This document shows, piece after piece, positions 1 through 64,000 of a DNA stretch of 64,000 nucleotides (the first letter of the stretch is position 1; every line of letters starts with the position of its first letter). The stretch lies in contig NZ_CP093312.1 of assembly GCF_023213175.1 (NCBI RefSeq), forward strand, positions 1,240,001 through 1,304,000, in the 5' to 3' direction. The notes under the pieces are model-generated. The model worked only from the letters and a program-made list of their open reading frames with translations. It searched no databases and was not told the DNA's origin. The translations under genes and the position numbers were made by a program. The stretch is from Sulfurovum sp. XGS-02 (GTDB lineage: Bacteria; Campylobacterota; Campylobacteria; Campylobacterales; Sulfurovaceae).

Positions 1-1819
1 GATTGCCGATATTCCACCCTTCATACTCACTACACTGAGAGTTAAAGAGCTCGACATACTCACCATCATAGGGCACACCGATCCTATAGTTCTCCCATGT
101 CTCATCTGCAAAGTTACATGCGACATAGACCGTCTCATCAGGAAGATCACTTTTACGCATAAAACTGATGCAGTTATGCTGATAGTCACCGTCATCGATC
201 CATTCAAAACCGATATGCTTTTCATCATGCTGGTATAAAGCACGCTCATTTCTATAGAGCAGATTCAGATCACTGAGCATCTTTTGCAGGTTGGCATGGT
301 AGGGATCTTCAAGAAGATGCCAATCAATGCTCTCCTCAAAATTCCATTCACTGTACTGAGCGATATCTCCTCCCATAAAAAGAAGTTTTTTTCCCGGATG
401 TGCCATCATATAGGCATACATGGCACGTAGATTAGCAAACTTCTGATTGGTGTCACCGGGCATCTTGTTAATCAGGGAACCTTTCATATGTACCACTTCA
501 TCATGGCTCAAAGGCAGCATAAAATGCTCATCAAACGCATACCATAGGCTGAACGTGAGCTGATGGTGATGATGCTGACGGTGGATAGGATCAAAGCTCA
601 TGTACTTGAGGGTATCATGCATCCAACCCATATTCCATTTAAATCCAAATCCCAGTCCCCCGATACTCGTAGGCCGTGTGACCATAGGCCATGCCGTGGA
701 CTCTTCAGCGATCATCATGATATCAGAGAATTCACCATAGAGACTCTCATTGAGTTTACGCAGGAATGCCACCGCTTCAAGGTTTTCATTTCCCCCGTTG
801 ACATTGGGTGTCCACTCCCCCTCTTTTCTGGCATAGTTCAGATAGAGCATGGAAGCCACCGCATCCACACGTATCCCGTCAATGTGGTATTTGTCGAGCC
901 AGAACATCGCAGAGGAGATAAGAAATGATTTGACCTCATTACGTCCATAGTTGAAGATATAACTTCCCCATTCAGGGTGAAAACCCTTTTGCGGGTCCTC
1001 ATGTTCATAGAGTGCCGTACCGTCAAAGTTGACAAGCCCGTGCATATCCACGGCAAAATGGGAAGGCACCCAGTCCATAATGACGCCAAACCCGTTCTGA
1101 TGCAGCACATCGATAAGATACATCAGATCCTGCGGTTCACCAAACCGTGCCGTAGCAGAAAAATACCCCGTCACCTGATACCCCCATGAACCAAAATAGG
1201 GATACTCAGTCAAAGGCATGAACTCCACATGGGTATAATGCATCTGTTTGAGATAGGCCAGAAGTTCTACGGCCAATTCTCTGTAAGTCAGGTAGCGGTT
1301 CTCTTCTTCTACTTTCCGTTTCCATGAACCAAGGTGCATTTCATACACACTGACCGGGCTGTCATGTGCATTGCATTTATGGCGTGCTTTCATCCACGCT
1401 TCATCTTGCCACTCAAACCCTTCAACACTCCAGATACGGGAGGCTGACTTGGAAGGTTTCTCTGAGAAAAAGGCAAAAGGATCGCTCTTGTCATGGACAA
1501 TATGATGAAACCTTGAGACGATATGGTACTTATATGTCAACCCCTGCTCCACACCTTCGATAAATCCTTCCCAGATACCAGAGTCATCTTCCCGTAGTTT
1601 AAGGGGGTGTCTGTCGGCTGCATAGTCATTAAAGTCACCACGTACACTCACACTCTGTGCATTGGGTGCCCACACAGCAAAGTGCACACCATCCACGCCT
1701 TCAATCTGCATGGTATGTGCACCGAACTTTTCATAGAGTTTCGTATGGTTTCCCTCTTTGAAGAGGTAGATATCAAGATCACTCAATGTTGATACATTGT
1801 ACTGCATGTCATGTGTCAT
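1..1819 (-). CDS. glgB: 1,4-alpha-glucan branching enzyme GlgB (3' end outside window)
   Basis: Forms alpha-1,6 branches in glycogen. The first 606 codons are present; the gene runs off the left edge, and most GlgB proteins are about 630-730 aa, so little is missing. The start ATG (1819-1817) has an AAGGAG ribosome site just upstream and overlaps the glycogen synthase stop by 4 bp (ATGA). Reading the minus strand I see an N-terminal CBM48-type segment (HFAVWAPNAQ) and the GH13 barrel motifs: DWVPSHF, the nucleophile Asp in DGIRVDAVASMLY, the acid Glu in IAEESTAWP and the third Asp in PLSHDEVVHMKGS. All three catalytic residues are intact. It is the last gene visible in the alpha-glucan operon. 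Confidence 0.96.
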   Translation of the reverse strand, partial: MTHDMQYNVSTLSDLDIYLFKEGNHTKLYEKFGAHTMQIEGVDGVHFAVWAPNAQSVSVRGDFNDYAADRHPLKLREDDSGIWEGFIEGVEQGLTYKYHIVSRFHHIVHDKSDPFAFFSEKPSKSASRIWSVEGFEWQDEAWMKARHKCNAHDSPVSVYEMHLGSWKRKVEEENRYLTYRELAVELLAYLKQMHYTHVEFMPLTEYPYFGSWGYQVTGYFSATARFGEPQDLMYLIDVLHQNGFGVIMDWVPSHFAVDMHGLVNFDGTALYEHEDPQKGFHPEWGSYIFNYGRNEVKSFLISSAMFWLDKYHIDGIRVDAVASMLYLNYARKEGEWTPNVNGGNENLEAVAFLRKLNESLYGEFSDIMMIAEESTAWPMVTRPTSIGGLGFGFKWNMGWMHDTLKYMSFDPIHRQHHHHQLTFSLWYAFDEHFMLPLSHDEVVHMKGSLINKMPGDTNQKFANLRAMYAYMMAHPGKKLLFMGGDIAQYSEWNFEESIDWHLLEDPYHANLQKMLSDLNLLYRNERALYQHDEKHIGFEWIDDGDYQHNCISFMRKSDLPDETVYVACNFADETWENYRIGVPYDGEYVELFNSQCSEYEGWNIGN

Positions 1820-3306
1820 ATATGCTCCTTGCTTTTCATTCGCCCCTGAATGATATGACGATAGAGGTCTCCATAAGCATGTGCTGCGACTTCCCAGTTA
1901 AAACGCTTTAACATCGCGTTATGCTGGAGTTGTTCAAAATCCGATCTCTCATGATACCATGTATCGACTGCCCACTGTACTGTTCCTATTAGTGCTTCAG
2001 GTGTGGCGTTGTAAAACTTGAACCCTGTGCCACTCTGATCTGCACTGTTATAGTTCTCTATGGTATCATCCAGCCCTCCAGTTGCATGCACGATTGGCAG
2101 GGTACCATAACGCAGACTGTAGATCTGATTGAGCCCGCATGGTTCAAAAAGCGAAGGCATAAGGAACATATCACTGCCTGCTTCGATCAGATGGGCAAGA
2201 TCATTGCGGTATCCAATGTAACAGGCGAATTTTTCAGGATACTTGGATGCGCATTCCAAGAAAAAATGCTCTGCCCACTTCTCTCCTGTTCCCAACAGTA
2301 CGATCTGGATATCCAGTTTCATCAGCGCTTCCATCGCAGCTGAGAGCAAGGTAATACCTTTTTGTTCCACCAGACGGCCGACCAGACCTATGAGCGGGAC
2401 TTCGTTTGACTGCGGAAGAGCGAACTCTTTTTGCAAAGCTGTTTTACAAAGAGCTTTCCCCGAGAGATCATCAATATCATAGGTTGCAGAGATGAAGCTA
2501 TCTACTGCCGGACTCCACTCTTCATAATCTATCCCGTTGAGTATACCATAGAGCTTATACGCCTTTGCATCGATGAGCCTGTCCAGTCCCCACCCGAACT
2601 CCGGTGTACGTATCTCATGGGCATACTTCTGACTTACTGCATTGACGGCATCCGCATGTACAATACCCCCTTTAAGCAGATTGATGCCGTCAAACTCTTC
2701 AAGTTCATCTGCGTTAAAGTGCTCCCATCCTACACCCAACACATCCATTGCACCTTTGTAAAATTTACCCTGGTGCTGCATATTATGGATAGTCAAAAGT
2801 GTGCCTGTGTATCTGAAATCCGGATCAAAAGCATAAGTGGTGTTGAGCAAGACCGGTATGGCTGCCGTATGCCAGTCATTGGTATGGATCACATCTGGTT
2901 TGAAATGTACCTTTTTGGCTAACTGCATGACAGCTTTGGAGAAGAAGATAAAGCGGTTGTCATTGTCTTCATAGCCTTGACCCTCTTCATCGTATAATCC
3001 CTTTCGTCCAAAAAAAGCTTCATGCTCTATGAAGTAAATAGGTACATCACTTCCAGGCAGAACCCCTTCATATACAGCTGCCCATGCTTCATCCATACTT
3101 CCCATGGGAACCCCCAGAGAACCTTCAAGTGCTTTCAATCCATATTTTTCTTTATCTACAATATAATAACGGGGCATCACCACACGGACATCATGTCCCA
3201 AGGCCCGAAGTGCTTTGGGGAGTGCTCCGGATACATCTGCCAGACCGCCGCTCTTAGCAAAAGGTACTACTTCGGAAGCTGCTAGTAAGATATTGAATTT
3301 ATCCAC
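1816..3306 (-). CDS. glgA: Glycogen synthase (GT5), copy 1
   Basis: GT5 alpha-1,4-glucan synthase, 496 aa, normal family length. It adds glucosyl units, normally from ADP-glucose, to the non-reducing end of glycogen. The nucleotide-sugar site KSGGLADV is at residues 18-25. The C-terminal GT-B domain has LFEPCGL followed by the GGLDDT loop, carrying the acceptor/donor-site Glu and Cys. It overlaps glgB by 4 bp downstream and follows the second synthase after 1 bp, so the three genes are almost certainly co-translated. It is clearly diverged from copy 2, so this is not a recent duplication. Confidence 0.95.
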   Translation of the reverse strand: MDKFNILLAASEVVPFAKSGGLADVSGALPKALRALGHDVRVVMPRYYIVDKEKYGLKALEGSLGVPMGSMDEAWAAVYEGVLPGSDVPIYFIEHEAFFGRKGLYDEEGQGYEDNDNRFIFFSKAVMQLAKKVHFKPDVIHTNDWHTAAIPVLLNTTYAFDPDFRYTGTLLTIHNMQHQGKFYKGAMDVLGVGWEHFNADELEEFDGINLLKGGIVHADAVNAVSQKYAHEIRTPEFGWGLDRLIDAKAYKLYGILNGIDYEEWSPAVDSFISATYDIDDLSGKALCKTALQKEFALPQSNEVPLIGLVGRLVEQKGITLLSAAMEALMKLDIQIVLLGTGEKWAEHFFLECASKYPEKFACYIGYRNDLAHLIEAGSDMFLMPSLFEPCGLNQIYSLRYGTLPIVHATGGLDDTIENYNSADQSGTGFKFYNATPEALIGTVQWAVDTWYHERSDFEQLQHNAMLKRFNWEVAAHAYGDLYRHIIQGRMKSKEHI

Positions 3307-3307
3307 G

Positions 3308-4738
3308 TTAACTCTCTTCTTTCAATGTTTCATATTCTTTAATATATAATTTCCCGCTCTCTCTCCATGAAAAATCACACAGCATATTATGTTTTACTAT
3401 CTGGTTATATTGTGTTATCATGCCATAAAGCGCTAATGCATTTGTAACAGCAGATAACAATGCATGATGGTCAGCTTCGGCAAAGACGATCCCATACCCT
3501 TTTTGACTTTTGCTATCAAAAGCTGCATGATCATGTACCGTATCTGCCAACCCTCCTACACTACGCACGATAGGCATCGATCCATAATGCATTGCGATCA
3601 TCTGTGCCAATCCGCAGGGTTCGAACAATGACGGCATCAAAAAGAAATCTGAAGCTGCATACATACGGTGGGAGAGTGCTTCATCATAACCAAACTCCAG
3701 ATAGATATTGTCGTGTTTTTTAGCTAACGCTTCGAGTGCGTCATGGTATTTTGCTTCTCCATCTCCCAGTACGACAATATTGCATGCCATTGAAGCCATT
3801 TCAGGTAAAGCATCTATGAATATCTCCAAGCCTTTCTGCCATGTAAAACGTCCGATGAATATGATCAGAGGTCTCTGAGGCTCTTTCATCTTTATCTCTT
3901 TAAGAAACGCGTTTTTATTGGCTCCTTTGCCTCTTAGGTCTTTATAGGGTGTCACCAGCATTTTGTCGGTGGATGGTGAAAAATGTTCGGTATCTATGCC
4001 GTTCACAATGCCTGTCAGTTTACTACTGTGGTATTGCAAGAATCCCTCGAGACCACATCCGAACTCTGGGGTTAATATCTCTTTGGCATAGGTAGGACTG
4101 ACCGTTGTTATCCTGTCAGAAAAGGCAATCCCTGCCTTCATAAAATTAACCTGTCCGTAAAATTCCAGGCAATCCATATGAAAATATTTCTCATCAATCC
4201 CAAGTCTGGCTAATGCTTTTTTTTCAAAGATACCCTGGTAGGCAAGGTTATGAATAGTAAAGAGACTTTTAGTAGCAATCTTTAGCTCATTTTCTAACAG
4301 CAGAGGCAGCAGAGCAGTTTGCCAGTCATTGAGGTGTACGAACTCATATTTTTCACGCTTCAATATTTCCAGCATGGCATAATTAAAGAGTGCAAACCGG
4401 ATATCGTTATCCTCATAACCGCCTTGAGGAGGTCCATAGAGGAATGCTCTGTCACATAACAACGGTGTATAGACAAAACGGTAGGTCATATATTCATATT
4501 CGCAAATATAAAGCATAGCAGGATACGTCATCCCTCCCATCCTGATATCAAAGGTTTCTCCCATTTCCTGTATACCAAATACTTCACGGTCTATGAACTG
4601 GTAAAGAGGCATGATTACATCAACATCATATGTTTCATTTAATACTCTTGGCAAACTGTATGCTACATCAGCAAGTCCACCGCTTTTAGCAAAAGGGTAT
4701 ACCTCACTTGCAGCAAATAGTACCCGTGTATCACCCAT
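3308..4738 (-). CDS. glgA: Glycogen synthase (GT5), copy 2
   Basis: Second complete GT5 synthase, 476 aa. It shares the KSGGLADV donor motif at residues 18-25, an HNLAYQG segment and the LFEPCGLAQM active-site region near the C-terminus. Differences across the middle of the protein show an old paralog pair. Two GlgA proteins in other bacteria and in plants often split roles between primer initiation and elongation, or between ADP- and UDP-glucose use; which applies here cannot be read from sequence. The start overlaps the galT-like stop by 8 bp, so it belongs to the same operon. Confidence 0.93.
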   Translation of the reverse strand: MGDTRVLFAASEVYPFAKSGGLADVAYSLPRVLNETYDVDVIMPLYQFIDREVFGIQEMGETFDIRMGGMTYPAMLYICEYEYMTYRFVYTPLLCDRAFLYGPPQGGYEDNDIRFALFNYAMLEILKREKYEFVHLNDWQTALLPLLLENELKIATKSLFTIHNLAYQGIFEKKALARLGIDEKYFHMDCLEFYGQVNFMKAGIAFSDRITTVSPTYAKEILTPEFGCGLEGFLQYHSSKLTGIVNGIDTEHFSPSTDKMLVTPYKDLRGKGANKNAFLKEIKMKEPQRPLIIFIGRFTWQKGLEIFIDALPEMASMACNIVVLGDGEAKYHDALEALAKKHDNIYLEFGYDEALSHRMYAASDFFLMPSLFEPCGLAQMIAMHYGSMPIVRSVGGLADTVHDHAAFDSKSQKGYGIVFAEADHHALLSAVTNALALYGMITQYNQIVKHNMLCDFSWRESGKLYIKEYETLKEES

Positions 4739-5762
4739 TCTTACTCTCCCTTAAAAGCTTTGCTGCATGTTCAGGTGCAACAGGGTTTATCATGATGCCT
4801 GTACTCACTTCAAACCCGGCCATATGATAGAGACGTGGCATAATCCGGATCGAAAAGCGGCACATCTCATCTCTATGTGTGAGTATATCATATTCAAAAT
4901 CTTTCACCTGTAAAGGCGGTGTACTAATGGAGAGGTTAAAAGTAAAACAACCCAATTGTTTTTTCATATTTTTTAGTATATCAAGTAGCAGTGGTGCGAC
5001 TTCTGCTATCTTCTCATCATGAAGGGTATCTATCTGTCCCAAAGCCTTTTTAGAACTAATGATCACTTCAAAAGGGTAGGCACTGGCATAAGGACAGTAG
5101 GCTGTAAAGTCACCATGCTTAGCCACGATACGTTCATTGGATGCTTCCTCTTGCTCGATCTCTGACTCCAACAAAGCACACGATTTATCCTTATAGTAGG
5201 TAAAGCTGCGCTGATACCTCTCTCTTAGCAGTTTCGGAACGATAGGAAGTCCAATGAGTTGTGTATGACAATGGTGCTGCGAAGCTCCTGCCTCACTCCC
5301 TTCGTTTTTAAAGAGTGAAATATAGGCAATACGTTCATCCTTTCGCAGATCAGACACTCTTGCCCGCAAGGTTTGTAACCACTGCACCACTGCACGCTCA
5401 CTCCACTGTGTGATGGAAGTATGGTGTTCAGGTGTATCGATGATCAGTTCATGTGCACCAAAGCCTTCCCAACGCTCAAAAAATCCATAATGGTGTTCAT
5501 ACGGTGCTTCGATCTGTACTGCTTTATAGAGGTTTGGTACCACGCGTGTTTTCCACCCCTTTTCATTTGGAAGTGAATCTTTTTCTCTGATCGAAAAGAT
5601 CTCAGGAGGTGTCATCGACTCATTTCCTTCACAAAAAGGACAATGCTCCTCCCTGGTGATCTCACCCTTCTCTTCCACACCGTAACAGTGGGGCCGGTGC
5701 AAACGCTCGGGTGCGATGATCACATGTGAGCCATGTACACGGTCATGTCTAATATCAGACAT
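4731..5762 (-). CDS. galT: GalT-family nucleotidyltransferase (galactose-1-phosphate uridylyltransferase or ADP-glucose phosphorylase-like)
   Basis: HIT-superfamily GalT protein, 343 aa. CPFC at residues 41-44 is the usual N-terminal zinc site. The active-site motif reads HCHTQ at residues 164-168, against HPHxQ in classical GalT: the nucleophile His166, His164 and Gln168 are kept, but the Pro is Cys. It lies between a GH57 enzyme and a glycogen synthase, overlapping both neighbours by 8 bp, and no galactose genes (galK, galE) are nearby. GalT-like proteins also include ADP-glucose phosphorylases, and the context suits handling of glucose-1-phosphate or ADP-glucose; that is inference. Confidence 0.85.
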   Translation of the reverse strand: MSDIRHDRVHGSHVIIAPERLHRPHCYGVEEKGEITREEHCPFCEGNESMTPPEIFSIREKDSLPNEKGWKTRVVPNLYKAVQIEAPYEHHYGFFERWEGFGAHELIIDTPEHHTSITQWSERAVVQWLQTLRARVSDLRKDERIAYISLFKNEGSEAGASQHHCHTQLIGLPIVPKLLRERYQRSFTYYKDKSCALLESEIEQEEASNERIVAKHGDFTAYCPYASAYPFEVIISSKKALGQIDTLHDEKIAEVAPLLLDILKNMKKQLGCFTFNLSISTPPLQVKDFEYDILTHRDEMCRFSIRIMPRLYHMAGFEVSTGIMINPVAPEHAAKLLRESKNG

Positions 5763-7797
5763 CTTTTACCTCCAGTCTGCCAGTGATGGAGATATCCTTA
5801 CTGAACGGCATCACCATAGCGAAACTGATCCCCTGTACACTGAGGTCAAACCCGTGTTCACTTTGAGAGAGTGTTTTGAGTTGAAAATAGTGGATATCAC
5901 AGGTCTGATCGAGAGTGATCACGATATTCTGGTTATGTTTTGCATCATAGATCTCAAGTCTATCGGCACCTAACACACTTCCCTGGTCAAGTAAAGGATC
6001 AGCATTAATGGTGATAGATTCATAATCACAAAAGTGAAAATTGTGCTCAAGTATGTACTTAAAATCTCCTTCTGCCACCGTAGAAAGGCTGATCTCAAAA
6101 TCAAATCCGTGTTTATGCGGGATATAACGCTTCTCCATCTTCGCCGGTACTTTTTGCGGGAAATATAAACCCCCATCCCTGGTGAAGAGCACACTCTTTT
6201 TATCTACTAAGAGTTCAAAAGACTGATTGGAAAAATCACCAAATTCATGAAAATTACAATGCTTGAAATTATCCAGGCAGAAATTCTCATCGGAGATATG
6301 ATCGATAAAAGAGTTTTTAAGATACCAGTCATAAATGATCTCATTACGCAAGTCATCGTCGATCTCAACCGCGGCATGGTGGATCGTATCGATCCCCTCC
6401 TCTGCCATAGGGACTTCCTCTTTTGGTGCAGTTTCGAACAGACGCTGATGATAGGCCTCTTTGCGACGCGTCAAAGTGTTCTGCCAGTTAAAGCAGGCTT
6501 CACGGCTGTCAAATTCAACCAACTGGCCTCCATGTGCCGCATCAAAGCGGAAAATGTGTTTTGGTGTCACTGCTTTCACCTTGTCATAGCCGTCGAGTTC
6601 ATTTTGATCGGTCACCAACGCGCTTTTTTTCTTATAACGTACATTCTCCGCCTCGATAATATAATGGTAGGCATTGTCTCTGAGGTTTGGCAGATAGAGT
6701 CCTCCAAACACCCCATGCCACAACGCATCATTGGTTTGTGATTTATAGAGCGCTGTATCAAAGGCAGATTTGTCTACCTCTTTACGTACTTTTGCAAGCT
6801 CCATCATACGTTTATGGAGACGGTTGCTCTCCTCATACTTCACCAGGAAGTTTTTCCAGATACCCCCTTTAAGAAACTTCACCCCCTCTTTCTCATAACG
6901 GTCATGTCCCATCTCCTCTTTAAAGGCTTCGAGTTTCAGTGTATCATCTGCACGAAGGCTCCACTCCCCCATCTCATAGTAAGAGACATTAGGCAGATAG
7001 GCGATACCGCGTGTAGACTCCTCCTCATAATAGGTACCATAATGCATCGTCTCGATCTCATCATCGGCTAACACAGCCTGTACAAATTTTTCAAGCCACC
7101 CTTTTTCATAGACCCATTCATAGGTACCCGGCCACATACCGAACTTCTCTGCATCATCAAAGATGATCGCTGCAGCGTTCTCTTCACGTTTGTATGATTT
7201 GATCGCTTTGATCGCGGCATCGACATTCAAAAAAGGGATTGCATACCGCAGCTTCTTGCTGATAGGGAAAAGACCTATCTCGTGTCCTCCCTCTTCACTC
7301 ATATAATACCCATCCAGTATCTCTTCATCAAAACCGGCACACTGAAAATGGTAATCATCCATGACCGTGTATTGGATACCTGCACGATCGAGGTCAGGAA
7401 TAAGAGAAGATTCCCAGACACGTTCTGTGAGCCAAAGCCCCTTGGGTGTCTGGTTAAAAGCTGATTTAATGGAGTCACTCAGCATGTTGATCTGAGTCAC
7501 ACGGTCTTCTGAAGGTATTACACTGAGGATCGGTTCATAATACCCTGCAGAAAAGAACTCTATACTTCCATTCTCTGCCAATGTGCTTATCTGTTTATAG
7601 AGCTTGGGATGAAATGCCTTGATCTGTTCCATGAGCCATCCGCTGCAGTGGACAGCAAAACGAAACTCCGGATATTTGCTCATCACTTCAAAAAATGGAC
7701 CATAACAGACTGCCACACCATGTTTGATCACCCATTCGAAATTATCGACGGGTTGATGCATATGAATACCAAAAAGTAGTTTTGTTTTATTTTCCAT
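5755..7797 (-). CDS. GH57 4-alpha-glucanotransferase / alpha-amylase
   Basis: 680-aa GH57 enzyme of the Thermococcus 4-alpha-glucanotransferase type. It begins with HMHQP, the GH57 signature. The nucleophile region GLWLTERVWE places Glu125 where the characterised enzyme has Glu123, and the acid region IIFDDAEKFG has Asp214, the same number as in the characterised enzyme. The C-terminal third is the beta-rich domain usual for this subgroup (DUF1925/DUF1926). It probably disproportionates linear maltodextrins during glycogen turnover in the cytoplasm; no signal peptide is present. It lies mid-operon, 46 bp after the other GH57 gene. Confidence 0.9.
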   Translation of the reverse strand: MENKTKLLFGIHMHQPVDNFEWVIKHGVAVCYGPFFEVMSKYPEFRFAVHCSGWLMEQIKAFHPKLYKQISTLAENGSIEFFSAGYYEPILSVIPSEDRVTQINMLSDSIKSAFNQTPKGLWLTERVWESSLIPDLDRAGIQYTVMDDYHFQCAGFDEEILDGYYMSEEGGHEIGLFPISKKLRYAIPFLNVDAAIKAIKSYKREENAAAIIFDDAEKFGMWPGTYEWVYEKGWLEKFVQAVLADDEIETMHYGTYYEEESTRGIAYLPNVSYYEMGEWSLRADDTLKLEAFKEEMGHDRYEKEGVKFLKGGIWKNFLVKYEESNRLHKRMMELAKVRKEVDKSAFDTALYKSQTNDALWHGVFGGLYLPNLRDNAYHYIIEAENVRYKKKSALVTDQNELDGYDKVKAVTPKHIFRFDAAHGGQLVEFDSREACFNWQNTLTRRKEAYHQRLFETAPKEEVPMAEEGIDTIHHAAVEIDDDLRNEIIYDWYLKNSFIDHISDENFCLDNFKHCNFHEFGDFSNQSFELLVDKKSVLFTRDGGLYFPQKVPAKMEKRYIPHKHGFDFEISLSTVAEGDFKYILEHNFHFCDYESITINADPLLDQGSVLGADRLEIYDAKHNQNIVITLDQTCDIHYFQLKTLSQSEHGFDLSVQGISFAMVMPFSKDISITGRLEVKDV

Positions 7798-7843
7798 CTT
7801 TTTTTCCCTCTTCTAGTGATTGCTTTTGCATATAGATGTGCAT

Positions 7844-9880
7844 TTATACAAACCAGTTATGGACATACGTTTCATCCATATCAATAAAAAGTGCACCATA
7901 ACCCGGCATCGTCTGTATGATCTCAGTTCCCTTGAGTATTTCCAAACGAAGATGCACGCTACTGTACTCTTTAAAATGTGTTTTTGAAATAGAGAGTTCT
8001 ATACGCTCATCCATGGCAAAACGTATACCATCCTTTTCATAAGGGGTATCCATGGAAAAATTGAAGTTAAAATGTTCCCCGGTCTCTTCCACGATGACCT
8101 CCAGTTTCATATGCGACATTTTCAAAGATGCTAAATCCCCCTCCAAGGCCAGAAAAATATGTTGATCATCATGACCGTAGTAGATCATATCGATAGGTCC
8201 GCGTACCCGGTCCATGGTAGAGTAAAGCTTGGTCTCATCCACAATGCCGCAGCCGATCCATTCAAAAAACGTACCGTGTTTTCCGTCGATCACCGGTGAT
8301 ATGTGTGCATGCGGTTTGAGCAAAAAAGAGACGGTACTCTTCTGCGAAATGATCGGCATGAAAAGATCGGAAGGCGGCTGCATATGCATCAGGCGGTAAA
8401 TAGTGATAAGATGTTCCCTGAAGAGCTTATCAAATTCCAATCCGAACTCTGTGACATGATCATCACCATACCACCAGAACCAGTCACTGCACTCCGAAGC
8501 CAGGAAGTGAAATCGTACTTTTTCTTTCACCTCATCGGGGATCTCCCCCTTATGGTTCTCCACATCACGCCGTGTCTGATAGATCATTTCCCATGCACGA
8601 TTCTTTTCATTGTGTCCCGACCAGGTATCAAAGTTACCATGTATCCAGCTTCCCGGTGCAAGTCTGTCCAGTTTCCCCTGTCCTGATAAGCGTGAAACTT
8701 CATCCATCGTGACCGTATTGCACCAGGAGGTTTGCATAAATTTCCCATAGAGTGCCGTAAAAAAGTCATAGGCATTGTTTTCAAAAAACTCCCAGGCATT
8801 TTCACCGTCTAAAATGACAAATACCGTAGCATTCTTTTGTGTATGTCTGAGGTGTTCTACTGCATGCATAAAATGTTCACTAGCGTCATATCCGGATTTA
8901 AAGCGATAGGTAAATCCTATCAGGTCACTGAGTCCATGGTCACGAAACCCTATGGTCACATCATTATAGACATAGGGTTTATAGAGGTTCGCACGTGTAT
9001 CCTCCCCAAGCGACCTGAACAGGATCGCCTCATCGGTGGCTATCCATGTGATCCCGCGTGATTTGTAAATGGCTACACTCTCTTCATCTACTGCACCCTC
9101 TGCGGGCCAAAATCCCGTGGGTGCAGTACCAAAGGTCTTTTTATAGAGTGCTATGGAGCGTTCCACCTGCTCAATGGCATCTTCCCTGAGTGACATCGGG
9201 TTGTCCGGCAACGTGGTATGTGCATTAGCGCGCTTTGCATTTTCCATATCCAACAGCAGCGGCAATATAGGATGGTTATAGGGTGTCGTAGAAAGTGAGA
9301 TCACTCCCTCTTCTTGCAACTGGGCATAAAAAGGCAGAATAGTTGCAACAAAATCGCACAATACCTGAAGCAAGTGCGCTTTGTCTGTTTGGGTGAACGC
9401 TTTGCCTTTTTGAAACAGTGTTTTTACCACACTGTTTTCACGACGCAGATAATTCCCACACCAGGCGAGCATAAAAAGCATCTCAAAGTCGATAAGCTCT
9501 GCATCACTGAGATTTTCCCTATGGTAAAGCAGACTCAAATACTCTATAGGTCTGATCATTGTCTCATACTGTGTTGATTTACACGTTTTAATGAGCCACT
9601 CTCTTTCATCACTCTCCAACTTTGAAGGATCTTTTTCCCATAAAGAGAGAAAATAGTCATTTTTCAAAGGCTCTGTATAAAGATTGAGTTGTTCTATCAA
9701 TGGCGGGGTGATATTGAAAGTCGCCTTTAGACCTTTGTATTGACTTAAGAGCCACGGCATTTCATAATAGTCTTTTATCGCATGGAGGAACACCCACGGC
9801 ATGCTCATCACTCCGTCACTATCTCTGTAATCGGGTTGGTGCATATGCCAGAAAAAACAGAGATTTAGTGAGGGTTGCAT
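7844..9880 (-). CDS. GH57 family glycoside hydrolase (alpha-amylase/amylopullulanase-like)
   Basis: 678-aa GH57 protein of a different subgroup from its neighbour. HMHQPDYRD lies near the N-terminus. The candidate nucleophile is Glu261 in GFWPAEGAVDEES and the acid is Asp358 in VFVILDGENAWE, both in typical GH57 contexts. No signal peptide is visible, so it is cytoplasmic. The start lies 2 bp after the pyrophosphorylase stop, in the same operon. The likely role is hydrolysis or rearrangement of alpha-1,4 or alpha-1,6 links in glycogen; exact specificity cannot be assigned. Confidence 0.88.
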   Translation of the reverse strand: MQPSLNLCFFWHMHQPDYRDSDGVMSMPWVFLHAIKDYYEMPWLLSQYKGLKATFNITPPLIEQLNLYTEPLKNDYFLSLWEKDPSKLESDEREWLIKTCKSTQYETMIRPIEYLSLLYHRENLSDAELIDFEMLFMLAWCGNYLRRENSVVKTLFQKGKAFTQTDKAHLLQVLCDFVATILPFYAQLQEEGVISLSTTPYNHPILPLLLDMENAKRANAHTTLPDNPMSLREDAIEQVERSIALYKKTFGTAPTGFWPAEGAVDEESVAIYKSRGITWIATDEAILFRSLGEDTRANLYKPYVYNDVTIGFRDHGLSDLIGFTYRFKSGYDASEHFMHAVEHLRHTQKNATVFVILDGENAWEFFENNAYDFFTALYGKFMQTSWCNTVTMDEVSRLSGQGKLDRLAPGSWIHGNFDTWSGHNEKNRAWEMIYQTRRDVENHKGEIPDEVKEKVRFHFLASECSDWFWWYGDDHVTEFGLEFDKLFREHLITIYRLMHMQPPSDLFMPIISQKSTVSFLLKPHAHISPVIDGKHGTFFEWIGCGIVDETKLYSTMDRVRGPIDMIYYGHDDQHIFLALEGDLASLKMSHMKLEVIVEETGEHFNFNFSMDTPYEKDGIRFAMDERIELSISKTHFKEYSSVHLRLEILKGTEIIQTMPGYGALFIDMDETYVHNWFV

Positions 9881-9882
9881 GG

Positions 9883-12384
9883 TTACTCCTTAGACCATTG
9901 TTCAATTTTAGCAGAGTATTCCGCCAAGATCGCTTTACCTTTTTCCTCATTTTCAGACTGGATATACAAGTTAAGGTGATCTCTATACTGATCCGGGATC
10001 ATAAGGATCCAATCATTTGTATCTAACCATATCTTGACACCATCAAGTGTGGATGACTCTTTTCCTTTCGCATCTGCAAGGAACATACGCATCATCTTTC
10101 CTTTCAGTGCCTGTCGACACTCAACCTTCGTTGTTTGATAATAAAAACTCGGTAAAGATGCGATCATTTCTGAAAGTTTGACCTTATGATGCAGCATCAT
10201 TTCAAGGATCTTCAAACTTGCGAACATAGAATCCCGGTGTGTTGCAAATTCAGTAAAAGCAAAATTGCCTTCACCCGTTGCTACAAGGTCATACTTTTTC
10301 ATCTTCTCAGCCTTGAAGTTTGCGTATTGTCCCCGTTCTATTTCAAGGTTTTCAAAATAGACAATATCTGCTGCCCATGTCGGAAGAAACACTCTTTTTT
10401 TATGACCTGCATCCTTTGCTTCCATATCTAAAAGCAACATTACGGCATAAAGGGCATCCTGCTTGCCAAGTACCTGGCCGTCATCCATTATGATATCCAG
10501 ACGCTGACCGTAAGGGTGAAGCATAAACCCAGCATCCAGGTTCAGTGCCTGGATCACCGCTTTCATATCTTGTCTTGATTGTTTGATCAACGCATTGATA
10601 TTGGCAAGACGGTGTTCATTCGCATAGGCATTGAACATAATGTTCTCTACACCGATATCATTTAAAATATCCGGGAAAACATCTGCTGCCATTCCATGCA
10701 TCATATCGACGGCAACACGACACTCTGCATCTTTCAGTGACGGCAGCAGTGCTTCTATACCCTCTTTATAGGCTTGGTACTCTTTTTCATGGTCAGAGGA
10801 GTGTATCTCACCGATATTGGAGTAGTCTACACGCCTGAATATCTCTTTGAAAAATGATTTTTCTACTTTTTTTGCTACATCACTGCTGATACGCAGCGCT
10901 TCATCATTATAGAAGGTAATGACCGTACTGGTAGGATCATCGGTCTTTTGACGGAAATAGACACCGGCCGTATATATATCGTATGCAGAGAGGTTACATC
11001 GCAGTACGGCAGACGGGATATCATTGTAATCGATCACATTCACCCCCGCAGAGAGAAGCCCTCCCAAAAAAGCACGTTTGAGCATACGTGAGCTTTTATG
11101 ATAATCTCTGGAGACAAGTACGGTTGAGCCGACAGGAAGTTGTGCCCCAAAGGCTTCAGCAAGTTTTGTCGCCATTTCACAAGAGAGTTCTACATTGGAC
11201 TTTCCAACCACCATACCGTTTACAAAAATAGAATTTTTGTATTTATTTCCAAGGATCAAACTGTGACTCACGATAGAAGCATCTTCAATTTTTTTATCAG
11301 GCCATATGATGACATCTTGTTCGATCTTAGTTAACTGGCCGATCTCACATCCCTCAGCCAGGATCATCCCTGCATTTGCAGTGACATTTTTACCGATCAT
11401 ATTATCATTACATATCACACAACCATCTAGCTTTGCTTTAGCATGTATCTCTACATCATTCCAGATCACAGAGTTTCTGATCTTACTCTCTTTGCCTATC
11501 GTGACATTGTCGCCGATCACCACATTCTTGAGCTTTACATCCTTCTTCAGTGTGACATTTTTTCCCAATACCACCGTACCCACAATTTCAATACTTTTAT
11601 CAAAACTGTATGATCCATCGCTGTAAAGTACACCATCGGGGAAATGTGTTTTTTCTCCATCAATGTTGAACTTGACCTTTCCTGTTAAAATATCATCATA
11701 GACATCCCGGTAACTTTCCGGATTTCCTACATCACGCCAGTACCCTTCAGAGTATCCGGCCATCAGGTCGACCCCTTCACGCATCAGTTTGGGGAAAAGG
11801 TCCTTGCTGAAATCATAATTCTCATTTTTAGGGATATACTCCAGTATCTCAGGCTCTATGATATAGATACCCGTATTGATCGTGTCACTGAAAACTTCTC
11901 CCCAGCTCGGTTTCTCAAGAAATTTTTCGATCTTCCCCTCTTCATTGGCGATCACCACACCAAATTCCAAAGGGTTATCTACAGAGGTTAATGTAATGGT
12001 CAGTTTGGACTTTTTTTCTTTATGGTAGTCAAAGATCTTCTGGAAATCAAAATCTGTTACAAGGTCTCCACTGATAATGATAAAGTTCTCATTTCCTATG
12101 TACTCTTCTGCCAGTTTTACCGCACCAGCCGTACCATAATCATCATCAGGTACCACATATGTGATCTTAATACCAAATGCACTTCCGTCACCAAAATGCT
12201 CTTGAATGATCTCTGGCTTGAAATAGAGTAGAACTATAAACTCTGTAATACCTAAGTCCTTCAAGGTCATCATTGTGTGTTCCATCATCGGTTTATTCAT
12301 GATAGGTAACATTGGTTTTGGACGAGAATTAGTCAGTGGCTGGATCCTGGTTCCAAATCCACCTGCCATAACAACTGCTTTCAT
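9883..12384 (-). CDS. NDP-sugar pyrophosphorylase fused to degenerate phosphomannomutase-like domain
   Basis: 833 aa. Residues 1-235 are a nucleotidyltransferase with the signature MAGGFGTRIQPLT, a GDLVTDFD metal region and an FLEKPSWGE sugar-binding region. Residues about 250-385 are left-handed beta-helix hexapeptide repeats. Residues about 400-833 are phosphohexomutase-like, but the usual phosphoserine loop (TASHNP) is AGVYFRQKTDDP (473-484), the metal loop (DGDGDR) is MLHPYGQR (621-628), and the sugar loop (GExSGH) is GEGNFAF. The mutase half therefore looks non-catalytic. It is commonly annotated as mannose-1-phosphate guanylyltransferase/phosphomannomutase; in this operon it may make the glucose nucleotide for glycogen, since no GlgC is visible. 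Confidence 0.88.
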   Translation of the reverse strand: MKAVVMAGGFGTRIQPLTNSRPKPMLPIMNKPMMEHTMMTLKDLGITEFIVLLYFKPEIIQEHFGDGSAFGIKITYVVPDDDYGTAGAVKLAEEYIGNENFIIISGDLVTDFDFQKIFDYHKEKKSKLTITLTSVDNPLEFGVVIANEEGKIEKFLEKPSWGEVFSDTINTGIYIIEPEILEYIPKNENYDFSKDLFPKLMREGVDLMAGYSEGYWRDVGNPESYRDVYDDILTGKVKFNIDGEKTHFPDGVLYSDGSYSFDKSIEIVGTVVLGKNVTLKKDVKLKNVVIGDNVTIGKESKIRNSVIWNDVEIHAKAKLDGCVICNDNMIGKNVTANAGMILAEGCEIGQLTKIEQDVIIWPDKKIEDASIVSHSLILGNKYKNSIFVNGMVVGKSNVELSCEMATKLAEAFGAQLPVGSTVLVSRDYHKSSRMLKRAFLGGLLSAGVNVIDYNDIPSAVLRCNLSAYDIYTAGVYFRQKTDDPTSTVITFYNDEALRISSDVAKKVEKSFFKEIFRRVDYSNIGEIHSSDHEKEYQAYKEGIEALLPSLKDAECRVAVDMMHGMAADVFPDILNDIGVENIMFNAYANEHRLANINALIKQSRQDMKAVIQALNLDAGFMLHPYGQRLDIIMDDGQVLGKQDALYAVMLLLDMEAKDAGHKKRVFLPTWAADIVYFENLEIERGQYANFKAEKMKKYDLVATGEGNFAFTEFATHRDSMFASLKILEMMLHHKVKLSEMIASLPSFYYQTTKVECRQALKGKMMRMFLADAKGKESSTLDGVKIWLDTNDWILMIPDQYRDHLNLYIQSENEEKGKAILAEYSAKIEQWSKE

Positions 12385-12434
12385 TTCTACTCCTGGTTAT
12401 GATATCTATGACACGCTAACTATAAAATATCCCT

Positions 12435-12716
12435 TTATAATTCAAGTAAAGAGTTTTGGCTTCCAAAGGGGGAAGGCACAGAAGAGCACTGATCTTCTGT
12501 AAACCATTGCTCACCATTGACCATATATCCAAACTCGAAACTATCACCTTTATTGAGTACCTTTGTAAGGTAATAATCACCATTTTTTTTCTTTTTCATC
12601 GGTTCAGCTTTCCAAGTGTTCCACTCTCCCAAAAGTGTTATATCCTCTATCGGGTCCATTGAAGAGACAGTAAAGGTAACCCACACTTTTTCGCCATTCT
12701 TTTTAATCGCAAGCAT
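12435..12716 (-). CDS. Small CBM48/AMPK-type glycogen-binding protein
   Basis: 93 aa, one domain. WVTFTVSSMD, ITLLGEWNTW and FEFGYMVNGEQW fit the early-set (CBM48/isoamylase N-terminal) fold, which binds alpha-glucans through exposed Trp residues. No catalytic domain is attached. It is the first gene of the alpha-glucan operon, with an AAGGAG ribosome site before ATG and 50 bp before the pyrophosphorylase. It may tether enzymes to the glycogen particle; this is inferred from domain and position. Confidence 0.8.
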   Translation of the reverse strand: MLAIKKNGEKVWVTFTVSSMDPIEDITLLGEWNTWKAEPMKKKKNGDYYLTKVLNKGDSFEFGYMVNGEQWFTEDQCSSVPSPFGSQNSLLEL

Positions 12717-12742
12717 ATGTACTCCTTATGAAAGTATTTTTA

Positions 12743-12748
12743 ATTATA
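12743..12748 (-). promoter_or_regulatory. Putative -10 box of the alpha-glucan operon
   Basis: TATAAT (minus strand) with transcription start expected near 12736, about 20 nt before the CBM48 gene start. No clear -35 box is seen, which is usual for Campylobacterota sigma-70 promoters. Between here and the terminator at 12916-12947 the sequence is AT-rich with no coding potential that I can see. Confidence 0.45.
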
Positions 12749-12915
12749 TACCAAAAAATATCCAACTATTTTTCATATACTGCTTGATTATTAATCAATT
12801 ATAAAATATGATAACTTTTTATATTTTGACCTAACTAGAATATTTTCCAAGTGCTAATGAAGATACTATAATAAAAAAGATACATTTTAATATCAGTGAG
12901 TAGAGTAGAAGAAGA

Positions 12916-12947
12916 GTTCGAACCCTTGTATGATCAAGAGTCCGAAC
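12916..12947 (-). terminator. Hairpin terminator behind the TSP3-like lipoprotein gene
   Basis: A 13-bp stem (12916-12928 with 12935-12947, two G-U pairs) and a 6-nt loop, about 100 nt after the lipoprotein stop codon. The minus-strand sequence that follows is T-rich (TCTTCTTCT) but not a pure T run, so efficiency is uncertain. Confidence 0.5.
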
Positions 12948-13046
12948 CTATATGTATTGCAGTATTCTTAATAAAAATAGAGATTAAACACAATTGCTTT
13001 GTTTGACCTACTACTTTTATAATTAAATATTTATATTTTATTAGAA

Positions 13047-13847
13047 TTAATCATCATCCTCTTCATCAGGAATGCCGTCATTATCATCGTCGTCATCGTC
13101 ATCATCATTGATACCATCATTGTCGTCATCGTCGTCATCGTCATCATTCAAGCCATCGTTATCATCATCTACATCATGATTATTTGTGATACCATCACCA
13201 TCAGTATCATTATCTTCTATACCGTCACCATCATCATCCGTATCCTCATCATCCAAGATACCATCATTATCATCATCGTCATCATCATGATTACTCAAAG
13301 TATCATTGTCATCATTGTCATATACATCTAGAAGTCCATCCCCATCCTGATCCATTGGATCATTCTCAAGTTCAACTGAGAGTAGACCATTTTCTATTTC
13401 AATTTCCAATATTTCGTCTGAAACACCATCACCGTCACTATCTACAATAAGATCACGATCCATAGCCAGATCTACATGCCCCAGGTTAACATCCCCTTCT
13501 GCTCTGAAAAGTGTACTATTACCATCAACTGTGACAATTCCAATAGGTGTGACGACTTTATTATTAGGATCATCTTCGTTTGTCGTCATCACAATACGAC
13601 AATCAGTATTCAGCGGAACATCTATCTCAAATGGGTGTTGATCCGTACCGTTTTGCACCGATTGAGTGGAGTAGTAACTACCATCTTCACAAAATACTTC
13701 TATACGTGTACCTGGAACTGTACCACTCACTTTTGCTGTTGGCTCTACAAGTGTTTGTTGTGTAGAGGTACTCCCTCCACAACCAACCAAAGAAAAACCT
13801 ACTAGGGTGGAGAACAACCCGCCTGTTAAAATATGAAACCTTTTCAA
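13047..13847 (-). CDS. Lipoprotein with acidic thrombospondin type 3-like calcium-binding repeats
   Basis: 266 aa. The start is TTG (13847-13845) with AAGGA 6 nt upstream; no nearby in-frame ATG exists. A lipoprotein signal peptide ends in the lipobox LVGC. Residues about 30-140 form a small beta-rich region. From about residue 135 the chain is a run of DxDxDG-type units (such as DSDGDGVSD, DQDGDGLLD, DDDNDGIND), the pattern of TSP3/EF-hand-like Ca2+-binding repeats, ending in almost pure Asp. It is probably anchored on the outer surface or in the periplasm. A c-di-GMP riboswitch in its leader suggests a role in attachment or biofilm. Confidence 0.8.
   Translation of the reverse strand: MKRFHILTGGLFSTLVGFSLVGCGGSTSTQQTLVEPTAKVSGTVPGTRIEVFCEDGSYYSTQSVQNGTDQHPFEIDVPLNTDCRIVMTTNEDDPNNKVVTPIGIVTVDGNSTLFRAEGDVNLGHVDLAMDRDLIVDSDGDGVSDEILEIEIENGLLSVELENDPMDQDGDGLLDVYDNDDNDTLSNHDDDDDDNDGILDDEDTDDDGDGIEDNDTDGDGITNNHDVDDDNDGLNDDDDDDDDNDGINDDDDDDDDNDGIPDEEDDD
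13060..13335 (-). repeat. Low-complexity Asp-codon repeat tract
   Basis: GAT/GAC-rich near-tandem units encoding the acidic repeats of the lipoprotein. The units differ slightly, but the tract is prone to length change by slippage or recombination. Confidence 0.75.
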
Positions 13848-14054
13848 ACCTTATCCTTTACATCATTTAATATATTGTTTAGTTAAATGTTGTTCAAACA
13901 GTGAAACCACTTTGATAGCCCGGAAATTTTGAGAGACCCGGACATTCCAGTAGTAGCTTTACTACCTATTTGAAAGAACAAAACAGCCTTGAATTAAATA
14001 TGATGAGTGAACAACCTATCGAAAGGATTAAAGGAAGTAATGAAGTATTCATTA

Positions 14055-14122
14055 TGGCAACCCCGCTATCTACATGAGACCGGAGGCTTTCCGTCCTTGC
14101 TTCGCAACAAGTTTGGCACAAC
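14055..14122 (-). promoter_or_regulatory. Cyclic di-GMP riboswitch (GEMM-I class)
   Basis: On the minus strand the core reads GCCAAACTTG, a closed hairpin, then GGACGGAAAGCCTCCGG and, after a short stem, GATAGCGGGGTTGCC. This matches the GEMM-I consensus: the GGCAAAC side of P1, the G(A/G)CGCAAAGCC segment that holds c-di-GMP, and the (A/G)GTAGC-GGGTTRCC 3' side. The aptamer ends about 208 nt before the lipoprotein start. The leader between them contains a 6-bp hairpin (13950-13965, GTAGTA/TACTAC) that could belong to the expression platform. It probably links surface lipoprotein synthesis to c-di-GMP. Confidence 0.85.
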
Positions 14123-14146
14123 AATAATATTTAATAAATCAGATAT

Positions 14147-14152
14147 ATTATA
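14147..14152 (-). promoter_or_regulatory. Putative -10 box for the riboswitch-led transcript
   Basis: TATAAT on the minus strand, about 25-30 nt upstream of the riboswitch aptamer, placing the transcript start near 14140. The spacing fits a leader that begins just before the aptamer. Confidence 0.5.
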
Positions 14153-14243
14153 CGCAAGAAATATAAAACTTTTTCTCTAATTGGTAACAATTTGATAACA
14201 TTGATAGGATGCAACAAACCCTATGATCCCTATGTAAAAAATG

Positions 14244-14368
14244 TATATTTACATTCGGTTAGTGTAGTTCATATACACTTCTTCTTACATAGCAACCAAA
14301 AACATGAAAAGCCAATTTCATGTTAACTCCTCATTTAAAACTTCCCCTTGTATTTGGTTGCTATCATC
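14244..14368 (-). repeat. Duplicated hairpin/micro-ORF element, copy 1
   Basis: About 125 bp, roughly 80-85% identical by eye to 26730-26853. The minus strand has an outer inverted repeat (ATAGCAACCAAA with TTTGGTTGCTAT), an inner one (CATGAAA/TTTCATG) and a GAGGAG ribosome site in the loop. It lies between rtcB and the riboswitch of the TSP3 lipoprotein. The start codon of the micro-ORF is inside the inner stem, so the structure could control its translation. Confidence 0.7.
14259..14321 (-). CDS. Micro-ORF of 20 codons in duplicated element, copy 1
   Basis: Peptide beginning MKLAFHVFGCYV, preceded by GAGGAG about 6 nt before ATG. The copy at 26734-26805 shares FHVFGCYV. A single extra base after GCYV here shifts the frame; without it the two would continue alike (EEVYM...YTN). 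Whether the peptide is made, or the coding look is a by-product of the conserved hairpin, is open. Confidence 0.35.
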   Translation of the reverse strand: MKLAFHVFGCYVRRSVYELH

Positions 14369-14382
14369 TATCAACATTGCAC

Positions 14383-15819
14383 TTACCCTTTGATACATAC
14401 CTTTGGTTTTAAAAAAGCTACCCTTCTTGCCAATCCTGCTTTTTCAGTCGCTTCTGCAACGAGATCTACATCCTTATAGGCATCAGGAGCTTCTTCGGCA
14501 ACACCGCGCATGGATGCAGAACGGATGAGTATACCCTTTTGCGCAAGCTCCTGTACAACTTGCTTTCCTCTCCACAGTTTGAGTGCCTGATGACGGCTCA
14601 TTGCGCGGCCCGCCCCGTGACTTGCTGAAGAGAAGGCTCTCGCCTCACCCTCTGCGCTGCCTGCCAGTATATAGGATCCCGTTCCCATACTTCCACCGAT
14701 GATCACAGGTTGACCGACACTCCTATAACGTACCGGTATATCGGGATGTCCTGGACCAAAAGCACGCGTTGCACCTTTACGGTGCACCCATAAGGTACGC
14801 TCCACACCATTTACCAAGTGGGTCTCTTTTTTACAGGTATTATGGGAGACATCGTAGAGTGTCTCTAGCTTCACATTTTTAAATAGTCCCTCAAAAACAT
14901 TTCTGGTCATATGGGTCAGTACCTGCCTGTTTGCCATCGCACAATTGATCGCTGCATTCATAGCACCGATATACTCTTGCCCCTCAGGTGAATGGATAGG
15001 TGCACAGGCAAGTTCCCTGTCAGGCAGTGAGATTCCAAGACGTGTTGCAGCTTTTGCAAGCGATACAAGATACTCCGTACCGATCTGATGTCCCAGTGCC
15101 CGAGAACCGCAATGGATCGATACAACGATCTGTCCTTCTTTGATACCAAATGCCTCTGCTGCTTTTTCATCATAGATCTTGGCAACTTCCTGAACTTCAA
15201 GGTAATGGTTTCCGGAACCAAGAGTCCCTACTTCTCCAAGTTGCCGTTCTTTAGCCAGGGGTGAAATATTCTCAGGCCGTGCACCTTGCATCTTACCCAT
15301 CTCTTCAATGAAACTCAGGTCTTCACCTAACCCATACCCATGGTGGATCGCCCATTGGGCACCACCTCTAAGAACATCATCCAGCTCATCAACCGTGAGC
15401 CTGAGTTTTCCTTCTCTACCTACACCTGCAGGTATCGTACGGGAAAGCTCATCCGCCAGCTTTGTAAGATCTGTAGATGTCAGATCTTCCCTCATCAGGT
15501 CCGTACGCAAGCATCGAATACCACAAGAGATGTCAAATCCCACACCACCTGCAGAGATGATACCCCCTTCTTCAGCATCAAAAGCAGCAACGCCTCCTAT
15601 GGGAAATCCGTAACCCCAGTGTGCATCTGGCATTGTCATAGCTTCACCTACCAAACCCGGCAGAGTAGCGACATTAGTGATCTGCTCCAACACTTTATCA
15701 TCCATACTTGTCAATAATGGCTCTGAACCGTATAAGCGTATACCGCTTCTTTTTTCTCCAGCCTTTAGAGGAATGGTCCATGTATAATCATCAATCTTTT
15801 CCAACAGGTTCATATTCAT
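14383..15819 (-). CDS. rtcB: RNA-splicing ligase RtcB
   Basis: 478 aa, usual length. RtcB joins RNA 2',3'-cyclic phosphate (3'-phosphate) and 5'-OH ends using GTP and Mn2+. Visible motifs are GGVGFDISCGIR (metal-binding Asp and Cys), GTLGSGNHYLEVQEV, HCGSRALGHQ, GSMGTGSYILAG and SSASHGAGRAMSR, whose His is the guanylylation site. The gene follows the archease gene by 12 bp, the classical pair. In bacteria it is linked to tRNA or rRNA repair. Confidence 0.96.
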   Translation of the reverse strand: MNMNLLEKIDDYTWTIPLKAGEKRSGIRLYGSEPLLTSMDDKVLEQITNVATLPGLVGEAMTMPDAHWGYGFPIGGVAAFDAEEGGIISAGGVGFDISCGIRCLRTDLMREDLTSTDLTKLADELSRTIPAGVGREGKLRLTVDELDDVLRGGAQWAIHHGYGLGEDLSFIEEMGKMQGARPENISPLAKERQLGEVGTLGSGNHYLEVQEVAKIYDEKAAEAFGIKEGQIVVSIHCGSRALGHQIGTEYLVSLAKAATRLGISLPDRELACAPIHSPEGQEYIGAMNAAINCAMANRQVLTHMTRNVFEGLFKNVKLETLYDVSHNTCKKETHLVNGVERTLWVHRKGATRAFGPGHPDIPVRYRSVGQPVIIGGSMGTGSYILAGSAEGEARAFSSASHGAGRAMSRHQALKLWRGKQVVQELAQKGILIRSASMRGVAEEAPDAYKDVDLVAEATEKAGLARRVAFLKPKVCIKG

Positions 15820-15831
15820 AACATATCTCCT

Positions 15832-16245
15832 TTACACATCTACGACACACTGAGCTTCCCAATGATCTTCATCTTCTTTCACAGATAACATGGTCAGTGT
15901 TGCCCCTTTGACCTCAGTACCCCGTTCCAGATCTTTATGCCATCTATCCCCCCATGCTTTCCCTCTCCAGGAATCACCCTCTTTATGCAGTTCAAACCGA
16001 CCCAAAACAAGATGTTTCATATGCGCTAAAGCCAAAAGTGTATTAAGCCACTCTATCAGGGCAAACTCCTTATCTTCTTCCTCGAATGTCACTTCTATCA
16101 ATTCATCACAATGTAATAGATCTACATCAGCCATTATAGAAAACATCGCCACTGCAGCTGATTCAAATGATTCTTCCAGACTCTTCCCTCTTCCAATAAT
16201 ACCGATATCTGCATCATGATCAAAGTAGCTATATCTTTTGTTCAT
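15832..16245 (-). CDS. Archease (RtcB activation factor)
   Basis: 137 aa. YFDHDADIGIIGRGKSLEESFE and AMFSIMADVD at the N-terminus and KGATLTMLSVKED near the C-terminus match the archease fold, including the conserved acidic metal-site residues. Archease promotes RtcB guanylylation and multiple turnover. It is the first gene of a two-gene operon with rtcB. Its leader is duplicated upstream of the threonine dehydrogenase-like gene. Confidence 0.93.
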   Translation of the reverse strand: MNKRYSYFDHDADIGIIGRGKSLEESFESAAVAMFSIMADVDLLHCDELIEVTFEEEDKEFALIEWLNTLLALAHMKHLVLGRFELHKEGDSWRGKAWGDRWHKDLERGTEVKGATLTMLSVKEDEDHWEAQCVVDV

Positions 16246-16320
16246 GTTTGGCCTTCTTTGTTTTGAAAGTTCTATATTTCAATCATATCTTTAAAAAAAG
16301 ATCCTTACTTATTCTAGCAT
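16246..16320 (-). promoter_or_regulatory. Promoter and leader of the archease-rtcB operon (copy A of duplicated leader)
   Basis: An extended -10 box TGCTAGAAT on the minus strand (hexamer 16311-16316), transcription start expected near 16304, leader about 60 nt. The whole block matches 24140-24240 at about 80% by eye; the -10 and the AAAACAAAGAAGG before the start are the best conserved parts. Confidence 0.6.
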
Positions 16321-16444
16321 CATTTTCGTCTTTTACCATCTCCAACTCTACTATTCGTAACTTTATAATTTTATAAAAGCAGTACTCTCTAACTTGTTAT
16401 CTGTTATGATTATCATAGAATCTGTTACTGAAAAGATGTACATC

Positions 16445-19276
16445 ATGAAATATGAAATCAAGTCTAAAGCTGATAAAAGTGCTCAAGTTCTCTTAAAAGT
16501 TATCAGTGAACTTCTTACAGAGATACATCCGCATCATCTTTCTTCTGAGGATATTACACTTGATAGTAGATTTGAAGAAGAGCTTGGTCTGGACAGTCTT
16601 TCACGTGTTGAACTGATCGCAAGGGTTGAGAATGAATTCAAACATTCACTACCAGAACGTAGCTACTCTGAAGCAGAAACACCACGGGACATTTTACGTA
16701 TGCTGCTTGGTACTCAAGAAGCATACACTACCTTTCAGGATTCGGAAATTTCCCCAATAACACTCGATGAAACAAAAGGAACACCTTTTGAAGCAAAAAC
16801 CCTCGTAGATGTACTGCAATGGCATATAACACAGCATCCGGATCGTCCCCATATCAAGTTCTACCAAGATGATGGTCAAGGCGATGTCATCACTTACGCT
16901 CAGCTGGGAAAAGGTGCCGAAAATGTCGCAACTCTGTTGCAGCAACATAGCTTAGAAGCTGGTCAGCCGATCGCAATCATGTTACCCAGCAGTCCGGATT
17001 ATTTTTTCATATTTCTTGGCATACTGATGGCCGGTGGCATACCCGTACCCATCTATCCACCTGCACGCCCTTCACAGCTTGAGGACCACATACGAAGACA
17101 TGCAGGAATACTAGATAATTGCCGTGCTAAAATCCTCATTACCGTACCTGAAGCCAAGCATGTTGCAAAGCTTCTAAAATCGCTGGTCCCTAACCTTCAA
17201 GATATCGTATCCACTGCTGACTTGAAGGACTCCTCCTCAAGTGCAATACTTCCAAGCATACATAATCAGGATATCGCATTTATACAATATACGTCAGGAA
17301 GTACAGGAAACCCTAAAGGCGTAGTACTGACACATGCCAATCTTCTTAATAATATCAGAGCCATGGGGAAAGTTGTCAAAGCAGGCCCCAAAGATGTTTT
17401 TGTCAGTTGGCTGCCGCTTTATCATGATATGGGCCTTATTGGTGCCTGGCTTGGAAGTCTCTACTACTCTGCACTTTTTGTAGTCATGTCACCATTAGAT
17501 TTTTTGGCCAGACCTGAACGCTGGTTATGGGCGATCCACCGATATCAGGGTACACTCTCCGCATCACCAAACTTCGGATATGAGTACAGTATGCATCGCT
17601 TAAAAGATACCGATCTGACGGGCTTGGATCTTAGCTCATGGCGTGCTGCATTCAACGGAGCAGAAGCAGTCAGCCCTGAAACAGTAGAAGAGTTCACTAA
17701 ACGATTTGCACCGTTTGGATTTAACAAAGATGCGATGATGCCTGTTTACGGCCTTGCAGAATCTTCCGTCGGCTTGGCATTTCCGCCACTCGGTCGTGGT
17801 GTACATATCGACCATATAGACCGCACGACTTTCACTCGTACAGGAAGTGCCTTAAATACAATACAGAATGAGAGCAATGTTTTAAGATTTGTCAGTTGCG
17901 GGTTGCCTCTTCCTGGACACCAGATCAGAATCGTAGATGACAGGGGACATGAACTTCCTGAACGTCAAGAAGGACGTTTGGAGTTTCGTGGTCCCTCTTC
18001 GACCAGCGGCTACTACCGTGATGCCAAAAAGACGCAAACCCTTTTTGACGGAGAGTGGCTAGATACAGGTGATCTGGCCTATATTGCCAACGGAGAACTT
18101 TATGTAACCGGACGGATCAAGGACATTATCATACGTGCCGGACGCAATATCTATCCGGATGAACTGGAAAAGATGGTAGGAGATATACCAAATATCCGAA
18201 AGGGGTGTGTGGCAGTATTTGCCAGTATGGATCAAAAAAAACAGACAGAAAAACTGGTTATTTTAGCTGAAACACGAAGTGAAGATCCGAATGAACACCA
18301 AAGATTGCGTAACGACATCAATGCACTGTCGATCGATCTGACCGGAATACCGCCAGATGAAGTTCTCTTAGTACCTCCCGGGAGCGTTCTAAAGACTTCA
18401 AGCGGAAAGATCAGACGTTCTGCAAGCCGTGAACGTTATGAAAAAGGAATGATCACTAAAAAGCCCCAAAATATAGTATGGCAGGTAGTCAGACTAGGCC
18501 TTAGCGGTATCAAACCTGGATTAGGACGTCTAAAACACTATCTTGGCAGCCTTTTCTTTGCTTTATATAGTTGGTCCGTCTTTGCTTTGGTTACACCGGT
18601 TGCATGGCTCTCTATGATACTCTTGCCAAAGTTTTCCATGCGATGGCGTATGTTACAAGGCTGTACAAAATTTCTAGCCTATGCAACTGCCACACCGCTC
18701 AGAGTCAATGGTGTTGAGAACCTTCCACCTGAAGGAACATCTTGCGTCTTGGTTGCCAATCATGCAAGTCTTCTTGATGCCGCTGTCCTCATAGCAGCGC
18801 TGCCACGTCATTTTCGATTTATTGCCAAGTCCGAGTTCACTAAAGACTTTTATACCCGTCTACCATTGGAAAAGATCCATACGGAATTTGTTGAACGTTT
18901 TGAGATTACTAAAAGTGTTCGTGATACAGAACATCTTCGTACCGTCCTCGAATCAGGCCATGCATTGTTCTTTTTCCCTGAAGGGACTTTCAACCGGGTT
19001 CCCGGTCTTATGCCGTTTCGGTTGGGTGCATTCAGCATTGCAGCTGGGGCAAATGTACCGGTTATTCCCATAGCGATCAGAGGTACACGATCGATACTGC
19101 AAGATACCTCCTGGTTCCCTCATCACAGTCCGGTTCACATAGAGATAGGTAGCCCTATCGATCCGGAGAAGATTAGATCCAAAACAGAGGTAAAAGAGTG
19201 GGATGTAGCTATAGATTTGCGCGATCAAAGCCGCGAATTTATTTTGCGGCACTGTGGCGAACCGGATATTGCATAA
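16445..19276 (+). CDS. Acyl carrier protein / acyl-AMP ligase / PlsC-like acyltransferase fusion
   Basis: About 943 aa with three activities in one chain. An ACP domain (phosphopantetheine Ser in LGLDSLSRVEL) covers roughly residues 10-85. A fatty acyl-AMP ligase follows: YTSGSTGNPKGVVLTHANL, SWLPLYHDMGLIG, GLAESSVGLAF, GRIKDIIIRAGRNIYPDE and the SSGKIRRS catalytic Lys. After hydrophobic stretches, a C-terminal PlsC-like domain has the HxxxxD motif NHASLLDAAVL and FPEGTFNRVPG. A free fatty acid could be activated, loaded on the ACP and passed to a lysolipid. The start is uncertain: ATG 16445, 16436 and 16406 or TTG 16394 all lack a strong ribosome site. Confidence 0.88.
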   Translation: MKYEIKSKADKSAQVLLKVISELLTEIHPHHLSSEDITLDSRFEEELGLDSLSRVELIARVENEFKHSLPERSYSEAETPRDILRMLLGTQEAYTTFQDSEISPITLDETKGTPFEAKTLVDVLQWHITQHPDRPHIKFYQDDGQGDVITYAQLGKGAENVATLLQQHSLEAGQPIAIMLPSSPDYFFIFLGILMAGGIPVPIYPPARPSQLEDHIRRHAGILDNCRAKILITVPEAKHVAKLLKSLVPNLQDIVSTADLKDSSSSAILPSIHNQDIAFIQYTSGSTGNPKGVVLTHANLLNNIRAMGKVVKAGPKDVFVSWLPLYHDMGLIGAWLGSLYYSALFVVMSPLDFLARPERWLWAIHRYQGTLSASPNFGYEYSMHRLKDTDLTGLDLSSWRAAFNGAEAVSPETVEEFTKRFAPFGFNKDAMMPVYGLAESSVGLAFPPLGRGVHIDHIDRTTFTRTGSALNTIQNESNVLRFVSCGLPLPGHQIRIVDDRGHELPERQEGRLEFRGPSSTSGYYRDAKKTQTLFDGEWLDTGDLAYIANGELYVTGRIKDIIIRAGRNIYPDELEKMVGDIPNIRKGCVAVFASMDQKKQTEKLVILAETRSEDPNEHQRLRNDINALSIDLTGIPPDEVLLVPPGSVLKTSSGKIRRSASRERYEKGMITKKPQNIVWQVVRLGLSGIKPGLGRLKHYLGSLFFALYSWSVFALVTPVAWLSMILLPKFSMRWRMLQGCTKFLAYATATPLRVNGVENLPPEGTSCVLVANHASLLDAAVLIAALPRHFRFIAKSEFTKDFYTRLPLEKIHTEFVERFEITKSVRDTEHLRTVLESGHALFFFPEGTFNRVPGLMPFRLGAFSIAAGANVPVIPIAIRGTRSILQDTSWFPHHSPVHIEIGSPIDPEKIRSKTEVKEWDVAIDLRDQSREFILRHCGEPDIA

Positions 19277-19292
19277 ATATCATAGAGCACGC

Positions 19293-20972
19293 TTAGCCCT
19301 CTGTATTTTTCTTCATCTCCCTCTCACGCAGCAAGCGACGCATCACTTTACCCATGACATTTTTAGGTAATGCGTCTACAAATTCGACAGATGATGGGAT
19401 CTTGAATCTTGCCAGGTGTTCTCTAAGGTATTCGATGATCTCGTACCCTTCAGCCTCTTGGTCCGATTTTAGCACTATAAATGCCTTTATCTCTTCACCT
19501 TTGTACTCATGCGGAATACCCACAACCGCTGCATCTTCGACTTTAGGGTGGGTGAAGCACACCTTTTCCACTTCTGTTGGTGATACGTTCAATCCTTTAA
19601 CGATGATGATATCCTTTTTCCTGTCAACCACATAAAAATAGCCCTCTTCATCCATTTTGACAATATCACCGGTATAGAGCCAACCCTCTCTTATCGCTTC
19701 ATTTGTCATTTCAGTCTGTTTCCAGTACCCCTTCATCATCTGCGGACCCTTTATGATAAGCTCCCCCTCTTTTCCCACCTCCATCTCTTCTCTCCCCTTT
19801 TCAAGATCAACGATCTTACACTCTGTATCGGGCATGGGTATACCGATGGAGTTAGGTTTATTTAGACCATTCATCGGATTGGCATGGGTTACAGGAGATG
19901 CTTCTGAAAGTCCATAACCTTCAACCAGTTTTGAACCTGTCACTTCCACAAACCTTTTTTTGACACTCTCTATCAACGGTGCACCTCCGCAAATGCATGC
20001 CCTTACAGAACTGAGATCATACTTTGCCACACTCTTATAGTTACCCAATGCTGCATACATTGTAGGTACGCCCGGCATGATCGTGATCTGCTCTTTTTCC
20101 ATCGTTTTTAAAATATACGCCAAGTCTCTGGGATTAGGAGTCAATACCAGTGTGCCCGCACAGCTCATCGTATAACTCAGACAGGCTGTCATACCGAAGC
20201 TGTGAAAGAAAGGAAGCCATCCCAACACACGCTCCTGGCCTTCAACCGTATCAGTCACCCATGCCCTGCACTGAAGTGCATTGACGACAAGATTGTAGTG
20301 GCTGAGCATCACACCCTTAGGTGTACCTGTTGTGCCACTGGTGTACTGCAGTAACGCTATATCTTCAGGTTCAACCCCTGTATCAGTCCTCTTATCACTG
20401 CTTTGCTGCATCAACTCTTCCAGCCAATAATCTGTCGCATCTATACTCACCCTATCCTCTTTCTCTCTTAAAAGAGTAAAGAGGGTCCTGGTGAAGAGGG
20501 GGAAGTACTCTTTGACATTTGTAACAATGATGTTTTTAAGCACTGTTTCCTCTTTGATCGCTTGGATGATCGGATAAAAACGACTCATAACGATCACACT
20601 TTTAGCACCAGAGTCATTAAGCTCGTATGCCACTTCTGCAGACTTAAAAAGAGGATTGATAGGAACAGCAATAGCGCCTATCTTCAAAATACCATATAAC
20701 ATAATAATAAACTGGGGTGTATTGGCAAGATAAAGTGCCACACGATCACCTTTTTGTACACCCAGGTCTGTAAGAGCATTTGCAGCTTTGTTTACCAGTC
20801 TATCAAGCTTGCTATAAGAGATATCATTCCCCAGATAGGAGAGAGCCCTGTTGTGGGGATATTTGGAAGCTGACTCATCCAAAAAAGTAAAAAGTGGTAC
20901 TTTAGGGTACTCTAAAGTGGCAGGTACACCCTGATCATAATACTTTAACCAAATTTTTTCATCATATATCAT
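19293..20972 (-). CDS. fadD: Long-chain fatty-acid-CoA ligase (AMP-forming)
   Basis: 559 aa ANL-superfamily enzyme. P-loop YTSGTTGTPKGVMLSHYN, then WLPFFHSFGM, GYGLSEASPVTH, YTGDIVKMDEEGYFYVVDR, KDIIIVKGLNVSPTEVE and the C-terminal catalytic Lys in LPKNVMGKVMRR. All features suit acyl-CoA synthetase of the FadD/medium-long chain type. It converges on the ACP-ligase-acyltransferase gene (16 bp apart), suggesting a shared lipid-handling locus. The start ATG follows directly on the stop of a small membrane ORF, whose last codons carry the ribosome site AAGGAG. Confidence 0.92.
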   Translation of the reverse strand: MIYDEKIWLKYYDQGVPATLEYPKVPLFTFLDESASKYPHNRALSYLGNDISYSKLDRLVNKAANALTDLGVQKGDRVALYLANTPQFIIMLYGILKIGAIAVPINPLFKSAEVAYELNDSGAKSVIVMSRFYPIIQAIKEETVLKNIIVTNVKEYFPLFTRTLFTLLREKEDRVSIDATDYWLEELMQQSSDKRTDTGVEPEDIALLQYTSGTTGTPKGVMLSHYNLVVNALQCRAWVTDTVEGQERVLGWLPFFHSFGMTACLSYTMSCAGTLVLTPNPRDLAYILKTMEKEQITIMPGVPTMYAALGNYKSVAKYDLSSVRACICGGAPLIESVKKRFVEVTGSKLVEGYGLSEASPVTHANPMNGLNKPNSIGIPMPDTECKIVDLEKGREEMEVGKEGELIIKGPQMMKGYWKQTEMTNEAIREGWLYTGDIVKMDEEGYFYVVDRKKDIIIVKGLNVSPTEVEKVCFTHPKVEDAAVVGIPHEYKGEEIKAFIVLKSDQEAEGYEIIEYLREHLARFKIPSSVEFVDALPKNVMGKVMRRLLREREMKKNTEG

Positions 20973-21108
20973 CTATCTCTCCTTTTTGATCGGAGAAGAT
21001 GGTCCAAAGAAAAGTACAATGAATAGAAGTAAAAAGAGAATAACCGTTCCATTCACAAACCCCTTCTTTTTTTAGTGGCTGTCTTATAAATTCACTTTTA
21101 CTCATCAT
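20973..21108 (-). CDS. Small membrane protein upstream of fadD, split by a one-base shift in an A7 run
   Basis: On the minus strand ATG ATG AGT (21108) opens MSKSEFIRQPLKK after an AGGATAGG ribosome site. Moving the frame by one base at the A7 run (21073-21067) continues it as GFVNGTVILFLLLFIVLFF then GPSSPIKKER and a stop touching the fadD start. The result is a credible 44-45 aa protein with a basic N-terminus and one membrane helix. As written the frame is broken; a GTG at 21056 could still give the 27-aa membrane part alone. Slippage, sequence error and decay are all possible. Confidence 0.4.
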
Positions 21109-21167
21109 AACCTATCCTGAGAAAAAAAGTCAAGAAGGTTTAATGTCTTTATTTCAACTTCACTATT

Positions 21168-21734
21168 TCAAACTTTTTCCCTACTGTTGAAATAAGGCTT
21201 TATAACCCAAACTAAAATAATAATGATCAATACAAGTGCTATAAATTGTTCGATCTTTTTAATTTTTCCAAAAACATGTTCTGCACCTGTACCCAATATG
21301 TACCCTAATGATATTCCCAACATACTCCATACTATGATACCCAGTGTATTAAAAAGAGTAAATTTTTTATGAAGATACCCATAAGTACCCAGTGTTACAG
21401 GAAACAATATCGCACCACTATAAATAAATCGTCCACTAAAGGCTAACCAGATTCCCCGTTTTTTTACAGAGTCTTCAAGCTTTTTTATTCTTTGTTGAAG
21501 TAATGGAAATCTGTTTAGTATATTTTGACCATAATATCTACCTACAAAGTACCAAAACTGATCGCCTATAAGTGCTCCAAATATAGCCACAAGTATCGTC
21601 TCTTCTAAAGATAACATCCCAAAATAACACAATATCCCAGAGACAATGATCATAATGGTTCCTTCAGTCATCATACCAAAAAATACAATCCATAAACCAT
21701 ATTGTGAAACAAGTGGTGTAAATTCTTCCAACAT
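21168..21734 (-). CDS. DedA family membrane protein
   Basis: 188 aa. Several hydrophobic helices, the GALIGDQFWYFVGRYYG segment and the GRFIYSGAILFPVTLGTYGY segment with the conserved Arg are typical of DedA (VTT domain) inner-membrane proteins, which flip phospholipid carriers and maintain envelope homeostasis. The ribosome site is AAGGA. A TATAAT box on the minus strand (21757-21762) lies about 25 nt upstream. The gene stands alone. Confidence 0.9.
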   Translation of the reverse strand: MLEEFTPLVSQYGLWIVFFGMMTEGTIMIIVSGILCYFGMLSLEETILVAIFGALIGDQFWYFVGRYYGQNILNRFPLLQQRIKKLEDSVKKRGIWLAFSGRFIYSGAILFPVTLGTYGYLHKKFTLFNTLGIIVWSMLGISLGYILGTGAEHVFGKIKKIEQFIALVLIIIILVWVIKPYFNSREKV

Positions 21735-21828
21735 ACTTTTTTATCCTTATTTTATCATTATACTTAATTGTAAATATAACCTTATAATACATACATAATA
21801 TGGCTATTTTTATATTAATGAATTCAAT

Positions 21829-21850
21829 GTTGACGGTGAGGGATTGGAAC
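21829..21850 (-). other. Degenerate tRNA 3'-end-like fragment (possible old att site)
   Basis: On the minus strand GTTCCAATCCCTCACCGTC resembles the T-loop/acceptor end GTTCGAATCCCTCACTGTCC seen at 27077-27100. Matches are imperfect and the GCCA end is lost. It lies just before the threonine-degradation genes and could mark their entry. Confidence 0.35.
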
Positions 21851-21915
21851 TATTGAAACCCCTTATTCTGCATACCATATGCATCTTATCTATATTCTTC
21901 TCTATGTCTCTACGA

Positions 21916-23136
21916 TTACGAAAAACGTTTCAAAACTCCCAACACGTAATCGATATCTTCTACTGTATGATTGGCAGAAACCTGAAACCTTATCTCCTCA
22001 TCTCCCTTTGGAACTACGGGAAAGTTCAGGCCTGTGGCAAGAATGCCATTCTCAAAAAGATGCTTCACTAGTCTGGAAGTCTTTTTTGTATCCCTTATCA
22101 TAAGAGGTACAATGGGATGCTCTCCCGGTATGATTTCATAACCAAGATCTTTTAACCCCTCTTCAAGCTGGCGGGTGAGTGTGCGAAGCTTTTCTAGTAA
22201 TTTCAGACCATGGGGGCTGTCAAGTATATCAAGAGACTTCATGGCCGCTGCTGCTTCAGAGGGGGTAATGGGATTGGAAAAGATATAAAAAGGGGCTGTC
22301 TCTCTCAGATAATCAATGACGGTTTCACTCGAAACCACATAGCCGCCATTGACGCCGAGGGCCTTTCCGAGGGTTGCAATGTGGATATCGGCTTTTGTAC
22401 CGGTCACCTCCTCTGTTCCCCGACCGGTCTTACCGAAGGCCCCCACACCGTGTGAGTCGTCGACAACCGTAATGATCCCCTCTTCAAACTTTTCTTCATA
22501 TCTTTTGCAGATACCAACGATCTCATTAAGGGGTGCATGGTCTCCCCGCATACTGAAAATACCGTCGGTCACAACGATGATCCGTCTGCATTTGCCGGAG
22601 TATCGCTTGATGGTACCTTCAAGCTCTTCCATATCAAGGTGCCTATATACCGCTTTTTCAGCGGGGTGTGCCAGCCTGATGGCGTTGATGATGCAGTTAT
22701 GGTTCAATTCATCACTGATGACAACCGTCTCTTCTGTTATAAGCTGCGGGAGGACGCCCATAACGGCAGAATAGGCGGCACTGAAGATCATTGCGGCTTC
22801 TCTACTGCAGAAGGTGGCCAGTTTCTTTTCGAGTGTCACATGAGGCTCAAAGGTACCGCTGATAAAACGGACGGCACCCGGCCCGCTACCAAATCGGTAT
22901 GACGCCTCCTCTTCGGCTTGAATGACATCTTTATTTATTGATAAGCCTAGGTAGCTGTTGGAATTCATCTGCAAGAAAGACTTATTTCCCTCTCCTTCGA
23001 GGGTAACCCTCGGTCCGAAACCACCTTCTGCTCCCATGATCCCGGTGATGATCTTTTCATGCCGTTTACTGGCACCCTTTGAATCTATGGCTTCAAGCTG
23101 TTGCTTTAAAGGAATTTCAAGCTTTTCAAGTGACAT
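21916..23136 (-). CDS. kbl: Glycine C-acetyltransferase / 2-amino-3-ketobutyrate CoA ligase family
   Basis: 406 aa PLP enzyme of the alpha-oxoamine synthase family. Visible features are the glycine-rich entry NSNSYLGLS, FSAAYSAVMG, the DDSHGVGAFG motif (PLP-binding Asp and His) and TLGKALGVNGGYV with the Schiff-base Lys. With the Tdh-like gene upstream (11-bp overlap) it completes threonine to glycine plus acetyl-CoA. 8-amino-7-oxononanoate synthase is a close relative, but the operon partner favours Kbl. Confidence 0.88.
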   Translation of the reverse strand: MSLEKLEIPLKQQLEAIDSKGASKRHEKIITGIMGAEGGFGPRVTLEGEGNKSFLQMNSNSYLGLSINKDVIQAEEEASYRFGSGPGAVRFISGTFEPHVTLEKKLATFCSREAAMIFSAAYSAVMGVLPQLITEETVVISDELNHNCIINAIRLAHPAEKAVYRHLDMEELEGTIKRYSGKCRRIIVVTDGIFSMRGDHAPLNEIVGICKRYEEKFEEGIITVVDDSHGVGAFGKTGRGTEEVTGTKADIHIATLGKALGVNGGYVVSSETVIDYLRETAPFYIFSNPITPSEAAAAMKSLDILDSPHGLKLLEKLRTLTRQLEEGLKDLGYEIIPGEHPIVPLMIRDTKKTSRLVKHLFENGILATGLNFPVVPKGDEEIRFQVSANHTVEDIDYVLGVLKRFS

Positions 23137-24085
23137 TGGAGTTCTCCTTTTTCAACTGTTCGATCATATCTTTCGTCATTGATTCCATATCATATTCGGG
23201 CTGCCAGCCCCATTCGGCTCTTGCTGCGCTGTCATCCATTTTATGAGGCCAGCTGTCGGCGATTTCCTGCCTTATGGGGTCGACTTCGTAAGTCATGCTA
23301 AAATCGGGGAGCTCTTTTTTAATGGAATCATATAATTGCTCCGGAGTAAAACTCATAGCCGTGATATTATAGGCATTACGGTGGGTCAGCATCCCCGCAT
23401 CCGCCTCCATAAGCTCGATGACCGCCCGAATGGCATCGGGCATGTACATCATGTCCAGACGCGTTCCTTCTTTCAGAAAGCATCGGTAGGGTTCGTTTTT
23501 TACAGCAGCATAGAAGATCTCAACGGCATAATCGGTTGTTCCTCCACCTGGCGGTGTTTTATAGGAGATCAAGCCGGGAAAGCGGACTCCGCGGACATCC
23601 ATATCATACTTTTTAACGTAGTAGTCGCAAAGCAGTTCACCAGCCACTTTTGTAATACCATAAAGCGTATTGGGACGCTGGATAGTCACCTGAGGGGTAT
23701 TGTCCGGTGGTGTGGATGGCCCAAAGGCCCCGATTGAGCTAGGGAAGAAGAGCATGCAGTGAGAGTGACGGGAAACTTCAAGGACCGTCTGTAACCCATT
23801 CATATTGACATGCCATGCAAGCTGGGGGTTCTCTTCCGCTTTTGCCGAAAGAAGCGCTGCAAGATGATAGATAGTATCAATGCTGTACCTTTTTACAAGA
23901 GCTGAAATGGCTTCGTCATCTGTCGTGTCAATGATCTCATAGGGGCCGGAATCAATAAATGCATCATCGGGCTTCCTACGGTGTCCCGCAGCCACTACAT
24001 TGTCTCTTCCATATTTATCTCTGAGAACAGGGACGAGCTCAGAGCCTATCTGACCTGTTGCACCGGTGACTAATATCCGTTTCAT
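23126..24085 (-). CDS. NAD-dependent epimerase-type L-threonine 3-dehydrogenase
   Basis: 319 aa from ATG 24085, chosen because it has AGGA 7 nt upstream and begins MKRILVTGATGQIGSE, the Rossmann NAD motif. The frame is open further upstream to 24199, but that part is a relic of a duplicated archease leader. The active-site YxxxK is YGITKVAGE. Features match the short-chain L-threonine dehydrogenase family (TDH of the UDP-galactose-4-epimerase type). It works with the downstream Kbl: threonine to 2-amino-3-ketobutyrate to glycine. Confidence 0.87.
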   Translation of the reverse strand: MKRILVTGATGQIGSELVPVLRDKYGRDNVVAAGHRRKPDDAFIDSGPYEIIDTTDDEAISALVKRYSIDTIYHLAALLSAKAEENPQLAWHVNMNGLQTVLEVSRHSHCMLFFPSSIGAFGPSTPPDNTPQVTIQRPNTLYGITKVAGELLCDYYVKKYDMDVRGVRFPGLISYKTPPGGGTTDYAVEIFYAAVKNEPYRCFLKEGTRLDMMYMPDAIRAVIELMEADAGMLTHRNAYNITAMSFTPEQLYDSIKKELPDFSMTYEVDPIRQEIADSWPHKMDDSAARAEWGWQPEYDMESMTKDMIEQLKKENSNVT

Positions 24086-24139
24086 TTTTTTTCCTGTTGC
24101 ATCATAATATTTTTTCCCTGCCAACATGGAAGGATTCAA

Positions 24140-24240
24140 CAAGCCATATCTCTTATTAAGGTCTAACCTTCTTTGTTTTGTAAGTTCTACTGTTTTCAAG
24201 ACATCTTTTAAGAAAAATTCTTACTTATTGTAGCATCATT
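24140..24240 (-). repeat. Copy B of archease leader: duplicated promoter in front of tdh-kbl
   Basis: About 80% identical by eye to the archease promoter, leader and first codons (16215-16320). The extended -10 is TGCTACAAT (hexamer 24227-24232). Even the archease start MNKRY survives as in-frame LNKRY just before the threonine genes. It probably drives the tdh-kbl operon and shows that the operon was placed behind a copied promoter. Confidence 0.6.
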
Positions 24241-24277
24241 CTAGTGAACCAATAGGAAACATTACATACAGGTTTTC

Positions 24278-24291
24278 AGACTCTGCCAAAT
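24278..24291. repeat. Half-copy of the TTGGCAGAGTCTGCCAA palindrome
   Basis: AGACTCTGCCAAAT matches the right arm of the palindromes at 27183-27203 and 38065-38081, except that the centre base reads C. The left arm is degraded. It lies just upstream of the cobB-like gene. Confidence 0.4.
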
Positions 24292-24400
24292 GACTATACA
24301 GTCGATATTTTTTCATGACGACATAATCATACTGATCATTGTCTTTACTTCGTTCTATGAATTGTCGTATAATGAAGGAGTATTATGAAGAAGGGTTAAC

Positions 24401-25129
24401 ATGAAAAAGATTATGATATTAAGCGGTGCCGGACTCTCTGCTGAAAGTGGCATCCATACCTTTAGGGACCATGATGGCCTTTGGGAAAATCACGATGTCA
24501 TGAAAGTCTGCTCTACGCAAGGGTGGATCGAAGATCACAAATATGTCACCCGTTTTTACAACGAAAGAAGACGTGATCTTGAATTTAAAGAGCCTAATCC
24601 TGCGCATAAGGTGCTGGCCCAACTTGAACATGACTATCGCGGTAGACTCATCCACCTGACCCAAAATATAGATAACCTTATGGAGAAAGCGGGTGCCAAA
24701 GATGTGATACACCTTCACGGTACACTCACTGATCTACGGTGTGAAGCTTGTACAGAGACGTTTAATGTTGGTTATGCACCTCAAGAAGGCAATGAATATT
24801 GTCCGCATTGTGGCAATACAAGGGTCCGCCACAATGTTGTCATGTTTGGCGAAGCTGCACCAGAGTACAGCCACATCCAAGAGGCTATCAGACATAGTAC
24901 TCTTTTCATCGCTATTGGTACCAGCGGCACTGTGATCGACATTGTTCCCATTGCAAAAGAGTTTAAACACTCTATTCTTATTGATCCTAAACGTCATGGG
25001 ACTGCAAGTAAATTTGACCCTCATACATACATAGATGAGTACTTTGAGCATTTCATTCAAAAAAAAGCGGGTGAAGCAATGGATGACATGATGGCTATTA
25101 TCAAAGATCATATGGATGGTCGATTATAA
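24401..25129 (+). CDS. cobB: NAD-dependent protein deacylase, sirtuin (CobB type)
   Basis: 242 aa. NAD site LSGAGLSAESGIHTFRD, LTQNIDNL, catalytic His in HLHGTL, zinc Cys pairs CEAC and CPHC, and GTSGTVIDI. FYNERRRDL contains the Y-x-x-R pair that in CobB and SIRT5 favours succinyl/malonyl-lysine removal. A TATAAT box ends about 27 nt upstream. Between them is a four-codon ORF (ATGAAGAAGGGTTAA) with its own GGAG site, ending 1 nt before the cobB start, so translation may be coupled. Confidence 0.92.
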   Translation: MKKIMILSGAGLSAESGIHTFRDHDGLWENHDVMKVCSTQGWIEDHKYVTRFYNERRRDLEFKEPNPAHKVLAQLEHDYRGRLIHLTQNIDNLMEKAGAKDVIHLHGTLTDLRCEACTETFNVGYAPQEGNEYCPHCGNTRVRHNVVMFGEAAPEYSHIQEAIRHSTLFIAIGTSGTVIDIVPIAKEFKHSILIDPKRHGTASKFDPHTYIDEYFEHFIQKKAGEAMDDMMAIIKDHMDGRL

Positions 25130-25172
25130 TTAGAAATCCATTATATGGTATTTATAGATTTTATATAGTGTA

Positions 25173-25225
25173 TGGTGGACAGCGAGGGAATCACACACTA
25201 GATTAAATCCCTTAAACGCCTTAAA
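25173..25225 (-). other. Degenerate tRNA 3'-end-like att fragment
   Basis: TGGTGGACAGCGAGGGAAT (plus strand) corresponds to TGGCGGACAGTGAGGGAT at 27077. The similarity continues for about 30 bp beyond the tRNA part (ACACTAG..., AATCCCT.AAACGCC), so the two share element-side sequence as well. It probably marks an older insertion boundary. Confidence 0.45.
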
Positions 25226-25349
25226 ATATAATGACTTTACATTTTCTTCAATGTGCTGAAAGAGTATATTGTTAAATCTTGTTTATTCATACTTATTTCA
25301 CACTTTTACTTTACAATTCTCTCATCTTTTAAAGAAAGAAAGGAAAAAT

Positions 25350-25484
25350 ATGAAAAAAATTATGATAGCACTACTTTTTGTAGCAGGTTTGGCATCGGTA
25401 GCTTCGGCACATCACATGGCAGCGTATGATGACGCAGGTATCTATATCCCTGAAACATCGCCGCACTTGGATATGGTGTTTTAA
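25350..25484 (+). CDS. Small secreted peptide precursor, 44 aa
   Basis: Start ATG 25350 with AAGGAAA just upstream; an in-frame extension to 25269 lacks a ribosome site. MKKIMIALLFVAGLASVASA is a textbook Sec signal peptide with an A-x-A cleavage site. The mature part is only 24 aa, starts HHMAAYDDAG and ends HLDMVF. The His/Met/Asp-rich N-terminus could bind metal. A 10-bp hairpin follows at 25529-25554, so this is a complete short transcription unit. Function unknown. Confidence 0.7.
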   Translation: MKKIMIALLFVAGLASVASAHHMAAYDDAGIYIPETSPHLDMVF

Positions 25485-25528
25485 TAACCCTTACTTCTCC
25501 CGCTTTTTAGGATAATAATCCTACTTTA

Positions 25529-25554
25529 ATACATGCCCGATTTTGGGCATGTAT
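25529..25554 (+). terminator. Hairpin terminator after small secreted peptide
   Basis: Perfect 10-bp stem ATACATGCCC/GGGCATGTAT with a 6-nt loop (GATTTT). The following sequence CCTTTATCTT is only moderately T-rich. It lies 45 nt after the stop codon. Confidence 0.65.
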
Positions 25555-25655
25555 CCTTTATCTTAAAAACTTTTACTTTTTTATGTACTAGATCCGTCCT
25601 CAAATCCAGACTCTTACTCATTTTTATCGTTTAATCACTGTAGTAGAAATCCATA

Positions 25656-26576
25656 TCAAAGGTTATTAGATATCGAATCTTGACACGCTTGAGAGAAAGG
25701 ATCCAATATACAAGGATCCAATGGACATCCCGTTGCAGTAGGATCCACCAAACAAGGATCATACCCTGGACATCCAGGTGTTGTCAATGGATTATTTATT
25801 ACACAAGGATCCAAAGGACATCCCGTAGCAGTAGGATCCATATCACATAAGTCTTTAACTGTGATATTTACATCAGCAATATTAGAGGATGCTTGATTTT
25901 CATCAACTACTTTAAAGGTAAAGTGATCCGGTCCACTGTAACCTTGGTTCGGTGTATATGTTACATCACCCGTAGTTTCATCAATTAAAACAATATTTCC
26001 GTTTGATGTATTGGTTTCAATCACAAAAGTGAATGTATCATTGTCTTTATCACTACCTGTTAACTTGAAGTCTGTTGGAGTTTCGTAATCAACTGTAATA
26101 TTCTTATCATCTGCCATGGGTGCATTATTATAATTACCCCTTGTAAGGTTTGATTTAATAACATTTATGTTTATGGTTGTTGTTATAGATGTTTTATTCA
26201 GATTATCATCATAAGAATTTTCAGTTAGTTGGATAGAGTCTTCACCAATATAATCGGTTGTAGGTGTGTATAATACTTTATAAACATCAAAATCAACATT
26301 ATCGCCGCCCCCACTACAGCCATAAGGATTAAAACAAATTTTTCTCGTAATAGTTCCAGGAACAATTTTTACCGTGCCATGCGTTGGATATTTCACTAGT
26401 TCATAAGGTTCTACCCCCTCACTATAGTTTTTTCTTTCAAAATCATGAACCATCACATCTACACTATTCATTGGAACTTCTACATCTTTTTCTTCATCCC
26501 CACATCCTGTTAATATTAATGTTTGAAATATCAACACACTTATAAGAAAAATATATTTCCCTAATTTTTGTCTCAT
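25656..26576 (-). CDS. Lipoprotein with cadherin-like repeats and Cys-rich tail repeats
   Basis: 306 aa. Signal peptide with lipobox LTGC. Two beta-sandwich repeats of the tandem-95/cadherin-like type follow (endings such as DYIGEDSIQLTENSYDDN and GYSGPDHFTFKVVDENQ), usual in adhesins. The last 60 residues repeat the unit DPTATGCPLDPC and looser DPC versions, giving about ten Cys. The DNA of these units is a near-tandem repeat (25685-25845). It is probably surface-exposed. It has a GGGG ribosome site, and a copy of the hairpin/micro-ORF element lies about 155 bp upstream. Confidence 0.75.
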   Translation of the reverse strand: MRQKLGKYIFLISVLIFQTLILTGCGDEEKDVEVPMNSVDVMVHDFERKNYSEGVEPYELVKYPTHGTVKIVPGTITRKICFNPYGCSGGGDNVDFDVYKVLYTPTTDYIGEDSIQLTENSYDDNLNKTSITTTININVIKSNLTRGNYNNAPMADDKNITVDYETPTDFKLTGSDKDNDTFTFVIETNTSNGNIVLIDETTGDVTYTPNQGYSGPDHFTFKVVDENQASSNIADVNITVKDLCDMDPTATGCPLDPCVINNPLTTPGCPGYDPCLVDPTATGCPLDPCILDPFSQACQDSISNNL

Positions 26577-26729
26577 CTTTTCCCCTTTTTTAAAGATGCA
26601 TAAATTATATATAAAACATGCTAATAAAATTCTATATCTATATTACTTTATATAATAACTTACTATATTATGTTACTGTTTCTCCTCGTTCCCACGTACA
26701 CCGTCCAAACAAGGAGAAAGGAGAAATCA

Positions 26730-26853
26730 GTATTTACATTCCGTTAGTGTAAATCATATAAACTTCTTCTACATAGCAACCAAAAACATGAAATTTATTT
26801 TTCATGATTAACTCCTCAACTTTAAACTTCCTCCCCTTTTGGTTGCTATCATT
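26730..26853 (-). repeat. Duplicated hairpin/micro-ORF element, copy 2
   Basis: Matches 14244-14368. The outer stem is TAGCAACCAAAA/TTTTGGTTGCTA (12 bp, perfect) and the inner stem is CATGAAA/TTTCATG. Bases differ in the loops while the stems are kept, as expected of a functional RNA or cruciform. It again lies upstream of a minus-strand lipoprotein gene. Confidence 0.7.
26734..26805 (-). CDS. Micro-ORF of 23 codons in duplicated element, copy 2
   Basis: Starts MKNKFHVFGCYVEEVYM, with GAGGAG 7 nt before ATG. It shares FHVFGCYV with copy 1 and ends at a TAA that is also kept, out of frame, in copy 1. The outer stem overlaps the codons for VFGCY. Expression is unproven. Confidence 0.4.
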   Translation of the reverse strand: MKNKFHVFGCYVEEVYMIYTNGM

Positions 26854-27076
26854 ACAACTATGACAATTTGAAATATTTTTTGCTCGTTCCCATTCTCCCC
26901 GATGGGAATACATACTTCAACCACATCCAAACCCTTAGAACTTTAACCTATAGAATGCTTTCTTCTCAAGTATATATGTAATATATGAAAGTAAATAATA
27001 GTTAAGTAAAACATCATAACTATGGATTAGCTTTTTTACAATTAAATAGGTTTTTTGGGGGGGATTAAATAAGTAG

Positions 27077-27135
27077 TGGCGGACAGTGAGGGATTCGAAC
27101 ACTAGGACAAATCCCTAAAACGCCCTATTTTAGGG
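27077..27135 (-). other. tRNA 3'-end-like att sequence at island edge
   Basis: On the minus strand GTTCGAATCCCTCACTGTCC followed by GCCA: a T-loop, T-stem 3' side, acceptor 3' side and GCCA end, as left behind by integrases that use tRNA genes. No complete cloverleaf can be formed. It coincides with the drop to AT-rich accessory DNA. Related fragments lie at 21829, 25173 and 38786. Confidence 0.55.
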
Positions 27136-27182
27136 CATGAATAAATTAAATAGTTGGCTGTTGGCATACAAATAACATACAA

Positions 27183-27203
27183 ATTTGGCAGAGTCTGCCA
27201 AAT
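27183..27203. repeat. 21-bp perfect palindrome (10-1-10)
   Basis: ATTTGGCAGA-G-TCTGCCAAAT. The inner 17 bp recur at 38065-38081 and a decayed half at 24278. Could be a regulator or recombinase site; about 80 bp downstream of the att-like sequence. Confidence 0.6.
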
Positions 27204-27315
27204 CATAAAAAAATTCTTAAACCATTTTTTCTACTAAAATATGACAAAGATATAACATATAAATAGTTATACTAATTTATAATTATCAAAAAACTGCTAG
27301 GACTTAAAGAAACTT

Positions 27316-27930
27316 ATGAGTAAGATTGAGAAAAATGTAAGAACAAATTACATTCTTATTGATTATGAGAATGTTCATCCTTTATCATTTGATTTACCCA
27401 AAGACTATCCTTTTAAAGTTATTTTATTTGTAGGATCAAGTCAAAATAAAATACCTATTGAATTAGTTACCTCAATGCAAATGCTAGGAACGAATGCAGA
27501 GTATGTAAAAATTGAAGGTAATGGGAAAAATGCTCTTGATTTTCATGTGACTTTTTATCTTGGTAGCTTATTTGAAAAAGACCCAAATGGATATTTTCAT
27601 ATTATTTCTAAAGATTCTGGTTTTGATGTACTAATTAAACATCTAAGAAATAAAAAGATATTAGTTCAACGTCATAAGCAAATTATTGATATCCCTGCAT
27701 TAAAAATATCCAATTCAAAAACACTTGAAGAAAAAATACAAACAGTTAAGGATTATTTGACATCAAGAGGTAATGCAAAACCAAGAAAGGTTACAACACT
27801 ATCAAATACTATTAATGCCTTATTTATGAAAGTTTTAAGTGACAAAGAACTGGATACATTAATTGATAAACTAGCTCAAAAAAAGCTTATTAGAATTGAA
27901 GAAACAAAAGTTCACTATAACTTCAAATAG
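27316..27930 (+). CDS. PIN/NYN-like ribonuclease-fold protein
   Basis: 204 aa. The N-terminal half looks like a PIN-like (NYN) domain: YILIDYENVH with Asp16 and Glu18, NALDFHVTFYLG, and HIISKDSGFDVLI supply the acidic metal-site residues in the usual order. The last 70 residues are basic and helical, possibly RNA-binding. It is the first gene inside the AT-rich island and is followed by the NERD protein 46 bp later. A single-strand RNA nuclease is the best guess. Confidence 0.6.
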   Translation: MSKIEKNVRTNYILIDYENVHPLSFDLPKDYPFKVILFVGSSQNKIPIELVTSMQMLGTNAEYVKIEGNGKNALDFHVTFYLGSLFEKDPNGYFHIISKDSGFDVLIKHLRNKKILVQRHKQIIDIPALKISNSKTLEEKIQTVKDYLTSRGNAKPRKVTTLSNTINALFMKVLSDKELDTLIDKLAQKKLIRIEETKVHYNFK

Positions 27931-27976
27931 TAGTAATGCAATATATCTCAATAATTAAAATATAAAGGTTCTTTCA

Positions 27977-28771
27977 GTGATTGACATTTCAACTATATTC
28001 TCCCCTCTTGTATCAATGATAATGCATAATTGGTATTTCATACCTATACTATTAATCATTCTATTTTCTAGCACTCCATTTGTTAAGGGTCTACTAGGTG
28101 AAATGCTTGTAAATTTTGTTCTGAATATTAGACTAAACAAAGACAAATACCATCTTATAAAAAATGTAACGCTCCCTACAGAAGATGGAACTACTCAAAT
28201 TGATCATATTGTTGTATCTGAATATGGTATTTTTGTTATTGAAACAAAAAATATGAAAGGTTGGATTTTTGGTGATGAAAAGCAAAAAACCTGGACTCAA
28301 AAAATCTATAAACATACAAGTAAATTTCAAAATCCTTTACACCAAAACTATAAACATACAAAGACAATAGAATCAGCTCTTAATATAGACCCTAGTCAAA
28401 TATTTTCAGTTGTCGTTTTTGTAGGAGATAGTACTTTTAAAACAGTGATGCCAGAAAATGTAACTTATGCTGGTGGTCTCATTAGGTATATAAAATCTAA
28501 AACAATCAAAGTCTTATCTCAAAATGAGGTGGAAAAAATTATTTCAATAATAGAATCAGGTAGACTTTCTAGAACATTAAAAACACATAGAGAACATGTA
28601 AAGCATGTTAAAAATATAGTTAAAGAAAAAGAGAATAATAACTCATGCCCAAAATGTGGGAGTGAACTAGTTTTACGTATTGCTAAACAAGGTATAAATA
28701 AAGGAAATGAGTTTTATGGTTGTAGCAGTTACCCTAGATGTAGATACACTGCTGCACTAGCCAATGTTTAA
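27977..28771 (+). CDS. NERD-domain nuclease-like protein with topoisomerase-type zinc finger
   Basis: 264 aa from GTG with AAAGG 8 nt upstream. One N-terminal membrane helix (about residues 10-30), then a NERD domain (TQIDHIVVSEYGIFVIETKN, the D...E-x-K pattern of PD-(D/E)XK folds), and a C-terminal C4 finger (CPKCG...CSSYPRC) like that of topoisomerase I. NERD proteins are frequent in defence islands. It is probably membrane-anchored with the nuclease-like domain in the cytoplasm. Confidence 0.75.
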   Translation: MIDISTIFSPLVSMIMHNWYFIPILLIILFSSTPFVKGLLGEMLVNFVLNIRLNKDKYHLIKNVTLPTEDGTTQIDHIVVSEYGIFVIETKNMKGWIFGDEKQKTWTQKIYKHTSKFQNPLHQNYKHTKTIESALNIDPSQIFSVVVFVGDSTFKTVMPENVTYAGGLIRYIKSKTIKVLSQNEVEKIISIIESGRLSRTLKTHREHVKHVKNIVKEKENNNSCPKCGSELVLRIAKQGINKGNEFYGCSSYPRCRYTAALANV

Positions 28772-28777
28772 ATTATA

Positions 28778-29053
28778 TTAATTCTTCATCTGTTCTAGGA
28801 GTTTTTTCTTTGCATCTGCTCTTTCTTTATTTTCAGAGGCTTCTTGTTTTTTTTGATTATCTTCTTTTACTTTATCTGTAACAGGAGAGACAATTAACTT
28901 TCCCGCATTTTTGAATATTTCAATAACAGACTTTCCAACCGTGCCTAGTATCTTCTTTTGACTTTCAGTTCTTTCTTCTTCAGTATCACCAAATATAGAA
29001 CCCGCATTTAACAAACTTATAGATATAAAGCTACACCAAACTAATTTCTTCAT
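28778..29053 (-). CDS. Small exported protein of unknown function
   Basis: 91 aa. The N-terminus (MKKLVWCSFISISLLNAGS) is a signal peptide; WCSF is not a convincing lipobox. The mature part is highly charged and helical, ending in a Lys/Glu-rich coiled-coil-like tail. It converges on the NERD gene. No family recognised. Confidence 0.5.
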   Translation of the reverse strand: MKKLVWCSFISISLLNAGSIFGDTEEERTESQKKILGTVGKSVIEIFKNAGKLIVSPVTDKVKEDNQKKQEASENKERADAKKKLLEQMKN

Positions 29054-29147
29054 GATTGCCCTTATTAAAAATTATTTTATTTAAAAAAGTATACATCCTT
29101 AATATAATATTTAAATCATAATATACTTCGTGTAGTTTCATTACATA

Positions 29148-29186
29148 AAAAATGACCACATAATATAGTATTATGTGGTCATTTTT
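29148..29186. terminator. 18-bp perfect bidirectional hairpin terminator
   Basis: AAAAATGACCACATAATA pairs perfectly with TATTATGTGGTCATTTTT around a TAG loop, giving T runs on both strands. It isolates the small exported-protein gene from the decayed gene to its right. Confidence 0.8.
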
Positions 29187-29225
29187 AACAACTGTGTATA
29201 GTTATCTCTCAGTAATAACTTTATC

Positions 29226-29445
29226 TCATTGGGTATTATTTTCTAATAGTATTAAGTTCTGTAAACCAAATTCATTTGTATATATCTCTTCACTTTCTTG
29301 ATCCTAAAAGAGTATTTTATATGCTGCTACAACACAGTTTGAACAGATATATGCACCATCTCCAGCAATCAGAGGATTTATATCATTTTCATTACAACCA
29401 CAAAAACTACATTTTTTTATGCTTGATTTCTTGACAATAAATTTA
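29226..29445 (-). pseudogene. Remnant of a ClpX-type zinc-finger protein
   Basis: The minus-strand frame reads KKCSFCGCNEND, then LIAGDGAYICSNCVVAAY: the four Cys and the LIAG.G.YIC.NC spacing are those of the ClpX N-terminal zinc finger. The frame then meets TAG, continues in frame as DQESEEIYTNEFGLQ... and stops at 29226. It has no start codon and is out of frame with likely coding sequence upstream, so the gene is broken at both ends. The rest of the 29054-29676 gap is AT-rich without further genes. Confidence 0.5.
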
Positions 29446-29676
29446 TCAAATCAACTTTTAAATATTTTCGCCCTCTACGACTATTATATTTTAAAAAAGT
29501 ATGATTTCGAATAATTTACTTCTTTAGATAGCTAACCGTATTCTACTCATACATAAAGACATATATTGTCAACTTAACTTTATAAAATCTTTTAATACCC
29601 ATCCAACAAAAGATGGATATAAATTAACACAATAAAACGATGTATTATATTTACGTCACTTTCTTAAGGAATAACA

Positions 29677-30561
29677 ATGACAATAAAAAAATGCCACAGA
29701 TGCAATGAAAAAGAAACTCCAATAAATCCTATCAACAGATCATCAAAACTTTGTATTAATTGTACATTACAAGCATCAGATGCTATTTTAGTCTGTGCAG
29801 GTGCAGGAATGAGTGTAGACTCAGGACTTCCAACCTATAGAGATGAAGAAGGTTTTTGGAATGATTATCCACCATACAGAGAACTGAGAAAAGATTATCA
29901 AACCATGGCGTCACCATATGGTTTTACCAGTGATCCTAATTTTGCATGGGGTTTTTTTGGCCATCAGTATGAGCTCTATAAAAATATACAACCACATATT
30001 GGCTATTATCTACTATTATACTTTCTTCATTCCAAAAGAAACTATTTTGTCGTCACGACGAATGTAGATGGACATTTCATAAAATCTGGATACACAAAAA
30101 GCAGGTTACATGAAGCACATGGAAGTATACTTGAACTTCAATGTACTCTTCCCTGCCAACGTTCTTCATGGGATGTAGATAAAAACATGAGTATTAAAAT
30201 TGATACATTATCCATGACTGCACAAGATCCATTACCACATTGCCCAAATTGTCATAGTGTTGCTCGTCCAAATATATTTATGTTTGGAGATACAGATGAG
30301 AGTTATATTTGGGAAGAAAGACAAAAAAGTGCCGACTCATTTATGCGGTGGAAACAAAACAATTTAGATAAAAAAGTTGTTATTTTAGAAATCGGTGTGG
30401 GTGCCGAAGGACTCAAAAAACATGTTCAAAAATATGCTCGTGAATTTAAAAATGCAACACTAATTCGGATTAATCCCGAGGTGGATAATATCTATAAAGT
30501 AGATTTTCATATTAATAAAGGTGTTCTAAATGCTTTAAAAAACCTACTGTATGAACTGTAA
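29677..30561 (+). CDS. SIR2-like NAD-dependent protein with N-terminal zinc ribbon
   Basis: 294 aa; AAGGA ribosome site. The N-terminus has CHRC and CINC pairs (C4 zinc ribbon). The sirtuin core follows: VCAGAGMSVDSGLPTYRDEEGFW, TTNVDGHF and the catalytic His in EAHGSI, a second zinc site (CPNC downstream of TLPC) and FMFGD. It is diverged from CobB at 24401 and lacks the short-chain Y-x-x-R signature. No TIR, Argonaute or SLOG partner is fused, so it need not be an NAD-depleting defence sirtuin; deacylase or ADP-ribosyl roles are possible. Confidence 0.75.
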   Translation: MTIKKCHRCNEKETPINPINRSSKLCINCTLQASDAILVCAGAGMSVDSGLPTYRDEEGFWNDYPPYRELRKDYQTMASPYGFTSDPNFAWGFFGHQYELYKNIQPHIGYYLLLYFLHSKRNYFVVTTNVDGHFIKSGYTKSRLHEAHGSILELQCTLPCQRSSWDVDKNMSIKIDTLSMTAQDPLPHCPNCHSVARPNIFMFGDTDESYIWEERQKSADSFMRWKQNNLDKKVVILEIGVGAEGLKKHVQKYAREFKNATLIRINPEVDNIYKVDFHINKGVLNALKNLLYEL

Positions 30562-30568
30562 CACAATC

Positions 30569-31537
30569 CTAATTCATAGTACATATATGATTATAGGCCA
30601 TCAGATGCCACCAACTATCATACACACTATTTGATTTCGTCTTATGTGTGTACGGTTTTATTGTTTCTAATTTTATCTCATCATAATAGCTTTGATCACC
30701 CCATCGTTTCAATTGCAACGGCTTCTCAGTATCTGCTAATAATACTCCATAGATCTCCAAATCTTTCTCTATACTCCATTTTTCACGAATAAATAGTTGG
30801 AATTTTTCTAAATATCCCAATAAACTTGGATCGCCGTAATATTTATGCAACCAGCTTTCTTTATTCATATCTTCATAGTTAACTCTATCTTTTTCAAAAC
30901 GTGATGCCTGAGCATTTAAGACTTTAAATTTTTTAGGGTCAATATTACTTTTTGCTTCAATAAGTATTAAACTGTTTTCTACAAGAACAACTGCATCAAC
31001 ACGGCCAGAATCACAAGGGAACTCTAAATACACTTCACACTTTTCAAATGACATATCAAAAAATTTAACAAACTGATAAACAGAGTTAATCTCTGCTATT
31101 GAAGATCCTTCATAATAAAGTTGTGGACGAGTATTTTGTGATACAGTCTTCTCAATTCCTTCGATCATCTTTTCAAAAGCGTTATCAATGATTCCACTTA
31201 AATTTAAGATAAAGACCTCAACTCCCTGCTCTTTCGCATATCTTTCAAGTTCAGACATGTTCTTACTTCTATTATAATTGATAATAAGCACTTTATCCGA
31301 TTTGTTGATCATATCTTTATTGCTATCAGAAAGTCTTCTTTTTGGATGTTGTGTGTTAGAGAAAACTTCATATCCAATTTTTGATATACGGTTTCTAAAT
31401 TTATTTGTTAAAAGGTTTCCCATTTGTAAAGTATCATTTTTTACATGTTCCTTTAAGAATAACTCAATTTCTTTTATATGTTTTTCAAGTATCTCAGCAT
31501 CATCATTCAACTTTCTCGAAATTAATAGTGTTATCAT
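30569..31537 (-). CDS. PD-(D/E)XK nuclease-like protein, last gene of WYL-linked operon
   Basis: 322 aa. The N-terminal ~125 residues look like a Rossmann-type nucleotide- or sugar-binding fold (SDKVLIINYN, VEVFILNLSG), reminiscent of deoxyribosyltransferase/SLOG-like domains, but unassigned. Residues about 165-205 hold EFPCDSGRVDAVVLVENSLILIEAKSNI, a clear D...E-x-K core. The C-terminal part is unrecognised. It is the final gene of an eight-gene minus-strand run and converges on the sirtuin gene, 7 bp apart. Confidence 0.55.
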   Translation of the reverse strand: MITLLISRKLNDDAEILEKHIKEIELFLKEHVKNDTLQMGNLLTNKFRNRISKIGYEVFSNTQHPKRRLSDSNKDMINKSDKVLIINYNRSKNMSELERYAKEQGVEVFILNLSGIIDNAFEKMIEGIEKTVSQNTRPQLYYEGSSIAEINSVYQFVKFFDMSFEKCEVYLEFPCDSGRVDAVVLVENSLILIEAKSNIDPKKFKVLNAQASRFEKDRVNYEDMNKESWLHKYYGDPSLLGYLEKFQLFIREKWSIEKDLEIYGVLLADTEKPLQLKRWGDQSYYDEIKLETIKPYTHKTKSNSVYDSWWHLMAYNHICTMN

Positions 31538-31596
31538 AGTTTTCCCTCTCCCCTAATATTGGTATTATTCTATCTCGTTAATTTAAAAATCTTCAA

Positions 31597-32334
31597 TCAT
31601 ACTGATTTATTACATACAAGTACATTCACACTAAGATCATCTTTTGTTTCATCATAGGTAGTAAAAAGGTCTGCATCTTCATCAATATTTTCGTAAAAGA
31701 AAGTAAAAACCTTTTCATTAAAAACTTCATTCTTTTTTAGAGATGGAAAGTCTATCCATACTGTATTTGCTTTCTCTAACAACTTCCAAAACCTAAGTCT
31801 CTTTCTCTTAGGCATTTCAAGATATGTGTCAGTGATATTAGAAAAGAGATAAAATATACATTTTGCTTTAAAGATAGAATTCAGCATTATTGTAGAAGAA
31901 AAAGAATCCTCTAGTATTCTGTATTCATCTATTTTTTCTATTTGAACCATTGTGAATAATGACTTAATGAATTGATCTAAATCTTTATTCTCTTGATCAT
32001 CAACGATAATAATACTTGCAGCTTGAGTGATTTGATTTAAAACTCTAGTTATATTTTTTGAACTAGGCTTTATACTAGGTAGAATAGTTATAAAAGGAAC
32101 TTCATAGTTCATCAGAAAACTTATTGTTTCCAATATATGTTTTGAAACAAATTCATCTTGTATATCTGCTACTAGAAAAATAAAATCAACATTTTCAAAA
32201 AAGTTAGTATCAGCTATTTTTAGGATATCTTTTTCAGCATGTATGTTATATGTATGTTCCAGATTAAAAAAAGATATTGATGAAGCTATTTCCCCTATTG
32301 TAAGGAATTTAATTTTTATCATTTCATTATGCAA
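31597..32334 (-). CDS. Apparent FtsZ/tubulin-like protein lacking the GTP-binding loop
   Basis: 245 aa from TTG with AAAGGA upstream. No simple match, but the order of elements follows FtsZ: IKFLTIGE; VDFIFLVADIQDEF where FtsZ has its GGGTGTG loop; VPFITILPS; ASIIIVDDQENKDL; and near the end FFYENIDEDADLF then DLSVNVLVCNKS, closely resembling FtsZ's VDPDANIIFG...RVTVIATG. The tubulin signature glycines are missing, so GTP binding is doubtful. If correct it is a pseudo-GTPase serving as scaffold or sensor. Remote-homology call made by eye. Confidence 0.4.
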   Translation of the reverse strand: MHNEMIKIKFLTIGEIASSISFFNLEHTYNIHAEKDILKIADTNFFENVDFIFLVADIQDEFVSKHILETISFLMNYEVPFITILPSIKPSSKNITRVLNQITQAASIIIVDDQENKDLDQFIKSLFTMVQIEKIDEYRILEDSFSSTIMLNSIFKAKCIFYLFSNITDTYLEMPKRKRLRFWKLLEKANTVWIDFPSLKKNEVFNEKVFTFFYENIDEDADLFTTYDETKDDLSVNVLVCNKSV

Positions 32335-32346
32335 TTGATAATCCTT

Positions 32347-32550
32347 TTAAACCCACTCTACAAATGGTGTCCAGAAATGAATATCCATATTATCTTTTAT
32401 AGCTTGAATGTTTTTAGTCACAACATGTCCACTCTCATATACTATATGTATCTCACCCTCTACTTTATAAGCAGCATACGTGTGATGAGCCATATCTGCA
32501 CCAGAACCTAGGTATTCACCTTTACCATAATCTTTGAATTGTTGTTCCAT
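32347..32550 (-). CDS. Hypothetical 67-aa protein
   Basis: Small acidic/aromatic protein ending FWTPFVEWV. It lies 12 bp both from the gene before it and from the gene after it, so it is translated as part of the operon. No family recognised; no signal or membrane helix. Confidence 0.5.
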   Translation of the reverse strand: MEQQFKDYGKGEYLGSGADMAHHTYAAYKVEGEIHIVYESGHVVTKNIQAIKDNMDIHFWTPFVEWV

Positions 32551-32561
32551 TTTAGTACCTT

Positions 32562-32846
32562 TTATTCATTTAGACTAAGTTTTACTGTGCTCATCAAAGG
32601 ACTACTTTTATACAACGTCATAAACTCATCTTTGGATAATTTTCTAGCTGACAAATTATTATGTTCATCGCAATGAATATCTAATTCATCATTTACATCA
32701 GCACTAAGTTCAAAGTAATTGTTTTCTGTTGCTATAACAATACAATCAGCACTGATTGAAGTTGCATTATCCATAATATCTTTAAGTTCATCTTCGCTAA
32801 AAACTTTTAAGAATTTTGAATTAATTACTATTTTCTTCTCTAACAT
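32562..32846 (-). CDS. Hypothetical 94-aa acidic protein
   Basis: Predicted mixed alpha/beta, rich in Asp and Glu, with no known motif. Spacing (42 bp after the 196-aa gene, 12 bp before the 67-aa gene) puts it in the same operon. An antitoxin, inhibitor or structural partner is possible but not shown. Confidence 0.5.
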   Translation of the reverse strand: MLEKKIVINSKFLKVFSEDELKDIMDNATSISADCIVIATENNYFELSADVNDELDIHCDEHNNLSARKLSKDEFMTLYKSSPLMSTVKLSLNE

Positions 32847-32887
32847 AATTTTTACCTTTGTATCCGAATATTGTTCTACTCTATAAC

Positions 32888-33478
32888 TTATATATTTTCT
32901 ATTTGATTACCATCGATATCAAATAGATAAGATTTTTCATCACTATGATGGTAAACATAACTTACTATATCACCCCATGGGAATATTCTTCCATCAGAAT
33001 CCGCATAATGTTCTTTGATTATCTTTGATATTAGAATGAATATTTCTTTATCTGTTCTACCAACCAATTCCACAATATACGGGCGTTCTAATATTCTTAC
33101 ACCTTCAAAAGCATCCATATCAAATGATACTCCTGGTGGAAAAGTATATGGATTAGTTGTGTTCATAGAGATATGTGTTGATCTAAACTTTTCTGCTTCT
33201 TGTACAAATATTCTATCTTTATCAAGTTCATTAGACCATCTTGCAGCGTCTATATCTAATACCTCACAAAGTTTTGATAAAAACTCTACAGCAGTATATT
33301 TAGAATCACGATAACCACTTTCAACCCATGCATATATATCTTCATGCATTAAAAATGTCTCTAAAGTTTTCAATCCTTTTTTCGTAGAGTAATATCCTAT
33401 GCTTTTAACTACTTCTTCTTTAGACATAGGCTGAAGTTTACCAGAGATTATGTCCAGAATTTTTATTGGTTTCACCAT
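32888..33478 (-). CDS. Hypothetical 196-aa protein, possible HTH
   Basis: Residues about 15-80 (VVKSIGYYSTKKGLKTLETF, then AVEFLSKLCEVLDIDAARW) could form a helix-turn-helix bundle. The C-terminal half is beta-rich and ends DIDGNQIENI. No enzyme motif. It is 7 bp downstream of the HhH gene. Confidence 0.5.
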   Translation of the reverse strand: MVKPIKILDIISGKLQPMSKEEVVKSIGYYSTKKGLKTLETFLMHEDIYAWVESGYRDSKYTAVEFLSKLCEVLDIDAARWSNELDKDRIFVQEAEKFRSTHISMNTTNPYTFPPGVSFDMDAFEGVRILERPYIVELVGRTDKEIFILISKIIKEHYADSDGRIFPWGDIVSYVYHHSDEKSYLFDIDGNQIENI

Positions 33479-33485
33479 CTATTTA

Positions 33486-34244
33486 TCACTTGTATCTATT
33501 TAATAGTGTTAAGAACTTTCCTGCCTGTTCTTCAATGTTTTTTAGTACCATCACATCTTTGTCTGCTTCTTTGATCGTCCAATATTTGTCCATATTTATT
33601 ACAAAGTCTCTTTTACTTGAACCCTTTTGAGTAATAAATCCCCAAAACCATAGATCATCAAATAAAATGACATCCTCATTAATAAAATTGCCATGGAGAA
33701 TTTTATTGATATTCTTAAAATTCCATTTCGCTTTATGATTAGCAAGAAAGTTATTGAATATTTCCATTATCACAGTATCAACTGGTAAATACAATTTATC
33801 ACCATCTTCCATCTTTGGAGTATCATTCCAAAATTTCAATTCAGGCTTATCAAAAGAATGATGATAATTGTATATATTCTTTATGAATAAGGATGATGTT
33901 TTGGGTCCCCAGCCTTCTTTTGCTTTTAGACTTTCAAAAAGCTGATTATAAATATCGGTTTGGGAATATTTGTCTATTGGTTTTCCTACAATAAACTTAA
34001 AAAATCCATTAAAGGTATTCAACTGATTTTTATTTGAATAGACTTCTCTAAAAAACTCAGAAACGTTGTCAATATTAGGCTGACTTTGAGTATTTATCGT
34101 GTCATAAAGTAGTGCTACTAATTTATCAAAAGAATCCTCTCTAGAGCCAATAGTGCCTAAGGCATATTCAGTTTGTAATGCTTTGTTGTAATTTTTATTT
34201 TCTTTTAAAAAAAGTAAAATTTCATCTAATTTATTCTTCATCAA
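33486..34244 (-). CDS. Helix-hairpin-helix protein, DNA-glycosylase-fold-like
   Basis: 252 aa. WGPKTSSLFIKNIYN (about residues 114-128) fits a helix-hairpin-helix as in the HhH-GPD superfamily, and D157 in LPVDTVIME occupies the place of the catalytic Asp of these enzymes. There are no Fe-S cysteines. It probably binds DNA; glycosylase activity is uncertain. Third gene of the operon. Confidence 0.5.
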   Translation of the reverse strand: MMKNKLDEILLFLKENKNYNKALQTEYALGTIGSREDSFDKLVALLYDTINTQSQPNIDNVSEFFREVYSNKNQLNTFNGFFKFIVGKPIDKYSQTDIYNQLFESLKAKEGWGPKTSSLFIKNIYNYHHSFDKPELKFWNDTPKMEDGDKLYLPVDTVIMEIFNNFLANHKAKWNFKNINKILHGNFINEDVILFDDLWFWGFITQKGSSKRDFVINMDKYWTIKEADKDVMVLKNIEEQAGKFLTLLNRYK

Positions 34245-34267
34245 GTCTCTTTTTTATATAAACTTTT

Positions 34268-35746
34268 TCAAGATGCATCTTGTGTAATCTGATGTAGTTT
34301 TTCCCAAATACGGACCATTGCTAAAGTATCTAAATGGCAATAAGCAAGTAAATCTGTTTTTATCTGATCTGTCTTTGTTTTATCTTTTAGTAAATGAAGG
34401 TTAGCAAAAGTGTCCATTGCCATTCCACCATTTTGTATATTCAACTTTTTATAATTAAGTTCATCATCATTTGGGAACATAGCAGGTAATACGGATTTAA
34501 TGGAGAAGCTTCCATTAAAATCAGGATGGTAATACCCTTTTTCTCTAAAAGGTACTATAAGGTCAACAAACCTTTCATTCAGTGCCAAAAGTTCTTTCTC
34601 TCTATTTTCATTGAACTTTGCTAGCTCTTTGATTCTACTCATTTCGAAAGCTTGATTATATGCAACGATACTTCCTGTGGATGTAACATCATTTAACATC
34701 TGTTCTATCAATGTGTCTCGAGGATCACTGTTTTCATCACCTAAGAACTCTTTATGTTCCATCGTTCCATCCTCATGGAGTATATGCAGAGAATATTGAA
34801 ACGGTATTTGCATATAGGGACGTTGATTGTCAAATCTTGGAATAGCATTTTGGAATGTTTCAAAGTCAAAAAAGTTTATAGGATACTCGATTGTCTTTAA
34901 AAAGTTATTGATGATATTTTTATCTATATAAGGTTCTTTTGTTTTTGCTGTTTCAACTTGTAATCTTTGTGTATTATTAAGTTTAAAATCATCTGGTATG
35001 TCAGTATAAGTCAACAGTCCTTGATTATACATCTCAAATTTCTTTGCTCCATTCATCCAATAAAGATTAAAAACTGATGGTGTTGGTATATGTTTCCAGC
35101 AATGTCCTTTAAAATCACAACTATATGGGTTATCACAATGTCCACCGATGTCAATATTAGGCATTTCACCTTTTATTACATCTTCCATACGATTCAGAGT
35201 TTCTTTTATCATATTTTGTTTCTCTTTTACTTGTTCTGTCATATCTTCTATTGAAAATAGTTCTGTGACATCAAGTTCTCCCTTTCGCACATATTGGTTA
35301 TTAATATGAACGATGAAAGCACGATTCAAATTTATTGTATTACTTAATGCATACCATTGTATAGCTGCATCATCAATATGAACATCTTTTACTTCAGTAG
35401 AAGCCTTCACTTCATAGATATCCCAAGCATTACCATTTTTCACAAGTATATCTGCCATAGCAAAGATACCATTCTCGCTAAATGTTGCCTCATAGATTAC
35501 CTCAGTACCATTGGCTATAAGCTTTTTGGTTTTACTTACCATGCCATTGAAATTACTGGTATCGAACTCTATTTCAACACCTTTAGGAAAGAGTTCTTTT
35601 GCTAATTCACCTACGCTGTAACCTGTATTAAAAAGTGACTCTTGTGCTTCATCTGGTATATCTCTAAGTTCTGGTCTATTTTTATAGAGCCAGAGAGATT
35701 TTTGACATTGTAAGCCTCTTATGTATTGAGATTTAGATATGGTCAT
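34268..35746 (-). CDS. Cas4-like PD-(D/E)XK plus DUF2779 (DEDD-type) nuclease
   Basis: 492 aa from ATG 35746 (AGGAG 6 nt upstream); an in-frame extension to 35827 has no ribosome site and overlaps the previous gene. The N-terminus MTISKSQYIRGLQCQKSLWL, the WDIYEVKAS core (E-x-K) and the Cys cluster C-x5-C-x5-C before HIPTPSVF, with the N-terminal Cys, give a Cas4/RecB-like Fe-S nuclease of the TM0106 type. Residues about 300-460 form DUF2779 with NFFDFETFQ and VAYNQAFE, an RNase H-like exonuclease pattern. No CRISPR array or other cas gene is nearby. Confidence 0.75.
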   Translation of the reverse strand: MTISKSQYIRGLQCQKSLWLYKNRPELRDIPDEAQESLFNTGYSVGELAKELFPKGVEIEFDTSNFNGMVSKTKKLIANGTEVIYEATFSENGIFAMADILVKNGNAWDIYEVKASTEVKDVHIDDAAIQWYALSNTINLNRAFIVHINNQYVRKGELDVTELFSIEDMTEQVKEKQNMIKETLNRMEDVIKGEMPNIDIGGHCDNPYSCDFKGHCWKHIPTPSVFNLYWMNGAKKFEMYNQGLLTYTDIPDDFKLNNTQRLQVETAKTKEPYIDKNIINNFLKTIEYPINFFDFETFQNAIPRFDNQRPYMQIPFQYSLHILHEDGTMEHKEFLGDENSDPRDTLIEQMLNDVTSTGSIVAYNQAFEMSRIKELAKFNENREKELLALNERFVDLIVPFREKGYYHPDFNGSFSIKSVLPAMFPNDDELNYKKLNIQNGGMAMDTFANLHLLKDKTKTDQIKTDLLAYCHLDTLAMVRIWEKLHQITQDAS

Positions 35747-35787
35747 TTGAAACTCCTGTTTTTTTGTATAAGGAAGTGTATTATTAT

Positions 35788-35810
35788 ATATGGACAATAA
35801 ATGTCTATAT
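35788..35810. promoter_or_regulatory. Inverted-repeat operator candidate inside the operon
   Basis: ATATGGACA-ATAAA-TGTCTATAT, 9-bp arms with one mismatch. Its core GACAATAAATGTC matches GACAATAATAGTC (minus strand of 37032-37044) at 11 of 13 bases. It lies 42 nt before the Cas4-like gene and over the previous stop codon, so it may control an internal promoter. Confidence 0.45.
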
Positions 35811-36851
35811 TTTACTTGAGTTGTCAATAAACTTTTTCAAAAAAACAGAGAACTCTTTTACTGCATCCTCAAGACTATTAGGATCACTTAAATTCATAAT
35901 AGCTATTTCAGATTCTCTAGCTTTATATCTTGGTTTTTTATTTACTCTAATATTACTGTTCTCAATAGATTTCAAAATATTATTTGTGATTTCTATATTT
36001 TTATTTAAACTATCTGTTTTACTCTCTAATGTAAAATCTTTCTTGGAATATTCCATTAATCTAAGACAATGCCCTTCTTTTAACTGTTTCATTTTAACGA
36101 ATATACTGAAGTCATTAGCAAGGTGACAAGTCCACCATGTATCCCACCTTTTTCCATTCCTTGTAAATCTAATATATTCTGGTATTGGTTCATTATGTCC
36201 AAGAGTTAGATGTTTAATTTTTTCTAAAATTGCATACTGTACATATCCTTCTTTTGCATCAGTATATTCCCAGTCTTCTAATTCCTTTTTACTATTATTT
36301 TTGTAAAGTTTATTGTAAAAGTTTCTTTCTATATAATCTATATAATCTTTTAAAATTAAATTATTAATATTATGGTAATTTTTCAAAAAATCATATAACC
36401 ATAATGTGTCTAAAATAATGTAACTTGCTTTTTTTGTTTCATTCCTATCTTTTTCTGTTATATGTCCCGTTTTAAAGAATACTTTTACAGCATTATCCTT
36501 TGAAACTTTTTTTGTATATCTTAACAGTTGATCAGAATGAGGTTCTGTCCATGTTTTATCCTCTATAATAAATGGTATTGTCTCCTCATCAGTCTCAACT
36601 TCAAAATATACATCTATTTTGTGATATTGTTGTCTTAATTTTACTGACTTTATTTCCAAATCTTTTGCATTATGATTGCCAATCATATTTATCTGGTATT
36701 TTGTATACAATTCACTAATAAAGTCTTTGGATAATTCATGTAATTCCTCTTCTTCATTATCAAACCAACCGATCAGTAAACTTATAAATGCATCTTGGCT
36801 CAATTCTGATGTAGCATAATCAAAAATGTTTTGTGACATTCCTTGCGACAT
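35805..36851 (-). CDS. PD-(D/E)XK nuclease family protein
   Basis: 348 aa. The opening IFDYATSELSQDAFISLLIGWFD is the signature of a PD-(D/E)XK family common in defence islands. The active-site strand is KIDVYFEVETDEETIPFIIEDKT (Asp, then Glu-Asp-Lys). The C-terminal third is unrecognised and Lys-rich. It is the first gene of the eight-gene operon, reading away from the WYL regulator with 238 bp between them. Confidence 0.7.
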   Translation of the reverse strand: MSQGMSQNIFDYATSELSQDAFISLLIGWFDNEEEELHELSKDFISELYTKYQINMIGNHNAKDLEIKSVKLRQQYHKIDVYFEVETDEETIPFIIEDKTWTEPHSDQLLRYTKKVSKDNAVKVFFKTGHITEKDRNETKKASYIILDTLWLYDFLKNYHNINNLILKDYIDYIERNFYNKLYKNNSKKELEDWEYTDAKEGYVQYAILEKIKHLTLGHNEPIPEYIRFTRNGKRWDTWWTCHLANDFSIFVKMKQLKEGHCLRLMEYSKKDFTLESKTDSLNKNIEITNNILKSIENSNIRVNKKPRYKARESEIAIMNLSDPNSLEDAVKEFSVFLKKFIDNSSKI

Positions 36852-37089
36852 TCTATATTCCTTTTATATTAAAATTTATAACAAAATCGAATTCTAACTA
36901 TGCCAGAACTAAGCTCATCATCAGTCGTCCAAGTATATATCTTGGACTCGTTACTTGTTAGTGACTCGGTTATACACATATTCGTGGATTCTTGTATATA
37001 TCCCCCTCTAACACACATTTTATTACACTAAGACTATTATTGTCCACATTAACCAATACTATTGTAAAATAATTGTATAAAGGGAATCT
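36852..37089. promoter_or_regulatory. Divergent control region between WYL regulator and nuclease operon
   Basis: 238 bp without a gene. It holds a near-palindrome CCAAG-TATATAT-CTTGG near 36931-36947 and the 13-mer GACTATTATTGTC (37032-37044) that recurs at 35793-35805 in opposite orientation. These are plausible binding sites for the divergently encoded WYL protein. Confidence 0.5.
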
Positions 37090-37998
37090 ATGGAAAAGCT
37101 TCTTCAGCATCAAAGACACAACATTATCCTCGAACGTTTGAGCAATGGAGAGACACTATCCATTACAGATCTTGCAAAGGAATGGTCCATCGCTACCAAA
37201 ACTGTACAAAGGGACTTTGAAAAATTACAGGAAGGAAACTATGGTGTTATTCGTGCTAGTGATGGAAAGCGCTTTACACTTTCAATGCAACACACTACCT
37301 CAAAAAGTGCAGATACTGCTATAAAAATGCTTGATAGTCTTTCATCTGATATAGGTGGAGAATTTTATACTAAAGCCCAAGCTGCGCTTCATAAACTTCA
37401 GCGTTATATCGAATCACCTTTTTATACCCGAATAGATGTAGAGAATATCTCAGATAAACTTGACCTAATAGAAGATCTAGAATATGCGATTTCAACACAA
37501 AAAATGGTGACATTTAAATATAAACGATGGTACAAACCAGATGAAATTAAAACCTATGAAAATGTTAAACCATACAAGATTATCATTTTTGATGGCTTTT
37601 GGTATCTACTTACACAGTACAAAGACCATTATATAAAGTTCTATCTTAAAGAGATTATTGATTTGAAAATATTGGAAAAGACCTTTGAATATGATGATAA
37701 AGTTTTAGATAGAATGGATAAGGCACTTGATATCTGGTTTGATCCTAAAACTGAACCTTTTGATGTTACGCTCTTGCTTGATAGTGATGCTATCGTATAT
37801 TTCGAAAGAAAGCCTATCAAAGGACAGTTTCTCAAAAAAAATTCTGATGGTACAGCAGAACTAACAGTGAGTATCACTAATAAAAAGGAAATCTTTACTA
37901 TTTTAAAAAAATGGTTACCACAAATTAAAGTCATAGAACCAATGAAATTACAAGAAGAGTTTGAAAGGATATTGCAAGGCTATTTAGCGAACAATTAG
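37090..37998 (+). CDS. WYL-domain transcriptional regulator
   Basis: 302 aa. Residues 1-70 are a winged HTH (ETLSITDLAKEWSIATKTVQRDFEKL). Residues about 140-205 are the WYL domain (MVTFKYKRWYKPDEIKTYENVKPYKIII, then FWYLLTQY). A C-terminal WCX-like extension follows. WYL regulators such as CapW and BrxR repress anti-phage operons until infection. Its divergent placement makes it the likely switch of the minus-strand operon ending at 30569. Confidence 0.88.
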   Translation: MEKLLQHQRHNIILERLSNGETLSITDLAKEWSIATKTVQRDFEKLQEGNYGVIRASDGKRFTLSMQHTTSKSADTAIKMLDSLSSDIGGEFYTKAQAALHKLQRYIESPFYTRIDVENISDKLDLIEDLEYAISTQKMVTFKYKRWYKPDEIKTYENVKPYKIIIFDGFWYLLTQYKDHYIKFYLKEIIDLKILEKTFEYDDKVLDRMDKALDIWFDPKTEPFDVTLLLDSDAIVYFERKPIKGQFLKKNSDGTAELTVSITNKKEIFTILKKWLPQIKVIEPMKLQEEFERILQGYLANN

Positions 37999-38064
37999 AA
38001 ATTTTATAATCTAACATATTTCATAATAATTATACCTAATTAGATAATTTAGTCCCTCACCATT

Positions 38065-38081
38065 TTGGCAGAGTCTGCCAA
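38065..38081. repeat. 17-bp palindrome, second copy
   Basis: TTGGCAGA-G-TCTGCCAA, identical to the core of 27183-27203. It lies between the WYL gene and a membrane-protein gene. Confidence 0.6.
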
Positions 38082-38145
38082 CCTACAAATTAATATACTT
38101 ATTATTTTGATATACTAAGCAATCTTTTTGGATGAGGAGAATATT

Positions 38146-38697
38146 ATGTTTCAACCGTTAGTTGATGTTATGGAAAAATTTATTACAGATTTTAGTTGGA
38201 AGAGGATAATTATACTGCTTGGTTTTCTTTCTCTAATTTTTCTAGCATTTACCTTATATGAATTGCAGACTGCAACCAGTCAATTATCTAAATATGAAAG
38301 AACTGTGGTTTTACTTGAAAAACTTAGTTCATTAAAACAAGACAATAATTCTTCAAAAATTATCATAGATCATATTTACTCTGGCTTGGAAACTATAAAT
38401 AATCCCATTTCAAACTCTATAAACCATTCGATAAATCTCTCCAGAGAGCTTAAACAGGCTTTAATTGCATCTTTACCTTGGATTTTAATGTTTATAGCAT
38501 TTATACCAGGGGCTTTACGAGGTGATAGCAAAGCACGTAATATTGTACTTGGTACAGCCGTATTCACATGTTTAATAGGTATCGGTGGTTATAATTTACC
38601 TATGAAATGGGGGAATACTATAAATTTTATTCTTTACCCTATCCTAATAAATTTCATGCTATTTGTTTTATTAGTGTTAAAAGGAAGTAAAAAATAA
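38146..38697 (+). CDS. Hypothetical membrane protein, about four helices
   Basis: 183 aa from ATG 38146 with GAGGAG upstream. Hydrophobic segments lie at about residues 17-37, 107-124, 133-152 and 157-178, with a soluble coiled loop between helices 1 and 2. No family recognised. It stands alone between the palindrome and a tRNA-end-like fragment; a defence effector or phage-island cargo is possible. Confidence 0.55.
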   Translation: MFQPLVDVMEKFITDFSWKRIIILLGFLSLIFLAFTLYELQTATSQLSKYERTVVLLEKLSSLKQDNNSSKIIIDHIYSGLETINNPISNSINHSINLSRELKQALIASLPWILMFIAFIPGALRGDSKARNIVLGTAVFTCLIGIGGYNLPMKWGNTINFILYPILINFMLFVLLVLKGSKK

Positions 38698-38785
38698 TAC
38701 AAAAATTCTTAACATTCTAAGAAAGTTTTTTACTACTAAATCTTACATTAGATTGTTCATAGTAACTCTATTTAGGGGATTAAAG

Positions 38786-38800
38786 TGGCGGACAGTGAGG
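38786..38800 (-). other. Short tRNA acceptor-end-like fragment
   Basis: TGGCGGACAGTGAGG is identical to the first 15 bases of the att-like sequence at 27077. The T-loop part is lost. It separates the WYL module from the HelD/Septu module. Confidence 0.45.
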
Positions 38801-38887
38801 TCACTGTAATTCACTTATTATCACCTATTATTTATTATATTTTTAGGTTCTTTACATACTTTAGAACCTGATTCATTTCATACAATA

Positions 38888-41740
38888 TTACACAGCCTCC
38901 GTATAACTGCACCCCATCTTAGAGAAATTGGAACATCCATAAAAAGGTCGATTATTTTGACGCTTATTAAATCTCATTAGTAACATACCATCACATGATG
39001 GACATGCTTTCTCTGTGTGATTAGAGTTCTTCTCTGAACATAAATACATTTTTTTATTTTTATCAAACTGCATAATGCCAGAACATGAATCCTCTTTACA
39101 AAAATAGATTGGTGCTGAGTAATCACACTTTAAATTACCATAGTTAGAGCATCCCCAAAATTTACCATTCTGTCCTGTTCTAATAACCAATGTACCTACA
39201 TTACACTTTGGACATCTTTGGGGTTTAATATTGTCTTTATAATGATGCATAACATTATATTGATCTTCTTCCAGTTCTCTAGCAAACGAAGACACGTTAG
39301 TATCTGAAGCTAAGATGTGTACTTCTTCTTTTGCTCTGGTTATGGCTACGTAAAATAGTCTTCGTTCCTCTGCATAGTCAAAATCTTCTTCTTCTGCAAG
39401 AGCAAGATCTAGAATTGGATCACCTTGGATCGAAGAAGGGAACCCAAGTCTACCTGAACAGACACCTGGAATAATTGTGATGTCAGCTTCTAATCCTTTT
39501 GATCTATGTACTGTTAAAGTAGTAATATCCAAAGTTGGGTATGATGAGGAAAGACTTTTATAATTCTCTGGAAATGAATATCTATTTCGTCCTAATAAAA
39601 ATACAGAAAATGGTACTCCCTGTTTTCTGGTCTGAATATCTGAAAGTATCTGTTTTACCCTCATTAGATCTTTATCATCTCCCCACCATACATGGACTGT
39701 AGGGCTCTCTACTTGTGTAAGTGTTTTAATTTCTTTTTTGATTTGATTGGGGTTTGCTTCAATAAACTTTTGAGATACACTGGATATCTTATCATTGTAT
39801 CTAAAAGTATAATCCAATTTTACTTTTTTAGAAAAGCCGAATTCTTTTTCAAAATAATGAAAGAGAGAGATCTCACTTCCTGCAAAGCGATAAATAGATT
39901 GCCAATCATCACCAACAACAGTAAGTACAGAATCGTCTACTTGTTTGTATAAAGCTTTAATCAATCTTGCTCTGGCCGTAGATATATCTTGATACTCATC
40001 AACCAATATACATTTATAGTTAGATTTGTATCTACCATCTTCAATGTAATGTATTGCCTTACTTATCATATCATCAAAGTCTATAACACCTAAAGAATTC
40101 TTCTTTGTTTCGTATGCACCAAGAATAGGTTCAAATAAATCAAGGAAGGCATTTAAACGCTCACTGCTACCAGCCCTTGAACGAATTTTTGGCATAGTAT
40201 GATCATTGGATTTATAGTGCCCTATAAAAGTAGCAATTGTTTTTGAAAATTCACTGACCAAAGTATTTTCATTAAGAAATTTTAGTGCATCAATAATACT
40301 TCTAGAAGACATTTCAACACCCTCTTCCAGAAGCATATCCTCTAACTTATGTAGCAAACGACCCTCTTGTTGATAGTAACTATATGTTTCAAGAAGTTTT
40401 GTCTCATATTGTTTATGTATTTCTCTTTTCCATTTCATACCTTTATGATATGGCTCTTGAGGAACAAAAGGAGCGGTGTTCCCATTTTTATCTATACCGA
40501 AATGCTCTAAATAGATATCGTAATCTGGTAAGTAAAAGTCAGGCTGATATTGTCTATGTTCTACTGTCGCAGTCTCATGCTTATAGAATGGTTCATATTC
40601 ATAATTAATTCCATTAAGAAATAAGAAGTTTGCAATCTCACACTCTTCATAGCTTTTTACAGGATCTCCTCTTAGAGCTACAATCTTATTTTCTTGCATA
40701 TATTGAAGATATTCAATCTTTGTTTTAAAATTAAATTCACTTTTATATTGAGCAAAAGGATATGCAAAAAAATCTAAAAGTATCTTTTTGAACTTACTAT
40801 CTCTCTCAGATAATTCTTGTAATATTTCCTCTACAATTTTAGCTTTTTGGTTTGCGTCTTCTACCCAAGGGGCAAGACTAGGTTTTTTGCCTTCAACTAC
40901 AGCAATAACATTCTGACCAAAAGAATGAAAAGTAGAGACATCTATACCCTTTAGGTTTAATCGTTCTTCTATACGATCACTAAGCTCTTTAGCAGCAGTA
41001 TTACCAAAAGCCACTACAAGTATCTCACTTGGTAGTAAACCATACTTCTGTAATACATAACCGACTCTTCCAACCATAACGCTTGTTTTACCTGAACCTG
41101 CTCCGGCAATCACTAAATTAGACTTCTCGTTGACGACAACTGCTTCACGTTGTTTTTGAGTTAATGGATTCTTTTCTACTGTGTCAAAAAAGTTTTTATA
41201 CTTTTCCAATTCTAATTTTATAAAGGCATCATTGTATTTTTTCTGAAGAGAGGTGTCCTCTTTCAGAAGACTTAAAATATTTAAAAATGTTTTTGTATAT
41301 TGAGGATTCTCCTTTACAGGTAAAAATTTAAATTTTCCCATTTCTTTTTTTGCTAGAGAAACCAAACTATTAAATGCTCTTGTTTGAAAGTACTCTTCAC
41401 TAGAGGGCATGGATGATAGTACTTTTTTGGCTTTACTATATTGAAATGTATAATACTGTTCTGCAAATACTTCACTAAAATTAGAATAAAAGTTTTTGGC
41501 CTGTGTCTTAGAGAAACCATCGGCAGTATAAATGGGCCCATCAATTAACACCACTTCAAATTTACTCCATATTATTCCAACATCTATGTTAAATGTTTCA
41601 ATTTTATCAAGTGTTATACTGGTGGAAGATTCATTGATTCCATGCAGATGAAGTACATTCTCTTCAAAGGATATCGTACTATATTTTCCAAGACGTAAAA
41701 GTTTTCCAATTAGAGAGATATTAACAGATAATCTTTTCAT
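38888..41740 (-). CDS. HelD-like (helicase IV) UvrD-type helicase with zinc-finger tail
   Basis: 950 aa, against about 680 for E. coli HelD. The N-terminus resembles the HelD leader domain. Motifs: VIAGAGSGKTSVMVGR, VAFGNTAAKEL, ILVDEYQDIS, TVVGDDWQSIYRF, TVHRSKGLEAD and RRLFYVAITRAK. Between motifs Ia and II is an insert with QPDFYLPDYDIYLEHFG, resembling a restriction-nuclease-like fold. The tail has two or three topoisomerase-type C4 fingers (CPKCNVG, CKEDSCSG, CPSCDGM). A 3'-5' DNA translocase with a possible nuclease module, in repair or defence. Confidence 0.85.
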   Translation of the reverse strand: MKRLSVNISLIGKLLRLGKYSTISFEENVLHLHGINESSTSITLDKIETFNIDVGIIWSKFEVVLIDGPIYTADGFSKTQAKNFYSNFSEVFAEQYYTFQYSKAKKVLSSMPSSEEYFQTRAFNSLVSLAKKEMGKFKFLPVKENPQYTKTFLNILSLLKEDTSLQKKYNDAFIKLELEKYKNFFDTVEKNPLTQKQREAVVVNEKSNLVIAGAGSGKTSVMVGRVGYVLQKYGLLPSEILVVAFGNTAAKELSDRIEERLNLKGIDVSTFHSFGQNVIAVVEGKKPSLAPWVEDANQKAKIVEEILQELSERDSKFKKILLDFFAYPFAQYKSEFNFKTKIEYLQYMQENKIVALRGDPVKSYEECEIANFLFLNGINYEYEPFYKHETATVEHRQYQPDFYLPDYDIYLEHFGIDKNGNTAPFVPQEPYHKGMKWKREIHKQYETKLLETYSYYQQEGRLLHKLEDMLLEEGVEMSSRSIIDALKFLNENTLVSEFSKTIATFIGHYKSNDHTMPKIRSRAGSSERLNAFLDLFEPILGAYETKKNSLGVIDFDDMISKAIHYIEDGRYKSNYKCILVDEYQDISTARARLIKALYKQVDDSVLTVVGDDWQSIYRFAGSEISLFHYFEKEFGFSKKVKLDYTFRYNDKISSVSQKFIEANPNQIKKEIKTLTQVESPTVHVWWGDDKDLMRVKQILSDIQTRKQGVPFSVFLLGRNRYSFPENYKSLSSSYPTLDITTLTVHRSKGLEADITIIPGVCSGRLGFPSSIQGDPILDLALAEEEDFDYAEERRLFYVAITRAKEEVHILASDTNVSSFARELEEDQYNVMHHYKDNIKPQRCPKCNVGTLVIRTGQNGKFWGCSNYGNLKCDYSAPIYFCKEDSCSGIMQFDKNKKMYLCSEKNSNHTEKACPSCDGMLLMRFNKRQNNRPFYGCSNFSKMGCSYTEAV

Positions 41741-41866
41741 ATTTTACCCTTGTATTTCTATCAAATTAGGAATGATATTGTGTCTGTAATTCCTGTAAAT
41801 ATAGTATGACATTTAATAATATCTTTATTTTCTTTATCTTGATTGATACAAAGAAAACCTGATTAT

Positions 41867-42811
41867 TCATTTTTGGAAGCCAGAGTAGAGGCTTAATTCA
41901 TTTGCAATATCCTTTGTTAATTTTGCAAGTGAATGCTTTGAGTTGTCATCCTCATATAAAACCTCTCCAAAAAGATCTTGTTTAACTTTTTCAATTGGTT
42001 GTCGTGTCAAAAGCGCGATTTCTTTAATTCTGCTATCAGGATATATTCTTCTTTTTTTAATCATGTTTAAAATATATGGTTTAAAGTATTCATATCTTCC
42101 ATTTAGCTCAAAAACATCAATATACTGAGTGTAATCATCTGTAAAATCTTCTTTGAGCAAAAGATCAAAATCAATTTTATCGTTGATTTGTATAGAAGGA
42201 GGTTTCATAAAGGTCTTAAATTTAACCTGCTGATCAAATTTAAAATTTTTTGCACTTGGTGAAACTTTCACTATACCTTTTTCTTGTGTCCAAATCTCTT
42301 TGGATCCTTTTAGCTTTGAATTACAGATATAACAACTTGGAATCAAGTTATAAATACTTAAAGCAAATAAAGGATAGGTAGCTTTGTCTATCAAGTGGTC
42401 CAAAGTAAAACCATTTTTTTTCCTTTTGCTTTTTGTATTAAATACATTGATAAAATCTATATTACAAAAGTAACAAGTATGGATCTCAATATTATTTTCA
42501 AAAAATGAAGCAATTTTTGGTTGTAATTTTGAGAGTAGTGGTTTAATATTTTTGGACTTAGTCTTATCGTAGTTGAATAATTCCTTTATCTTTCTGTTAT
42601 TTTTATATTTTGAACCAGCTGACTTTTTTATTTCAATAAGCTTCTCAATGTCTCCACATATGACATCTTTTAACGGATATTTAATTTTAGATTCCCAATT
42701 ATCTTGATAATATTGTTCAAAAGTTTTACCGTTAAAACTTTTAGGTTTAGTCTGAGAAATAACATCATAATATTTCTCTAGCTGTGATATTGTATATTTT
42801 AATTGAACCAT
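41867..42811 (-). CDS. HNH endonuclease-like protein, Septu PtuB-like
   Basis: 314 aa. CYFC, then FTLDHLIDKATYP, LIPSCYICNSKLKGS: two Cys pairs and the DH/N pattern of an HNH nuclease, in the middle of the protein. It begins 1 bp after the ATPase stop, so the two are co-translated. ATPase plus HNH is the arrangement of Septu (PtuA-PtuB) and retron-linked PtuAB. This protein is longer than typical PtuB and may be a distinct branch. Confidence 0.75.
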   Translation of the reverse strand: MVQLKYTISQLEKYYDVISQTKPKSFNGKTFEQYYQDNWESKIKYPLKDVICGDIEKLIEIKKSAGSKYKNNRKIKELFNYDKTKSKNIKPLLSKLQPKIASFFENNIEIHTCYFCNIDFINVFNTKSKRKKNGFTLDHLIDKATYPLFALSIYNLIPSCYICNSKLKGSKEIWTQEKGIVKVSPSAKNFKFDQQVKFKTFMKPPSIQINDKIDFDLLLKEDFTDDYTQYIDVFELNGRYEYFKPYILNMIKKRRIYPDSRIKEIALLTRQPIEKVKQDLFGEVLYEDDNSKHSLAKLTKDIANELSLYSGFQK

Positions 42812-44563
42812 TTACTGCATCTCTTCAAGTTGATTTATTTCATTTTTCAATCTACTTATTTTATTGGCTTTAGCAATATCTTTATCAAATAAAATTAATT
42901 CTATTTCTATGATATGATTATCTAAAATTTGTTTTATATAATCGTCACCCATTGATAATAATATATACTCAAACATCTTTTGATTAGCCCCATATTCCTT
43001 ACGTAAATCATCATAATTAGGTTTTTTTGCTGATTCTTCTTTCTTAACTTTATCATAAAAGGTAAGTATTGCCTGAATTGCACTTTGAGAAAAATCACCG
43101 GACAACCCTTCATCCATAAAAAAGCTATCAGTTAAAATCGTATGAATATCAGCCCCAAAAGTTTGATTAATATTTTTGAGTCCATCAACAACTTTACAAT
43201 ATCCATCATCATCTTTATCCAAAAAAAGAATATTTTCTTTGGCAATATCTGAGAGCAGGAAGGGAGAGTGTGAAGCAAAAATTATATGGAACTTGTAATC
43301 TGCCCCATATCTACTTAATATATTTTTATGTACATGTATAAAAAAACGCAAAACAGAATCAAAAATCGATTTTTGCCATCTTGGATGTAAATTATTTTCT
43401 ATTTCATCAAGTAAAATGATAATATTCTTTACATCTCCACGCTTCGGTCTAAATGAAAAAACTGCATTCAGTAGTAAATAGAAGTTCAAGAGAAAATTCT
43501 CCTCGCCACTACTTAAACTCCTAAAATAAATTTCAAAAAACTGGTCTTGATTATTCCGATTATAGAGATAAAGTTCTTTATACTTTATCATTAATTCGAT
43601 AGCATCTTCCATACTTAACTCAATCTCTTCGGATGCAGTACAACTCTCATTCACATATAATTTCAGAGTAGTTAAAAAATTATCTAGTGCCTCTGCATAC
43701 TCCTCAGGTCTTATCGATTGCATATATTCTTCTCCATCTTCGCTTGTATAAAACTCCGGTATCTGAAAAAACTTCTGTGCCTTCTCCAAAAAAGTTGTAT
43801 TCCAGCCGATACTATTTGCTGTACTATTTGAGGCAATTAACAATGTAACTGTTGGCTCATTTTGAATTTTAAACGGAATAAATGTTTTATAGTCTTTATA
43901 AAACTCTAAAATCGAAAAAGTTTTCGCAAAATTAAAATTATTTCGCATCTCTTTTATGAAAAATGCATCCTGCTGTCTATATCCAGAAGAGGATGGATTA
44001 TTGCCAAAATAACGATTTGAATTTAAAACCATATTTAATAATGTTTGAACTTTTAAATTCTCATTTGCCACATTACTATCACCATGGCCTGTACCAGATT
44101 TTATAAATCTTTGCAAAACTGGTGCAATAAATTCTTCAATATAATTATCAAAATAACCATTACTAAAACTAGAGGAATTATAAATAGTTGAAATGTGTGT
44201 TTTGAGTGTATCTAAAGTATGAACTGTACGGTCCTCTACTTCAAGATTACTAAAAATAATCTCCTCATCACCATTTTTAAGTATACATACAATACCATTA
44301 TCAATGTATCGGTCAATATCTCCTACTTGTAGTTTTGCAATAACTTCAAATATACTACTCTTCCCACTCCCATTTTTTCCAACAATAGCACTAATTCTAA
44401 TGTTTTTTGAAAATAATTTAGAGTAATTGCCTGGGTTATCTTCATGAGTAATTTCTTTAGTTGACTCCGAATATGTGTAAACATATGGTGAAGAAAAATT
44501 AAATCCCTCTTCTTTTATGTTTTTATACTCTTTAACCCACAAATAAACAAGTTCCACCGTCAT
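42812..44563 (-). CDS. SMC/ABC-type AAA ATPase, Septu PtuA-like
   Basis: 583 aa. Walker A VGKNGSGKSS (62-70), signature LSSGEENFLLNFY, Walker B IILLDEIENNLHP and the His switch IIFASHSPFLLSDI: a complete ABC/SMC-like ATPase with a long helical middle region. With the downstream HNH protein it forms a Septu-like pair, in which the ATPase is thought to hold the nuclease in check until infection. No TOPRIM domain, so not an OLD/Gabija GajA protein. Confidence 0.8.
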   Translation of the reverse strand: MTVELVYLWVKEYKNIKEEGFNFSSPYVYTYSESTKEITHEDNPGNYSKLFSKNIRISAIVGKNGSGKSSIFEVIAKLQVGDIDRYIDNGIVCILKNGDEEIIFSNLEVEDRTVHTLDTLKTHISTIYNSSSFSNGYFDNYIEEFIAPVLQRFIKSGTGHGDSNVANENLKVQTLLNMVLNSNRYFGNNPSSSGYRQQDAFFIKEMRNNFNFAKTFSILEFYKDYKTFIPFKIQNEPTVTLLIASNSTANSIGWNTTFLEKAQKFFQIPEFYTSEDGEEYMQSIRPEEYAEALDNFLTTLKLYVNESCTASEEIELSMEDAIELMIKYKELYLYNRNNQDQFFEIYFRSLSSGEENFLLNFYLLLNAVFSFRPKRGDVKNIIILLDEIENNLHPRWQKSIFDSVLRFFIHVHKNILSRYGADYKFHIIFASHSPFLLSDIAKENILFLDKDDDGYCKVVDGLKNINQTFGADIHTILTDSFFMDEGLSGDFSQSAIQAILTFYDKVKKEESAKKPNYDDLRKEYGANQKMFEYILLSMGDDYIKQILDNHIIEIELILFDKDIAKANKISRLKNEINQLEEMQ

Positions 44564-44605
44564 CCCCTTTTTATAGTTTTTATCATTATTCTTCTGTATC
44601 TATGT

Positions 44606-44770
44606 CTATATTTTTTCGTACAGGCTTTCAATATTCTCTAAATACCAATCCATTGGTATATGTGTTGCAATCTTTGCATGTTCATTAACAATATACTTAT
44701 TTAGTTCGCATCAAGTGAAGCTTTACATTCTTCATGTTTTTTCTATACCATTCTTGTGAATGATTTCTAT
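44606..44770 (-). pseudogene. Broken small coding remnant
   Basis: Two minus-strand frames join into sense only if shifted: NHSQEWYRKNMK..., EECKASLDAN and then LNKYIVNEHAKIATHIPMDWY down to LYEKI and a stop at 44606. No start codon or ribosome site serves it. Looks like a decayed gene of the defence island; family unknown. Confidence 0.3.
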
Positions 44771-44793
44771 TATTCTTTAAAGTACTTATTTCT

Positions 44794-45699
44794 CTAAAGC
44801 TTTTTGAGTACATTAATATGTTCAAGTATCTTTTTATTTTTACCAAATACTTCTTGTTCATATTCTAGTAATATATGATCGATTAACTTTTTATAAACAG
44901 GATCATTACAACGATTTTTTAATCTCTCATAATCTAAATGTTCTAACATTGCATATTTTTTAATTAGTTCCATATATTTTTTCCCACCAAATTCTTGAAG
45001 AAAAAATATGTGTAAAAATAATAATTGAGATTCGTTAGATGTTAATTGTGCTCTTATCATATTTGTATGAAATTTTGCTTCATCTATTCTCTCATTATAA
45101 AATTTATCAATAAACTTGAGAATTTGATATAAATTAATAAAATAATATTTAAACTCATTCTCATCATCTAAAAATAAACTATCTTTAAACATTGCTGCCA
45201 CTGTCTCAATATTTTGTGATCCACTAACAGTAGTACAAAAACCATTAAAAAAATCAAGAATATGGTTTTGTTTACGTGAACTTCCATTAGGAACGATTTT
45301 TTCATCTGCGACAAATTTTTCTCTTATCTTGTTAAATCTATTCAACATTTGAAAAAATCTATTATCAAAACTTTGTTGTTCCATCTCAAGTTTTTGCTTT
45401 TCTAAAGCATCTTTTTGTCCAGTTAATTCATCTCTTGTAGACTTTAATTCTTTTCTTTGTAATTCAACTGAAATTATAACTCCTGCAAATGCTAATCCTG
45501 TAAAAAGACTAGTAAGAACATTAAAGCTATCACCGAAAAGACCTAAGAAAGATAAAGGGGTAGATGGAGGAAAATCAAATTCAAAATCATTTGCCGACCA
45601 AAACATTACTGCCATAAATACAAACCAACTTATAAATATTAATAAAAACACCTTCCAATATGAACCTATGTTGTATTCTTTATCTTTGCTATTTTCCAT
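44794..45699 (-). CDS. Membrane protein of the putative phage abortive infection (putAbiC) family
   Basis: 301 aa from ATG 45699 (GGAG 6 nt upstream; an extension to 45744 lacks one). Two N-terminal membrane helices (about 15-36 and 48-75) are followed by a coiled coil rich in Lys/Glu/Gln (LTGQKDALEKQKLEMEQQ) and SFDNRFFQMLNRFNKI, the hallmark of putAbiC proteins. The C-terminal part is helical. By family it is expected to stop growth of infected cells. It lies downstream of the STAS/ATPase pair. Confidence 0.7.
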   Translation of the reverse strand: MENSKDKEYNIGSYWKVFLLIFISWFVFMAVMFWSANDFEFDFPPSTPLSFLGLFGDSFNVLTSLFTGLAFAGVIISVELQRKELKSTRDELTGQKDALEKQKLEMEQQSFDNRFFQMLNRFNKIREKFVADEKIVPNGSSRKQNHILDFFNGFCTTVSGSQNIETVAAMFKDSLFLDDENEFKYYFINLYQILKFIDKFYNERIDEAKFHTNMIRAQLTSNESQLLFLHIFFLQEFGGKKYMELIKKYAMLEHLDYERLKNRCNDPVYKKLIDHILLEYEQEVFGKNKKILEHINVLKKL

Positions 45700-45887
45700 T
45701 TCATCTCCAAAACTAATTTTTATAAAATCACTATTTAAGGTCATTCAAAAAATTTGCTGTTTTCCCTTTCTTTTATTATTTAAATCATCTTCTTCTATTA
45801 ATCCATTCACAACTAGACTACGTTAACCAAATTATTCTTTTGATGCTTTGTAAAGTTTACCTTTAATCAATTCCAATAAAAAATTAT

Positions 45888-46115
45888 TTAAATTCTTAAA
45901 TTTAATCCTTTTTTATAAACATTATATGTTATTTCTTTAGATAATATAATAGTAAGTTGCTGAATAAAAGAGTCTGTACAAATATCTACTTCTTTAAAAT
46001 TCAATACTATGATTTCTTGATTATCAGAAATATTTTTTAAAATTAAATTTTTAATTTTAATACCAACTTGATGACTATTCAAAGGTTCAAATTCTTTTAA
46101 ATTTATTATTACCAT
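45888..46115 (-). CDS. STAS-like (DUF4325) protein, possible anti-sigma antagonist analogue
   Basis: 75 aa: VIINLKEF, EIIVLNFKEVDICTDSFIQQL is the core strand-helix of STAS-like DUF4325 domains, with Thr/Ser at the position phosphorylated in SpoIIAA relatives. It lies 12 bp after the HATPase gene. After its stop, a shifted frame continues as NLNNFLLELIKGKLYKASKE, so the C-terminus may be truncated by a small deletion. Confidence 0.65.
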   Translation of the reverse strand: MVIINLKEFEPLNSHQVGIKIKNLILKNISDNQEIIVLNFKEVDICTDSFIQQLTIILSKEITYNVYKKGLNLRI

Positions 46116-46127
46116 AATATTATCTTT

Positions 46128-47099
46128 CTAAAAATCATCAAGTATACTATCATCTAAGTCATCCATCGAAAAATCAAAAAAATCATCAAAATCATCTTCT
46201 TCATAATCATCATGACTAGCATTAAAAATTGATCTTGTATCAATATCACTACTACAACCAATTATAATTTTAAAGTGCGTACCAATAATTGGACTTTTTA
46301 TAGATATTATACCATCAGGGTTAATACTATTAAAAGAAATTTCATATTCATTGGTACGACAAGTAATAGCACCATTGGAACTTAAAACAAAATCTTTTAA
46401 TTTAGCTAGGCCATTACCCCTTGAAGGCATTATTTCCTTATGTCTAGAGGTATTTTGTTCGAATGCCTTTTTTAACACTTCCTCCCTAGATAACTCTGGA
46501 TAAGCAGTCTCTAAACTATTTACTATTCCAATACCAGAATCAGAAATACCGATCTCTATGTTATTTTTTTGCCCACCATAATATTGTGCACATACAAACC
46601 CAGGTTTACTTACACTTCTTTCAGCTTGTTTAAACTCACCACCATTGCAGTGTTCTAATATATTATCTGTTACTTCATATGTTGTAAGTAAAATACCTAA
46701 TATTAAGTTTTCTTTATTTTGTATATGTGCTTTTAGTATGGCTTTTAATCTTTCATCTATAAAATCGGGGTCTTCGTCATTCTGCACTTTTTTACACTCC
46801 ATCATATTTCTCAATACAGAGTGTCTATTAAATCTCTCTTCTAAATTATAATTTAAATTTTTAAAAAAATCTGCTCTTTGTAGATATTTAATATCATCAA
46901 AATCATTAAATGATATTTTTATCTGTGGCTTGGTGCTATTTCTTAAGTTAACTAGTGTAGATAGAAAAGCTATTCCACTAGGTTTTGAAAAAACTTTATA
47001 AAATTTAATTGTTAGATCTCCAGATATATCAATTAAATGCTCATAATTGTTAGATACGTACTCAAATGTGAGATCATTGTCGATTACTATATTTGTCAT
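46128..47099 (-). CDS. Histidine-kinase-like ATPase (HATPase_c), anti-sigma-factor type
   Basis: 323 aa. Residues about 1-110 are unrecognised. The Bergerat fold follows: N box TTYEVTDNILEHC, G1 box ISDSGIGI, and G2 SRGNGLAKL. There is no phospho-acceptor His domain, so it is not a sensor kinase. The tail is strikingly acidic (EEDDFDDFFDF...). With the adjacent STAS-like protein it recalls SpoIIAB-SpoIIAA partner switching. Confidence 0.75.
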   Translation of the reverse strand: MTNIVIDNDLTFEYVSNNYEHLIDISGDLTIKFYKVFSKPSGIAFLSTLVNLRNSTKPQIKISFNDFDDIKYLQRADFFKNLNYNLEERFNRHSVLRNMMECKKVQNDEDPDFIDERLKAILKAHIQNKENLILGILLTTYEVTDNILEHCNGGEFKQAERSVSKPGFVCAQYYGGQKNNIEIGISDSGIGIVNSLETAYPELSREEVLKKAFEQNTSRHKEIMPSRGNGLAKLKDFVLSSNGAITCRTNEYEISFNSINPDGIISIKSPIIGTHFKIIIGCSSDIDTRSIFNASHDDYEEDDFDDFFDFSMDDLDDSILDDF

Positions 47100-47420
47100 T
47101 ATTTAACTTTCTGTACTGTATAGATAAACTTGATTATATTCTTGTTAACTTAGTAGTCACCTAAAAAACTCTTTAATCTATCAAAAGCTTATCATATGTG
47201 AGACATTTTAACTTCTCCTAAGAACAACACTCATTTTTATCTTTATTATAAATAATAATCGCTAATATGATTCAACTTTTATGACAGTACTAACTTATTC
47301 ATATACCCCCCCCCAATTAAATACATCTTAAAAAATATTTTATTTACCACATAATAGTTTAATTATTACCGTAAATAAAAGCAGAATTAAAAAATATAAT
47401 AAATATATGGAGGATTTCTT
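47100..47420. promoter_or_regulatory. Divergent promoter region with C9 homopolymer
   Basis: 321 bp without a gene, between the HATPase operon and the restriction regulator. A nine-C tract (47306-47314) stands alone in AT-rich sequence. A TATAAT box (47395-47400) lies 20 nt before the HTH gene start, which has a GGAGG site. Confidence 0.55.
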
Positions 47421-47945
47421 ATGAAATTTGAAAACTTTAATTCTGAACTTGGTCGTTTACTGAAAAGTGCAAGAGAACAACAAGCTTTAACACTTTATGA
47501 ACTTGCATACAACTCAGATATTGTAGCTGATCATATTCAAAAGATTGAGAGTGCAAAGCATGGAGGTATACAAATAATAACTTATGCAAAATTACTAGTA
47601 GGTCTAAATATGGGTTTATCTTTTAAACCAATGGATGATAAGAAAACTAAAATTTTTCCTTCTACAGAAATGCAAAATACTTTATCTACATTATTCTTAG
47701 ATCTGACGAAAGACCCAAACTTACAATTTTTAAACTTTAATATTGAACACCTATTAAAACAAATAGGAAAAGAAATCAAAAAAAGAAGAAAGGCTTTCGG
47801 ACTATCAGAAAAAGCGCTAGCTAAAAAAGCTCAAGTCTCAAATACAACAATATCTCGTGTAGAAAGTGGAAAATATAACTTTCAATTAAGGACTCTCTAT
47901 AAAGTTACTCATGAATTAAAAAAACAAAATAAAGGATTTAAATGA
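47421..47945 (+). CDS. Double XRE-family HTH regulator
   Basis: 174 aa with two HTH_3 domains: residues about 7-65 (LLKSAREQQALTLYELAYNS) and 112-170 (IKKRRKAFGLSEKALAKKA, then VSNTTISRVESG). A duplicated XRE protein of this kind is unusual. Its stop overlaps the start of the restriction enzyme by 4 bp, so it probably times R-M expression like a controller protein. Confidence 0.8.
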   Translation: MKFENFNSELGRLLKSAREQQALTLYELAYNSDIVADHIQKIESAKHGGIQIITYAKLLVGLNMGLSFKPMDDKKTKIFPSTEMQNTLSTLFLDLTKDPNLQFLNFNIEHLLKQIGKEIKKRRKAFGLSEKALAKKAQVSNTTISRVESGKYNFQLRTLYKVTHELKKQNKGFK

Positions 47946-49138
47946 CCTTTACTCCTAATAGTAATGAAGAAAAATATATTGATATACTAGATAGCTCAAC
48001 ACATGGTGAATTTGTTTTGATTCGGATGACACCTACTATGTTGAATAAGTCAATCATTGATGCTTCCCATCCATTAAGGTTATTATTAAAAGAAAATCTG
48101 GGAATAGACTATTCTACAATGGAACAAGGAGCTAAAAATGGTCTCAAAGAAGAAGTAGAATTATTAGTTAATGGTGAAATACAGACTCGTTCTATCAGTT
48201 ATTATAGACCAAAAACAAAAAAAGGTGATCCCCGGTTTTGGATTTCTAGACTTCATAACGAAGTTAAACCTTTTGATATGCTATTGTTAACAGTATGGGA
48301 AGGAAGATTGTATGCCTTACCATTAGTTGGAGATATTGAGCTTTTTGCAACTGTATTAAAAAAAATATTTTATGTTGATACTAAGACCTTGCCTTCTGCA
48401 GTACTTGAAGTACAAGATATGATTAAAGGTCTTTACCGAAGAGGTTGGATAAAAACACTTAGAGCTGGAGATACAGGTGTAGGATATACATTTGAAACAG
48501 AAAATAACATAAAAGAAAACTCTAGCAAAGAACCGGATCATAAAGGGGTGGAAATTAAGTGTTCAAGGCTAGGTACTTCTACGTTACAAACGTTATTTTC
48601 AAGAACACCGAACTATTCTGACCTTCCCAATAAAAGAAAAGATTTAGTCGTAAATTATGGATATTGGGATAGTGAAAAGAGTCGGTATGCACTTTATATG
48701 ACAATTAAGGTAAATGAAGAGAACTCCAAGGGATGGAAGCTAGAGTTTGATTATGAACAAGAACGAATTTATGTCGTAAAAAATGGAGAAAAGGTTGTCT
48801 TTTATGAATATTCAGCTTTACAGGATGCACTTGCACAAAAGCATAAACGTACAGTTTTCATAAAGGCACAATCACAAAATCGTAAAAAGAAAAATGATAC
48901 TAACGAAGAGTTTTTATACGAATCAGCATTTTATTGTGAAGATAGCTCGTTTATTAACTTTATAGCCCTGATGGAAGAAGGTAAGGTAAGCTTGGACTTT
49001 GCTATACACCATAGCCCTGAAACAGGAAAAACCCGTGACCATGGTTTCCTCTGGAGAATTAGTAAAGAATTTATTCCATTACTCTTTAAGAGGCAAGTTC
49101 AGCTATGCATCAAAGATTCAGATTGTCAAAAATCTTGA
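47942..49138 (+). CDS. MvaI/BcnI-family restriction endonuclease
   Basis: 398 aa. TGVGYTFETENNIKENSSKE followed by PDHKGVEIKCSR is the MvaI/BcnI catalytic block (Asp, then Glu-x-Lys). Family members cut CC(W or S)GG-type sites as monomers. The first 160 residues are an extra domain, perhaps for target recognition. It converges with and overlaps the methyltransferase gene by 13 bp, the layout of a type II R-M system. Confidence 0.85.
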   Translation: MTFTPNSNEEKYIDILDSSTHGEFVLIRMTPTMLNKSIIDASHPLRLLLKENLGIDYSTMEQGAKNGLKEEVELLVNGEIQTRSISYYRPKTKKGDPRFWISRLHNEVKPFDMLLLTVWEGRLYALPLVGDIELFATVLKKIFYVDTKTLPSAVLEVQDMIKGLYRRGWIKTLRAGDTGVGYTFETENNIKENSSKEPDHKGVEIKCSRLGTSTLQTLFSRTPNYSDLPNKRKDLVVNYGYWDSEKSRYALYMTIKVNEENSKGWKLEFDYEQERIYVVKNGEKVVFYEYSALQDALAQKHKRTVFIKAQSQNRKKKNDTNEEFLYESAFYCEDSSFINFIALMEEGKVSLDFAIHHSPETGKTRDHGFLWRISKEFIPLLFKRQVQLCIKDSDCQKS

Positions 49139-50529
49139 AGTAAACTCTTTATGTGTTCCGCTATGGCTTTTGCCATAAGTGGAGGTACAGCATTGCCTAC
49201 TTGTGTATATTGAGGAACTTCGGTTTTTCTTTTATCTCCACCTGTTGTTTCTTTAGACCTAAATTCAAAATAGTCAGGAAAAGACTGGAACCTAGCTTGT
49301 TCTCGTACTGTTACTGTTCTAGGATAAACAGGATGTATGACATCATCTGGGACACTAACTACTGTTGGGGAAGGTTTATCAAGTTTTAATGGTCTTTGTG
49401 AGTGTTTTTTTGTTTCTAGCTCAATTATTTTACTAACGAGTTCTTCTTGGTTAGTGGCAATAATAGTACTATCCGGTGCCATAGCGGGAAAAGAACACGT
49501 CTCAATTTCTTTATGTATTTGCTCTAAAAAACTAGGATCTTGTGAAGAGGTATATTTGGCAGCCATATTAAATACTTTTGTAGAGACATCATTCATTGAA
49601 AAGTATTGGTAAAGTCTAAAACGTTGTTCAACTTTTTCTGTATGTTTACGTAAAACTTGGTTAGCATTTGGCGAAGTACCATTTTTAATGACTTTTTTAA
49701 AGCCACTTTTTTTGTTGAGGTTATCCAAATATTTTTGATTGTTAAATGGTTCTTCAAATAAGTCGCCAATAGCATCACTGACAGAAAGTATTTCCTTTTC
49801 TTTGACCGTAGGTACTGGACAAAGTGGTGATATTTCTTTACCGCTATAGTAGTTTTTCGAATTCCAGATATCTTTAGTAGCAAAAAGGCTTTTCTTCTCT
49901 GCAATATCTTTCCGTATACCAAGTAGCATTACTCTAGGTCTATGTTGTGGAACACCATAATGCATGGCATTAAGTTGAAGTTCTTGTACAACATATTGTG
50001 TAGACTCTTTGTCTTCTCCAAAACCTGTTTCTAAAAGTGTTTTGATTTGAGAAAAAGGTGCATCTTTATCATGCTTATTAAAGCGTTGTCTCATACCAAC
50101 GACATTTTCCATTAGTACTGCTTTAGGTTTGAATATTTCAACATATTCTAAAAATTGCCAAGGAAGCTGATTTCTATGATCTTTTGGATTACGCTTGCCT
50201 GCAAGTGAAAATCCTTGGCAAGGAGGTCCACCAATAATGACATCTATTTCTTGAAGCTTTTGCTTTGTTTGTTCAAGTAATTTAGGCTTTTCAAGTAATT
50301 CTAAAGTTTCTCCAATAAATAAACCTTCATCAAGTTTTTCTTCTATGGGTTTTTGCAGAAAATTTTTCCATTCAGAATCATTTTTAATATTTTTAATAAA
50401 ATTATGGTAAAAAGTTTCTCCAGCCATACTGGACTTTTCAACCGCAAAACCAAGTTTAAACCCTGCAGCTTCAAATCCAAGCGTTAAACCACCACAACCA
50501 GCAAATAAGTCTATATATTTATGTTCCAT
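49126..50529 (-). CDS. DNA (cytosine-5) methyltransferase
   Basis: 467 aa. Motif I DLFAGCGGLTLGFEAAGF, motif IV GGPPCQGFSLAGKR with the catalytic Cys, motif VI MENVVGM, motif VIII-like QHRPRVMLLGIR and a C-terminal motif X region (QVGNAVPPLMAKAIAEH). It protects the host against the convergent MvaI/BcnI-type enzyme. A cytosine methylase (DruM) is also part of type II Druantia, so an association with the operon at 51.4 kb cannot be excluded. Confidence 0.93.
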   Translation of the reverse strand: MEHKYIDLFAGCGGLTLGFEAAGFKLGFAVEKSSMAGETFYHNFIKNIKNDSEWKNFLQKPIEEKLDEGLFIGETLELLEKPKLLEQTKQKLQEIDVIIGGPPCQGFSLAGKRNPKDHRNQLPWQFLEYVEIFKPKAVLMENVVGMRQRFNKHDKDAPFSQIKTLLETGFGEDKESTQYVVQELQLNAMHYGVPQHRPRVMLLGIRKDIAEKKSLFATKDIWNSKNYYSGKEISPLCPVPTVKEKEILSVSDAIGDLFEEPFNNQKYLDNLNKKSGFKKVIKNGTSPNANQVLRKHTEKVEQRFRLYQYFSMNDVSTKVFNMAAKYTSSQDPSFLEQIHKEIETCSFPAMAPDSTIIATNQEELVSKIIELETKKHSQRPLKLDKPSPTVVSVPDDVIHPVYPRTVTVREQARFQSFPDYFEFRSKETTGGDKRKTEVPQYTQVGNAVPPLMAKAIAEHIKSLLQDF

Positions 50530-50638
50530 GAAAAGAATTATAGCTATATTAATAAAAAAAGTCCAGGAATTATTTCAAAATGACATTTTTATTTTACAAT
50601 TAATCAAATTTTTTAAAAGAATTATTGTAAGCTACAAT

Positions 50639-51316
50639 ATGATGGTTGATAAAAAAAGAATTTTTTATTTTAAAATAAAATTATTAGATTGGTTTCAACA
50701 TAATCAACGTAGTTTTCCCTGGCGAGAAGCAAACAGGTCTTGTTATGAAATTGTGATTGCTGAAATTCTTCTTCAACGAACAAAAGCAGAAACAGTAAAA
50801 AAATATTATCAAGTATTTTTGAATAGGTTTAATAGTTGGGAGAGTCTAGCTGCTTCAACAGAAGTAGAAATAGGTGAATATTTAAAGCCTTTTGGTTTAT
50901 GGCGCCAAAGATCAAAAAGAATAAAAGCATTAGCTCAGGAGATTGAACGTTTACACGGATTACCAAAGTCCAAGAAGCAGCTAGAGAAACTTCCAATAAT
51001 GGGAAAATACATTGTAAATACAATATTAACACAGTGTTATGGTCATAAAGAAGCATTTGTTGATGTAAATATGGTCCGTGTATTAGAAAGGTTTTTTAGA
51101 CCGGGAGAAAAAGTTGATTTCCGATATGATCCTTTCATTCAGAATCTTGCTAAAAAAATAGTTTATCGGCAAAAACATAAAGAAACTATTTTTTTAAATT
51201 GGGCTATATTAGATTTTTCAGCATTAGTTTGTAAAAGCAAAAACCCTTTATGTAGCAAATGCCCATTATATAGAAAATGTAATTACTACCATTTAAACAC
51301 ACTTGATAATTCTTAA
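50639..51316 (+). CDS. HhH-GPD glycosylase with Fe-S cluster, Mig-like T:G mismatch glycosylase
   Basis: 225 aa. MutY/EndoIII fold: FPWREANRSCYEIVIAEILL, hairpin LPIMGKYIVNTIL, catalytic Asp in AFVDVNMVRVL and a 4Fe-4S loop C-x6-C-x2-C-x5-C near the end. The residue matching the lyase Lys of EndoIII (GRK) is Tyr (GKY), as in the thymine glycosylase Mig of Methanothermobacter, which also accompanies a cytosine methylase. It probably repairs T:G left by 5-methylcytosine deamination. ATG 50639 is chosen; the frame stays open to 50528 inside the methylase promoter. Confidence 0.82.
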   Translation: MMVDKKRIFYFKIKLLDWFQHNQRSFPWREANRSCYEIVIAEILLQRTKAETVKKYYQVFLNRFNSWESLAASTEVEIGEYLKPFGLWRQRSKRIKALAQEIERLHGLPKSKKQLEKLPIMGKYIVNTILTQCYGHKEAFVDVNMVRVLERFFRPGEKVDFRYDPFIQNLAKKIVYRQKHKETIFLNWAILDFSALVCKSKNPLCSKCPLYRKCNYYHLNTLDNS

Positions 51317-51440
51317 TACATTAATACTCTTACTAATAAACAACATAAGTATTTTAATACAAATTACATTATTAAAATAAATATTTAGTCTAAATTTAAA
51401 CTTAAACAGTTATTATTATGTGTACTTGTAAGGGAATTGT

Positions 51441-53372
51441 ATGACAGTAAAAATAGTCAATAATGATGTAGAAAGCAGTGAAGGAAGAGCTGCAATATTT
51501 TTAAAAAGTCTATTTGAACGTAGTTGGAAAGATAGTGCAAATGAGACTACAAAAATACTGTTATTTCCAAGTGTTACTTGTTTTGGTCAAGGGACTCGCG
51601 ATATTGATCTAATCCTTCTAATAATTTCTCCTAAACCCGTAAAGGTTTCCACACTTAATGACACAGTTACAGACAAAATTTATATTAGATCCCTATGTTG
51701 TGTTATTGAAATCAAAGACCATGATTCACGTTTTGTTTCTTTTACAGGAAACACAGTCCATGTATATTATAAAAATGGTAAAAAAGGTAATGCAACAAAA
51801 CAAAACGAAAGTCAAAAATACGCACTTAAAAACTATATTGAAGCTGAAAACTTCAAGGCACCTTTTATTAATAATTTAATTTGGTTAACAAATATAGAAA
51901 GAAATGATATCCCTCGAAATAAAAATAATATTTTACCTTCTAATTTCAATTTAAATATATTTCTCAATAAAATTATTGATAATAATGCACATGGTCAAAC
52001 CATTAAAAAGTTTGAGGAAAAGTATTATCTAGATGCTATTCCACCAACAAAGCTTAATGAAACAAATGCACTCGAAGTTCTTTTTGCCAAAAGAATAATC
52101 CCAACTACGTTAGATAGAAAAAAAATAGAAGCTATAACAGAAAAAAAATTATCACAAGAAGAAATAAAGACTGCTGAAAATGGTGAAATAGTAGTATATC
52201 AAGGTAATGGGGGAACTGGTAAAACCATGTATCTTCTCCGGCTAGGAGTTCATTACTGTTCAGAAGGTAAACGTGTTCTTTTTCTAACCTATAACACTGC
52301 TTTGGCAGCGGATATTGCAAGGTTAATGGTTCTTTCTAAAATACCAGACAGAATAGAAAATGCAGTCCATATACAAACTGTCTATTCACTTATTGCTTCT
52401 CTATTAAAAACACTTGGAGTAATTCCAGATAAGTTACCAGAAGACTTTCTGAAAAAATATGATGAATATAAACATGAAGCACTTAGATATATAAAAGATG
52501 GTGTAGTTGACCAAAAAGATGTCGATACCATAATGAATGAGAATTCAGGTGAATATGATTGGGATGTAATATTAATTGATGAAGCTCAAGATTGGCCATC
52601 AAATGAATTTGAATTATTATACTACTTCTATGGATCTAAACTATTCTTTATTGCCGATGGTACATCCCAAATGATTCGTACACAAATTAAAAGCGACTGG
52701 CTTTTAAAACATAAATCACATGATTATATACTAAATAAATCTTTACGTTTAAAAGTTAATCTTGCACAATTCTGTAATCAATTTGCATCAGAAATTGGAT
52801 TAAAAAGATGGTCAATGGAAATAAATAATGATTTAGTAGGGGGGCAAATCATAATATGTACGGGTACTTTAGAAAATAATTTAGAACATATTAATCAAGT
52901 ATTAGAAGACTCAATAAAATCTGGTAATACCTATGTAGACAATTTAGTTTGTATACCACCATCCTATGCTAAAGGTAAGGCAAAACAGATTATCGAAAGT
53001 CTTGGTATAGAAGTATGGGATGGAACAAATGAGAAAGTACGTAGAGGGTACCCCACATCAAATTCAATGTTAAGATTAATCCAATACCAATCATGTAGAG
53101 GACTTGAAGGGTGGTCAAGTATTAATGTAGGTTTTGATGAACTATATGAGCTGAAATTCAATGAATACCTTAATAGCAACCCTGTACTAACAAACTTTGA
53201 GACTATAGAAGATTATGCAGAAAAAAAAGCTGCTCAATGGTTAATGATTGTCTTAACTCGAGCAGTCGATACACAATTTATTCATATACGTGACACTCAA
53301 AGTAATCTAGCTGTACATTTAAGAAATGTAGCAATCAAACATAAAGATTTTATTTATTGGATAGGAGAATGA
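51441..53372 (+). CDS. NERD-like nuclease domain plus UvrD-like helicase
   Basis: 643 aa. Residues about 30-100 resemble a NERD/PD-(D/E)XK domain (TRDIDLILL, then CCVIEIKDHDS). The helicase has Walker A YQGNGGTGKTMYLL, VLFLTYNTALAADI, Walker B ILIDEAQDWP and a C-terminal QYQSCRGLEGWSS and VLTRAVDTQF corresponding to motifs V/VI. First gene of a four-gene operon (1 bp to the next). Confidence 0.72.
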   Translation: MTVKIVNNDVESSEGRAAIFLKSLFERSWKDSANETTKILLFPSVTCFGQGTRDIDLILLIISPKPVKVSTLNDTVTDKIYIRSLCCVIEIKDHDSRFVSFTGNTVHVYYKNGKKGNATKQNESQKYALKNYIEAENFKAPFINNLIWLTNIERNDIPRNKNNILPSNFNLNIFLNKIIDNNAHGQTIKKFEEKYYLDAIPPTKLNETNALEVLFAKRIIPTTLDRKKIEAITEKKLSQEEIKTAENGEIVVYQGNGGTGKTMYLLRLGVHYCSEGKRVLFLTYNTALAADIARLMVLSKIPDRIENAVHIQTVYSLIASLLKTLGVIPDKLPEDFLKKYDEYKHEALRYIKDGVVDQKDVDTIMNENSGEYDWDVILIDEAQDWPSNEFELLYYFYGSKLFFIADGTSQMIRTQIKSDWLLKHKSHDYILNKSLRLKVNLAQFCNQFASEIGLKRWSMEINNDLVGGQIIICTGTLENNLEHINQVLEDSIKSGNTYVDNLVCIPPSYAKGKAKQIIESLGIEVWDGTNEKVRRGYPTSNSMLRLIQYQSCRGLEGWSSINVGFDELYELKFNEYLNSNPVLTNFETIEDYAEKKAAQWLMIVLTRAVDTQFIHIRDTQSNLAVHLRNVAIKHKDFIYWIGE

Positions 53373-53373
53373 A

Positions 53374-55065
53374 GTGAAAAATTATTTAGATTGGAATGAT
53401 GCAATTATTCAATATTTTTCTAGTAACTACATAAAAGGTACACCAGTATATCTTACAGTTAATGACACTAACTTAGAAAACATAGGAACTGAAGTCTTAA
53501 AGCTAAAACGAGAAGAATGCGCTAATTTATTTCTAGATGCTGTTAAGAGAAAGTGTATAGACCCTTTTCATCGAAATAAATTGAACTTAACTTCGATAGA
53601 TAAAGTGAATGAAAATGGTACTCCAGAGTGCGTAGCTTTTCTAGGTCTTCTTGTTTATGCTGCTCATAAGATGAAATCTGACGATGATACCAGTAGTACC
53701 AATTACTTTAAATGGCTCAATCAATTACTGGACTTCGACTCTGAAGGAAGACCTGATGGGCTAGAACGAGGATTCAGTGAAAAGCTTTGGAAACGGTGGG
53801 GTCTCTGGTTGGAGAAAAATGGATGGTTACCCTCGGCAACTGCTGGAATTGGAAATATGAAATACATTCATTATTCACTTTCACAAGCTTTACTTCGTGA
53901 AGATGACATAAACTACTTAAAAAATAAATTTATTAATTCATACAAGTCAAATCAATTATTCTGTTATTATGATGAGAGCCAATTAAGTTTTTGGATACTT
54001 AAAAATATTCATAAAAAACATCTTTATGATGGGATTCATTCTACTGATGATAATAGATCTGATACTTTTCTTGATGCAATTTATTCACTATTTGAAACAA
54101 TGAATTGGGATGAAGGTGCAACTGAAACAAAATATATAACTCGTTCAAATATTATTACATGCGGTTTATATAGGACACTTACTTTTCCAAATAAAGTTAC
54201 ATATCAGCTGTTTCCAAAAATACCTAGAGGGTTTAAAAATCAAAACATACATGTTGATGGAGAAAAATTAATAGAGTTTAGGGGAAAACATTTTGGCCCA
54301 TTAAATCCTATTCACCCCTTCAAAGAAGTACTACGAGAAGAAATTCAGGATGACTTAGGTTTTTTTACCAACATGTACATGCCTAAAAAAGAGTTTTGGA
54401 TATTAACAAGTGATGAAGATGATAATCTAGGAGTTTATGCGACATGGGATAGGTACCCTAATTTACTAGGTAAAAAATTTATTATTGTTCTACCTACAGT
54501 AAATCAAGAAATGCATGACGAAATGGAAATATTTAAAAGCCAAGAGTTGATTGTGTGGGAAAATAAAGTAAATATTTCAGATGATATAGTTGAATATCAA
54601 CAATGTATGATTTTATCAAGAGGATGGGATAGTATTATTCCTAAACCAAGTTCCCAAGAACTCTTCGATGCTCTTAAACCACGTCAATTTGCAACTATTT
54701 CATTATCTGCTGGGCTGAAAGATATTACAGACAATAGCTGGATTAAAGGGTTTCCCCCCATAATGAAGATTTATGGATTTGAAAACATATTTCATATAGA
54801 CATACATAAAAACGAAGAGATAATAGAAACAATAAATATTAACAACCAAGAAGAATATCCCTTAATAGCATGTTCAGAAGCTGGAAGGTATGAAATTAGA
54901 GTTTCATGGCATAGCCAAGAAATATCAAGAAGAACCTTCATAGTAAAACCATGGGAAGACCTAAATATACAAAAACAAGAGTATTCACCATGTCATGATT
55001 ACAATAAGCTAGGCATCAGTACTTGTGGAGCTTTTACCAAATTGTGTGATAAGGGAGGTTTATAA
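53374..55065 (+). CDS. Hypothetical 563-aa protein of DUF1998-helicase operon
   Basis: Starts GTG after GGAG, 1 bp after the previous stop. No enzyme motif recognised. The middle region (TCGLYRTLTFPNKVTYQLFPK, WILTSDEDDNLGVYATWDRY) looks beta-rich. The last 100 residues have an immunoglobulin-like feel (YEIRVSWHSQ). Its stop shares a base with the next start, so it is stoichiometric with it. Probably a structural or sensor subunit; it may correspond to one of the Dru proteins. Confidence 0.6.
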   Translation: MKNYLDWNDAIIQYFSSNYIKGTPVYLTVNDTNLENIGTEVLKLKREECANLFLDAVKRKCIDPFHRNKLNLTSIDKVNENGTPECVAFLGLLVYAAHKMKSDDDTSSTNYFKWLNQLLDFDSEGRPDGLERGFSEKLWKRWGLWLEKNGWLPSATAGIGNMKYIHYSLSQALLREDDINYLKNKFINSYKSNQLFCYYDESQLSFWILKNIHKKHLYDGIHSTDDNRSDTFLDAIYSLFETMNWDEGATETKYITRSNIITCGLYRTLTFPNKVTYQLFPKIPRGFKNQNIHVDGEKLIEFRGKHFGPLNPIHPFKEVLREEIQDDLGFFTNMYMPKKEFWILTSDEDDNLGVYATWDRYPNLLGKKFIIVLPTVNQEMHDEMEIFKSQELIVWENKVNISDDIVEYQQCMILSRGWDSIIPKPSSQELFDALKPRQFATISLSAGLKDITDNSWIKGFPPIMKIYGFENIFHIDIHKNEEIIETININNQEEYPLIACSEAGRYEIRVSWHSQEISRRTFIVKPWEDLNIQKQEYSPCHDYNKLGISTCGAFTKLCDKGGL

Positions 55066-56387
55066 TGGAAGAATCACGGTTCTTGTTATATTCGGGTTAC
55101 GGTAACCGACAAACAGTACTTACAAAGGTTAAAAATTATGTTCAAGAATTTAACCTAGGAATTGAAATCCCTTTAGTCAAGTTTGAAACTGGTAGATCAA
55201 AAGAATTTTATTTTGGAGTAGCATTACAAACACATGGAAACAACAAAATACTTGAAAGCTCAAATATCAGGAATATGCATTCATATATTGGATCAATTCC
55301 TATAAAAAATAATCAAAGTCATGATGGACTATTCGCCAGGGAAGAAGTAAAAAAGCTCTTAGCAGGCAATGTAGAATGGGAAGGTTTTAATGCAAAAATT
55401 CATTATGAAATTCAAAAAGCTTTTTATGATCCCACAATTATCCAAGATGAATACGTGAATAATAATGGGTACAACGAAAACTGTACCGACCAAAATGAAA
55501 CATATTTTCGTTTTTACAAGTATTTATCTTCGAGAAGACAAGGGTCATACAATGAGTTTATACGTTTAGTTAAATTATTTTTTAAGGAACCCTATAATAA
55601 GCCTTGGCCGGTAATGAGGAAATTACTGCTCCTTGGATTAATTGAAATAGATTCATACCAAAATAAATATTGGTATGTTACGCCTTTCTCATTAACACAA
55701 TGTAATTCTCAACCTGAACGGGCATATATCTCTGGGCAATTCTTACCTCAACAAATTGATGCTATTAGTAACCTCGAAAACTGTAAGCTTACTATGGAAA
55801 ATAATCAAAATACACTAAGTACTTATATATTATCTACTGAACATGAAGATGTTTTAAGTGAAATATGTGAAAAGCTTAGTATTCAGCTCATTCGTAACTC
55901 TGCTAATAAACTATTAGAATTATTACCAACTGTAGACCATTTAAACCTCTATCTATATGAAAATGATCATATTAACGAAATAGAATACAGTATCTTCACT
56001 CTTGATGATAAACCATGCACTACATCAAATATTGAAAATGGTGTATATATAGTTAAACATCAAAGTACACAAGACTATGATGAAACTGCTCTTAAGCTCA
56101 ATGGAAAATGGTTTTCAGGCTCCTACTACGATGTTATGTTCTTTGATAAGATAAATAATACAAAAGAACTACCATCTTGTATTTACATTGAAGATGAAGC
56201 ATCCCTTCTTATACCTGGCTTTTTAAGACCACCATTTTTGTTTGAAAAAGCACTTATACAATGCTCAGGGAGCATACCTACTATTGAACAATTTACGAAT
56301 GCAAATTATTTAAAATATCATGGTGTTAGTCATGATTTTGTAGATATGTTATCTACTAAAACTATGTTAGATATCAAAAGGAGTTAA
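55065..56387 (+). CDS. Hypothetical 440-aa protein of DUF1998-helicase operon
   Basis: No recognised motif. Residues about 140-215 (RFYKYLSSRRQGSYNEFIRL, then PWPVMRKLLLLGLIE) could form a winged helix, and FLRPPFLFEKALIQCSG near the end is a distinctive element. It has a GGGAGG ribosome site. It is 2 bp from the large helicase gene; likely a partner that recruits or regulates it. Confidence 0.6.
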   Translation: MEESRFLLYSGYGNRQTVLTKVKNYVQEFNLGIEIPLVKFETGRSKEFYFGVALQTHGNNKILESSNIRNMHSYIGSIPIKNNQSHDGLFAREEVKKLLAGNVEWEGFNAKIHYEIQKAFYDPTIIQDEYVNNNGYNENCTDQNETYFRFYKYLSSRRQGSYNEFIRLVKLFFKEPYNKPWPVMRKLLLLGLIEIDSYQNKYWYVTPFSLTQCNSQPERAYISGQFLPQQIDAISNLENCKLTMENNQNTLSTYILSTEHEDVLSEICEKLSIQLIRNSANKLLELLPTVDHLNLYLYENDHINEIEYSIFTLDDKPCTTSNIENGVYIVKHQSTQDYDETALKLNGKWFSGSYYDVMFFDKINNTKELPSCIYIEDEASLLIPGFLRPPFLFEKALIQCSGSIPTIEQFTNANYLKYHGVSHDFVDMLSTKTMLDIKRS

Positions 56388-56389
56388 TA

Positions 56390-59300
56390 ATGAAAGACCT
56401 TGTTGGACTATATCAACGAACTAAAGAAATCTTTAACCTTTATATAGAGAGTGCATTCCCATTAGAAGATGATAACCTACACCAAGAGCGTAGAAAAATT
56501 TTAGATGAGACAACATTAGTATCCAGAGAGCCTTTGGTAGAACCCGTTCCTACTTATACTTCTTCTGGTAAAACTGTAGATGATATTAATCATATACTTC
56601 CTAAAGAGTATTCTGACTTTAAATATTTTGCTGAAAATCTAATGAATGGATACCCACTTTATAGTCACCAGATGGAAAGTATTATAGCTTCTATCGTTGA
56701 TGATAAGGATGTTGTTATTACAACAGGAACAGGTTCAGGTAAAACTGAATCATTTATGCTACCACTCGTTGCAGAACTCTCAAAAGATAGCAAAAAGTGG
56801 CCAATCTCCCAACCAAGGACTAAAGATATATATTGGTGGGAAAAAAGTAACAAATGGAGTAGTCAATGGCAAGATAGTAGCAGAATTGAATCTGGTCAAC
56901 ATGCTATACGTGCACTAGTTTTATATCCATTGAATGCATTAGTAGAGGACCAGCTTAAAAGAATGCGCGAACTATTTGATTCACCAGCAATGCATAAATG
57001 GCTTGATGTAAATCGTGGTAATAATAGAATCTTATTCGGAAGATATACTGGACAGGCACCAATTGCTGGTAGCCCTGAAAATAAGAAAAAGGTAACAGAT
57101 TTAAGACAAATATTGAAAACTCTTAAAGAAGAATCCAATCAAGTTGATGAAAGTATTGCACAAGGAAAACTCACACCTGACACAAGGTTTCATTTTCAAA
57201 ATATTGATGGAGGAGAGATGTGGTCAAGATGGGACATGCAAGATACTCCGCCAGATATTATGATTACTAACTATACGATGCTGAACATAATGCTCATGAG
57301 ATCAATTGAAGAGGGGATTTTTCAACAAACTAGACAATGGCTTGAATCAGACCCTAATAATAAATTTTTTCTCATTGTTGATGAACTCCATTCATACAGA
57401 GGAACACCAGGTACAGAAGTCTCATATATCATTAGATTATTGCTTGAACGGCTTGGTCTTAGTCCTGAAAGCAAACAACTAAAAATTATTGCGACCTCGG
57501 CGAGTATTGACAGTGACTCATCCACTTTTTTAGAAGAGTTTTTTGGTAGGCCACAAGAAAATTTCAAGATCATAAGTGGTGAACAAGAATTAGTTCCTAA
57601 CATCAATGAAAACTTACAAACCCATGAAATGGCTTTTAAAAACTTTGCAAGGCTAGTTCAAGATAACCCAATAGAAGAATTAACAATTCCGCCAATCGAT
57701 ATTGAGTCCAGTCTTACAAGCTTATTGGATGCTTTAGGCTACATTAAAACTAAAGAGCAAGACACCGGTGCACACCTTTATGACTGTCTAAAACAATTAA
57801 AAACTGAAGATATAATTACAAAAGCTTGTAAAGATGAAAAAACCTATCGACCTAGGGCAACCACATTAACAAAAGTATATAATCAAGTTTTCAACCATAA
57901 TATTGACTTTTTAGAGGAAGAACAGTTAAATGCAATTCGTGGACTTCTAATTGCCCTAGCTTACGCTAAGAAAAATGGTACATACTTGAAACCTTTACGA
58001 GGGCATTACTTTTATCATAACTTACAAAACTTCTTAGCATGTATTAATCCCAAATGTAGCGAAGTTCCAATCGGATTAGAAAATAACCGTAAAATTGGTA
58101 AAATGTACGGGAAACATAGAATAACATGTGGCTGTGGTTCTAAAACTTTAGATCTATTAAGCTGTTCAGTTTGTGGAGATGTTTTTCTTGGAGGATATAG
58201 AACATCTAAAGATGGATTTGATATGTTAACTGCAGACATTCCTGAAATTGAAAAAATACCAGATGTCAATGTAGGTATAACTTCATATAAAGATTATGCT
58301 GTTATTTGGCCAGATGGAAATTCCACACCATTAAATCCAAATGGTAAAGAAACTTCTTATAAGTGGGGAGATATAGAGTGTAGTTGGACAAAGATGCATC
58401 TAAATAAGCCAACTGGTGTAGTTGCCTCTCAAGGTGAGGGAGATAGTTGGCAACCTGTATGGCTATACAGAATAAAAGGTAATTCAAAAGTGCAGGCTAT
58501 GCCTCCTGCATGTCCAAAATGTGGTGCAGACTCGAGAAGAGCTAAAAACTTTAAAACACCTATTCGTGGTATGAGAACAGGGTTTCAACGTTCTACACAA
58601 GTACTTGCAAGCTCAACAATTCGTGAATTACCCGAAGATGCGGCTAAAAAATTAGTCTTATTTTCAGATAGTAGACAAGATGCTGCTAGACTTTCTGCTG
58701 GTATGAGTTTAGACCATTATAGGGACATGGTAAGGATTGCAATTATTAAATCCCATAGAGGTTACCTCAATATTTTCCTACATACCATTGCAAAGCTAAT
58801 TGAAGATTATGATCATGTGCGAGAAATTATTCAAAAAAATAATCCTAGAATGCTTGAATTAATTCAAAGTGAACAATTTAAACTTGATAATAAAAAAGCA
58901 AAAATCTTCAAAAGTAGCTATAGAGAGTTCTATAGCTTTTTAGAGGATTATTTCGATGAGAATGTAGATGCAGATGATTTAAAAGAGTTTCAATCACTTT
59001 TAGATGAATTTTTTTGGACAATAAAAAAATTTCCAGAATATGTTCCAATAGAAAAAATTCTTAAAAACTGTTGGGATATGTTACTTCAGGAAGGAATTTG
59101 TCCTGGAGGTACAAGGGCAAAGGCCCTGTACTATTGGGATAAGAACCAAAAACTAGAGCGTAATTGGTGGGAATGTTTCGATTGGACATTAAATGTTCCT
59201 AAAAAGCTAAAATATCCTGACGAGTACCAAAAGAATCATTATGCACGTTTAGAAAAGTTTTTGCGAACTGAAATCATTATTTCCTTACTTCCAAATATGA

Positions 59301-61984
59301 AGAGAACATTTGAAAGTTTTGGTTTAGGATATGTAAGCTATATGCCTACAAATAATGCAAGTGATGCAGTCATAGAAACAACAAATGTTATTATCAGAAA
59401 CATGTGTTTAAAGAAGAACTTCATAGGCTTTGAAAGCTTCAAAAAGATAGAAGGTGAAGCGGGAATATGGCAACGGCACAAGTATTTTATTAATGATGGT
59501 ATTGCACAAGATACCCGTATTGAACCTGAAGATGTAGAACGAGAATTAAACCTCTCTGAGGTTGGTGTTAGAGGGGATCATTCAGATATTGGTATTAATC
59601 CTAGTAAACTATGGCTTGTTATTCCTAAAAGTTCATCTGAAGAAGGATATAAATGTCCTAAATGTGGTGCATTTTATATGCATAAAGCAACGGGGTACTG
59701 TCTAGAGTGTATGACAAGTAATTCTGTTTACCCAGAAAGACTTGAAAAAGGTCTCCCAAGTAAATCAATGGACTATTATAGATTTTTATCAAAAAGTGAT
59801 ATTAAATTGTTTAGTTTAAATTGTGAAGAGCTTACTGGACAAACAGATTTTGCAGATAAACATAAAAGACAAAGACATTTTCAAGATGTATTCATTGAAG
59901 GGGAAAATGAAAGAATAGAAAAAATAGACTTACTAAGTGTTACAACAACAATGGAAGCTGGAGTTGACATTGGTTCTCTCTTGGCAGTAGAGTTAGCTAA
60001 CATGCCTCCAAAACGTTTTAATTACCAACAAAGAGTTGGTCGTGCAGGACGACGAGGTGCACCTTTATCAATTGCTGTAACCTTTTGTCGTGGTAGAAGT
60101 CATGATGATTATTACTATCAAAGACCTGAAGCAATTACAGGTGACCCTTCACCAGCGCCTTATATAGAAACACGACAAAAAGAAATTATGGAAAGAGTAA
60201 TAATAAAAGAAGTATTACGACAAGCTTTTAGCTCTATCAGATATGAAGATAAAATTAAACCTGATAGTGTTCACGGTGAATTTGGAACTGTAAGTGAATG
60301 GGCTGAAAAAAGAGAAGGTGTAACTACATTTATTTCTACCCTTGAAATAAGTGCAATAGACAAAATTCTTAATATCATCGCAAAAGGAACTAAATTATAC
60401 AAAGATGATCATTTTTATAAGAAAATGGTTGAAAAAATTAAATCTGAACTGGTTAAAATAATAGATGACATTGTGAATAAAACTGAGGATTCTGATACTT
60501 TTCTAAGTGAACTATTAGCCGAAGAGGGTCACTTGCCAATGTTTGGATTTCCAACAAGAGTTAAAAATTTATATACAAAAAGACCATGGGATAGTCGACC
60601 TTGGCCACCACAAAAAGGAGTTGTAGATAGGGATCTAGAAATGGCAATTAGCCAATTCTCACCAGGATCTCAAATTGTTAAAGATAAACAAGTTCATACT
60701 GCTTGTGGTGTAGTAGACTTTGTACCATCAGCTCCAGGTAAACCACCAGTTGCTAGAGACGGATTTATGCCTAGCCTTGATAAAGATAGTTATAAAACTT
60801 TCATTTGTAACAATTGCTTTGCAATCATGAAAGATAGTGAACCTTCCCCAACAATACAATGTGACGAGCCATCACAAAAAAACATAAAGTGTAAAGTTTG
60901 TGGTAGTGAATCTATCAAGATCCTAGATGCACGTGAACCTAAAGGCTTTTGTTCAGACTTTGATCCTCAAGACTTTGAGGGAGCATTTGAATTTACTCCA
61001 AGTTCTTCTAGGCCTTCACTATTCATAGATGCAGTTAACATGCGAAAAGTAAATAATAGTAATGCACTGATTGCATCAGAAAAAATGTTACTAAATTCAA
61101 TCAATGATAATGGTGGAGAAGGAGGCTTTTGTTTTACACAAAATAATGGCATATATTTTTGGGATAAATGCAACAATAATAACCAACTTGGAGAATTTAA
61201 AATTTCACTCCTTTCACAACGTTTATCAGATGTATTCTTACTAGATATTGAAAATTGGCCTGAAGGAATTTATGCTAGTCCTGAAAATATCGAAGGAAGG
61301 GCTGCATGGTATTCATTAATGTTCATGATTCGAATGTCACTGGCAAATGCACTCGACATTGATTCTAATGAAATAAGTGCCAGTTTCCGTACACTGGGTA
61401 ATGAGAAGCCACATGCACAAGGTTTTTTATGTGATACACTAGACAATGGTGCTGGATATACAAGGTGGCTTGACAATGATAAAAATTATTCTATTGTTAT
61501 TAACAATATTCTTGACTCAGAAACTGAATCAACTTTAGGTAATTTTTTATTCGCTAATGAACATGCTAATGAATGTGATACCTCTTGTAATAATTGTCTT
61601 CGAGATTATTACAATACACAGTATCATGGGCTACTTGATTGGAGACTTGGATATGATCTATGTACTATTTTAAACAATCAACAAAGTGTTGATATGGTTA
61701 CACCTCTTCAAAATGGACAAAAAAACCCATGGTTAAAATTCTTTGAGTCAAAACAAATAAAAAATACTATGGCTCAATTATCGTTTACTAGAGAAGAAAT
61801 CATAGATGATCTTTATTTTTATACTAGTACTAATGAAGCTCTTGTATTTAAACATCCTTTATGGCAAGATGATCATCCTAAATTAATCGAAGCTATAAAT
61901 AAATTTAAATTAAAAAACAAAAATGTAAAACTTAAAATCACAAATCCATTTAGAATCCTAAGAAGACCAATCGATTGTTTATAA
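56390..61984 (+). CDS. Giant DEAD/DEAH helicase with DUF1998 (MZB) domain, DruE-like
   Basis: 1864 aa. Walker A GTGSGKT at 113-119, YPLNALVEDQL, DEAH-box variant LIVDELHSYRGTPG, motif III ATSASI, then after a long insert TTTMEAGVDIG and QQRVGRAGRRG. Zinc-binding Cys pairs are scattered in the insert (CINPKCS, CGCG/CSVCG, CPKCGA twice, ICNNC, CKVCG). The C-terminus has DNGAGYTRW and the four-Cys block CDTSC-NNCLRDYYN before HGLLDWRLG, characteristic of DUF1998/MZB. Size and domains fit Druantia DruE; DISARM DrmA/B and DpdJ are alternatives. Confidence 0.82.
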   Translation: MKDLVGLYQRTKEIFNLYIESAFPLEDDNLHQERRKILDETTLVSREPLVEPVPTYTSSGKTVDDINHILPKEYSDFKYFAENLMNGYPLYSHQMESIIASIVDDKDVVITTGTGSGKTESFMLPLVAELSKDSKKWPISQPRTKDIYWWEKSNKWSSQWQDSSRIESGQHAIRALVLYPLNALVEDQLKRMRELFDSPAMHKWLDVNRGNNRILFGRYTGQAPIAGSPENKKKVTDLRQILKTLKEESNQVDESIAQGKLTPDTRFHFQNIDGGEMWSRWDMQDTPPDIMITNYTMLNIMLMRSIEEGIFQQTRQWLESDPNNKFFLIVDELHSYRGTPGTEVSYIIRLLLERLGLSPESKQLKIIATSASIDSDSSTFLEEFFGRPQENFKIISGEQELVPNINENLQTHEMAFKNFARLVQDNPIEELTIPPIDIESSLTSLLDALGYIKTKEQDTGAHLYDCLKQLKTEDIITKACKDEKTYRPRATTLTKVYNQVFNHNIDFLEEEQLNAIRGLLIALAYAKKNGTYLKPLRGHYFYHNLQNFLACINPKCSEVPIGLENNRKIGKMYGKHRITCGCGSKTLDLLSCSVCGDVFLGGYRTSKDGFDMLTADIPEIEKIPDVNVGITSYKDYAVIWPDGNSTPLNPNGKETSYKWGDIECSWTKMHLNKPTGVVASQGEGDSWQPVWLYRIKGNSKVQAMPPACPKCGADSRRAKNFKTPIRGMRTGFQRSTQVLASSTIRELPEDAAKKLVLFSDSRQDAARLSAGMSLDHYRDMVRIAIIKSHRGYLNIFLHTIAKLIEDYDHVREIIQKNNPRMLELIQSEQFKLDNKKAKIFKSSYREFYSFLEDYFDENVDADDLKEFQSLLDEFFWTIKKFPEYVPIEKILKNCWDMLLQEGICPGGTRAKALYYWDKNQKLERNWWECFDWTLNVPKKLKYPDEYQKNHYARLEKFLRTEIIISLLPNMKRTFESFGLGYVSYMPTNNASDAVIETTNVIIRNMCLKKNFIGFESFKKIEGEAGIWQRHKYFINDGIAQDTRIEPEDVERELNLSEVGVRGDHSDIGINPSKLWLVIPKSSSEEGYKCPKCGAFYMHKATGYCLECMTSNSVYPERLEKGLPSKSMDYYRFLSKSDIKLFSLNCEELTGQTDFADKHKRQRHFQDVFIEGENERIEKIDLLSVTTTMEAGVDIGSLLAVELANMPPKRFNYQQRVGRAGRRGAPLSIAVTFCRGRSHDDYYYQRPEAITGDPSPAPYIETRQKEIMERVIIKEVLRQAFSSIRYEDKIKPDSVHGEFGTVSEWAEKREGVTTFISTLEISAIDKILNIIAKGTKLYKDDHFYKKMVEKIKSELVKIIDDIVNKTEDSDTFLSELLAEEGHLPMFGFPTRVKNLYTKRPWDSRPWPPQKGVVDRDLEMAISQFSPGSQIVKDKQVHTACGVVDFVPSAPGKPPVARDGFMPSLDKDSYKTFICNNCFAIMKDSEPSPTIQCDEPSQKNIKCKVCGSESIKILDAREPKGFCSDFDPQDFEGAFEFTPSSSRPSLFIDAVNMRKVNNSNALIASEKMLLNSINDNGGEGGFCFTQNNGIYFWDKCNNNNQLGEFKISLLSQRLSDVFLLDIENWPEGIYASPENIEGRAAWYSLMFMIRMSLANALDIDSNEISASFRTLGNEKPHAQGFLCDTLDNGAGYTRWLDNDKNYSIVINNILDSETESTLGNFLFANEHANECDTSCNNCLRDYYNTQYHGLLDWRLGYDLCTILNNQQSVDMVTPLQNGQKNPWLKFFESKQIKNTMAQLSFTREEIIDDLYFYTSTNEALVFKHPLWQDDHPKLIEAINKFKLKNKNVKLKITNPFRILRRPIDCL

Positions 61985-62118
61985 AGAATAGAATTCTTAA
62001 TATATTAGTTGTCAAATTAATTATAGTTTGATAACTAAGTAATAAAAAATCACCTAGCTATTGATAATCCAACCGTTGTTAATATCATGTTTAAAATATT
62101 GCGAATAATCTTTGCGGA

Positions 62119-62304
62119 TTAACCTGACGGTCTACAGGGGCCTAAATTCAAAATATCTGAGAAATTTTTTTGTAACTCTTCTTTCCATTTGCTCCAAATT
62201 ACGGATTTATTTTCAAAAAAATGCGAATCTAAAAGTGCTATATCTATCACATTTTCATTCAAGAATAGCTCATCTTCTAGGTCGAAAAAATCGACCTCTT
62301 TTTT
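62119..62304 (-). pseudogene. Possible small coding remnant, minus strand
   Basis: An open minus-strand stretch of about 60 codons with protein-like composition: VDFFDLEDELFLNENVIDIA, then SVIWSKWKEELQKNFSDIL. No good start codon (a TTG is possible). A second piece in another frame (RKDYSQYFKHDINNGW) lies beyond the stop. Family unknown. The rest of the 61985-62340 gap shows nothing else. Confidence 0.25.
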
Positions 62305-62306
62305 TT
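62279..62306 (+). terminator. Rho-independent terminator between helicase and Fic genes
   Basis: AGGTCGA/TCGACCT 7-bp stem, A5 loop, then CTTTTTTTT. Good plus-strand terminator shape, about 295 nt after the helicase stop and 35 nt before the Fic start. Confidence 0.65.
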
Positions 62307-62340
62307 GCTACCATACGGTATTAACAAAAAAGAGGGAATC

Positions 62341-63399
62341 ATGAGAAACAACATAATACATAACAGACAATATCATACAACACATGAGGAACTAATCTCT
62401 TTGGCTGAAAAACTTTTAATTGACAGTGCTTCACTTCTAGGTTTTCACAATCCTCAAGTAATCCATGAGTTGAAAAAATTTAATACATACGTAAACAGTT
62501 ATTATTCAAATGATATTCATTTTGAAGGTGCCCATCCTTCTTTGATGGACAGATATACTAAAGAAAGTTTGTCCACAAATAGTAAAGAGTCACGACTGCA
62601 ACTTCGATCATTGAAGTATATAGAACAACAAAAGATATTAGAAAAATATTTTAATGATTGTAGTGTTGTTCGTATTCCTGAAAAACTTCCTTATGAAATT
62701 CATAATAAGATTTTTGACAGTTCTAACAATGTAGATACAAATAATACACATTATTTTACATGGCCTAATCATATAACAGTAGTTGAAAAGGTAATAAATT
62801 CCTTACAGTTACACTACCTAATCACACAGATACATTACAGATCAGATGAGTATAGAATAGTTGCAAGATTAATTCTTGACGGACTTCTTTCAACTATAAA
62901 AGGATATGGGTTATGGAATATTTCAAGAGGTCTTCATATACATTCTACAGAATATGAAAAATATCTTAATATCGAAGATAAAGAGAGTGAAGCAGCCTCA
63001 TGGCATTTAGAAACTTTATCTGTAGAAAACTCAAACCGCTATATTAAATTCATGCTAGAAGTTGCTTTGGAACAGGTCCATTATGTCAAAGAACATATAA
63101 CTACAAACAAGATTTACCAAAATATCCAAAACTATCTTCATCTATCAAGTAAAGGATCTTTTTATAGTGAGTCTTTTTCTAAAGATTCTGAACTGTTATT
63201 TAAAGAACTATTACTTCTTGGAGAGATACGTCGTGGAGATGTTGCTTCGATTATAAACAAAAAATCAAGAACTTCGACATATTTAATCAAAAAGCTTACT
63301 GAAATGGACCTTATCACATCCGATACGCCAAAAAGTCCTATTCGCCTTAAATTTAATATGCATTTTACTTCTCATCTGTTTCCTGAGCTAGTAAGATAG
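62341..63399 (+). CDS. Fic-family protein with degenerate active-site loop
   Basis: 352 aa from ATG 62341 (GAGGG 5 nt upstream). The fold is recognisable: an inhibitory-helix-like SNDIHFEGAHPS, the core helix pair ending VARLILDGLL, then GYGLWNISRGL, KFMLEVALEQVHYVKEH and a winged-helix tail (GEIRRGDVASIINKKSRTS). But the catalytic HPFxDGNGR reads HYRSDEYRI: His and Asp remain while the GNGR phosphate-binding loop is gone. AMPylation is therefore doubtful; a regulatory or DNA-binding role is possible. Confidence 0.75.
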   Translation: MRNNIIHNRQYHTTHEELISLAEKLLIDSASLLGFHNPQVIHELKKFNTYVNSYYSNDIHFEGAHPSLMDRYTKESLSTNSKESRLQLRSLKYIEQQKILEKYFNDCSVVRIPEKLPYEIHNKIFDSSNNVDTNNTHYFTWPNHITVVEKVINSLQLHYLITQIHYRSDEYRIVARLILDGLLSTIKGYGLWNISRGLHIHSTEYEKYLNIEDKESEAASWHLETLSVENSNRYIKFMLEVALEQVHYVKEHITTNKIYQNIQNYLHLSSKGSFYSESFSKDSELLFKELLLLGEIRRGDVASIINKKSRTSTYLIKKLTEMDLITSDTPKSPIRLKFNMHFTSHLFPELVR

Positions 63400-63449
63400 G
63401 AAGCAGTAATTGATGGGAACTTTACACTTGAAAGATATTGGGAGGAATT

Positions 63450-63683
63450 ATGATATTTGATGTGATTAATGAAAAACTCGATGAAATATTAAAAATTCAT
63501 CAATCTTTGCCTTCTTGGATACCTTTGAGTAAAAATTTTGCAGAAGAGTGTGGATACACAACTATAGATGGCTTACGCAAATGGTGTTTCAATAATTTAC
63601 CTCCTGAAAAGTTTGAGAAGCGCGGCAAAAACTGGTTTATCCATCTTTCTGTTCTACACCAAATCAAGAGAAAGTCTGTATAA
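63450..63683 (+). CDS. Small excisionase-like DNA-binding protein
   Basis: 77 aa from ATG 63450 (GGAGG upstream). WIPLSKNFAEECGYTTIDGLRKWC, NNLPPEKFEKRGKNWFIHLSVL resembles the winged-helix excisionase/MerR-like pattern: a helix-turn-helix, then a wing with K-R-G-K-x-W-x-I/L. It directly precedes the recombinase gene, the usual xis-int arrangement. Confidence 0.65.
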   Translation: MIFDVINEKLDEILKIHQSLPSWIPLSKNFAEECGYTTIDGLRKWCFNNLPPEKFEKRGKNWFIHLSVLHQIKRKSV

Positions 63684-63717
63684 TGTTTATGCCAACAGCT
63701 AACGGAAGGAAACAAAG

Positions 63718-64000
63718 TTGGCAAAAGTCACTATAAATAGCTATGGTTTTATTATATTGGATAGTACTATAGATGGAAAGCGGCATAGGCTTACCACTGG
63801 CAAAAAAGCAGAAAAAAGACTGCTTCAGTGGTATGAAAAGCATATTGAAGATGAATTCTTGAAACTTTACGAGCAAAAGTTCGGTGTAACAAATAGAGAA
63901 TCAACTACATTTAAAGAGTATGGAGAGTATATTTTAGAAATATCTTCAAACAATAGAAACTCATTTTCACAAAAAGAAATTATGCAACAGTTTAGAAAAT
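63718..64000 (+). CDS. Tyrosine recombinase/phage integrase (N-terminal part, cut by window end)
   Basis: TTG start with AAGGA 7 nt upstream; no in-frame ATG is available. The first 94 residues (AKVTINSYGFIILDSTIDGK, then TTGKKAEKRLLQWYEKH and TTFKEYGEYILEI) match the arm- and core-binding N-terminal region of tyrosine integrases. The catalytic domain lies beyond the window. It probably mobilises the island to its left or one continuing to the right. Confidence 0.72.
   Translation, partial: MAKVTINSYGFIILDSTIDGKRHRLTTGKKAEKRLLQWYEKHIEDEFLKLYEQKFGVTNRESTTFKEYGEYILEISSNNRNSFSQKEIMQQFRK

Follow-up and report, generated by a model that had tools for sequence, protein, structure and literature searches.

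Eight closely spaced genes on the minus strand of a 64,000-nucleotide stretch of Sulfurovum sp. XGS-02 DNA (the window) are read away from a gene for a WYL-domain regulator, and the question is whether they constitute one undescribed defence system, as the original prediction supposed, or are held together in some looser way. Regulators with a WYL domain are known from named defence systems, Picton and colleagues have proposed them as a guide to undescribed ones (PMC9122601), and precedents for this type of regulator are described in PMC9122601 and PMC4012209.

Layout of the locus and its surroundings

The ORF listing of the window places the eight genes, here named A to H, at 36851–30569 of the minus strand with gaps of 7–61 bp and in divergent orientation to the regulator gene (Table 1), just as originally described, and they are presumably transcribed as an operon. 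The three domains of the regulator score 30.8 (PF08220), 30.0 (PF13280) and 29.3 bits (PF25583), each above the curated cut-off, and its gene, which gives the one PF13280 match in this genome (G000), is the sole WYL-domain gene found there. Only weak, imperfect inverted repeats and no recognisable operator were found in the region that separates the divergent genes, and promoter scans of the same region gave promoter-like matches at the chance level.

Table 1. Features of the WYL-linked locus (positions in the window)
Feature	Position	Strand	Description
SIR2-family protein	29677..30561	+	N-terminal zinc ribbon-like segment; PF02146 1e-20
H, 322 aa	30569..31537	-	N-terminal ~115-aa domain and C-terminal PD-(D/E)XK-like region
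G, about 241-245 aa	31597..32334	-	orphan protein
F, 67 aa	32347..32550	-	ORF; gaps of 11-12 bp on either side
E, 94 aa	32562..32846	-	recurs in WYL arrays
D, 196 aa	32888..33478	-	fold without assignment; family common to WYL arrays
C, 252 aa	33486..34244	-	helix-hairpin-helix protein, candidate DNA glycosylase/AP lyase
B	34268..35743	-	Cas4-like nuclease domain and DUF2779 (RNase H-like, predicted 3'-5' exonuclease); PF11074 1e-45
A, 348 aa	35805..36851	-	PD-(D/E)XK-like motifs; PADLOC PDC-S26 4e-7 (weak)
Divergent intergenic region	36852..37089		238 bp between A and the WYL gene; presumed promoter/operator for both transcripts
WYL regulator	37090..37998	+	DeoR-type wHTH, WYL and WCX; PF08220/PF13280/PF25583

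The locus lies in an island with a GC content of 30%, against 43–48%, that contains Druantia-like DruE/F/L, PDC-M62 and restriction-modification genes, and its surroundings are defence genes. PADLOC assigned the locus to no named system and gave only partial matches to Cas4, WYL, SIR2 (Aga) and PDC-S26; profile searches thus bear out the view that the eight-gene set corresponds to no named system. A SIR2-family gene convergent with the operon had escaped mention in the original prediction. Relatives of this gene exist in similar arrays elsewhere, with homologues at 41–43% in WYL/DUF2779 arrays and further ones in three loci (L163, L176 and L212), and it probably belongs to the same pool as the operon genes.

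Predicted products of the eight genes

The identification of B as a Cas4-like/DUF2779 protein stood up well, given the strong DUF2779 match (1e-45) and a PADLOC Cas4-like match (5e-8). Its ORF opens with a TTG at 35827, inside gene A, but translation more likely starts from the ATG at 35743. The catalytic residues are intact: in the numbering of the 519-aa ORF, D126, E139, K141, D153, Q157, C41, C231 and C243, among them the Cas4-type E, K and Cys residues, as well as D321, E323 and D500 of the D-x-E...D type, are invariant in 36 homologues. DUF2779 has been classified as RNase H-like clade F.17, accompanied by a DUF83/Cas4-like domain and predicted to be a 3'-5' exonuclease (PMC3985635). The PD-(D/E)XK calls for A and H fared less evenly, since motifs of this type can be recognised by eye (IDVYF...IIEDK in A and GRVDAVV...LIEAK in H) while neither protein gave a significant match in Pfam or NCBIfam. 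Plasmid homologues of A carry a PD-(D/E)XK annotation.

C does contain the predicted helix-hairpin-helix motif, and its fold points further. The AF2 model (pLDDT 96) is all-helical and its best structural matches are EndoIII, AGOG and MutY; each of ranks 1–36 in VIA-align is a DNA glycosylase or a protein structurally close to one. The best Z score, to endonuclease III, is 10.1 (3.5 Å over 165 residues), a level of about 10 that can be common for all-helical proteins, and the Foldseek E-values are weak (best 0.41). Among 44 relatives, K115 in GWGPKT and D156 in LPVDTVI are invariant, and they would correspond to the catalytic residues of EndoIII/OGG1 by motif order, not by residue-level superposition. 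Sequence profiles gave no support for membership of the HhH-GPD superfamily: Pfam gave no family for the window protein at E<=1, PF00730 does not figure among 25 families listed for these 44 proteins, a profile search of the PDB returned no glycosylase, and hhalign against HhH-GPD aligned the hairpin alone in a comparison that had few nth sequences. C is probably a base-excising enzyme that could supply DNA ends to B.

The remaining products are less easily placed. D has no Pfam profile and its family occurs in 28 of 298 genomes, and a profile search with F gave no significant family. Homologues of E lie beside D, McrBC and WYL genes in one survey genome (G296) and in a B-GmrSD-WYL array in another (G003), and the strong matches to E, found in both of these other genomes, are always in WYL arrays. 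The claim that G is FtsZ-like found no support: no Tubulin/FtsZ profile was matched at E<=1 in Pfam or NCBIfam, no GGGTGTG-type loop is present, and comparison with a real short FtsZ GTPase-domain protein from another locus (L179) gave no alignment above shuffles. G had no homologue among 249 genomes, an apparent match in G276 being a chance hit to MreC that was rejected, and its single-sequence model (pLDDT 45) was too poor for use. H of whole length likewise had no relatives in the 249 genomes, and a homologue of its N-terminal domain stands alone in a WYL array of G186 (35% identity, E 1e-16). Matches to TIR_3 for G (E 0.016) and DUF2325 for H (E 0.013) were below curated cut-offs and were discarded. 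Viral contigs scanned with G, H, and C together with its alignment contained no relatives, and phage records contained no C; plasmids gave one match to C, none to D or G, and a single borderline, half-length match to H.

Recurrence of the operon genes near WYL regulators

Neighbourhood counts show that the proposed link of the operon genes with WYL regulators is real and recurrent. Of 59 DUF2779 (B) genes in Campylobacterota-type genomes, 20 had a PF13280 WYL gene no more than 10 kb away (0.6 expected), about a third and not most of them, and D was so placed in 16 of 31 (0.63 expected), these counts including related species and hence non-independent samples. WYL-anchored regions held 1.1 pool families on average versus 0.1 in random regions. 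The nearest homologues of the window's regulator sit in similar arrays, and pool genes adjoin 26 of the 30 WYL proteins closest to it versus 4 of 17 more distant ones, a contrast affected by ascertainment bias. E, the N-terminal domain of H and the SIR2 protein are likewise found in WYL arrays together with McrBC, GmrSD, PD-(D/E)XK and ADP-ribosylglycohydrolase genes; the restriction-type members of the pool are McrBC, GmrSD, PDDEXK_4 and HNH. These figures suggest that one particular WYL subgroup has an exchangeable pool of genes to itself, in which at least two protein families (C and D) have no Pfam profile and to which the small protein E is added. We found no description of the DUF2779-WYL link in the literature open without subscription.

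Whether the genes travel together, the check suggested originally, has a divided answer: overlapping sub-sets (B+C, B+C+WYL, B+E+WYL, D+E+WYL and B+D+WYL) recur around WYL genes with other genes intermixed, while the full set was absent from every other locus examined and its order was not repeated at any of the 64 C loci or at the DUF2779 and D loci examined. B adjoins C in two loci (L048 and L050), and B, C and WYL genes occur together in two others (L027 and L049). C was found in 1 of 298 genomes of the phylum and is alone in most of its loci, and it therefore does not belong to the core of the pool. Close spacing and a divergent regulator would suit a fixed defence system that needs all eight products, but because no second copy of the set turned up in any locus examined, and because whole-length G and H lack relatives in the 249 genomes, such a system is highly improbable, and the original idea of a single eight-gene system was not borne out.

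The main rival is a module for DNA damage response and repair, in which a PafBC-like WYL sensor would control base repair by C and the processing of broken host ends by B and the other nucleases. It finds some favour in the company of C on a Cupriavidus plasmid (LigD, NucS-like, ImuA/ImuB-type, DnaE2 and SRAP genes), in the AddA/AddB genes beside C in L062 and L043, in the SbcC/SbcD genes among the neighbours of DUF2779, and in a mycobacterial WYL activator that is reported to respond to genotoxic stress (PMC10693628). However, genes for type IV restriction (McrBC and GmrSD) and ADP-ribose genes, not those for repair, abound in the Campylobacterota pool, the surroundings in the window are defence genes and the distribution is patchy, and we regard a repair role as rather unlikely. 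In another locus (L033), C is near a SMODS nucleotidyltransferase gene and type I R-M genes. Somewhat more doubtful again is that there is no functional unit at all, that is, that defence-type genes have piled up in a hypervariable island with the WYL protein regulating few or none of them. A composition that never repeats, the rarity of C and the orphan status of G would all be expected from such a pile, but tight spacing on one strand argues against it, and so does the finding that B, D, E and SIR2 are strongly and repeatedly linked to WYL genes.

Proposed function and relation to known systems

We favour, with a probability of roughly 55%, the reading that the locus is one instance of WYL-associated mosaic arrays, in which a regulator stands beside an operon of inducible, exchangeable, DNA-attacking effectors against phage, and in which a common pool of genes that attack DNA or handle NAD/ADP-ribose supplies the arrays in varying combinations and orders. 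The regulator would most likely hold the operon low until, on binding a nucleotide or nucleic acid that signals infection by phage or damage to DNA, it releases the operon, and the products would then attack the invading DNA as largely separate effectors. C would most likely remove a base, with Lys115 possibly nicking at the resulting site, B would then degrade from the end left by C, and A and H would be further endonucleases. A bolder and tentative extension is that the WYL-linked arrays are undescribed, modular anti-phage cassettes whose parts are swapped in and out, and that C founds a new family of HhH-fold anti-phage DNA glycosylases working with B, where C would mark and open modified phage DNA by base excision and B would degrade it.

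Comparison with known systems places these arrays near several of them. The locus shares with BrxR/CapW-type operons and islands a wHTH-WYL regulator beside defence genes of mixed type (PMC9122601), but its content of DUF2779, C, D, E, SIR2 and the N-terminal domain of H matches neither BREX nor CBASS nor any other set that has a name. Of the BrxR homologues, about half lie together with known systems, with type IV restriction among the commonest (PMC9122601). McrBC and GmrSD are members of the same kind of WYL array in other genomes but do not occur in the operon of the window. Like DUF2779 proteins (PMC3985635), B combines the two domains and carries the acidic, Lys and Cys residues that are invariant among them, whereas the literature found describes these only as predicted 3'-5' exonucleases and does not mention a recurrent link to WYL arrays. 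C appears to resemble the HhH-GPD glycosylases (endonuclease III, AGOG, OGG1 and MutY) in its predicted all-helical fold, in a GxGxKT hairpin whose Lys is invariant and in a later PVDxVI motif whose Asp is invariant; it differs from them in matching no Pfam HhH-GPD profile, in being 13% identical to EndoIII in an alignment of 165 residues, in the 40 residues from Lys to Asp, in having no iron-sulfur cysteines and in the [FW]DDLWFWGF motif specific to its family. Anti-phage DNA glycosylases are already known from Brig1 and Brig3 (PMC11078745 and PMC13160076), which are, as predicted for C, base-excising enzymes in defence islands, and one context of Brig1 adjoins ADP-ribosylglycohydrolase and SIR2 genes. 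A Brig1-type assignment of C was rejected, because Brig1 has a uracil-DNA-glycosylase fold while C is all-helical with HhH glycosylases as its structural matches, and C would thus be an analogue and not a relative. If C excises modified phage bases, the Brig strategy would have evolved independently on the commonest fold of repair glycosylases.

The operon and its genomic surroundings

The eight close minus-strand genes, A–H, that the original prediction placed divergently from a WYL regulator were recovered with that arrangement in a 2.19-Mb single-contig genome, of which the window covers 1,240,001–1,304,000. Only the WYL protein and B, through its DUF2779 and Cas4-like regions, were identified with confidence by Pfam, NCBIfam, and PADLOC; A, which shares PD-(D/E)XK-like motifs with H, weakly matched a PADLOC candidate system. 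The further claim that the set corresponds to no nameable system agrees with these searches, which completed no named system. The operon looks like part of an acquired defence island because low GC content and defence-type genes coincide: GC is ~30% from ~26 kb to the window end, against 43–48% across most of the first 24 kb, and the low-GC stretch encodes a PIN protein, a NERD protein, a UvrD-like helicase, a PDC-M62 ATPase/HNH pair, Druantia-like DruF, DruL, and DruE, and a restriction-modification set of the MvaI/BcnI type. An HhH-GPD protein accompanies this last set and is possibly a mismatch repair partner of it. Homologues of the PDC-M62A/B-type pair also adjoin DUF2779 in another locus (L118).

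Coordinates of the operon, its surroundings, and one FtsZ/tubulin gene from another genome
Feature	Position	Strand	Remarks
ORFs A to H	36851 to 30569	minus	eight ORFs; intergenic gaps 7–61 bp (61 bp if ATG at 35743 is the B start)
WYL regulator	37090–37998		operon reads away from it; 238 bp between
SIR2 gene	29677–30561		convergent to operon
Lipoprotein-like secreted protein	13047–13847		long D/N-rich repeat at end (DDDDDNDGI...), thrombospondin type-3-like
ATPase/HNH pair	41867–44563		matches PADLOC candidate PDC-M62A/B (Septu-like)
323-aa protein	46128–47099		weak DrmA N-terminal match (5e-11); no Pfam family
Cytosine methylase	49126–50529		resembles DruM; accompanies Druantia-like genes
HhH-GPD protein, MutY/T-G glycosylase-like	50528–51316		adjoins cytosine methylase and MvaI/BcnI restriction endonuclease
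Druantia-like DruF/DruL-like genes and 1864-aa DruE	53374–61984		DruE best match DruE4, 1555 bits
191-aa FtsZ/tubulin protein, GTPase domain only	L179 4421–4996		WYL array of genome G186; PF00091, 1e-20

Recurrence beside WYL genes

As a recurring unit the gene set did not hold up: C, the 252-aa HhH protein, was traced to 64 other loci, none with the complete set. B was present in four of them, directly upstream of C in L048, near it in L050, and together with both C and a WYL gene in L027 and L049. Member frequencies differ widely, with B in 63/249 genomes of the phylum, and D (196 aa), E (94 aa), and C in 28, 4 (one match weak), and 1 of 298, respectively; H matched one other genome through its N-terminal domain only. 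The closest DUF2779 relative of B (74% identity) lies on an Aliarcobacter plasmid; together with the occurrence of the gene pool described below in Campylobacterota genomes, this makes a host from that phylum probable.

What recurs is proximity to WYL genes, which number ~1 per genome in the phylum genomes surveyed. Within 10 kb of a WYL gene were found 20 of 59 B genes (0.6 expected) and 16 of 31 D genes (0.63 expected), and within 10 kb of B 5 of 31 D genes (0.15 expected), where the expectations assume uniform placement and rounded genome sizes and the species are not independent. Families of the pool recurring in such arrays averaged 1.1 per region around further WYL genes versus 0.1 in random regions, although three of the former were already known to contain B. 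Pool genes adjoined 26 of the 30 WYL proteins closest to that of the window (blastp ≥100 bits) versus 4 of 17 more distant ones, a contrast that is overstated because many loci entered through B or D.

Gene order and content vary from array to array. Nuclease and restriction neighbours include paired GmrSD proteins, McrB/McrC, PDDEXK_4 nucleases, and one HNH protein; among the others are SIR2, ADP-ribosylglycohydrolase, a Porphyromonas-type deiminase, 5'-nucleotidase, a UPF0227 esterase, and a double-AAA protein. In G003, a genome of the same family as the window, a single stretch combines B and E with a GmrSD pair and a WYL gene. In genome G296, deiminase, ADP-ribosylglycohydrolase, D, three copies of E, and McrBC accompany WYL on one contig, while a second contig carries WYL with B, SIR2, and GmrSD. 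In the G186 array the H N-terminal domain occurs as a stand-alone protein of 128 aa (35% identity, E 1e-16). This array also encodes a protein with a weak Pfam match to the UDG superfamily, a tubulin/FtsZ GTPase-domain protein near both of these, a SLOG protein, SIR2, and WYL. G, which had been called FtsZ-like, shows no similarity to this GTPase-domain protein and has no homologue among the 249 genomes searched; its sole weak match was rejected as a relative, being MreC.

Proteins B and C

DUF2779 is a predicted 3'–5' exonuclease family carrying a Cas4-like domain (PMC3985635). Across 36 homologues of B there is no variation at the Cas4-type residues D126, E139, K141, Q157, Cys41, Cys231, and Cys243 or at the RNase H-like residues D321, E323, and D500; Cys237 is kept at ≥90%.

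The AlphaFold model of C, built from a 44-sequence alignment, has a pLDDT of 96. DNA glycosylases top its Foldseek list with weak E-values, and VIA-align gave endonuclease III (Z 10.1, 3.5 Å, 165 residues), with NTHL1, AGOG, MutY, and OGG-type enzymes also in ranks 1–36. In bifunctional HhH glycosylases the catalytic Lys precedes the catalytic Asp. The residues of C identical in 44/44 sequences (Gly113, Lys115, Thr116, Pro154, Val155, Asp156, and Val158) follow that order, exemplified by the K249–D268 pair of OGG1 (PMC13160076). On this evidence C probably acts as base-excision glycosylases do and may also have lyase activity, but we describe it as glycosylase-like and do not assign it to the HhH glycosylase superfamily because sequence profile searches gave no link between them. 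A second recurrent partner of C is a 136-aa NOV_C/MTES_1575-like (nuclease-related) gene, directly 3' of which the C gene lies in Flavobacteriia (L015 9572–9982 and 17 similar loci). At L033 (5823–8231), the genes ahead of C encode a SMODS nucleotidyltransferase and another protein of 145 aa, with type I restriction genes adjoining, which is a CBASS-like context.

Possible mechanism and comparison with known systems

In the best-supported reading, in which the operon serves defence, a ligand would relieve WYL repression, for which there are precedents (PMC9122601, PMC4012209), and a set of separate effectors would be expressed. C would then remove a base and B degrade from the end, as suggested by the fold, the residues, and the repeated B–C adjacency, and A and H, judging from their motifs, might cleave. 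The chief rival is a role of the operon in DNA damage, which is favoured by the neighbours of C in Cupriavidus and by AddAB beside C in L062 and L043, the former with a WYL gene upstream of AddB-AddA-C. As for novelty of the candidate defence operon, the literature searched was found to cover neither the C family nor a subgroup of WYL regulators that has its own recurrent pool of exchangeable genes, DUF2779, D, and E among them; WYL-controlled defence operons as such are already known.
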